This document shows, piece by piece, positions 1-35,230 of a stretch of DNA of 35,230 nucleotides. Each line of letters opens with the position of its first letter. The first letter of the stretch is position 1. The stretch spans positions 1 through 35,230 of the forward strand of contig JAOPYB010000074.1 of NCBI GenBank assembly GCA_025964835.1, in the 5' to 3' direction. The position numbers and the translations under genes were made by a program. The notes under the pieces are model-generated. The model was not told where the DNA came from. It did no database searches and saw only the letters and a program-made list of their open reading frames with translations. This DNA comes from Nocardioides sp. (GTDB taxonomy: Bacteria > Actinomycetota > Actinomycetes > Propionibacteriales > Nocardioidaceae).

Positions 1-98
1 TCGGGGGCGAGCTCGCCCAGCCACCACCGGAGCAACGCCCCGCACGCACCACCGACCGCCACCGCGGCGATCAGCCGCGGCGGGGGCGCTGGGGTCAC
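1..98 (-). CDS. crcB: CrcB/Fluc-like fluoride ion transporter, N-terminal fragment (runs off window)
   Basis: Reverse complement from GTG at 98 reads VTPAPPPRLIAAVAVGGACGALLRWWLGELAP; the GGxxGAxxR motif is typical of CrcB N-termini. Start overlaps the upstream stop by 4 nt (GTGA). Confidence 0.55.
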   Translation of the reverse strand, partial: MTPAPPPRLIAAVAVGGACGALLRWWLGELAP

Positions 99-1057
99 GA
101 CACGCTGCTGCGTCTGCTGGTCACGGAGGAATCGTGCCACGCGAGAGGCTTCTCGCCGTTGTGCTGGCGGACGAACTCGCCGAGGAACCAGCGCTGGAAC
201 ACCCGCTGCTCGGGTGTCCGGGCCAGCGAGAGCAGTCGCTCCTCACGACAGAACGCGTCGGCGAGGTCGAGGAGCTCGAGGAAGCGGCCGACCGTGGCGG
301 CCCCGTCGCGGGCGATCGCGACGCGCAGGTCGGTGGTGTTCTTGTGGCTCCGGATGGCGTCGTCGATCTGGTAGGCGCCGATGCCCTCGCTGAGCTGGCG
401 GTCGAGCGCGCCGAAGTGGTCGGAGAGGTTCTTCGCGAGGGGGTACTCGTCCTCGTGGGCCAGCGCCAGCAGCCGCACCTCGCGGCGGAGCTCGCGGTAG
501 TGCATCTGGAAGCCGAAGAAGCTGCGCAGCGGGACGCCGCGGAGCTCGATCTCCAGCTGGCCCTCACCGGAGCGCGGGCGGCTCTCGGGCACGGGGAGGC
601 CGGTGATCACGCCCTCGACACCCTCGTCGGCGGGCTCGCACGACGGGTCGAACCAGACGACCTTGCCGGCTTCCTCGATCTCCGCACCCCAGGCGGCCGA
701 GCAGCGGGCGACGATCGAGAGACCGCGGCCGAACGTGACCAGCAGGTCCTCGAGGTCGTCGTCGTAGCCGGTCGAGGGCAGCATCGGCGGCTCGGAGGAG
801 GCGTCGCTCACCTCCACCCGGGGATGCTCGCGGGTGCCGCGGACCCGGACCAGGATCGGGGCCTCGCCGTGGAGCAGCGCGTTGGTGACCAGCTCGGAGA
901 CACCCAGCTCGGCGCACTCCGCGAGGTCGTCGCGGCCCATGTCGTCGCACACGTCGCGGACCCAGCGGCGTGCATTCTGCACGCCGCGCGGTCCCGAGCC
1001 CACGGACAGGGCGGGCCTGCTGAGCGGCACGGTGGTCTCCACGGTGGTGGGCGTCAT
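95..1057 (-). CDS. ATP-binding (anti-sigma factor/HATPase_c_2-like) regulatory protein with additional C-terminal domain
   Basis: ORF track 95..1114; internal ATG at 1057 (MTPTTVETTVPL). HATPase-like ELGVSELVTNALLHGEAPILVRV...VEVSDAS...GRGLSIVARCSAAWG. Confidence 0.75.
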   Translation of the reverse strand: MTPTTVETTVPLSRPALSVGSGPRGVQNARRWVRDVCDDMGRDDLAECAELGVSELVTNALLHGEAPILVRVRGTREHPRVEVSDASSEPPMLPSTGYDDDLEDLLVTFGRGLSIVARCSAAWGAEIEEAGKVVWFDPSCEPADEGVEGVITGLPVPESRPRSGEGQLEIELRGVPLRSFFGFQMHYRELRREVRLLALAHEDEYPLAKNLSDHFGALDRQLSEGIGAYQIDDAIRSHKNTTDLRVAIARDGAATVGRFLELLDLADAFCREERLLSLARTPEQRVFQRWFLGEFVRQHNGEKPLAWHDSSVTSRRSSVS

Positions 1058-1269
1058 GGGCGATTCGTTCCCGGGCCGTGTACCCGCACCCCACCGCGAC
1101 CAAACATTGAACATTCAAAAAGGTCTGGTCCGCGGCGCGTGGCAGGCGGCGCCCTGACCGACCAGACGCGGGGCCGGATTGGTCAAGCGAAGCGGTACGG
1201 CGGGAGAATGGGGGTACGGGGTCGGGCGTACGCGCGATCCGGATCCACCGCCACTCGAAAGGTTGCGAC

Positions 1270-2751
1270 ATGGCAGCCACGCAGGCAGCAGGGGACCGTC
1301 ACCAAGTCGTGGTGATCGGCTCCGGCTTCGGAGGTCTCTTCGGCACCAAGGCGCTGCGGCGCGCCGACGTCGACGTGACGATGGTGGCCAGGACGACCCA
1401 CCACCTCTTCCAGCCGCTGCTCTACCAGGTGGCCACCGGCATCCTCTCCGAGGGCGAGATCGCACCGCCCACCCGCGAGGTCCTGAGCTCCCAGGCCAAC
1501 GCCCGGGTCCTGCTCGGCGAGGTGACCGCCGTCGACCTCGAGGCCCGGACCGTCACCCACCACGTCCTGGGCCGCGAGAACGTCACGTCGTACGACTCCC
1601 TGATCGTCGCCGCCGGCGCCGGCCAGTCCTACTTCGGCAACGACCAGTTCGCCGAGTACGCGCCCGGCATGAAGAGCATCGACGACGCCCTCGAGCTGCG
1701 CGGCCGGATCTTCGGCGCGTTCGAGATGGCCGAGCTGGGCGCCGCGCGCGGCGACAACGTCGACCACCTGCTGACCTTCGTGGTCGTCGGCGCCGGCCCC
1801 ACCGGCGTCGAGATGGCGGGCCAGATCGCCGAGCTGGCGCACCGCACCCTGCGCCGCGACTTCCGCTCGATCAACACCCGCAGCGCCCGCGTCGTCCTCG
1901 TGGACGCCGCCCCGCAGGTGCTGCCGCCGTTCGGCGCCAAGCTCGGCGCCAAGGCGCAGAAGGAGCTCGAGGGTCTCGGCGTCGAGGTCCTCCTCGGCGC
2001 GATGGTGACCGACGTCGACGAGCGCGGCATCGAGATGAAGTACAAGGACGGCCGCGTCGAGCGGATCAACACCGTCACCAAGATCTGGGCGGCCGGTGTC
2101 CAGGCGAGCCCGCTCGGCCGGACCCTCTCCGAGCAGTCCGGCGCGCCCCTCGACCGGGCCGGCCGGATCAGCGTCAACCCCGACCTCACGCTCCCGGGCC
2201 ACCCCGAGGTCTTCGTGGTCGGCGACATGATCAACCTCGACCACCTCCCGGGCGTCGCCCAGGTCGCGATCCAGGGCGCCAAGTACGCCGCCAAGGAGAT
2301 CGAGGGACGCCTCAAGGGCAAGCCCGCCCAACCGCCCTTCAAGTACCGCGACAAGGGCTCGATGGCGATCATCAGCCGCTTCCGCGCGGTCGCGATGGTG
2401 GGCAAGCTCCGGCTCACGGGCGTGATCGCCTGGCTGATGTGGCTCGCGGTGCACCTCGTCTACATCACGGGCTTCAAGAATCGCGTGACGGCGGTGCTGC
2501 ACTGGCTCATCTCGTTCCTCGGCCGCGGCCGCTCGGAGCGCACCACGACCGAGCAGCAGATCTTCGGCCGGACCGCCCTGGCCCGGCTCAAGCGCGGTGC
2601 GACCGACCTGGTCTCCGAGCCCGGGGCGTACGACGCCGCGCGGCAGATGCTGGAGACCACCCGGCGGGCGGAGCTCGAGTCGCAGGCGCTCGAGGAGGCC
2701 CGCCTCACCGACGCCGGCCAGCGCGGCCTCCCCGCCGCCGAGCGGGTCTGA
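1270..2751 (+). CDS. ndh: NAD(P)/FAD-dependent oxidoreductase, type II NADH dehydrogenase-like
   Basis: VVVIGSGFGGLFGTKALRR, TTHHLFQPLLYQVATGILSEGEIAPPTRE, VVGAGPTGVEMAGQIAELA; classic NDH-2 motifs. Confidence 0.9.
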   Translation: MAATQAAGDRHQVVVIGSGFGGLFGTKALRRADVDVTMVARTTHHLFQPLLYQVATGILSEGEIAPPTREVLSSQANARVLLGEVTAVDLEARTVTHHVLGRENVTSYDSLIVAAGAGQSYFGNDQFAEYAPGMKSIDDALELRGRIFGAFEMAELGAARGDNVDHLLTFVVVGAGPTGVEMAGQIAELAHRTLRRDFRSINTRSARVVLVDAAPQVLPPFGAKLGAKAQKELEGLGVEVLLGAMVTDVDERGIEMKYKDGRVERINTVTKIWAAGVQASPLGRTLSEQSGAPLDRAGRISVNPDLTLPGHPEVFVVGDMINLDHLPGVAQVAIQGAKYAAKEIEGRLKGKPAQPPFKYRDKGSMAIISRFRAVAMVGKLRLTGVIAWLMWLAVHLVYITGFKNRVTAVLHWLISFLGRGRSERTTTEQQIFGRTALARLKRGATDLVSEPGAYDAARQMLETTRRAELESQALEEARLTDAGQRGLPAAERV

Positions 2752-2755
2752 CCGG

Positions 2756-3439
2756 TCACTCGAAGCGGCTGGGCGCCGAGCGGTGCTCGGCCTGCTCCTG
2801 CTCCTGCTCCACGAACGCGGCGCGGGCCCACCGGGGCAGGATGAAGACGCCCTCGGCCTCGACGGTCACGCCCTCGTCGTCGGCGATGTGGCCGACGGCG
2901 TACGTCTTGATGCCCTCGACCCGGTCGATGTGCGCCTCGGCCGTCAGCGGGCCCAGCGGTGTGCCGCGGCGGTAGCGCAGGGTCAGGGTGCCGGTCATGC
3001 CCGGCTTGCCGCCGGCGCCGGCCGCCTCCCCGAGCATCTGATCGAGGAGCAGTGCGGACACCCCGCCGTGGACCAGCCCGGGCGGGCCCTCGTAGGCGGC
3101 GCCGAGCGTGAAGTCCGACCAGGCCCGCCCGCTGGGCTCGTGCTGGATGACCAGGGGCGGCGCGACCGCGTTGCGGGCGCCGACGACGGCATTCCCCCAC
3201 GCGCGGCTGCGACCCGCCGAGCCGAACCGGACCCCGTAGGACCCCTCGATCTGGCGCTCACGCAGCCGCTTGGTGAGCGCCTCGACCTCGGCCTGCGCGA
3301 CCCGGATGTCGTCGTCGTCGACCTCGGTGCGGATCACCGCGTCGACGAGCTCGCGCACGCTCTGGGCGAGCGGTCCGTAGAGCGCCTTCTGCCGGTCGAT
3401 CTCCTCGACGGGGACTTCCTCGTGCACGTATCCAGCCAC
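2756..3439 (-). CDS. PaaI-family hotdog-fold thioesterase
   Basis: YEGPPGLVHGGVSALLLDQMLGEAAGAGGKPGMTGTLTLRYRRGTPLGPL; hotdog signature. Confidence 0.8.
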   Translation of the reverse strand: MAGYVHEEVPVEEIDRQKALYGPLAQSVRELVDAVIRTEVDDDDIRVAQAEVEALTKRLRERQIEGSYGVRFGSAGRSRAWGNAVVGARNAVAPPLVIQHEPSGRAWSDFTLGAAYEGPPGLVHGGVSALLLDQMLGEAAGAGGKPGMTGTLTLRYRRGTPLGPLTAEAHIDRVEGIKTYAVGHIADDEGVTVEAEGVFILPRWARAAFVEQEQEQAEHRSAPSRFE

Positions 3440-3518
3440 CCGCGGAGTCTAGAACGGGTTCCAGTTCAGGCCCGGCAGCCGGGTGGGCGATCCGGTCCTG
3501 CACTGGTGGAATGGGCCC

Positions 3519-4025
3519 ATGACAGAGCTCGTGGTCCCCGACGTCCGCTGGCACGGGTCCTGGGCGGCCGCGATGCCCGAGTTCGGGGACGGCTACCCGC
3601 ACGGGTCCGGGCTCGCTGACGACACCCCGACGTACGACGAGGCGGGCTGCGCGGCGTACGCCGCGTGGCTGCGCGCCGCGGTCGGTACGCCGATCCGCGA
3701 GGACTGGGTGCCCTGCTCGTTCTACTGGATGGCCGACGGCGACGAGATCGTCGGGTTCCTCGCGCTGCGGCACTCGCTGAGCGACTGGCTGCTCGAGGAG
3801 GGCGGCCACATCGGCTTCTCGGTGCGGCCCGCGCGGCGCCGGGAGGGGCACGCGGGCCAGGCCCTGGCGCTCGCGCTGCCGCGGGCCGCCGACCTGGGGC
3901 TGGACCGCGTGCTGCTCACCTGCGACGAGGACAACGACGGGTCGCGGCTGACCATCGAGCGCAACGGGGGCGTCTACGAGGACAGCCGCAACGGCAAGCG
4001 CCGCTACTGGATCGCGACCGGCTGA
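3519..4025 (+). CDS. GNAT family N-acetyltransferase
   Basis: ATG at 3519 in frame of ORF 3483..4025; HIGFSVRPARRREGHAGQALALALPRAADLGLDRVLLTCDEDNDGS. Confidence 0.8.
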   Translation: MTELVVPDVRWHGSWAAAMPEFGDGYPHGSGLADDTPTYDEAGCAAYAAWLRAAVGTPIREDWVPCSFYWMADGDEIVGFLALRHSLSDWLLEEGGHIGFSVRPARRREGHAGQALALALPRAADLGLDRVLLTCDEDNDGSRLTIERNGGVYEDSRNGKRRYWIATG

Positions 4026-4029
4026 GCCC

Positions 4030-4902
4030 TCAGTCCGGCGCCGGGCGGTAGTGGCGCACGACCCGGGTGAACGCCACCGGGTCGACCATCGAGGCGTCGA
4101 CCACGAACGGCGCCATGCTCCGGCGCTGGAAGAGCACCTTCCAGCCGCGGCTCCCGGGCTCGCCGACGATGTCGACCGGTGTGTGGCGGCTGGTCAGGTC
4201 GAACAGGTGGCGGCTGCCGCCGCGCAGGATCTCCAGCTGGCCGCCGCGCACGGTGAGCCGGGTGACCGCCGACCCCGCCCGGACCGCCCAGACGATGCCC
4301 GTGAGGAGTGCGAGGGCGGCCGCGATCCCGATACTGGGGCCGGTGCGGTCCTGCCAGGCGACGTACGCCGCCACCACGGTGGCCCCGAGCGCGACGAGCA
4401 GGACGAGGCCGACGACCCGCCGGGCGCCGGACCGCGGCGCGAACTCCACGACGTCCGCGACCGGAGCGGCGGTCGTGACCGGGCCGACGTCCCTCGGAGC
4501 GGCGACCGCGGGCAGCGGATCCCCGGTCACCGCCCCTCGGTCCGCGGTGCCTGTCACGGCCGCCGCACCCCCTTCGGCCACCCCCACGTGCGCACCCGAA
4601 TCAGGTGGTGTGACCGGGCCGGTCCGCTCCGCCGCAAGCGCGGCGAGCACGGCCCGGGCCGCCTGGTTGTCCGATCGTTCCTCGGGCGGTTCGTCGACGA
4701 CGGTTGTCGGTGCGGCGGCCAGCAGCTCCTCGGGGAGGACCCCCAGGTCGACGGAGGTGTCGACGAAGAGCGGGCTGTCGAGGGCAGCGTCCGCTGGCAG
4801 GCTGCCGGTCACGTCGGACTGCTCCTGGTCCCGGTGCGCGAGCCAGCGGTCGAACAGGTCGAAACCCGACTCGCCCGCCCGCTCCCGCTGCCCCTCACTC
4901 AT
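4030..4902 (-). CDS. hypothetical membrane protein
   Basis: ORF with ATG at 4902 (MSEGQRERAGESGFDLFDRWLAHRDQEQ); hydrophobic segments VVGLVLLVALGATVVAAYVAW and IGIAAALALLTGIVWAV, then a basic C-terminal domain. Confidence 0.65.
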   Translation of the reverse strand: MSEGQRERAGESGFDLFDRWLAHRDQEQSDVTGSLPADAALDSPLFVDTSVDLGVLPEELLAAAPTTVVDEPPEERSDNQAARAVLAALAAERTGPVTPPDSGAHVGVAEGGAAAVTGTADRGAVTGDPLPAVAAPRDVGPVTTAAPVADVVEFAPRSGARRVVGLVLLVALGATVVAAYVAWQDRTGPSIGIAAALALLTGIVWAVRAGSAVTRLTVRGGQLEILRGGSRHLFDLTSRHTPVDIVGEPGSRGWKVLFQRRSMAPFVVDASMVDPVAFTRVVRHYRPAPD

Positions 4903-5021
4903 GCCTGGAAAACTACGCCCGGGGCGGGTGGTTATGCGAGCCTCGCGAATGTCTGGTCCGGTCCGGTACCCGGCCCCTTTCCCGGGTGCATGCGGGACCG
5001 GCGCCCGGGGCACGGGGAGCC

Positions 5022-5630
5022 ATGACAGATGTCCGAGCCCTTGTCCTGGTCTGCACCCTCAAGCCGTCACCCGCGAAGTCGAGCTCGATGCTCATCGGCA
5101 CCCAGGTGCTGGACGAGCTGAAGGCGGCCGGCGCGACCGGCGAGGTGGTCCGCGTCGCCGACCACACGATCCGCTTCGGCGTCAGCACCGACGAGGGGGA
5201 CGGCGACGAGTGGCCGGTCATCCGCGCCAAGATGCTGGACGCCGACGTCCTCGTGGTGGCGACCCCGATCTGGATGGGACAGCCGGCCTCCGTGTGCAAG
5301 ATGGTGCTCGAGCGCCTCGACGCCGAGCTCGGCGAGAGCGACGACGAGGGGCGGATGCTCACGCACGGCAAGGTCGCGATGGTCGCGGTCGTGGGCAACG
5401 AGGACGGTGCGCACCACACGATCGCCGAGTGCCTCCAGGCCCTCAACGACGTCGGGTTCTCGGTCGCGGCCAACGCCGGCACCTACTGGGTGGGCGAGGC
5501 CATGCAGGCCACGGACTACCAGGACCTCGACCCCAGCCCGGAGAAGACCACGGCCACCACGAAGACGGCCGCGGCGTACGCCGTGCACCTCGCCCGCCTG
5601 CTGAAGGGCTCGCCCTTCCCGGCTGCGTGA
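5022..5630 (+). CDS. flavodoxin / NADPH-dependent FMN reductase family protein
   Basis: ATG at 5022; VLVCTLKPSPAKSSSMLIGTQVLDEL, ADVLVVATPIWMGQPASVCKMVLERLDAEL. Confidence 0.8.
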   Translation: MTDVRALVLVCTLKPSPAKSSSMLIGTQVLDELKAAGATGEVVRVADHTIRFGVSTDEGDGDEWPVIRAKMLDADVLVVATPIWMGQPASVCKMVLERLDAELGESDDEGRMLTHGKVAMVAVVGNEDGAHHTIAECLQALNDVGFSVAANAGTYWVGEAMQATDYQDLDPSPEKTTATTKTAAAYAVHLARLLKGSPFPAA

Positions 5631-5680
5631 AACCGTCGGCCGGTCCAGACCGCAGCACGTGATCCAGTGCAGATCCTGCG

Positions 5681-5720
5681 GCGTCAGGCCCGCTTCGCCC
5701 CAAGGCTTCCGGCCTGACGC
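5681..5720. terminator. Perfect 10-bp inverted repeat (GCGTCAGGCC-N20-GGCCTGACGC), possible terminator
   Basis: Arms 5681-5690 and 5711-5720, 50 nt after the FMN reductase-like stop codon. Confidence 0.4.
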
Positions 5721-5806
5721 GTGTGCGACGCGGAGCGGGTAGTGGCCTGTTTCACGTACTCACGGGTAGCCGTGTGGCGACGTTCTCATGTCCCTAGCGT
5801 GGCCAC

Positions 5807-5926
5807 GTGCCCAGTCCGGAAGCCCGCGCCACGTGCGAGATCTGCCGGGCGGTCGTGCCCGATCCGCTGATGTACTTCCACCGCGCGTGGCACGAGGACG
5901 TGGACGAGCGGGCCAGCGCGTCCTGA
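5807..5926 (+). CDS. small (39 aa) CxxC protein, hypothetical
   Basis: GTG start; VPSPEARATCEICRAVVPDPLMYFHRAWHEDVDERASAS*; CxxC plus H-x4-H resembles a small zinc ribbon. Not in ORF track (too short). Confidence 0.35.
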   Translation: MPSPEARATCEICRAVVPDPLMYFHRAWHEDVDERASAS

Positions 5927-5995
5927 TCAGGTCGTGCCGGCGACCCCTCCCTTGGCTGGCGCGACCACGTGGGCGACATCGCGTTCGCCCACGGC

Positions 5996-6029
5996 CGACA
6001 CCCCGTCACCCTTCGGTGTCGGGGTGTCG
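5996..6029. terminator. GC-rich hairpin (CGACACCCCG / CGGGGTGTCG)
   Basis: Perfect 10-bp stem at 5996-6005/6020-6029, 14-nt loop with inner CACC/GGTG complementarity; downstream of the small CxxC ORF. Confidence 0.6.
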
Positions 6030-6154
6030 TGTTCCCCGGGCCCAGCGTCCGGGCAAGTGATGGCCGCAACCAGGGAGCCCACCAGGTCACCTGTTAGCTC
6101 CCGGGCCGACAGTCGTGGGTCCGGGAGTTTCCGATGTCCTGAGACATCACAAGG

Positions 6155-6227
6155 TGGGCCCCGTGGGACTCGAACCCACAACCAAGAGATTAAAAGTCTC
6201 CTGCTCTGCCAATTGAGCTAGGGGCCC
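6155..6227 (-). tRNA. tRNA-Lys (anticodon TTT)
   Basis: Reverse complement GGGCCCCTAGCTCAATTGGCAGAGCAGGAGACTTTTAATCTCTTGGTTGTGGGTTCGAGTCCCACGGGGCCCA: 73 nt, 7-bp acceptor stem, GGTTCGAGTCCC T-arm, CTTTTAA anticodon loop. Confidence 0.95.
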
Positions 6228-6861
6228 GGGGCATCAGGGGATTGGTCGGGAGATCCCTCGGGATGACGACCGGGTGATCTTCCCACCCTGATCGCAGGGC
6301 AAGAGTCTAGAGTGGAGCCACGCGCCGACTGGCACTGCCGCAGTGGTCACCGGCAAACCGGCTAACCGGCACATCGGAGCGTTGCTCGGCCACGGAACCT
6401 CCAGGGAGCACCCTTGCCGTTGCTCCAGCAGGTCAGGCCACTGGGCCCTCGCGTGTGGGTGACCTTCCCTTCCGACAGTCACGGATCACGATCCCTGAGC
6501 CCGTAGGCCCTGCGCCTTCGGTGGCGCGCCGGGTCGGCGCCCTCGACTGGTTGAGGTACGTACCTGACCCTCGCGGCCTGTCGAGGGTCCACAACACCAC
6601 GCGATGGGCTGCCAGCCGGGCCGGGTCGCTGGCCCGCGCCCTCGGTTGTGGTCCCGGGGCTCGGGCACGCCGTCGCAAACCCGGAGGTCCAGCAGCCATT
6701 GCTTGATCGTCAGCGCGCCGTCGACGGTCACGAGCATGGTGCTGACGTCGCCTGCCAGCAAGGGGACGCACCGGCTCGTCGCCCAGCAGGCTGCGGTCCC
6801 GCAGATGTGCGAACCTCATCCGCGGCGAGCAGCTTGGGTGGGCGAGTCCGGTGACGGGCCC

Positions 6862-7617
6862 TCAGTAGGTGGCCCGGCCGCCGGACAGATCGAACGTGAA
6901 GCCGGTCGTGAAGCTGCATGCCGGCGAAATCATCCAGGTCAGCATGGTGGACGCCTCGTCTGCCGTGCCGGTGCGCCCCATCGGTATCTTCGCCGTCATG
7001 TAGTCGACGACCTCCGGGGGCTGGGTGTCCAGGAACGGGGTGTGGATCACGGCCGGCGCCAGGGCGTTGATGGTGATTCCGTCCTGGGCGTACTCCTTGC
7101 CCTGCGCCTTGACCATCCCGATCAGGCCGGCCTTGGTGGCCGAGTAGCCGATCATGTTCGGGTTCCCCTCCTTGCCGGCGATCGAGGCGACCATCGCGAT
7201 CCGTCCGTAGCGGTGCTCGAGCAGGTACGGCAAAACGGCGCGAGTGAGCGAGAAGGCGCCGCGCAGGTTGACCCGGTAAGTCGCATCGAGTTCGTCCTCA
7301 TTGACCTCGTGGCTCCGGCGTCCCAGGGGTCCGGTGATCCCGGCGCAGTTCACCAGCGCGTGAATCCGGCCCCAGCGGTTGACGGCGTGCTCCATCAGGG
7401 CATCGACGCCGGCAGGGTCCGTCACGTCGGTGCGCCACGCGGACATGGAGTCGGACGCCGTGGCGGCCAACTGACGGATACCCTTTTCCTCGCGATCGGC
7501 GCAGACGACGTTCGCACCGGCCGACGCGAAATGCCTCGCGGCAGCTCGTCCGATTCCGGAGCCGGCCCCGACGACGATCACGGTGTGACCGGTGATGGAA
7601 CCGGCTTCGGAACTCAT
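6862..7617 (-). CDS. SDR family oxidoreductase
   Basis: ATG at 7617 (MSSEAGSITGHTVIVVGAGSGIGRAAARHFA); YSATKAG active site, NALAPAVIHTPF. Confidence 0.9.
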   Translation of the reverse strand: MSSEAGSITGHTVIVVGAGSGIGRAAARHFASAGANVVCADREEKGIRQLAATASDSMSAWRTDVTDPAGVDALMEHAVNRWGRIHALVNCAGITGPLGRRSHEVNEDELDATYRVNLRGAFSLTRAVLPYLLEHRYGRIAMVASIAGKEGNPNMIGYSATKAGLIGMVKAQGKEYAQDGITINALAPAVIHTPFLDTQPPEVVDYMTAKIPMGRTGTADEASTMLTWMISPACSFTTGFTFDLSGGRATY

Positions 7618-8477
7618 CGCCTCACCTGCGCAGGAACGAACGTGTGCCGTTGGGCGCCCAACCCCTCGATGGTCAGCTCGACCACGTCGCCGGCCTCGAG
7701 GAACCGAGCCGGATCGAACCCGGAGCCAACGCCCGCCGGGGTGCCCGTGTTGATCACGTCCCCGGGCTGCAGCGCCATGAACTGGCTGACGTACCAGACC
7801 AGGTGACGGATCGAGAAGATCATGTCGCTGGTGTTCGACCGCTGCCGGATCTGGCCGTTGACCCGCAGTTCGAGGCCGAGGGCCTGCGGATCGGGCACCT
7901 CGTCGGCCGTGACGAACCAAGGGCCGAGAGGGTTGAACCCTTCGCAGTTCTTGCCCTTGTCCCACTGGCCGCCGCGCTCGAGCTGGAAGGCTCGCTCGGA
8001 GACGTCGTTGCTGATCGTGTAACCCGCTACGTGGCGCAGGGGGTCGTCGCTCTCGGCGAGGTACCGGGCCTCGCGCCCGATCACCACAGCCAGCTCGACC
8101 TCGTAGTCGGTCTTGACGCTGCCCGGCGGGATGGGGACGTCGTCGTGCGGGCCGTTGACCGTGTACGGCGCCTTCATGAACAAGATCGGCTCGTCCGGGA
8201 CGCTCAATCCCGCCTCGGCAGCGTGCTCGCGGTAGTTCAGCCCGACGCAGACGACCTTGCCGGGGTCGGCGATCGGTGCACCGGTACGCACTGCGCCGCC
8301 GTCCAGGACCGGGAGGTCGGTCGCTTCCCCGATCGCGGACCTGAGGGCCGGCAGGCCCGAGGCGATGAGATCTGAGGTGATGTCAGGGACGAGGTCGCTG
8401 ATGTCGACCAAGGTCCCGTCGGGTCGCAGGCAGGCTGCCACCTCCGATCCGGCGGGTCCGACGCGCAGAAGCTTCAT
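7614..8477 (-). CDS. fumarylacetoacetate hydrolase (FAH) family protein, similar to 2,4-diketo-3-deoxy-sugar-acid hydrolases
   Basis: MKLLRVGPAGSEVAACLRPDGTLVDISDLVPDI; VCVGLNYREHAAEAG, FMKAPYTVNGPHDDV, DYEVELAVVIG, VINTGTPAGVGSGFDP. 4-nt ATGA overlap with the downstream SDR. Confidence 0.85.
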   Translation of the reverse strand: MKLLRVGPAGSEVAACLRPDGTLVDISDLVPDITSDLIASGLPALRSAIGEATDLPVLDGGAVRTGAPIADPGKVVCVGLNYREHAAEAGLSVPDEPILFMKAPYTVNGPHDDVPIPPGSVKTDYEVELAVVIGREARYLAESDDPLRHVAGYTISNDVSERAFQLERGGQWDKGKNCEGFNPLGPWFVTADEVPDPQALGLELRVNGQIRQRSNTSDMIFSIRHLVWYVSQFMALQPGDVINTGTPAGVGSGFDPARFLEAGDVVELTIEGLGAQRHTFVPAQVRR

Positions 8478-8828
8478 GGTTTGGGTCCATTCCTTGTCGG
8501 TTCGCCGCGCCCGGTCAGCCGGCGGGGTAGAGGGTGCAGTCAAAAAGTTTCCGTGGAGGTGGTCGTCCGGGTCGCACTCGGTCACGGCGCGGACGAGCAG
8601 GCCGCCGTCCACGAACGCTCCCGCCACGAGGCGCCCGGCCGCCGACGTGCGCGCCGCGGGGCAGCGGGGCCCGTTGCTGCCGACCTGGAAGGCCCGCGGC
8701 TCACGGCCCGGTCGCAGCACGGTCTCCTCGTCGTCGAAGGCCAGCGCCGCGACCAGCGCTCCGTTGCTACCGTTCCCTCGGGAGATGGCGCTCGCGGGCG
8801 GGCACGAGGGGTGTTGGGCGACTGGGTG

Positions 8829-9716
8829 TCACATCCGGGCGTCCCCGGTCGCGGGCGTCCCATCAGGTCCGAGCCGTGCGGCGAGCAGGATCGCCTTGCG
8901 CACCAAGGGGCCCGCGATGCGGCGTCGGTAGCCGGACGTGGCCTCCTGATCGTCGAGGAACCGTTTCCCGGCCACGGGAACGAGTTCCAGTAGCTCGCGG
9001 ATCGTCTCCTCGGAGGTGTCCGCGCCGACGATGGAGTGCTCGATCGTGGTCAGCCGGACCGGACGGTCGAACAGCGCGCTCACGGCTATTCGTGCATCGG
9101 TGACTTCCGCGCCCTCGGTGCGCAGTACCACCGAGACGGTCCCGACGGACAGGTCCATCCCACGTCGGCTGAGCTTGAGCGTGGCGCCGCTCCAGCCGGC
9201 TTGGCCGGCGAGATCGTGGGTGACCCGGGTGATCAGGTCGTTGGTGCCCAGGCCCTTCTCGATCACCTCGGTCGCCGGCACTTGGCGACCCCCGTGGAGG
9301 TGGACCGTGGCGTCGAGGGCCAGCAGCGCGGGCACCACGTCGGCATTGGGGAAGCCCGAGGCGAGGTTGCCGCCGAGTGTCGCTAGGGTCCGGACGCTGG
9401 GGCCGGCGGTGACGCTCGCGGCCATCGTCAACGCACGGTGAGCTCCGGTCACGGGCCCGCGCTCGACCCGGCGGAGGGTCGCGAGCGCCCCGACCGAGCC
9501 GTCGAGTACCTCGTCGTGGTCCCTGATTCGGTGCAGGCTGATCAGGTGGTCCGGCATCGGCTCGCCTTTTGCCGCGCGCCACATCAGGTACGTCGATCCG
9601 CCGCTCAATGCGGCGTCGACCGAGTGCTCGGCCATCAGATCGGCCGCTTCTTGCCAGGTCTCCGGCGTGTGGACCCATCTGCCCATGCGCCCCGCGTGCG
9701 TCTGGATCGTGAACAT
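8829..9716 (-). CDS. FAD-binding subunit of molybdenum hydroxylase (CoxM/XdhB-like)
   Basis: DAALSGGSTYLMWRAAKGEPMPDHLISLHRI and TLATLGGNLASGFPNADVVPALLALDATVHL; CO/xanthine dehydrogenase FAD-binding domain motifs. Confidence 0.88.
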   Translation of the reverse strand: MFTIQTHAGRMGRWVHTPETWQEAADLMAEHSVDAALSGGSTYLMWRAAKGEPMPDHLISLHRIRDHDEVLDGSVGALATLRRVERGPVTGAHRALTMAASVTAGPSVRTLATLGGNLASGFPNADVVPALLALDATVHLHGGRQVPATEVIEKGLGTNDLITRVTHDLAGQAGWSGATLKLSRRGMDLSVGTVSVVLRTEGAEVTDARIAVSALFDRPVRLTTIEHSIVGADTSEETIRELLELVPVAGKRFLDDQEATSGYRRRIAGPLVRKAILLAARLGPDGTPATGDARM

Positions 9717-9779
9717 GGTGACCTCCTGGTCGCCTCGGCGTGAGGGTGGGCGTTGTCGGGACGTGCTGTGCAGCTGCGG

Positions 9780-10553
9780 TCAGAATCGGTTGAGTCGCCA
9801 GCCCCCGTCCACTGGCAGGACGGCACCATTGACCATGTCGAAGGGCGGGCCGCACAGGGAGGCCACCACCTCCGCGACCTCGGCTCGCGAGACCAGCCGT
9901 CCGGCCGGAGTGTGCCTGCGGGCCCGCTCGGCGAACGTCGGGTCGATGTCGGCGATGTCAGCGGCGCTCTCGTCTATCTGGCCCGGGGCGACGGCGTTGA
10001 CCGTGATCTCCGGCCCGAGCTCCAGGGCGAGCGACTCGGTCAGCGTCCCGATCGCGTCCTTGACCAAACCGTAGACCGAGTGGTTGCGGACGTAGGCCGA
10101 TCCGGCGGAGATGTTGACGATCCGCCCCCAGCCCCCGGCTCGCATGCCGGGGACGACCCGCTGCACAGCGCGCACAGTCGCGGTGAGATTTCCATCGACG
10201 ACCGACGCGAAGTCGCGGTCGGCGATCAGGTGGAACGGCTCGATCGAGAACGGCCCGTGGTTGTTGACCAGGATCTCGACCGGTCCACCCAGTTTGTCGT
10301 GCGCCTCGTCGGCCATCGTGCTGACCGCATCCGGGTTCGAGAGGTCCGCCTTCACCGCATGGTGCCGGAGCCCGGTCTGCTCACCGAGCTCGGCAATGAG
10401 GGCATCAGCCGCGCCCTTCGACTCCCGATAGGTCACGACGACCGTGGCGCCACGTCGCGCCAGCGACCGGGCGATGTCCGCGCCCAGGTTGCGCGAGGAC
10501 CCAGTGACAAGAGCCCGACGTCCGGCCAGCGTCTGGCTCGGCTGGCTGCTCAT
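9780..10553 (-). CDS. SDR family oxidoreductase
   Basis: ATG at 10553 (MSSQPSQTLAGRRALVTGSSRNLGADIARSLARRG); LVNNHGP, NISAGSAYVRNHSVYGLVKDA. Confidence 0.88.
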   Translation of the reverse strand: MSSQPSQTLAGRRALVTGSSRNLGADIARSLARRGATVVVTYRESKGAADALIAELGEQTGLRHHAVKADLSNPDAVSTMADEAHDKLGGPVEILVNNHGPFSIEPFHLIADRDFASVVDGNLTATVRAVQRVVPGMRAGGWGRIVNISAGSAYVRNHSVYGLVKDAIGTLTESLALELGPEITVNAVAPGQIDESAADIADIDPTFAERARRHTPAGRLVSRAEVAEVVASLCGPPFDMVNGAVLPVDGGWRLNRF

Positions 10554-10939
10554 CGTGTTGTGCTCGCGAACTCGGCGCCGACGTCGCTGTAGGTGAAGCC
10601 CTCGACGATCGTTCCGTCGACGAGCGTGATGACGGACGTGACCAGGACAAGCGCCTCGTCCGAAGCCGCGGACCGTAGCTCGACGACCCCGCGGGTGCCG
10701 TCCTCGTTGAGGATGAGGGCGGTGACCTCGATCGGTCGGGGAGTCCCCGCGAGGACTGCCTCGACCACGCCCCACACAGCGTCGGGACCTTCGGCTGTCT
10801 CGCCGCCGAGCGGCGTCCACCACCGGACACCGGGGGCGAGCACGCCCGTCGTCGCCCCGGGGTCGCCGGCCAGCCACGCGGCGACGAGCGTCGTCACGGA
10901 CTCGCGGGCCACGGTTTTGGCGTCCTGCATCTCGTCCAC
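10550..10939 (-). CDS. SnoaL/NTF2-like family protein
   Basis: LVAAWLAGDPGATTGVLAPGVRWWTPLGGETAEGPDAVWGVVEAVLAGTPRPIEV...ASDEALVLVTSVITLVDGTIVEGFTYSD. Confidence 0.7.
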   Translation of the reverse strand: MDEMQDAKTVARESVTTLVAAWLAGDPGATTGVLAPGVRWWTPLGGETAEGPDAVWGVVEAVLAGTPRPIEVTALILNEDGTRGVVELRSAASDEALVLVTSVITLVDGTIVEGFTYSDVGAEFASTTR

Positions 10940-10990
10940 TCCTCAGACGGCAGCACGATGACGGGTTGTTCCGCCGTCGCCCGCCAAGGC

Positions 10991-11019
10991 TTGCACAAGA
11001 ATCTGCCGAAGGCTAGTCT
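10991..11019 (+). promoter_or_regulatory. Putative promoter: TTGCAC -17 bp- TAGTCT
   Basis: -35-like 10991-10996 and -10-like 11014-11019; layout matches the promoter at 20780-20808. Confidence 0.5.
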
Positions 11020-11023
11020 TTCG

Positions 11024-11047
11024 CAACGACGTTGCACATGTTGCAAC
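11024..11047. promoter_or_regulatory. Putative operator CAACGACGTTGCACATGTTGCAAC
   Basis: 21 of 24 positions identical to 20813-20836; contains nested inverted repeats CAACG-N-CGTTG and GTTGCA-N5-TGCAAC; between divergent operons. Confidence 0.75.
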
Positions 11048-11105
11048 GCGCAAGGAAGCTGTACTCAACCCCGGTCGTTGAGGACACGTCAGAGGAGATC
11101 GTCAC

Positions 11106-11594
11106 ATGAGCACTCTTCGTTTGAACGGTCGGGAGGTCGCGGTGGCCTCGGCGCCCACCACTCCGCTTCTCGACGTCCTGCGGGAGGAAGTCGGGGACCT
11201 GAGTCCCAAGCCGGGTTGTCGTGAGGGCCGGTGCGGAGCCTGCACCGTGCTGCTCGACGGCGAACCAGTCCTGAGTTGCCTGCTCCCGCTGGGGCGCGCG
11301 GTCGACGGCGAGGTGACCACGGTGGCCGGCGCTGGTGTCGAAGGCCCCGTGCAGGACGAGCTGACCGTGCGGGTCCAGGCTGCCTTCGCCCGGGCCGGCG
11401 CCGTCCAGTGCGGTATCTGCACGACCGGCATGATGCTCGCCACGTGGGCCTTGCTCACCGAGCACCCGCAGGCCACGAAGGAACAAACCCTCGAGGCGCT
11501 GGTGAACAACCTGTGCCGCTGCACCGGCTATCAGAAGATCGTCGAGGCCGTCGCCACGCTGGCCGCGAGCGGATCGGGTGAGATCGATGGCTGA
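11106..11594 (+). CDS. (2Fe-2S)-binding subunit of molybdenum hydroxylase (CoxS/XdhC-like)
   Basis: KPGCREGRCGACTVLLDGEPVLSCLLP and QCGICTTGMMLATWALL...NNLCRCTGYQKIVEAV cysteine motifs. Confidence 0.93.
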   Translation: MSTLRLNGREVAVASAPTTPLLDVLREEVGDLSPKPGCREGRCGACTVLLDGEPVLSCLLPLGRAVDGEVTTVAGAGVEGPVQDELTVRVQAAFARAGAVQCGICTTGMMLATWALLTEHPQATKEQTLEALVNNLCRCTGYQKIVEAVATLAASGSGEIDG

Positions 11595-13869
11595 GCCGTT
11601 CTTCCGTAGTGACGCACAGGCCAAGGTGCGTGCGAAGGCTGTCTACGGCGTCGACCTCGAGGCGCCGCGCATGCTGCTAGGGCAGGTCGTGCGATCCGAC
11701 GTACCCCGTGGCCGGATCCTCAGCCTGGACGTCTCGGCCGCCGAGGCGATCCCAGGCGTCACCGTCATCACCGCCGCCGACCTCCCGGTGCCCAGGTACG
11801 GCATGGTCATCAGGGACCAACCGCCGCTGGCAAGTGAAAGGGTGCGCTTCTCCGGCGAGCCGCTCGCCGTCGTCGCGGCCCCCGACCAGGAGACCCTGGC
11901 GCGCGCCGTCGCGGCCGTGGTCATCGACATCGAGCCCGAGGCTGGTGTCTTCGACCTCGAGGAGGCCTACGGGCCGGGCGCTCTGCTCGTCCACTCCGAA
12001 CTCGCCAGCTACGAGCTCAATTTCGACACCGAGCGCGACCGCAACGTCTGCGGTCTCACCAAGATCGAGGTCGGCGATGTCGACGCCGCCTTCGCGGACG
12101 CGGCCCTCGTGGTGGAGGGCTCCTACTCCACGCCCCGGGTGCACCAGGGGTACATCGAGCCCCGAGCCTGTCTCGCGACCGTGGACGACGGGGGAGGGTT
12201 CCACGTCGTGACGAGCACGCAGAACCCGTTCGGCGTTCGCGGCACGCTCTGCGCTGTGCTGGGCATGCCCGAGTCGCAGGTCCGGGTCACCGCCTCCACC
12301 GTGGGCGGCGGTTTCGGCGGCAAGCTCGACGTCACCTACGAGCACTTCGCGTGCCTGCTCGCCCGCAAGTCCGGGCGACCGGTGAAGATCGTCTGCTCGC
12401 GCGCGGAGGAGCTCGCCACTGCGAACCCGCGCGAGAACTCGGTGGTCCGAATCCGGAGCGCGATCGACGACAACGGCCGGATCGTCGGCCGCGATGTCGT
12501 GTGCCTTCTCGACGCGGGCGCCTACGCGCACGACACCCCGTTCATCGGCGCCGTTGCCTCGGTCCAGGGCACCGGGCCCTACCTGATCGAGAACGCCAGG
12601 TCCGCAGCGGTCTCGGTCTACACCAACACCCAACCGACCGGCGCCTACCGCGGGCCGTCCGGGCCCCAGATGGTGCTCGCGGTCGAGGCGCATATGGACG
12701 AGATCGCCCAGAAGCTCGGCGTGGACAGGGCCGAGCTGCGCAGGAGGCACTTCTTCCGTGACAGAGACGTCGCCCTCAACGGACAGGTGCTCGAGCGCCC
12801 GAGCGCGCAGCAGTGCCTCGACCGCGCCCTGGCTGCGATCGACTACGCCGCCCCACGCCCGCCGGGTCGCGCCGTGGGGTTTGCGTGCGCCTGGTGGACC
12901 ACCACCGCCGGCGCCGCGGGGGCAACCGCGAGGCTCGAGGGCGACGGGACCATAGCGCTGATCACCGGCGGCACCGAGATCGGCTCCGGCGCGCTCGCGG
13001 CCGGCGTGGTGAGCTTGACGGCACGGGCTCTGGGTGTCCAAGAGAACGAGGTCCGGCTCGTCTCCACCGCAGACACGGCCACCGGCGCCTACGACTTCGG
13101 CGCCCAAGGAAGTCGCACCACCTTCAACATCGGCAATGCCGTCCTGGGTGCCTGCGACGAGATCCGGGACCAGATCTTCGAGGAGGCGGCGCATATGCTG
13201 GAGGCGTCCGCAGGTGACCTCGAGCTCGTCGCGGGCACCGTCAAGGTGCGCGGCGTCGAGGGCATGTCGGTGACCTTGCGAGACGTCGCTGCGGCAGCCC
13301 TGGGAACTAACGGCCCGATCCATGCGTCCTCGCGGTACGTCGCGCCACCGACCCCGTACGACGTCTCCTGCGTCGGCGCCCAGCATTTCTACCCGACCTT
13401 CAACTCTCCGAGCTTCCACTGCCACGCCGTCGAGGTCGAGGTGGACCCGGACACCGGTCATGTCGAGATCCTCAAGTACGTCGTGGCCCAAGACGTGGGC
13501 AAGGCGATCGTCCCGCCCGCTATCGAGGGCCAGATCCAGGGCGGCGTCCTGCAGGGCATTGGCATGGCCCTGTTCGAGGAGGAGCTCCTCCGTAACGGCG
13601 TGGTCAGCAACACCGGCTTCGACAGCTACAAATTGCCCACGATCATGGAGTCGACCACCGTGGAGTGCATCCTCATCGAGGAGCCCTCCACGGACGGACC
13701 CGACGGCGCCCGCGGAGTCGGCGAGCCGCCCATCATCCTCCCCGCCGCAGCGGTAGCGAACGCGGTCGCCGCAGCCACCGGCGCCGCCATGAATCACCTC
13801 CCCATGACGCCTGAGCTGGTGCTCCGGCACCTGGCCGCCGTCGAAAAGTCCCTCGGAACCAAGGTGTGA
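11587..13869 (+). CDS. xanthine dehydrogenase family protein, molybdopterin-binding subunit
   Basis: ATG at 11587 (alternative GTG 11578); VGGGFGGKLDVTYEHFACLLARKSGRPVK, PTGAYRGPSGPQ, catalytic-Glu motif GARGVGEPPIILPAAAVANAV. Confidence 0.92.
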   Translation: MAEPFFRSDAQAKVRAKAVYGVDLEAPRMLLGQVVRSDVPRGRILSLDVSAAEAIPGVTVITAADLPVPRYGMVIRDQPPLASERVRFSGEPLAVVAAPDQETLARAVAAVVIDIEPEAGVFDLEEAYGPGALLVHSELASYELNFDTERDRNVCGLTKIEVGDVDAAFADAALVVEGSYSTPRVHQGYIEPRACLATVDDGGGFHVVTSTQNPFGVRGTLCAVLGMPESQVRVTASTVGGGFGGKLDVTYEHFACLLARKSGRPVKIVCSRAEELATANPRENSVVRIRSAIDDNGRIVGRDVVCLLDAGAYAHDTPFIGAVASVQGTGPYLIENARSAAVSVYTNTQPTGAYRGPSGPQMVLAVEAHMDEIAQKLGVDRAELRRRHFFRDRDVALNGQVLERPSAQQCLDRALAAIDYAAPRPPGRAVGFACAWWTTTAGAAGATARLEGDGTIALITGGTEIGSGALAAGVVSLTARALGVQENEVRLVSTADTATGAYDFGAQGSRTTFNIGNAVLGACDEIRDQIFEEAAHMLEASAGDLELVAGTVKVRGVEGMSVTLRDVAAAALGTNGPIHASSRYVAPPTPYDVSCVGAQHFYPTFNSPSFHCHAVEVEVDPDTGHVEILKYVVAQDVGKAIVPPAIEGQIQGGVLQGIGMALFEEELLRNGVVSNTGFDSYKLPTIMESTTVECILIEEPSTDGPDGARGVGEPPIILPAAAVANAVAAATGAAMNHLPMTPELVLRHLAAVEKSLGTKV

Positions 13870-13873
13870 ACCA

Positions 13874-14980
13874 GTGAACGTCACGAACAGCGTCACCCCA
13901 GTGGAAGTCATCGACGAGGAGACCGTCGCCGACCTGGCTCTGGGCGCCACCTTGCTCGGAACCGGCGGGGGCGGTGACCCGCGCGTCGGTGCCCTGATGG
14001 CCCAGGCGGCCATCCGCGAGCATGGGCCCGTCCGGGTGCTCTCCCCGGATGCAGTCGGCGACGACGGCCTGGTGGTCCCGGTCGCGATGATCGGCGCGCC
14101 CACGGTGATCCTGGAGCGGATCCCCGGCGGACACGAGCTCGACCTGGTGATGCGTGGCTTCGAGCACCTCCAGGACCGGCCCGTGATCGCGACGATGCCG
14201 ATCGAGGCCGGCGGGATCAACTCGACGATCCCGCTGGTGCTGGCAGCCCGGCGCGGCATCCCCCTGGTCGACGCGGACGGGATGGGGCGAGCCTTCCCCG
14301 AGGTGCAGATGGTCACCCTCGGCGCTGGGGGCGTCCGGGCCTGGCCGCTGGTGCTTGCCGACGAGTCAGGCAACGTGGTCTCGATCTCGGATGCCTCCGA
14401 CAACGCCGCGGCGGAGCGGCTGGCCAGGGCCGCGGTCGTCGCCATGGGCGGGTCGGCGGTCGTCGCCCACTACGCGCTCGACGGGCAGCAGCTGCGCGAC
14501 TGGGCTGTTCCACACAGTGTCAGCCTCGCCATCGCGATCGGCAGGGCTCTCAAGCGGGCCCGGGCGGAGGGCTCCGACCCCGTGGAGGCGATCGGGCCCA
14601 TCTGTGGTGCGCGCAGGTTGTTCACCGGTCAGGTCACCGAAGTCGCACGGACCACCCAGGCGGGCTTCGTCCGCGGGCAACTCTCCCTCAAGGGACTCGA
14701 CGTGGACGCCGGACGGCACGCGGAGGTCGACTTCCAGAACGAGAACCTGATCCTCCGGTCCGAGGGCGCCGTTCTCGCGGCGGTTCCGGACCTGATCAGC
14801 CTGGTCGAGGCGGAGAGCGGGCAGCCGCTCACCACCGAAGGGATGCGGTACGGCATCCGCGTGCACGTGCTGGGGATCCCGTCCTCGCCTATCTGGTGGC
14901 GCCCCGAAGCGCTGCCCCTCGTCGAGCCACGGGCCTTCGGCTACGACATCGACCCGATCCGTATGGAGGACTCACGATGA
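13874..14980 (+). CDS. DUF917 family protein (S-methyl-thiohydantoin desulfurase-domain-like)
   Basis: ATLLGTGGGGDPRVGALMAQ, VPVAMIGAPTVILERIPGG, IATMPIEAGGINSTIPLVLAARRGIPLVDADGMGRAFPEVQM; DUF917 signature from memory. Confidence 0.85.
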   Translation: MNVTNSVTPVEVIDEETVADLALGATLLGTGGGGDPRVGALMAQAAIREHGPVRVLSPDAVGDDGLVVPVAMIGAPTVILERIPGGHELDLVMRGFEHLQDRPVIATMPIEAGGINSTIPLVLAARRGIPLVDADGMGRAFPEVQMVTLGAGGVRAWPLVLADESGNVVSISDASDNAAAERLARAAVVAMGGSAVVAHYALDGQQLRDWAVPHSVSLAIAIGRALKRARAEGSDPVEAIGPICGARRLFTGQVTEVARTTQAGFVRGQLSLKGLDVDAGRHAEVDFQNENLILRSEGAVLAAVPDLISLVEAESGQPLTTEGMRYGIRVHVLGIPSSPIWWRPEALPLVEPRAFGYDIDPIRMEDSR

Positions 14981-16563
14981 CCGTCCGCGTTGGTATCGAC
15001 GTCGGTGGCACGAACACCGATGCGGTTCTGCTCGACGATCACCACACGATCTTGGCCTCGGTCAAGAAGCCCACGACCGACGACATCGAGTCCGGTGTTC
15101 GCGCGGCCCTCGTGGCGGTTCTCGAAGGTCACGACCCAGCCATGGTGAAGCTGGCCATGCTGGGCACCACCCAGTGCACCAATGCGATCGTCGAGCGCCG
15201 CGGTCTGCGCCGGGTTGGGGTCCTGCGTATCGGCGCTCCCGCCACGACGGCCATCCCGCCCCTTGCCGACTGGCCCGCGGAGCTGCGCGACGTGGTGCTG
15301 GCGGATGCCCGCGTCATCCGCGGGGGCCACCACTTCGACGGGCGTGAGATCGCGCCGCTCGATCGGGACGCGGTACGGCGGGCTGCACTCGACTGGCACG
15401 GCACGGTCGAGGCCGTCGCCGTCTCCAGCGTCTTCTCGCCCGCCAGTCCGGTCCACGAGGAGGAGGCCGCCGCCATCCTGAGCGAGGTCCTGGACGTACC
15501 GATCTCGATCAGCTCCCGGATCGGTTCCATCGGGCTCCTCGAACGCGAGAACGCCACCGTCATGAACGCGGCGCTGACCGGTGTGGCCCAACGGGCGACC
15601 CGCGGTTTCGTGCTGGCACTGCAGTCCGTCGGCGTGTTGGCGACGCCGTACCTGAGCCAGAACGACGGAACCCTGATGACCCTCGCGCGTGCTGCCGAGT
15701 ATCCGGTGCTCACCGTAGCCTCCGGGCCGACGAACAGCCTTCGCGGAGGAGCGCTGCTCTCCGGCCGGAGCGACGCCATCGTCATCGACGTCGGTGGCAC
15801 CACCGCCGACCTCGGCGCGTTGCGCGGTGGCTTTCCCCGGGAGTCCGGGGTGGCAGTCGACATTGGCGGTGTGCTGACCAACTTCCGGATGCCGGACCTG
15901 GTCTCGGTCGCACTCGGCGGGGGCACCGTCGTACGTCGGACCGGGAGCGGCGTGCAACTCGGGCCCGACAGCGTAGGCCACGACATCACCCGCAAGGCAC
16001 TCTGCTTCGGCGGCGACACCCTGACCCTGACCGACGTGGCCGTCCTCGGTGGACTGTCCCTCGGCGACCGCAGCGCGGTGAGGGACAAGCTCGATGACCA
16101 CGCCGCCGCCGAGGTGCGAGCCGTCGCTCAGCAGCTGCTCGGACACGCGCTCGACCGGATGCGCACCAGTGCAGACCCGGTCACGGTCGTGGCCGTCGGA
16201 GGCGGCTCCTTCCTGGTGCCCGACGATCTCGACGGCGCGTCCGAGGTGCTCCGCCCGCCGCACCACGAGGTCGCCAACGCCGTCGGCGCCGCGATCGCGG
16301 AGGTCAGCGGCGAGGTGGACCGGATCTTCCGGCTGGAGGGAAGCTCCCGGGCCGAGGTGCTCGAAGGGGCCCGGATCGAAGCGCGGCAGCGTGCGGTCGA
16401 GGCCGGTGCTGACGAGACCGAGGTCCGCGACCTGGACCTGGAGGAAATCCAGCTCGCCTATCTCCCCGGCGACGCAGTGCGCATCCGGGCCCGCGCCGCC
16501 GGCCCGCTCTCGCGACACGAGCTTCTCCCCGCTGGTATCGAGAGCGCGGTGACCCATGGCTGA
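14977..16563 (+). CDS. hydantoinase/oxoprolinase family protein (HyuA-like, 528 aa)
   Basis: ATG at 14977; VRVGIDVGGTNTDAVLLDD, MLGTTQCTNAIVERRGLRRVGVLRIGAP, AIVIDVGGTTADLGALRGGFP. 4-nt overlap with the DUF917 gene. Confidence 0.9.
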   Translation: MTVRVGIDVGGTNTDAVLLDDHHTILASVKKPTTDDIESGVRAALVAVLEGHDPAMVKLAMLGTTQCTNAIVERRGLRRVGVLRIGAPATTAIPPLADWPAELRDVVLADARVIRGGHHFDGREIAPLDRDAVRRAALDWHGTVEAVAVSSVFSPASPVHEEEAAAILSEVLDVPISISSRIGSIGLLERENATVMNAALTGVAQRATRGFVLALQSVGVLATPYLSQNDGTLMTLARAAEYPVLTVASGPTNSLRGGALLSGRSDAIVIDVGGTTADLGALRGGFPRESGVAVDIGGVLTNFRMPDLVSVALGGGTVVRRTGSGVQLGPDSVGHDITRKALCFGGDTLTLTDVAVLGGLSLGDRSAVRDKLDDHAAAEVRAVAQQLLGHALDRMRTSADPVTVVAVGGGSFLVPDDLDGASEVLRPPHHEVANAVGAAIAEVSGEVDRIFRLEGSSRAEVLEGARIEARQRAVEAGADETEVRDLDLEEIQLAYLPGDAVRIRARAAGPLSRHELLPAGIESAVTHG

Positions 16564-17539
16564 GGCGTCGTACGACGTCGTCGGCGTCGGCGAGGTGATG
16601 GGTCTGCTCGACCCCGATTCCAGCGGTCCGCTCGAGGACGTGGACGGGTTCGCTCTCCGCATCGCCGGAGCCGAGGGGAACGTGCTGATCAACCTGGCGC
16701 ACCTCGGTCACACGACCGCATTCATCTCGGCGGTCGGGGCAGACCCCGTGGGCCGGCTGGTGACCCGCACTCTCGCCGAGCAGGGCGTGAACGTCGACCA
16801 CGTGTACGTCGACGACAGCGCCGGGACGGGGGTGTTCTTCAAGGAACGCCTCGGTGGCGAGGATCGGCGCGTCTACTACTACCGGGAAGGCTCCGCCGCG
16901 TCGCGCCTCGGTCCGGGCAAGGTCGATCTGAAGAAGCTCGGGGTGCCGAAGGTGCTGACCCTGTCCGGGGTCACTCTGGGACTGGGCGACGGAACCGGGA
17001 TCTCCGCTCTCGCCCGCAGCGTGCTGGACTGGGCGGCGGCGGGGCGGTGCCAGGTCGTTTTCGATCCGAACCTGCGGCCGTCGCTGTGGGACGGCGCCAG
17101 GGCCGTGGAGGAATTCGCAGAGCTGCTGCCCAAGATCGACGTCCTCCTGGCCGGCCGCGAGGAGCTGGCGGCACTGGTCCCGGGCACGGATCCAGCCGCC
17201 GCCGCTGATCGGCTGTGCGAGGCCGGCCTTGTGGCTGTCGTCGTCAAGGACGGCGCCAAGGGTGCTGTTGTCCACGAGGACGGCCGGGTCACCACCCTCC
17301 GGCCCTATCCCGTCGATGACGTTGTCGACCCGGTCGGGGCCGGGGACGCCTTTGCTGCCGGTGTGATCAGCGGATTGCTGCACGGGTGGCCGGTGCACGA
17401 GGGCGCCAAGGTGGGCGCGGTGCTGGGTGCGCGAGCGGTGACGATCCCCGGCGACTGGGCACCCAAGACGGTGGACAACGCCGGGACTCTTCTCGAGCAG
17501 TACAACACCGCGTTCGGCCTGGTGGGGGAACGGGCATGA
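16556..17539 (+). CDS. kdgK: PfkB-family carbohydrate kinase, 2-keto-3-deoxygluconate kinase-like
   Basis: GAEGNVLINLAHLGHTTAFISAVGADPVGRLV, GTGVFFKERLGGEDRRVYYYREGSAASRL, DVVDPVGAGDAFAAGVISGLL; KdgK-like motifs. Confidence 0.8.
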   Translation: MAEASYDVVGVGEVMGLLDPDSSGPLEDVDGFALRIAGAEGNVLINLAHLGHTTAFISAVGADPVGRLVTRTLAEQGVNVDHVYVDDSAGTGVFFKERLGGEDRRVYYYREGSAASRLGPGKVDLKKLGVPKVLTLSGVTLGLGDGTGISALARSVLDWAAAGRCQVVFDPNLRPSLWDGARAVEEFAELLPKIDVLLAGREELAALVPGTDPAAAADRLCEAGLVAVVVKDGAKGAVVHEDGRVTTLRPYPVDDVVDPVGAGDAFAAGVISGLLHGWPVHEGAKVGAVLGARAVTIPGDWAPKTVDNAGTLLEQYNTAFGLVGERA

Positions 17540-17922
17540 GGGACACCAAAGCGACCGTCGAGGCACTGTACGAGGCATTCCTGGCCGGTGATGCCGAGGG
17601 CATGCTCGCGGTGATGGACGAGGACGTCGAGGTGAGCTTCCTCGGGCAGGTCCAGCTGCACGGCAAAGACGAGGCCCGGCGCTTCTTCGAGTTCGCCAGC
17701 ACGTTGCTCGCCGACGTCGACTTCGCCCTGGAGGAGGTCGTGGTGGAGGACGATGTCGCCGCGGGCATCTGGCGAGAGACGGCGACCACGACGGCGGGCG
17801 AGCCCTGGCAGAACCACGGCGTCGATCTCATCCACGTTCGCGACGGCAAGGTCGTGGCGCTCCACGAAAACAGTGACGTCCGCAAGGTCTACCAGCACTT
17901 TCCGAGATACCAACCCAGCTGA
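17536..17922 (+). CDS. SnoaL/NTF2-like family protein
   Basis: ATG at 17536; VEALYEAFLAGDAEGMLAVMDEDVEVSFLGQVQLHGKDEARRFFEF...HVRDGKVVALHENSDVRKV. Confidence 0.8.
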   Translation: MRDTKATVEALYEAFLAGDAEGMLAVMDEDVEVSFLGQVQLHGKDEARRFFEFASTLLADVDFALEEVVVEDDVAAGIWRETATTTAGEPWQNHGVDLIHVRDGKVVALHENSDVRKVYQHFPRYQPS

Positions 17923-17962
17923 GCGAGCTCGGGTGACACACAACAGCGACAGGAGAACAGCA

Positions 17963-18982
17963 ATGGTTGCCCAATCGGTGGGTCTGGTCCTAGGCAGCGA
18001 GATCGCGCCCGACGAGATCCGGCCCATGGCTCTCGAGGCGGAGACGGCCGGCTTCGGTGAGATCTGGCTCTCCGAAGACTGCTTCTTCAGCGGCGGCATC
18101 TCCGGCGCCGCGATCGCGCTGGGAGCCACCGAGAGGATCCCGGTCGGCATCGGGGTGGTCTCCGCCGTGACGCGTCATCCCGCCGTGCTGGCGATGGAGC
18201 TGGCGACCCTCGACCGGGCCTTCCCCGGCCGGCTGATGCCGGCGGTCGGGCTCGGCGTCCCGGCCTGGCTCGGCCAGATGGGGCTGAAACCGGCCTCCGG
18301 CCTGGGCGCGGTGCGCGACTGCGTGACCATGCTCGGCACGCTGCTGGAGGGCGGCACCATCCAGTCCAACGCCACTTTCCACGCCGAAGACGTCCGACTC
18401 GTGCACGCCCCGAAGGGCAGCCTGCCGGTGCAGATGGGCGTGGCCGGTCCGAAGATGCTCCAGCTCTCCGGCGAGGTCTCCGGCGGCACCCTGCTCTCGG
18501 TGCTTGCCAGCGTGGAGTACGTGCGCTGGGCCCGGGCCCAGATCGACGAGGGTCGCAACCGCGCCGGGCGTTCGCAAGTACCGCACCGGATCACCACGTT
18601 CGCGCTCTGCGCCGTCGACGAGGACGGGCCCCGAGCGAAGGCCGCGGCGAAGAAGGCGGTCGCCTTCTACCTCGCCGCAGGCGGTCCCAACGCGATCACG
18701 GACGCCTACGGGATCAGCGACGAACTGCGGGCCCTGCTCGCCGTCGGCGGCCCGGAGCACGTCGAGCGTGAGATGCCCGGCCAGTGGGTGGAAGACCTGG
18801 CCGTGGCCGGCACCGCGGGCGAGTGCACGGCCAAAGTTCGGGCGCTGCTCGATGCCGGCTGCGACGCCGTCGCGCTGTTCCCCACGCCAGCAATGAATGC
18901 GCCAGCGACCGTGGCTGCGCTCGCCGCTCACGTACTTCCTCACTTCGCCGACCCGGACGAGAACAAGGAGTGGGCCAGATGA
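17963..18982 (+). CDS. LLM class (luciferase-like) flavin-dependent oxidoreductase
   Basis: ATG at 17963 with upstream aggaga; ALEAETAGFGEIWLSEDCF, RIPVGIGVVSAVTRHPAVLAMELATLDRAFPGRLMPAVGLG, VQMGVAGPKMLQLSGEVSGGTLL. Confidence 0.85.
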   Translation: MVAQSVGLVLGSEIAPDEIRPMALEAETAGFGEIWLSEDCFFSGGISGAAIALGATERIPVGIGVVSAVTRHPAVLAMELATLDRAFPGRLMPAVGLGVPAWLGQMGLKPASGLGAVRDCVTMLGTLLEGGTIQSNATFHAEDVRLVHAPKGSLPVQMGVAGPKMLQLSGEVSGGTLLSVLASVEYVRWARAQIDEGRNRAGRSQVPHRITTFALCAVDEDGPRAKAAAKKAVAFYLAAGGPNAITDAYGISDELRALLAVGGPEHVEREMPGQWVEDLAVAGTAGECTAKVRALLDAGCDAVALFPTPAMNAPATVAALAAHVLPHFADPDENKEWAR

Positions 18983-20142
18983 TGAACCGTCCTGCCGAGC
19001 GCATCCGGCTGATGCGTCGATCCGGCATCAGGGAGATCGCGGATCTGGCGGCCGGCCGGGCCGACGTTCTGCACCTCGAGATGGGTCAGCCCGACTTCCC
19101 GACGCCGGCGCATATCGTCGAGGCCGGTTGCGAGGCGGCACTGGGCGGGTTCACGACGTACACGGCGAACAAGGGTCTCTTGGAGGTTCGCGAGAGCATT
19201 GCGGTCAAACTCCAGCGCACCAACGGCATCACTGCGTCAGCCAAGGACATCGTCATCACGGCCGGAGCAGTCAACGCGCTGGCCGAGACCCTGGCCACCC
19301 TTGTCTCCCCGGGGGACGTCATCTTGATCCCGGACCCGGGCTGGCCGAACTACCAGATGATGGCCGACGTCCTTTCGGTGCATGCGGTTCACTACCCGCT
19401 GGTCGCCGAGGCCTGCTACGAGCCCGACCTCGACCGCCTGGACGAGCTCGCCCGCTCCTCGGGCGCCAAGGTACTGATGATCAACACCCCGGGAAACCCC
19501 ACCGGTGCGGTCTTCTCCGGCGAGATGACCGAGCGACTGGTCGAGCTCGCCGCGAGGCACGGCATGTACCTCCTCTCCGACGAGTGCTACGAACAGATCG
19601 TCTTCGAGGGTGAGCACGTCAGCCCGGCCTCGCTGGACGGCGCCGACCACGTCCTCAGCGTCTTCAGCATGTCCAAGAGCTATGCCATGACCGGCTGGCG
19701 GATGGGCTACGTGACCGGTCCCAGCGACGTGATCGAGCTTGTCGCCAAAGTGCAGGAGCCGCTGCTCAGCTGCGCGACCTCGATCTCGCAGAAAGCCGGA
19801 CAGGCGGCGCTCGAGGGCGAGCAGACGTGCGTCGAGGAGATGACTGAGTCCTACCGGCTCCGCCGGGACATGGTGGTCGACATCCTCCGCGAGAGTGGAC
19901 TGCTGATCTCAGTGCCCCGCGGTGCCTTTTACGTCATGGCCGACGTGTCGGCGGCGGGGCGGGACTCCTACGCGTTCGCTCGCCGGCTGGTCGAGGAGCG
20001 CGGCGTCGCGGTCGCCCCCGGCGAGACGTTCGGGCCCTCCGGGGCGGGCAAGGTCCGCCTCTCCCTGGCCACGGCGGCACCGGAGCTCCGTGAGGGCGCG
20101 GAGCGCATGGTCCGAGCGGTCGCCGACTGGTCCGGGGTGTGA
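18979..20142 (+). CDS. PLP-dependent aminotransferase, class I/II
   Basis: ATG at 18979; LEMGQPDFPTPAHIVEAG, MINTPGNPTGAVFSGEM, SDECYEQIVFEG, SMSKSYAMTGWRMGYV. Confidence 0.92.
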   Translation: MMNRPAERIRLMRRSGIREIADLAAGRADVLHLEMGQPDFPTPAHIVEAGCEAALGGFTTYTANKGLLEVRESIAVKLQRTNGITASAKDIVITAGAVNALAETLATLVSPGDVILIPDPGWPNYQMMADVLSVHAVHYPLVAEACYEPDLDRLDELARSSGAKVLMINTPGNPTGAVFSGEMTERLVELAARHGMYLLSDECYEQIVFEGEHVSPASLDGADHVLSVFSMSKSYAMTGWRMGYVTGPSDVIELVAKVQEPLLSCATSISQKAGQAALEGEQTCVEEMTESYRLRRDMVVDILRESGLLISVPRGAFYVMADVSAAGRDSYAFARRLVEERGVAVAPGETFGPSGAGKVRLSLATAAPELREGAERMVRAVADWSGV

Positions 20143-20783
20143 ACGCCGAGGCGCACGTCCGTGCGGGCCGGCTGATCGCGATCATCCGGGTGCCATCGCT
20201 GACCCGCGAGTCCGCCGCGGCGCTGACGTCGGTCCTGGTGGGGGAGGGTGTCCGTGCCCTGGAGTTCACGCTGACCAGCGACGGGGCCCTGGACGCGATC
20301 AGCGCGGCGAGGGAGGTCGCCGGTGACCGGGCGGCTGTTGGTGCAGGCACGGTGCTCCACGAGCAACAGGTGCAGTCGGTGGCAGACGCCGGTGGGCAGT
20401 TCATCGTCTCCCCGAACGTGTCGCCACCGGTCATCAGGCGCACCAACGAGCTGGGCCTGGTGCCCCTGCCCGGCGCGTTCACCCCGACCGAGGTCCAGCT
20501 CGCCGTGGACAGTGGTGCTCCCCTGGTCAAGCTCTTCCCGGCCCAGCCGGCCGGCCTGTCCTACTTCCGATCGCTGCGGGGCCCGCTGGACAAGGTCTCG
20601 TTCGTGCCGACGGGCGGGGTCGGTATCGATGACATCGAACCGTTCCTGTCGGCGGGGGCCGTCGCGGTGGCCCTGGGGTCATCTCTGGTGAGCTCCGTTG
20701 ATGACCTCGACGGGCTGCGCATTCGCGCACAGGCTGCCGTGAGGGCCGCGCAATCGCTCAGTTCCCCCCGCCCGACCTGTTGA
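20139..20783 (+). CDS. eda: bifunctional 4-hydroxy-2-oxoglutarate / 2-dehydro-3-deoxy-6-phosphogluconate aldolase-like (KHG/KDPG family)
   Basis: GTG start; RLIAIIRVPSLTRE, GVRALEFTLTSDGALDAI, VGAGTVLHEQQVQSVADAGGQFIVSPN, PLPGAFTPTEVQLAVDSGAPLVKLFPAQPAG, VPTGGVGIDDIEPFLSAGAVAVALGSSL. Confidence 0.88.
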   Translation: MNAEAHVRAGRLIAIIRVPSLTRESAAALTSVLVGEGVRALEFTLTSDGALDAISAAREVAGDRAAVGAGTVLHEQQVQSVADAGGQFIVSPNVSPPVIRRTNELGLVPLPGAFTPTEVQLAVDSGAPLVKLFPAQPAGLSYFRSLRGPLDKVSFVPTGGVGIDDIEPFLSAGAVAVALGSSLVSSVDDLDGLRIRAQAAVRAAQSLSSPRPTC

Positions 20784-20808
20784 CACCCAAACCCCCGAGC
20801 CACATACT
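20780..20808 (+). promoter_or_regulatory. Putative promoter of the ABC importer operon: TTGACA -17 bp- CATACT
   Basis: Consensus -35 at 20780-20785 overlapping the aldolase stop codon; -10-like 20803-20808. Confidence 0.6.
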
Positions 20809-20812
20809 CTTA

Positions 20813-20836
20813 CAACGCCGTTGCAGATGGTGCAAC
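20813..20836. promoter_or_regulatory. Putative operator CAACGCCGTTGCAGATGGTGCAAC
   Basis: Second copy of the 11024-11047 element; starts 4 nt after the -10 box in both copies. Confidence 0.75.
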
Positions 20837-20855
20837 ACTTCATCCGGAGGTACGC

Positions 20856-22481
20856 ATGACTTGGAAGGCCGTGAAAGGAAGGCAGGTGACGTTCCTCGCC
20901 CTTGCGGTGAGCAGCGCCCTGCTGGTCGGTTGCTCGACCAACCCGAACCCGCAGAGCTCAGGAGGCGGGGCTGTCGACCGCGAGGCGGTCATCAACGTCG
21001 CCCTCGGCTCTGACGTCGACCTGCTCGACCCCCACCAGTTCCGCACCGATGCCGCCTACGTCGTCACCGCGAACGTGTACGAGCCCCTGATCCGGCAGAA
21101 GTACGAGGAGAAGGACGGAGTCCTCCAGGGCACGGACGAGTACGAGGGCGCTCTGGCGAAGAGCTGGACGGTCAGCGAGGACGGCAAGACAGTCGAGTTC
21201 AAGCTGCGCCCCGGTTCCACGTTCGCCGACGGCACCCCAGTGACTTCGGCCGACGTGAAGTACACCTTCGAGCGTGCCTTGCTCGGCCCCGGCTACATCA
21301 CGGCGCTGCTGCCGTTCATCGGCATCGAGAAGGCCGACCAGATCGAGACGCCGGACGCGAGCACGGTCGTGCTGCACCCCTCCTTCAAGAGCCCGTTGTT
21401 CGAGCGCTTCATGACCTTCCAGGTCTTCGGCGCGATCAACTCCACGGTCGCCAAGTCGCACGCCACCACGGACGACCCGTGGTCGACCGCCTGGTTCAAG
21501 GACAATGTCACCGCATCCGGGGGCTATGACGTCGACAGCCTCGAACGCGGTCAGGAGACCATGCTGAAGCCGAACGCGGGCTTCTGGGACCAGAGTTCGG
21601 TGAGCAACGCCGGCGTCCGGCTGCTTTCGGTGCCGGACCCCGACCAGCGTGCGTTGCTGTTGCAGAGCGGTGACATCGACGTCGCCGACAGCCTGCCGCC
21701 GCGGCTGATCTCGCAGCTCGAGAAGGACCCGTCGCTGAAGATCAACCGGGTGCCGTCCAGCCGCATCACGTATCTCGGGATGAACAACGCGGTCGCCCCG
21801 TTCGACGACAAGCTGATCCGCCAGGCGATCTCCTACGCGATCCCCTACCAGGACATCATCGACAAGGTGCAGTACGGGTACGCCTCGCTGGCCAAGGGCC
21901 CGGTCCCCCCGGCCATGGGCACGTCCGCGGGTGAGGAGCTGTGGCCCTACGCGACGAACCTTGACAAGGCCAAGGACCTGATGAAGCAAGCCGGCAGCAC
22001 GGGCTTCGAGACCGAGCTCGCGGTGCGCCAGGCTCAACCGCAGGATGTGGAGGCGGCGGTGTTCATCCAGGACGCCCTACGCGAGATCGGTGTCAAGGTG
22101 ACGATCGCGCGCCTGCCGGACGCGGTCTACTACCAGCGCATGAACGAGCACAGCATGTCCATGTTCCTGCACGACTGGTTCTCGTGGGGTGAGGACCCGT
22201 TCTTCCAGATGAGCTTCCTGCTGAAGTCGGGCCAGTTCACCAACTACGCCAATTACAGCAACAAGGATCTCGACGCCCTGATCGACAAGGGCACCTTCGA
22301 GCTGGACGCTGACAAGCGGGCCGAGATCTCCCGCCAGGCGCAGGAGCTGGCCATCAACGACGCGCCGTGGGCTTTCCTCTACTCCGCCGACTACATCGTG
22401 GCGACGCGGAACAACATCAGCGGCGTGACCCGGCCTTACGACCAGACCTTGCGCTTCGAGTACCTGCAGAAGAGCAAGTAG
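20856..22481 (+). CDS. ABC transporter substrate-binding lipoprotein, family 5 (peptide/nickel/opine type)
   Basis: Signal peptide with lipobox LLVGC; ALGSDVDLLDPHQFRTDAAYVVTANVYEPL, DGTPVTSADVKYTFERAL, DNVTASGGYDVDSLERGQETMLKPNAGFW. Confidence 0.93.
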   Translation: MTWKAVKGRQVTFLALAVSSALLVGCSTNPNPQSSGGGAVDREAVINVALGSDVDLLDPHQFRTDAAYVVTANVYEPLIRQKYEEKDGVLQGTDEYEGALAKSWTVSEDGKTVEFKLRPGSTFADGTPVTSADVKYTFERALLGPGYITALLPFIGIEKADQIETPDASTVVLHPSFKSPLFERFMTFQVFGAINSTVAKSHATTDDPWSTAWFKDNVTASGGYDVDSLERGQETMLKPNAGFWDQSSVSNAGVRLLSVPDPDQRALLLQSGDIDVADSLPPRLISQLEKDPSLKINRVPSSRITYLGMNNAVAPFDDKLIRQAISYAIPYQDIIDKVQYGYASLAKGPVPPAMGTSAGEELWPYATNLDKAKDLMKQAGSTGFETELAVRQAQPQDVEAAVFIQDALREIGVKVTIARLPDAVYYQRMNEHSMSMFLHDWFSWGEDPFFQMSFLLKSGQFTNYANYSNKDLDALIDKGTFELDADKRAEISRQAQELAINDAPWAFLYSADYIVATRNNISGVTRPYDQTLRFEYLQKSK

Positions 22482-22486
22482 GCCTC

Positions 22487-22514
22487 GTCCGGGCCCGCTC
22501 GGGCGGGCCCGGAC
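22487..22514. terminator. Perfect 12-bp stem, 4-nt loop hairpin (GTCCGGGCCCGC-TCGG-GCGGGCCCGGAC)
   Basis: Arms 22487-22498 and 22503-22514, 5 nt after the SBP stop and before the permease gene. Confidence 0.75.
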
Positions 22515-22560
22515 CTCGTCGGCAATCGGCACCGCAAGCAAGACGTTCGGAGGGGTAGGC

Positions 22561-23586
22561 ATGACGCGGTTCTTGGCCCGTCGACTGGTGACTACGGCGC
22601 TGACGCTGCTGGGCATCGTTGTGGTGGTTTTCTTCGTGGTCCGGGTGCTTCCCGGCGACGCCGCCGTGCTGCGTGCCGGACCCTATGCCGACGCCGAACG
22701 GCTGGCGCAGGTCCGGGCTGACTACGGCCTGGACAAGCCGCTGTACGAGCAGTTCCTCTCCTACATGGGGGGCATCTTCCACGGCGATCTCGGCACCTCG
22801 ACGGTCTCCGGTGGGTCCGTGGCCTCCGAGCTCTTCTCGCGCCTCCCCGCGTCGCTGGAGATCGGTTTGTACGCCGTCCTGCTCGCGTGCCTGATCGGAA
22901 TCCCGATGGGTGTCCTAGCAGCTGCCCACCGCGGCGGGTGGCTGGACCGGATCGTGCGCCTCGGCGTGATCGCCGCGTCTTCGATGGCCATGTTCTGGCT
23001 GGGCCTGCTGCTGATCTACTTCTTCTTCTACCGCCTCGGTTGGTTCCCGGCACCGATCGCCCGGCTCCCGGCCGACGTCGGTCCGCCGCGGCACGTGACT
23101 GGCCTGTACACCCTGGACGCACTGCTGACCGGACAGGCCGGGCTCGCCTGGACCGTGGCACGTTCGCTGATGCTCCCCGTGTTGACCCTGACCGTCGCCC
23201 TGGTGGCGCCGGTCATGAAGATCGTCCGGCAGTCGATGATCGAGACGCTCGGCTCGGACTACGTCCGGACGGCGCGGGCGATGGGCGTGCCGGAGCGCCA
23301 TATCCTGATGCGCGACGGTCTGCGAAACGCCTTGCTCCCAGTCGTCACCGCGATCGGGATCGTGTTTGGCTACATGCTCGGCGGCAACATCATCGTCGAG
23401 ACCCTGTTCGCGTGGCCGGGCATCGGCCGCTATGCCTACCAGTCGATTCAGAACAACGACCTGGAGGCGTTGCAAGGATTCGTCATCCTCGTGGGCGTGA
23501 TGTATGTCCTCCTCAACGTCGTCATCGACATCTGTTACAGGCTGATCGACCCCAGAATCAGTGTCGGGGGGAAGGCGCGTTCATGA
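22561..23586 (+). CDS. ABC transporter permease (DppB/OppB type)
   Basis: MTRFLARRLVTTALTLLGIVVVVFFVVRVLPGDAA; ETLGSDYVRTARAMGVPERHILMRDGLRNALLPVVTAIG EAA motif. Confidence 0.95.
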   Translation: MTRFLARRLVTTALTLLGIVVVVFFVVRVLPGDAAVLRAGPYADAERLAQVRADYGLDKPLYEQFLSYMGGIFHGDLGTSTVSGGSVASELFSRLPASLEIGLYAVLLACLIGIPMGVLAAAHRGGWLDRIVRLGVIAASSMAMFWLGLLLIYFFFYRLGWFPAPIARLPADVGPPRHVTGLYTLDALLTGQAGLAWTVARSLMLPVLTLTVALVAPVMKIVRQSMIETLGSDYVRTARAMGVPERHILMRDGLRNALLPVVTAIGIVFGYMLGGNIIVETLFAWPGIGRYAYQSIQNNDLEALQGFVILVGVMYVLLNVVIDICYRLIDPRISVGGKARS

Positions 23587-24449
23587 GTGCTGAAGCAGCC
23601 GCCGTGACCGGCACGACCGCGTCACGCACGAACCTCCGGAGCCTCTGGGGCGTCGTCAGGGAGCACCCGATGGCAACCGTCGGCGTGCTCCTGCTGGTCC
23701 TCTTCGCACTGGCTGCCCTGTTGGGGCCACTGTTCGTGGGCGATCCGCTGAAGACCAACCCCGCACACGCCCTGGAGGCGCCGAGCGGGCACCGCCTCTT
23801 CGGAACCGACCGCTACGGACGCGACGTGTTCACCCGGGCCGTGGTCGCGGCCCGTCTCGATCTTGTGGTCGGCATCGTGATCGCGGGCCTGGCGACAGCC
23901 GTAGGATCCCTGATCGGTGTGGCCGCCGGCTACTTCGGGGGCGCGTTCGACGAGATCGTGATGCGGGTCACCGACATCGTGCTCGCCTTCCCCGGCTTCG
24001 TCCTGGCGCTGATCCTGGTCGCTGTCCTCGGCGACAGCGTTCCGAACGTCGTGGTCGCGGTGGCGATCGCCTATACCCCGTACTTCATCCGGTTGACCCG
24101 GGCGCGCGCTCTGGCGGAGCGGGAACGCGAGTACGTCGACGCCGCTGCCTTGGCTGGGAACCGGCGTTGGCAAATCGCCTACCGCCACGTGCTCCCGAAC
24201 AGCCTGTCGCCGGCCTTCACCCAGGCAGCCCTGGTGGCCGGATGGGCCGTCCTCGACGTAGCCGGCCTGGCATTCCTCGGCATCGGCATCCAGCCGCCAA
24301 GGGCCGAGTGGGGCGTGATGGTCGCGGAAGGCGCCAACGACTTCCTGACCGGGGCGTGGTGGACTGCCCTGTTCCCGGGTGCCCTGATCGTTCTGCTGGC
24401 GATGGGCTTCCAGCTCATCGGTGACGACCTGCAAGGAGGAGAGAAGTGA
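23583..24449 (+). CDS. ABC transporter permease (DppC/OppC type)
   Basis: ATG at 23583; HRLFGTDRYGRDVFTRAVVAARLDL, EREYVDAAALAGNRRWQIAYRHVLPNSLSPAFTQAAL. Confidence 0.95.
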   Translation: MSAEAAAVTGTTASRTNLRSLWGVVREHPMATVGVLLLVLFALAALLGPLFVGDPLKTNPAHALEAPSGHRLFGTDRYGRDVFTRAVVAARLDLVVGIVIAGLATAVGSLIGVAAGYFGGAFDEIVMRVTDIVLAFPGFVLALILVAVLGDSVPNVVVAVAIAYTPYFIRLTRARALAEREREYVDAAALAGNRRWQIAYRHVLPNSLSPAFTQAALVAGWAVLDVAGLAFLGIGIQPPRAEWGVMVAEGANDFLTGAWWTALFPGALIVLLAMGFQLIGDDLQGGEK

Positions 24450-25417
24450 GTCTCCTAGACGTCCGTGGCCTCAGCCTCGGCATCGCGGGCAGGGAGGAAC
24501 TGCTGCGCGACGTGAACCTCACGCTCGAGGCAGGCGAGGTCATGGGCATCGTGGGTGAGTCGGGGTCCGGCAAGACCATGACGGCTCTGGCGCTGCTGGG
24601 TCTGCTGCCGCCGTCGATGGAGATCCGAAGCGGAACCGCGACCGTCGAGGGCCGCACGGTCCTCGAAGCCGGTGCCCGGCGCGTACATCGTGCCTCCGGC
24701 GACATGACGATGATCTTTCAGAACCCACGTGGCGCCCTCAACCCGACGATGCGCGTCGGGGCGCAGGTTGGCCGGGTGCTCAGGGTGGTGCGGGGGAAGA
24801 CCCGCGCCGAGGCCGCCGCCGAAGCCGTGGCGCTGCTGCGCCGTGTCGGTATTTCCGGTGCTGAGCGGGTCGCCAAGGCGTACCCGCACCAGCTCTCCGG
24901 CGGCATGTGCCAGCGCGTGGTGATCGCGATGGCGCTGGCCTACCGGCCGAGGGTTCTGATCGCCGATGAGCCGACGACCGGTCTCGATGTCACGGTCCAG
25001 GCGCAGATCTTCGAGCTGCTGCGTGAGCTGGTCGACGAGACCGGTTGCGGGGTGCTGTTCATCACCCATGACCTGGCCGCAGTCGCGGACATGTGCGACC
25101 GGGTCTCGGTCTTGTACGGCGGACAGCTGATGGAGACCGCGACCACCGTGGAGATGTTCGAGCAGCCGAAGCACCCGTACACCCAGTTCCTGCTGGAGTC
25201 GCTGAAGCCCGAGGATCAGCAGGGCGAGGTCCAAGCTGCCGACGCGGGCGTGGACTTCTCGTTGCCCGGCTGCCGGTTCGCGCACCGGTGCCCGCATGTC
25301 TTCGACCGGTGCGCGGCGTTCCCGCCGCTTGTCGAGACCAACGACAAACACCTCTACTCGTGCTTCTTGGGACAGGAGAAGAGCCTTGACGCTGCTCAGT
25401 GTTCGCGGTCTGTATAA
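24446..25417 (+). CDS. ABC transporter ATP-binding protein (DppD/OppD type)
   Basis: GTG start; GESGSGKTMTALALLG Walker A, HQLSGGMCQRVVIAMALAYRPRVLIADEPTTGLD; C-terminal cysteine-containing oligo/dipeptide domain. Confidence 0.95.
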   Translation: MSLLDVRGLSLGIAGREELLRDVNLTLEAGEVMGIVGESGSGKTMTALALLGLLPPSMEIRSGTATVEGRTVLEAGARRVHRASGDMTMIFQNPRGALNPTMRVGAQVGRVLRVVRGKTRAEAAAEAVALLRRVGISGAERVAKAYPHQLSGGMCQRVVIAMALAYRPRVLIADEPTTGLDVTVQAQIFELLRELVDETGCGVLFITHDLAAVADMCDRVSVLYGGQLMETATTVEMFEQPKHPYTQFLLESLKPEDQQGEVQAADAGVDFSLPGCRFAHRCPHVFDRCAAFPPLVETNDKHLYSCFLGQEKSLDAAQCSRSV

Positions 25418-26360
25418 GACGTATGGCTCCGGGGCCTCGTCGCTCCCTGCGGTCCGCGGCGTGGATCTGGAGCTCGGCCGAGGGGAGACGCTCGCTCTCG
25501 TCGGGGAGTCGGGTTGCGGCAAGTCTTCGACAGCCCGGGTCGTCGTGGGGCTGGCGCGGCCCACTAGCGGCTCCGTTCTACTCAACGGCGAGAACCTCCA
25601 CGAGCGTCTGCACGACCGCACGGTGCGGCGCCAGGCCCAAATGGTCTTCCAGCACCCGGACCAGTCGCTGAACCCACACTTCACCGTCGGCCGGACGATC
25701 GCGGAGCCCGCCAGGCTGCTGGACGACGGGGGCAAGGGTGACGTCGAGGCTCGCGTGGTCGAGGCTCTGCGCACGGTCGGCCTCGGTCCCGAGTACCTCA
25801 AGCGGCGCTCTCGTGAGCTGTCCGGAGGCCAGCAGCAGCGTGTGGCGATCGCTCGTGCCCTGATCTGCGACCCCGAGCTTGTTGTCCTCGATGAGCCCAC
25901 CGCCAGCCTCGATCAGTCGGTGCGCTCGCGGGTGGTTGCCCTGCTCCGGCAGCTGCAGAGCGAGCGCCAGGTCGGTTACCTGTTCATCAGTCACGACCTG
26001 ACCACAGTCCGGCGGCTCGCCGACCGGGTGGCTGTCATGTACCTGGGCCGAATCGTCGAGATCGCACCCACCGAGGAGCTCTTCGAGGATCCGCAGCACC
26101 CCTATACCAAGGCTCTGCTGGCGGCAGCCCCGATCGCGGACCCGCGACGGCGCAACAAGGTCGTCCCGCTGGCTGGTGAAACCCCCAGTCCTGCCCGGCT
26201 TCCGGTCGGGTGCGCGTTCCAGGACCGTTGCCCCCTGGTCCATGACGTCTGCCGGACCCACCAGCCGCTGCTCGAGCCGTCGTCCAGGCTCCACGACGTG
26301 GAATGCTTTGCCGTACCGACGCCGGCGGCGCTGGCGGGCGTCCAGTCCGGGGAGCGGTGA
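25386..26360 (+). CDS. ABC transporter ATP-binding protein (DppF/OppF type)
   Basis: Probable TTG start at 25386 preceded by aggagaag; LTLLSVRGLYKTYG, GESGCGKSSTARVVVG, RELSGGQQQRVAIARALICDPELVVLDEPTASLDQSV. Confidence 0.92.
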   Translation: MTLLSVRGLYKTYGSGASSLPAVRGVDLELGRGETLALVGESGCGKSSTARVVVGLARPTSGSVLLNGENLHERLHDRTVRRQAQMVFQHPDQSLNPHFTVGRTIAEPARLLDDGGKGDVEARVVEALRTVGLGPEYLKRRSRELSGGQQQRVAIARALICDPELVVLDEPTASLDQSVRSRVVALLRQLQSERQVGYLFISHDLTTVRRLADRVAVMYLGRIVEIAPTEELFEDPQHPYTKALLAAAPIADPRRRNKVVPLAGETPSPARLPVGCAFQDRCPLVHDVCRTHQPLLEPSSRLHDVECFAVPTPAALAGVQSGER

Positions 26361-26433
26361 ACCCGATGACCTCGCATCTCCCGGAAACCCTTTCAACGGT
26401 AGGGTGGATGCGCCGCCGAGGGAGGTTTGACCG

Positions 26434-27192
26434 TTGAGCCAAAGTGTTGAGCGAGCACTCGTCCTGATCGAGGAGCTTGCCGGCGGTCCCAAGCGCCTGG
26501 GTGACCTCGCCGAGGTGCTCGGCACGCACAAGTCGACCGTCTTGAGAACGTTACAGACGCTGGAGAAGCACGGCTGGGTACGGCGCGAGGGAGAGATCCC
26601 GGTCTTCAGGCTCGGCCTGCGGGTGGTCGAGCTCTCCGGGGCGGTCCTCGAAGATCTCGACATCCGCAAGGTCGCCCGCCCACAGCTCGCTCGACTCGGC
26701 GCGGCGACCGGCGAGACGGTGCATCTGGGCGTCATAGACGGCTCGGAGATGGTCTACCTGGACAAGGTGGAAAGCGTGCACCCGGTCCGGATGTACTCCC
26801 GGATCGGCGCCCGGGCGCAGTTGCACTGCACCGGCGTAGGCAAGGTCCTGTTGGCTTTCACCCCGGTCGAGGACTGGCCCGAGATGGGACTCCAGCAGTT
26901 CACCGCTCGTACTCTCGTGACGCGCGAGGACCTCGTCGCTGCCACCGCGGACATCCGACGCCGAGGCTGGGGCTGGGACGAGCAGGAGCACGAAGAGACC
27001 GTGCGGTGTATCGCCGCGCCGGTACTCGGGCCGCATGGCGAGGTCCTGGCCGCGGTCAGCCTGTCGGTTCCGACCAGCCGGCTGAGCACCAAGCAGCTGC
27101 GCGAGCACGTGCCGCTACTCCTGGACGTGGCCAAGCAGATCAGTGCGGGCCTGGGTGGAAGCCCGCTGACTCTCGCGGCCTCGCGGGAGTAG
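26434..27192 (+). CDS. IclR family transcriptional regulator
   Basis: TTG start; SVERALVLIEELAGGPKRLGDLAEVLGTHKSTVLRTLQTLEKHGWV HTH, C-terminal IclR effector domain. Confidence 0.93.
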   Translation: MSQSVERALVLIEELAGGPKRLGDLAEVLGTHKSTVLRTLQTLEKHGWVRREGEIPVFRLGLRVVELSGAVLEDLDIRKVARPQLARLGAATGETVHLGVIDGSEMVYLDKVESVHPVRMYSRIGARAQLHCTGVGKVLLAFTPVEDWPEMGLQQFTARTLVTREDLVAATADIRRRGWGWDEQEHEETVRCIAAPVLGPHGEVLAAVSLSVPTSRLSTKQLREHVPLLLDVAKQISAGLGGSPLTLAASRE

Positions 27193-27278
27193 GCAACACG
27201 GCCGACACGGCCTCGAGCGCCCTCACCGATCGGCCATGATCTGGCCGGCCGGGCCGGCTCGGCGAGAGGGGGCGGTGC

Positions 27279-27320
27279 CCTGCCCGGCCCGCCTGACAAG
27301 CGCCCGGAGGCCGGGGCAGG
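27279..27320. terminator. Probable terminator between convergent iclR-type and vdh genes
   Basis: CCTGCCCGGCC (27279-27289) / GGCCGGGGCAGG (27309-27320): 11-bp stem with one bulged G. Confidence 0.5.
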
Positions 27321-27327
27321 ACGTGGG

Positions 27328-28422
27328 TCAGTCGTTCGGGAGCCAGATCGACGTCGAACGGGCGCCGGTCCGCATTCGCTGCTCGGCCAGGCGGTCCGCC
27401 GCAACGGACGGCTGCACGCCCTGCACGGCAGCGGCCTGGAGCACGTCGAGAGTGGTGTCGAAGATGCCATTGGCTCGCAGCGCGGCCCGGTCGAAGTCGA
27501 AGCCGGCGAGCTCGTCGGCGACCTGAATCAGTCCGCCGGCGTTGACGAGGTAGTCGGGCGCGTAGGTGATGCCCTTCTCCTCCAGCAGCTTCTCGATGCC
27601 GGGGACGGCGAGCTGGTTGTTCGCGGCCCCGCAGATGATCTCTGCCGTGAGGACGTCCACGACCTCCTCGTCGACGGCACCACCGAGGGCACACGGCGCG
27701 TAGATGTCCAACGGCTCCCGCACCAGTGCCGCGCTGTCCTGGACGAAGCGCACCCCTGGGCGGGCCTGTCGCAAGTACTCGAGCGCCTCGGTGCTGACGT
27801 CGGTCACGACGATCTCGGCACCTTCCTCGGCGAGGTAGGAGATCAGCTGGCGACCGACCTTGCCGGCACCGGCGACGCCGACACGCTTCCCCGTGAGTGC
27901 GACGTCGCCCCAGACGTGCTGGGCGCAGGCACGCATCCCTTGGTACACCCCCAGGGCGGTGAGCAGGGAGGAGTCCCCGGCGCCGCCGTGCTCGACGGAG
28001 CGCCCGGTCACAAAGCGCGACTCCTCGGCGATGACGTCCATGTCGCGGCTGAAGGTGCCGACGTCGCAGGCCGTGTAGTACCGGCCTGCCAGCGACTGAA
28101 CGAAGCGTCCGTAGGCTCGCAGCAAGTCGTCGGACTTCACCTGGGCGGGGTCGCCGATGATGACGGCCTTGCCGCCGCCCAGCTCGAGTCCAGCTAACGC
28201 GGCCTTGTAGGCCATTCCCTCGGAGAGCTTCAGAACGTCGTCGAGGGCGTCCTGCTCCGAGGCGTACGGGTAGAACCGGGTGCCACCGAGCGCGGGACCG
28301 AGAGCCGTGGAGTAGATGGCGATGATCGCCTTGAGGCCGGTCTCCGGGTCGTGGCAGAAGACGACCTGTTCGTGAGCGGTGCCGAACGGTGACGGGGTGA
28401 TTGCGGCGCTTCGGTGTGACAC
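27328..28422 (-). CDS. vdh: Leu/Val/Phe dehydrogenase, valine dehydrogenase-like
   Basis: [80 protein letters not shown]. Confidence 0.9.
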
Positions 28423-28516
28423 GTGTCCTCACTTTCGTCGTGGTCCGGAGTTCTGGGTGGTCTCCCGACCGGTCACCGCGTGGCAGGCGGCTCGCCAACA
28501 GTAAAGCAGTTTCGCC

Positions 28517-28563
28517 TTGCGTATATCAATCGCTCAGAAAAAGTTGCATATACAGACCGATTG
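28517..28563. promoter_or_regulatory. AT-rich repeat region in divergent vdh/bkdA promoter, putative Lrp/AsnC-type site
   Basis: Direct repeat TTGCGTATA (28517-28525) / TTGCATATA (28544-28552) interleaved with inverted repeat CAATCG (28527-28532) / CGATTG (28558-28563). Confidence 0.45.
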
Positions 28564-28743
28564 AGCAATCCTACCCCTCTGTCACCGAGTCGTGGTCAGC
28601 ACAGTCCCGGCCTTGCGGGCATCAGCCCGGGCACGGTCGGGCGTGGTCGCCGGCGACGTGGAAGCCAGATCCGGGGGCCCGGGCGCGGCTCGATGACTAC
28701 CTCGAAACGCGGCTCGTGGACGGGCCGGGAAGAAGGAGGATCG

Positions 28744-29877
28744 ATGCACATGGCACCCGCAGAGACGCCGGCCGCAGCCGCATGGGGACGCCTCCTCGAC
28801 CGGCAGGTCGAGGACCTGGCCATGGTCCAGTTCGTGACCCCGGACGGGGCACTGACTCCGGCCGGTGAGGAGTACGGCGTCGACGTAGACCTGGCGCAGC
28901 GGCTCCACCGCGACATGGTCTTGGCGCGCCGTCTGGACACCGAGGCGCTGGCGCTACAACGACAGGGCGAGCTCAACCTCTGGTTGATGAGCTGGGGCCA
29001 GGAGGCTGCACAGGTCGGTTCGATCCGGGCGCTGCGCCAGACGGACATGGTGTTCCCGAGCTACCGCGAGCACGCAGCGGCGCTGTGTCGCGGGATCGCG
29101 CCGGCGGAGCTGATGGCGCAGTGGCGAGGCATCCGCCATGCTGGTTGGGACCCCTCAGTGTCCCGATTCCACATCTACTCGCTGGTTTTGGGAACCCAGA
29201 CGCTCCACGCGACCGGGTACGCGATGGGTGCGGCCATGGAGCGCAGCGACGAGGTTGTCGCTGTCTACTTCGGGGACGGGTCGAGCAGCCAGGGCGACGT
29301 GAACGAGGCACTCAACTGGTCTGCGGCGGGCACCCTGCCGGTGCTGTTCTTCTGCCAGAACAATCAGTGGGCGATCTCGACCCCCACCACCACCCAGATG
29401 CGGACACCACTGCATCGGCGGGCAACCGGATTCGGCCTGGACGCCTACCACGTCGACGGCAACGACGTCCTCGCCGTGCACGCCGTCACCGACGTCGCCG
29501 CTCGCCGCATCAGGGCCGGCTCCGGTCCCGGCCTCATCGAGGCGCAGACCTACCGGTTCGGGGGCCATAGCAGCTCGGACGACCCCCAGCGCTACCGCAC
29601 CCAGGCAGACTTCGATCTCTGGATGGGGCGGGACCCGTTGGTCCGCCTGGAACGGCTGCTGCGGACCCTCGGTGTCGAGGACGACTGGTTCAAGGAACTC
29701 CAGGAGGAGTCTGACGCCTTCGCCGTAGACGTACGGAGCGCCTGCAAGGCCCTGGCCGGAAGCGATTTGTGCGACCTGTTCGGCAACGTCTACGCCGAAG
29801 CGCATCCCGTGCTCGCGGGCGAGCGCGAGCAGCACATGGCCTTCCTCGCCGCGCTGGAATCGCAGGGCGAAGCGTGA
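28744..29877 (+). CDS. bkdA: branched-chain 2-oxoacid dehydrogenase E1 component, alpha subunit
   Basis: ATG at 28744; ALQRQGELNLWLMSWGQEAAQVGSIRALRQTDMVFPSYREH, FGDGSSSQGDVNEALNWSA...FFCQNNQWAIS ThDP motif. Confidence 0.88.
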   Translation: MHMAPAETPAAAAWGRLLDRQVEDLAMVQFVTPDGALTPAGEEYGVDVDLAQRLHRDMVLARRLDTEALALQRQGELNLWLMSWGQEAAQVGSIRALRQTDMVFPSYREHAAALCRGIAPAELMAQWRGIRHAGWDPSVSRFHIYSLVLGTQTLHATGYAMGAAMERSDEVVAVYFGDGSSSQGDVNEALNWSAAGTLPVLFFCQNNQWAISTPTTTQMRTPLHRRATGFGLDAYHVDGNDVLAVHAVTDVAARRIRAGSGPGLIEAQTYRFGGHSSSDDPQRYRTQADFDLWMGRDPLVRLERLLRTLGVEDDWFKELQEESDAFAVDVRSACKALAGSDLCDLFGNVYAEAHPVLAGEREQHMAFLAALESQGEA

Positions 29878-30845
29878 CGACACTGACGCTGGGGGCCGCG
29901 ATCAACGCCGGACTACGACAGGCCATGACCGACGACGATCGGGTGCTCGTCCTCGGCGAGGACGTGGGCGTGCTCGGCGGCGTCTTTCGGGTGACCGACG
30001 GGCTGCACGCCGAGTTCGGACCCGACCGCGTGGTCGACACCCCGCTCGCCGAGTCCGCAATCGTCGGAACCGCGATCGGACTGGCCCTGCGCGGCTATCG
30101 CCCGGTGTGCGAAATCCAGTTCGACGGGTTCGTGTACCCGGCCTTCGATCAGATCGTGAGCCAACTGGCGAAGATGCGCGCTCGCTCGGGCGGGCTGCTC
30201 AAGCTGCCGGTCGTGATCCGGATCCCGGTCGGCGGCGGCATCGGCGCGGTGGAGCACCACAGCGAGTCCAACGAGGCCTACTTCGCTCACACCGCCGGCC
30301 TCCGAGTGGTGTCGTGCTCCAATGCCGACGATGCGTTCCACATGATCCAGCAGGCGATCCACAGCGACGACCCGGTCATCTTCTACGAGCCCAAGCGGCG
30401 CTACTGGGAGAAGGGCACGGTCGCGAACGAGCCGAGCCTCGGTCTCCACCAGGCCGGGGTGCTGAGGCGAGGGACCGACTGCGTCCTAGCAGCGCACGGT
30501 CCCACCGTCGCTACCGCCCTGGCCGCCGCGACGGCGGCGGAGGAGGACGGCTACTCGGTGGCCGTCGTCGACCTACGCTCGATCTCCCCCCTCGACTTGT
30601 CCACGGTGCGCGACCTGGTGCGAACCACAGGACGTCTCGTGGTGGTGCATGAAGCGTCGACGTTCTTCGGCCTCGGCGCCGAGGTCGCCGCAGCCGTGAC
30701 AGAGCAGTGCTTCTTCGAGCTGAAGGCGCCGGTGCTCCGGGTCGGCGCCTACAACATGCCCTACCCGCCAGCCCAGGTGGAGGACCACTTCCTGCCGGAC
30801 GTGGACCGCGTGCTCGACGCCATCGACAGATCGCTCGACTACTAG
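29874..30845 (+). CDS. bkdB: branched-chain 2-oxoacid dehydrogenase E1 component, beta subunit
   Basis: GTG start at 29874; VLVLGEDVGVLGGVFRVTDGLHAEFGPDRVVDTPLAESAIVGTAIGLAL, VVVHEASTFFGLGAEVAAAV. Confidence 0.9.
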   Translation: MTTLTLGAAINAGLRQAMTDDDRVLVLGEDVGVLGGVFRVTDGLHAEFGPDRVVDTPLAESAIVGTAIGLALRGYRPVCEIQFDGFVYPAFDQIVSQLAKMRARSGGLLKLPVVIRIPVGGGIGAVEHHSESNEAYFAHTAGLRVVSCSNADDAFHMIQQAIHSDDPVIFYEPKRRYWEKGTVANEPSLGLHQAGVLRRGTDCVLAAHGPTVATALAAATAAEEDGYSVAVVDLRSISPLDLSTVRDLVRTTGRLVVVHEASTFFGLGAEVAAAVTEQCFFELKAPVLRVGAYNMPYPPAQVEDHFLPDVDRVLDAIDRSLDY

Positions 30846-30853
30846 GAGTGCTG

Positions 30854-32134
30854 ATGAGCCTGCTCACCACGTTCAAATTGCCCGATGTCGGCGAGGGCCT
30901 CACCGAGGCCGAGGTCGTCACCTGGCACGTCACTGTCGGCGACCGGATCGAGGTGAACGAGCCCCTCGTCGACATCGAGACCGCCAAGTCGGTCGTCGAG
31001 CTGCCGTCCCCGGTGGCTGGTGTAGTCGCGACGCTCCATGTCGAGGAGGGAACGACGGTGCCCGTGGGCTCCGCCCTGGTCAGCCTGCGCGAGGACGGCA
31101 ACGACGCTGAGCTCGAAGCGGCAGCCGTCGAGCCCGAAGCGAAGCCCGAGGCCCCGGGCGAGGAAGCGCCGCTGATCCTGGTCGGGACCGGACCGACGGC
31201 GGCCGTGGCCCGCCGGCTGCGCCTGCGAACAAGGGAGCACCGGGCGCACGTGCCGCCCGTGCAGACCGCCGCGCCACCCGACGGACAGGTGCTGGTCAAG
31301 CCCCCGGTCCGCTTCCTGGCGAGGCGACTGGGCGTGGACCTGAGCCTGGTCGCCAGCTCGGGTGTGATCGGTCGGGCCGACGTCGAGCGGTACGCCGAAG
31401 GCGCCGCGCAGACTGGGCCCTCGGCACCCGACGTCACGGAGACCCGCATCCCCATCAAGGGCGTGCGCAAGGCGACCGCAGCCGCGATGACTGCCTCCGC
31501 CTTCACCGCGCCGCACGTCACCGAATTCCTGACGGTCGACGTCACCGCGACGATGGATCTGGTCCGCCGTCTGAAGGCCAGCCAACGCTGGCACGGCGTG
31601 CGGATCACCCCGTTGCTGGTGGTCGCCAAGGCGTTCCTGCTCGCGATCCGCGAGTACCCGGAGATCAACGCCCGCTGGGACGACGTGGCTCAGGAGATCG
31701 TCATCCGCCACGACGTGAACCTCGGGATCGCCGTCGCCACGCCGCGCGGACTGCTGGTGCCCAACATCAAGGGCGCCGGCGACCTGGGCCTGCGCGAGCT
31801 CGGCGTCCAGCTCGACAAGCTCGTCCAGACCGCCCGCAGCGGGCGCACCGCGCCGGCCGAGATGGCGCGAGGCACGGTCACCCTCACCAACATCGGCGCC
31901 CTGGGGGTCGACACCGGCACCCCTATCCTCAACCCCGGGGAGGCCGCGATCCTGGCATTCGGCGCGGTTCGTGAGATGCCCTGGGTAGTCGAGGGTCAGG
32001 TCGTCGTACGGATGGTGACCCAGTTGGCGATTTCATTCGACCACCGCCTGGTAGACGGCGAGCTCGGTTCCTCCGTGCTGGCCCACGTCGGCCGATTGTT
32101 GAACGACCCGGCCCTGGCCATGGCCCATGCCTGA
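30854..32134 (+). CDS. bkdC: dihydrolipoamide acyltransferase (E2)
   Basis: ATG at 30854; FKLPDVGEGLTEAEVV, DIETAKSVVELPSPVAG lipoyl motif, SFDHRLVDGELGSSVL catalytic motif. Confidence 0.92.
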   Translation: MSLLTTFKLPDVGEGLTEAEVVTWHVTVGDRIEVNEPLVDIETAKSVVELPSPVAGVVATLHVEEGTTVPVGSALVSLREDGNDAELEAAAVEPEAKPEAPGEEAPLILVGTGPTAAVARRLRLRTREHRAHVPPVQTAAPPDGQVLVKPPVRFLARRLGVDLSLVASSGVIGRADVERYAEGAAQTGPSAPDVTETRIPIKGVRKATAAAMTASAFTAPHVTEFLTVDVTATMDLVRRLKASQRWHGVRITPLLVVAKAFLLAIREYPEINARWDDVAQEIVIRHDVNLGIAVATPRGLLVPNIKGAGDLGLRELGVQLDKLVQTARSGRTAPAEMARGTVTLTNIGALGVDTGTPILNPGEAAILAFGAVREMPWVVEGQVVVRMVTQLAISFDHRLVDGELGSSVLAHVGRLLNDPALAMAHA

Positions 32135-32326
32135 GGCTTGCCCCTCTCCCGCCCGGGCGAGCGGGGCCGGGGGCCATCATGGCCCGAGACCGCGCCCCAT
32201 CCTCGCCGCGACCCAGATACCGAGCGTGCGTTCAGAACGTCGAGGGGTGAGCGTGCCTGGGGCTCGGCTCCGCCGGACACCCCCCACCGGTGGGTGCGCT
32301 CGTCGACCTGGTCGGTTGGGCCGAGG

Positions 32327-32360
32327 ACGAGGCGGGTGTTCTTCGATACACCCGCCTCGT
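32327..32360. terminator. Bidirectional terminator hairpin between convergent bkdC and lrp-type genes
   Basis: Perfect 13-bp stem ACGAGGCGGGTGT (32327-32339) / ACACCCGCCTCGT (32348-32360), 8-nt loop TCTTCGAT. Confidence 0.8.
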
Positions 32361-32381
32361 ACTGAACCGGCGCGGGACCGC

Positions 32382-32879
32382 CTACTCGTCCCCGTCCGGG
32401 TCCTCTAACCCGCCTACCCCGTCGTGCGTCAGGCTCTCCAGCACGATCATCGACTCACTGTGCCGGACGCTCTGAATGTTCCAGACGTCGTGGGTGAGGA
32501 TGTCCTTCAGGTGCTGCGGGTCGCGCAACTGAAGCCGCACCACGAGATCCCAGCGGCCGGTCACCAGTTCGACCTGGGAGACCTCGGGCACCTCCCGGAG
32601 TGTGTGCATGGTCTCCAGCACCGACTGGTGCTGGGCCAGCTCAATCCCGATCAGGACCTCGAGGCCGATGCCCAGGGCGGCGGGATCGATGTCGACTCGG
32701 TAGCCCCTGACCACCCCGCGCGACTCGAGCCGCTCCAGTCGTTCACCGACCGCCCCGGCCGACATCCCGATCGCCCGGGCCAAACCCCTGATCGAGATCC
32801 GCGGATCCGCCTGGAGTTCGCGGAGCAAGCTCCGGTCCACGGAATCCAGCACGCGCGGAGCCTCGCCGGGCTGGGCCAT
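32382..32879 (-). CDS. Lrp/AsnC family transcriptional regulator (BkdR-like)
   Basis: ATG at 32879; LDSVDRSLLRELQADPRISIRGLARAIGMSAGAVGERLERLESRGVVRGYRVDIDPAALG; located next to bkd genes. Confidence 0.9.
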   Translation of the reverse strand: MAQPGEAPRVLDSVDRSLLRELQADPRISIRGLARAIGMSAGAVGERLERLESRGVVRGYRVDIDPAALGIGLEVLIGIELAQHQSVLETMHTLREVPEVSQVELVTGRWDLVVRLQLRDPQHLKDILTHDVWNIQSVRHSESMIVLESLTHDGVGGLEDPDGDE

Positions 32880-33232
32880 GCACGCTCCTCGTTCCGTCTT
32901 TTCCCGGGTCTCGTCGGGTTGCAGGCCTAATTGAGCCATGCATTCGCAGAAATGCAAGTCCGGCCTGACATACACCTGGCTGAACGTCCAGAAGGAGGCG
33001 GTGGCAACTAGGACCAGCAGCTCGAATGCCCGGATCTCCCCTGGGCACCGCCACGTTCACCGGATCGATCCCGCGCCGAGGTGGATTCGTTCCCACGGCG
33101 CGGCGCGGGGTGAATCGGACCTGATCGCAGTGGCCCAAGTCTGGGTCGGCGAAGCGCCCCGCGTCCCATCGACAGCAGCTCGCCTGCGGAGCCCCGCCAC
33201 CTGGCACGCGCGCCCGGCGCGGGTGGAGGCCC

Positions 33233-34192
33233 TCACGCAGACGGGTCGGCGCCCTGCGCGGAGGGCCACCGGCCACGCCGTACGGCGCCCCTCATGTGAC
33301 GGGTCAGCTCCCCGGCAACCGTCTCGACCGCCGCCGGCGTGCGCCCCATCCGGGAGCGCGCCAGGACGATCTCACGCCAGATGTCGGGGGAGTGGATCGG
33401 CGCGGCACTGAGACCACTCGCGCCTGCGGTGGCCCCGATGCCCGGCAGGATCGTCCAGCCGTGCCCCGCGAGCACGAGCTGCTTCTGCACGTCCATGGAG
33501 TTGGTCTCGGCCACGACGTCGAGCTGGACCGAGGAGCGTGCCGAGGCGTCGTCGATCAGGGCGCGCAACCCGTGTCCGGTGGCGGGCATCACCAGTCGGT
33601 GTCGACCGACCTCGGCGAACCCGATGGGCACGTCGGGGCTCAGCCGAACCGACGCCGGGGCGAGCGCCCACAGCCGCTCGCGCAGGAGCGGGCGGACGTG
33701 CACGGTCGCGGTCGGCGCGGTGTTGTACAGCAGGGACAGGTCGATGTCGCCGTCGTCGAGCCACTGCTTGAGGTGCCCGGAGTAGGCGGTGAGGAGCCGG
33801 AGGCGGATGCCGGGATGGACGCGTGCGATCGCGGAGACGAGGGGCTCGGCGATCAGGTCGGCCGTGCTGGCGAGGAGGCCCAGGGTCACGATCCCGGCGA
33901 TCCGGTCCGGTTCGGGCTGGATCTCGGCGCGGGCCTTGTCCAGCTCGCCGAGGGCGCGTCGGGCCCGCTCCACGAGCCGCTCCCCGGCCGCGGTCAGCCG
34001 CATCCCGTGCGGTGTCCGGTCGAACAGCGGCACCCCGAGCTCGGTCTCCAGGGCGCGGATCTGGCGCGTGACGGAGGGCTGGACCAGGTGCAGGCGTTCG
34101 GCGGCGCGGGTCACGCTGCCGGTGTCCGCGACGGTGACCAGTGCGGTGAGGTTCCTGAGGTCCACGGCGCCCCTCCCATGCGTTTCATGCAT
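33233..34192 (-). CDS. LysR family transcriptional regulator
   Basis: VDLRNLTALVTVADTGSVTRAAERLHLVQPSVTRQIRALETELGVPLFDRTPHGMRLTAAG; start ATG 34192 or GTG 34165. Confidence 0.92.
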   Translation of the reverse strand: MHETHGRGAVDLRNLTALVTVADTGSVTRAAERLHLVQPSVTRQIRALETELGVPLFDRTPHGMRLTAAGERLVERARRALGELDKARAEIQPEPDRIAGIVTLGLLASTADLIAEPLVSAIARVHPGIRLRLLTAYSGHLKQWLDDGDIDLSLLYNTAPTATVHVRPLLRERLWALAPASVRLSPDVPIGFAEVGRHRLVMPATGHGLRALIDDASARSSVQLDVVAETNSMDVQKQLVLAGHGWTILPGIGATAGASGLSAAPIHSPDIWREIVLARSRMGRTPAAVETVAGELTRHMRGAVRRGRWPSAQGADPSA

Positions 34193-34207
34193 ATCTCTAT
34201 GCCGGAT

Positions 34208-34224
34208 CATCACTGTACGTGATG
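34208..34224. promoter_or_regulatory. Putative LysR-type operator (T-N11-A)
   Basis: CATCAC-TGTAC-GTGATG, perfect 6-bp arms, in the divergent lysR / acyl-CoA dehydrogenase intergenic region. Confidence 0.6.
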
Positions 34225-34314
34225 TCCTCGAGCACCGAGGATGGGACGTACGTCGTCCCCGGCGCCCGGCCGCCCGCACGCGGGTCCCCGACGCCGGTCC
34301 AAGGAAGGAGCACC

Positions 34315-35230
34315 GTGCACGAGCTCAACGAGGAAGAGTCCGCGATCGTGGCGTTGGTCGGCCAGTTCGTCGACCGCGAGGTCCGACCCGTGGCCTCGGA
34401 GCTGGAGCACGGCAACGTCTATCCGGAGAAGCTGATCGGCCAGATGAAGGACATGGGGGTCTTCGGCCTGGCCATTCCCGAGCCCTGGAACGACGGCCAG
34501 GTCTCGACCCCGTGCTACGCGGCGGTCACCGAGGAGCTGGCCCGTGGGTGGATGAGCCTGGCCGGCGCGATGGGCGGTCACACCGTCGTCGCCAAGCTGC
34601 TGCTGGCCTACGGCACCCCGGGGCAGAAGGACCACTACCTCCCGAAGATGGCGACCGGTGAGGTCCGCGCGACCATGGCACTGACCGAGGCCGGGGGTGG
34701 CTCGGACCTGCAGGCCATGCGGACCACGGCTCGCCGTGACGGCGACTCCTACGTCGTCAACGGGTCGAAGACCTGGATCACCAACGCCCGGCGCTCCTCG
34801 CTGGTCGCCCTGCTGTGCAAGACCGACCCCTCGGCGGCCCCGGCGCACCGGGGGATCAGCATCCTGCTCGTCGAGAAGGGCCCGGGCTTCGAGGTCTCCC
34901 GCGACCTGCCGAAGCTCGGCTACAAGGGCGTGGAGAGCTGTGAGCTGTCCTTCGACGACTTCCGGGTGCCGGCCACCAGCCTCCTCGGCGAGGAGGAGGG
35001 CCACGGTTTCGCGCAGATGATGCGGGGCCTGGAGATCGGACGGATCCAGGTCGCCTCCCGTGCCGTCGGCGTGGCCCGGGCCGCACTGGACGACTCGGTC
35101 CGCTACGCGCAGGAGCGCGAGACCTTCGGCAAGCCGATCTGGCAGCACCAGTCGGTCGGCAACTACCTCGCCGACATGGCCACCAAGCTCACCGCGGCCC
35201 GCCAGCTCGTGCTCTACGCCGCCCGCTGCT
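34315..35230 (+). CDS. acyl-CoA dehydrogenase family protein (truncated by window end)
   Basis: GTG at 34315 after aaggaaggag; MALTEAGGGSDLQAMRTTARRDGDSYVVNGSKTWITNA, RYAQERETFGKPIWQHQSVGNYLADMATKL. Confidence 0.9.
   Translation, partial: MHELNEEESAIVALVGQFVDREVRPVASELEHGNVYPEKLIGQMKDMGVFGLAIPEPWNDGQVSTPCYAAVTEELARGWMSLAGAMGGHTVVAKLLLAYGTPGQKDHYLPKMATGEVRATMALTEAGGGSDLQAMRTTARRDGDSYVVNGSKTWITNARRSSLVALLCKTDPSAAPAHRGISILLVEKGPGFEVSRDLPKLGYKGVESCELSFDDFRVPATSLLGEEEGHGFAQMMRGLEIGRIQVASRAVGVARAALDDSVRYAQERETFGKPIWQHQSVGNYLADMATKLTAARQLVLYAARC

Follow-up and report, generated by a model that had tools for sequence, protein, structure and literature searches.

The short HyuA–DUF917 pair and its operon

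The window, which is the whole analysed stretch of 35,230 nucleotides of contig JAOPYB010000074.1 from the Nocardioides sp. assembly GCA_025964835.1, contains two adjacent genes on the forward strand. The upstream gene (13874–14980, GTG start) encodes a 368-residue DUF917 protein, similar to S-Me-THD proteins, with Pfam matches to S-Me-THD_N (PF06032, 177 bits) and S-Me-THD_C (PF20906, 219 bits). The downstream gene (14977–16563, ATG start) encodes a 528-residue HyuA-like, ASKHA-type ATP subunit without HyuB, called here the short HyuA. It matches Hydant_A_N (PF05378, 131 bits) and Hydantoinase_A (PF01968, 93 bits), both above cut-off, the latter over only 172 of 291 positions. The two genes overlap in an ATGA stop/start (14977–14980, forward strand), and a Shine-Dalgarno-like GGAGG for HyuA lies inside the DUF917 gene (14965–14969, forward strand), 7 nt upstream of the HyuA start. 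The overlap and the shortness of the HyuA-like protein had both been pointed out in the initial annotation, and the two open reading frames and the partial Hydantoinase_A match bear this out.

Nearby junctions are also tight: the genes for the [2Fe-2S] and molybdopterin subunits upstream overlap by 17 nt, a 4-nt gap precedes DUF917 and HyuA overlaps the following PfkB gene by 8 nt. The DUF917/HyuA overlap is thus a habit of the window operon. In a control, dppB and dppC overlapped in 14 of 16 pairs of related loci, as often as the pair does, and the ATGA overlap was dropped as special evidence of partnership.

Upstream of the pair lie the genes of a molybdenum hydroxylase, with the FAD subunit on the reverse strand (8829–9716; PF00941, PF03450) and the [2Fe-2S] subunit (11106–11594; PF01799, PF00111) and molybdopterin large subunit (11578–13869; PF02738, PF20256, PF01315) on the forward strand. 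The forward-strand genes downstream encode a PfkB kinase similar to KDG kinase (16556–17539; PF00294, with IolC and KDG kinase as the best NCBIfam models, below cut-off), a Mer-like, probably F420-dependent LLM-class oxidoreductase (17963–18982; PF00296, 145 bits to the 5,10-methylene-H4MPT reductase model, below cut-off), a class I/II aminotransferase (18979–20142; PF00155) and a KDPG/KHG-type aldolase (20139–20783; PF01081, TIGR01182 above cut-off). These are followed, on the same strand, by a peptide-type ABC importer, made of an SBP_bac_5 substrate-binding protein (20856–22481; PF00496) and permease and ATPase genes recognised as open reading frames similar to the dpp genes of related loci (dppBCDF-like, 22561–26360), and by an IclR-family regulator (26434–27192; 181 bits to the KdgR and 189 bits to the BhcR model, below the cut-offs). 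Farther downstream (27328–32134), translations resemble a leucine/amino-acid dehydrogenase and a branched-chain 2-oxo-acid dehydrogenase complex.

The gene set at 8829–27192 is found nearly whole in Peribacillus glennii, beside genes for F420-biosynthesis CofD and F420 ligase. Judged by gene content, the two operons appear to encode a common catabolic pathway; their LLM proteins are only 27% identical. Reduced sets that combine molybdenum hydroxylase and LLM with DUF917 and HyuA are present in one locus each of an Acidimicrobiales, a Streptomyces, a Myxococcota and a Poseidoniales archaeon. One actinobacterial locus (L234, 2307–18511) combines a related LLM and an ABC importer with an allantoinase/dihydropyrimidinase-like amidohydrolase, a hydantoinase/carbamoylase-family amidase and a beta-aspartyl-peptidase-like gene. 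This single locus has the appearance of a hydantoin-type route sharing the LLM family of the window, which would fit ring opening at the step of the pair.

Neighbours that recur beside the pair in other genomes include Asp/Glu-hydantoin-type racemases, membrane dipeptidases, and cytosine-permease-like and peptide transporters. The neighbours vary among clusters, so the substrates probably differ among pairs. DUF917 is also described as enriched in cyclodipeptide-oxidase clusters, together with hydantoin racemases and peptide transporters, in passages of a study whose authors suggest that DUF917 is a hydantoinase (PMC11055893).

Distribution of the pair and occurrence of HyuB

A profile of seven short HyuAs was searched against 84,980 species genomes and found at least 80 loci; all seven seeds were taken from DUF917 loci, so the sample may lean toward their clade, and adjacency was no search criterion. 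DUF917 is adjacent and co-directional in 77 of the 80 short-HyuA loci listed, which span many phyla. Among these 77 it lies upstream in 53, downstream in 29 and on both sides in 5. Two of the exceptions (L066 and L128) have no DUF917 seen nearby on the contig, and in the third (L083) HyuA is at the contig edge. Counted from the DUF917 side, HyuA is carried by 26 of 28 Actinomycetota loci and 28 of the 30 top Bacillota loci, while none of 20 lower-scoring Bacillota loci had a co-directional short HyuA directly beside the low-scoring DUF917. Solo copies included, DUF917 is present in 53 of 300 sampled Bacillota genomes.

The HyuA/DUF917 junctions overlap in 55 of 78 measured pairs, with a median of −4 nt; starts were deduced from the profile position, which makes single gap values approximate. 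The 4-nt overlap recurs in the RefSeq annotation of Paenarthrobacter YJN-5 (557–1633 and 1630–3183) and of Parageobacillus thermoglucosidasius (8907–10004 and 10001–11560 in the locus). Pairwise distances of HyuA and DUF917 correlate across 80 pairs (r = 0.77, permutation maximum 0.12), a value that shared inheritance alone could yield.

The short HyuA–DUF917 pair is widespread in bacteria and archaea, its carriers including Bacillota, Actinomycetota, Rhizobiales, Chloroflexi and Haloferax. The window holds one case of this arrangement, in which an adjacent, co-directional DUF917 and a HyuA of about 515 residues are separated by a near-zero or negative gap. In many genomes the two proteins carry no more than the names “hydantoinase/oxoprolinase family protein” and “DUF917 domain-containing protein”. 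No same-frame natural HyuA–DUF917 fusion was recognised among the PF06032 matches listed; in the long open frames of three loci (L139, L151 and L153) the HyuA and DUF917 genes are in different frames.

Copy number differs among some clusters. An Anaerolineales assembly has five DUF917 genes around one short HyuA (L062, 8782–15913), and Kribbella-type loci have three DUF917 genes per HyuA.

The source assembly (3.56 Mb in 546 contigs, 72% complete) contains matches to one HyuB, three HyuA and four DUF917 proteins. A second pair, on contig C27, has the short HyuA followed by DUF917, the order opposite to that in the window, and also an ATGA overlap. On contig C393, two DUF917 genes lie around a PucR-type regulator; the domain score of one equals that of the C27 protein, and the other is more distant. 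Some of the DUF917 copies on these two contigs may be strain variants in the assembly. The PucR-type regulator sequences of C27 and C393 are near-duplicates, for which strain variation is the probable cause. No DUF917 was found among the Nocardioides members listed in a sample of the order. A second sample yielded a full-length short HyuA in three further genomes of the genus, each time with DUF917 nearby in the locus. The pair is patchy in the genus, which is consistent with gene transfer.

HyuB was scored by a PF02538 search of whole genomes, which replaced a weaker detection on single fragments. Some HyuB turned up in 26 of the 38 genomes that carry the pair; the 12 in which the search found none comprise Rossellomorea, Psychrobacillus, Clostridioides difficile CD160, Hungatella, Eubacterium callanderi, three Paenibacillus, two Lentzea, Micromonospora and Kibdelosporangium; since several assemblies are drafts, single absences weigh less than the set of 12. 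In C. difficile R20291, DUF917, hydantoinase and permease genes (CDR20291_1615–1617) appear together in one differential-expression table (PMC12915319). The initial annotation had recognised no HyuB, and none is present in the window. The source genome does hold one, which would allow the short HyuA to work with a HyuB encoded elsewhere. This single PF02538 match (contig C272), however, adjoins its own long HyuA, and with a dozen pair genomes devoid of any HyuB such a cooperation is given almost no probability. The suggestion that DUF917 serves as a partner or follow-on subunit gains from the adjacency, the HyuB-less genomes and the distance correlation, which favour a dedicated partner replacing HyuB; the sulfur role proposed along with it finds no support.

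Features of the two proteins

The short HyuA aligns to residues 5–534 of the long HyuA (697 residues) encoded in the same genome, whose last 160 or so residues have no counterpart. Among solved structures, those closest to the short HyuA are N-methylhydantoinase, caprolactamase (deposited as 5-oxoprolinase) and the acetone and acetophenone carboxylase subunits. The phosphate-1 and phosphate-2 Asp motifs (DxGGTxTD and DxGGT) are kept, with D8–T12, D15 and D271–T275 conserved in 93% or more of 80 aligned sequences. D8 and D271 are the equivalents of D11 and D295 of caprolactamase CapA, mutation of which impairs activity (PMC8453981). The short HyuA lacks the GxxPGP motif, which in CapA is credited with binding adenosine (PMC8453981); in the alignment, GHDITR stands where the long HyuA has GADPGP. 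ATP use by the short HyuA is thus inferred from the other motifs.

The AlphaFold model of DUF917 has a pLDDT of 95.8 and a pTM of 0.94. In a Foldseek search, 2o3i was the only PDB match above noise, and a sequence-profile search likewise retrieved this entry alone, which argues that DUF917 is no disguised HyuB; its modelled fold is distinct from that of HyuB. A fused AlphaFold model of the pair, built from the same-frame neighbours of Nonomuraea sp. PA05 read through the stop codon, was of low confidence, with a pTM of 0.49, few aligned rows and the HyuA half poorly folded.

On a profile of paired relatives, DUF917s directly paired with HyuA score about 370 bits or more, with lower-scoring third copies in some clusters, and solo DUF917s score near 300 or 200 bits. 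Among the sampled groups, the Bacillota one at 200 bits comes closest to the thiohydantoin desulfurases, scoring 263–285 bits there (cut-off 440). Solo Bacillota groups with no co-directional HyuA neighbour (L189–L202, L204–L208) include one near these desulfurases and one far from them. Residues G31–34, E111, R139, N289–E290 and P305–D306 are largely common to paired and solo proteins, while E81, N116, E181, R259 and R329 are characteristic of the paired ones and differ in solo relatives (solo sets of 5–9 sequences). At four sites that are nearly invariant in the paired family, the window DUF917 has another residue (K253Q, D256E, D312E and G351E), a difference that could reflect a changed substrate or a weakened function.

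Proposed enzyme and comparison with known systems

The gene pairing, common junctions, independence of HyuB, kept phosphate motifs, non-HyuB fold and common DUF917 residues are observed and support a joint function. From them we infer, with moderate confidence, that the pair is a two-subunit, ATP-dependent enzyme for cyclic-amide ring opening, in which DUF917 replaces HyuB; this estimate covers the complex, the phosphorylation, the ring opening and the substrate class. The short HyuA would bind ATP and phosphorylate the carbonyl (lactim) oxygen of a small cyclic amide, for example a hydantoin, imidazolone or lactam. DUF917, standing in for the metal-containing HyuB, would bind the activated ring, and water would attack that carbon to open it. 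In the window, this step would be placed between the molybdenum hydroxylase or F420-type oxidoreductase and the aminotransferase and aldolase.

In solo DUF917 desulfurases, a sulfur substituent on a hydantoin-type ring is replaced by water. The phosphate introduced by HyuA would be a leaving group at the carbon equivalent to the sulfur-bearing ring carbon of these enzymes. Tentatively, HyuA-type ATP subunits may then have in DUF917 a second catalytic partner of unrelated structure, HyuA phosphorylating the ring carbonyl and DUF917 hydrolysing the product by the sulfur-leaving-group chemistry of its solo relatives. The route proposed for caprolactamase similarly involves lactim phosphorylation in CapA, after which CapB would carry out the hydrolysis at its metal site (PMC8453981).

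Since what joins the two proteins is gene pairing, HyuA and DUF917 might also be separate consecutive enzymes, one activating or opening the ring and the other acting on a different intermediate. The existence of solo DUF917s and the two to five DUF917 genes per HyuA in several clusters (L062, L068 and L099) agree with such a division, but the pairing holds across many pathways and phyla, in both gene orders and beside different neighbours, which is easier to explain for subunits, and separate enzymes are considered unlikely. A role of HyuA as an ASKHA-type ATPase for the activation or repair of DUF917, with no action on the substrate, is improbable. The short HyuA does keep the ASKHA core and has lost the C-terminal region and GxxPGP of catalytic HyuA subunits; its closest solved relatives, however, are catalytic, and solo DUF917s occur with no HyuA neighbour.

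The initial annotation had linked DUF917 proteins to thiohydantoin desulfuration and suggested a possible sulfur- or nitrogen-heterocycle step. In the sulfur reading, the pair would serve to desulfurate a thiohydantoin or S-methyl-thiohydantoin, a reaction of ergothioneine breakdown, and HyuA would be a follow-on enzyme. DUF917 belongs to the right family and matches both desulfurase equivalogs (NCBIfam NF058532 and NF058529) weakly, but with 89.1 bits against a cut-off of 450 and 72.6 against 440 it is farther from them than some solo DUF917s, which reach up to 285 bits. Ergothioneine-utilisation neighbours (ErtD and ErtE models) are absent from the NCBIfam matches listed for ten window neighbours, and desulfuration is very improbable here.

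Should the tentative reading of DUF917 as a second catalytic partner be true, such pairs would form a widespread class of ATP-dependent hydrolases that act on cyclic amides and need no HyuB. Viewing HyuA and DUF917 as a single enzyme also offers a concrete assay for a widespread gene pair, and would account for how hydantoin- or lactam-like compounds might be degraded in lineages that lack HyuB. No experimental description of a HyuA–DUF917 pair was found in the published work searched, and the literature on diketopiperazine or cyclic dipeptide hydrolases and on thiohydantoin desulfurases gave no direct precedent for it. The DUF917 family is described as experimentally uncharacterised in a paper discussing its function. 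What would be new is a HyuA-type system with a different second subunit; the pair itself is already common in annotation.

Several known systems share parts of this arrangement. CV_3147 (PDB code 2o3i), an uncharacterised protein with about 25% sequence identity, has the same fold as DUF917 over the full length (TM 0.79). The cyclodipeptide-oxidase clusters share the enrichment in DUF917, but the passages of that study on DUF917 do not name HyuA as its partner (PMC11055893), and no such oxidase was recognised in the window. The S-methyl thiohydantoin and thiohydantoin desulfurases belong to the same two-domain S-Me-THD family and have G31–34, E111, R139, N289–E290 and D306 in common with the window DUF917. 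Unlike them, the window protein is paired with HyuA, falls far below the equivalog cut-offs and belongs to the group in which E81, N116, E181, R259 and R329 are specific to paired members. The HyuA/HyuB family (N-methylhydantoinase, caprolactamase CapAB, 5-oxoprolinase, and acetone and acetophenone carboxylases) shares with the short HyuA the N-terminal ASKHA-type core, both phosphate Asp motifs and an adjacent, co-directional partner gene. In contrast to this family, the short HyuA does not contain the C-terminal region of about 160 residues or GxxPGP, and the place of HyuB (PF02538) with its metal site would be taken by DUF917, a partner of a different fold.
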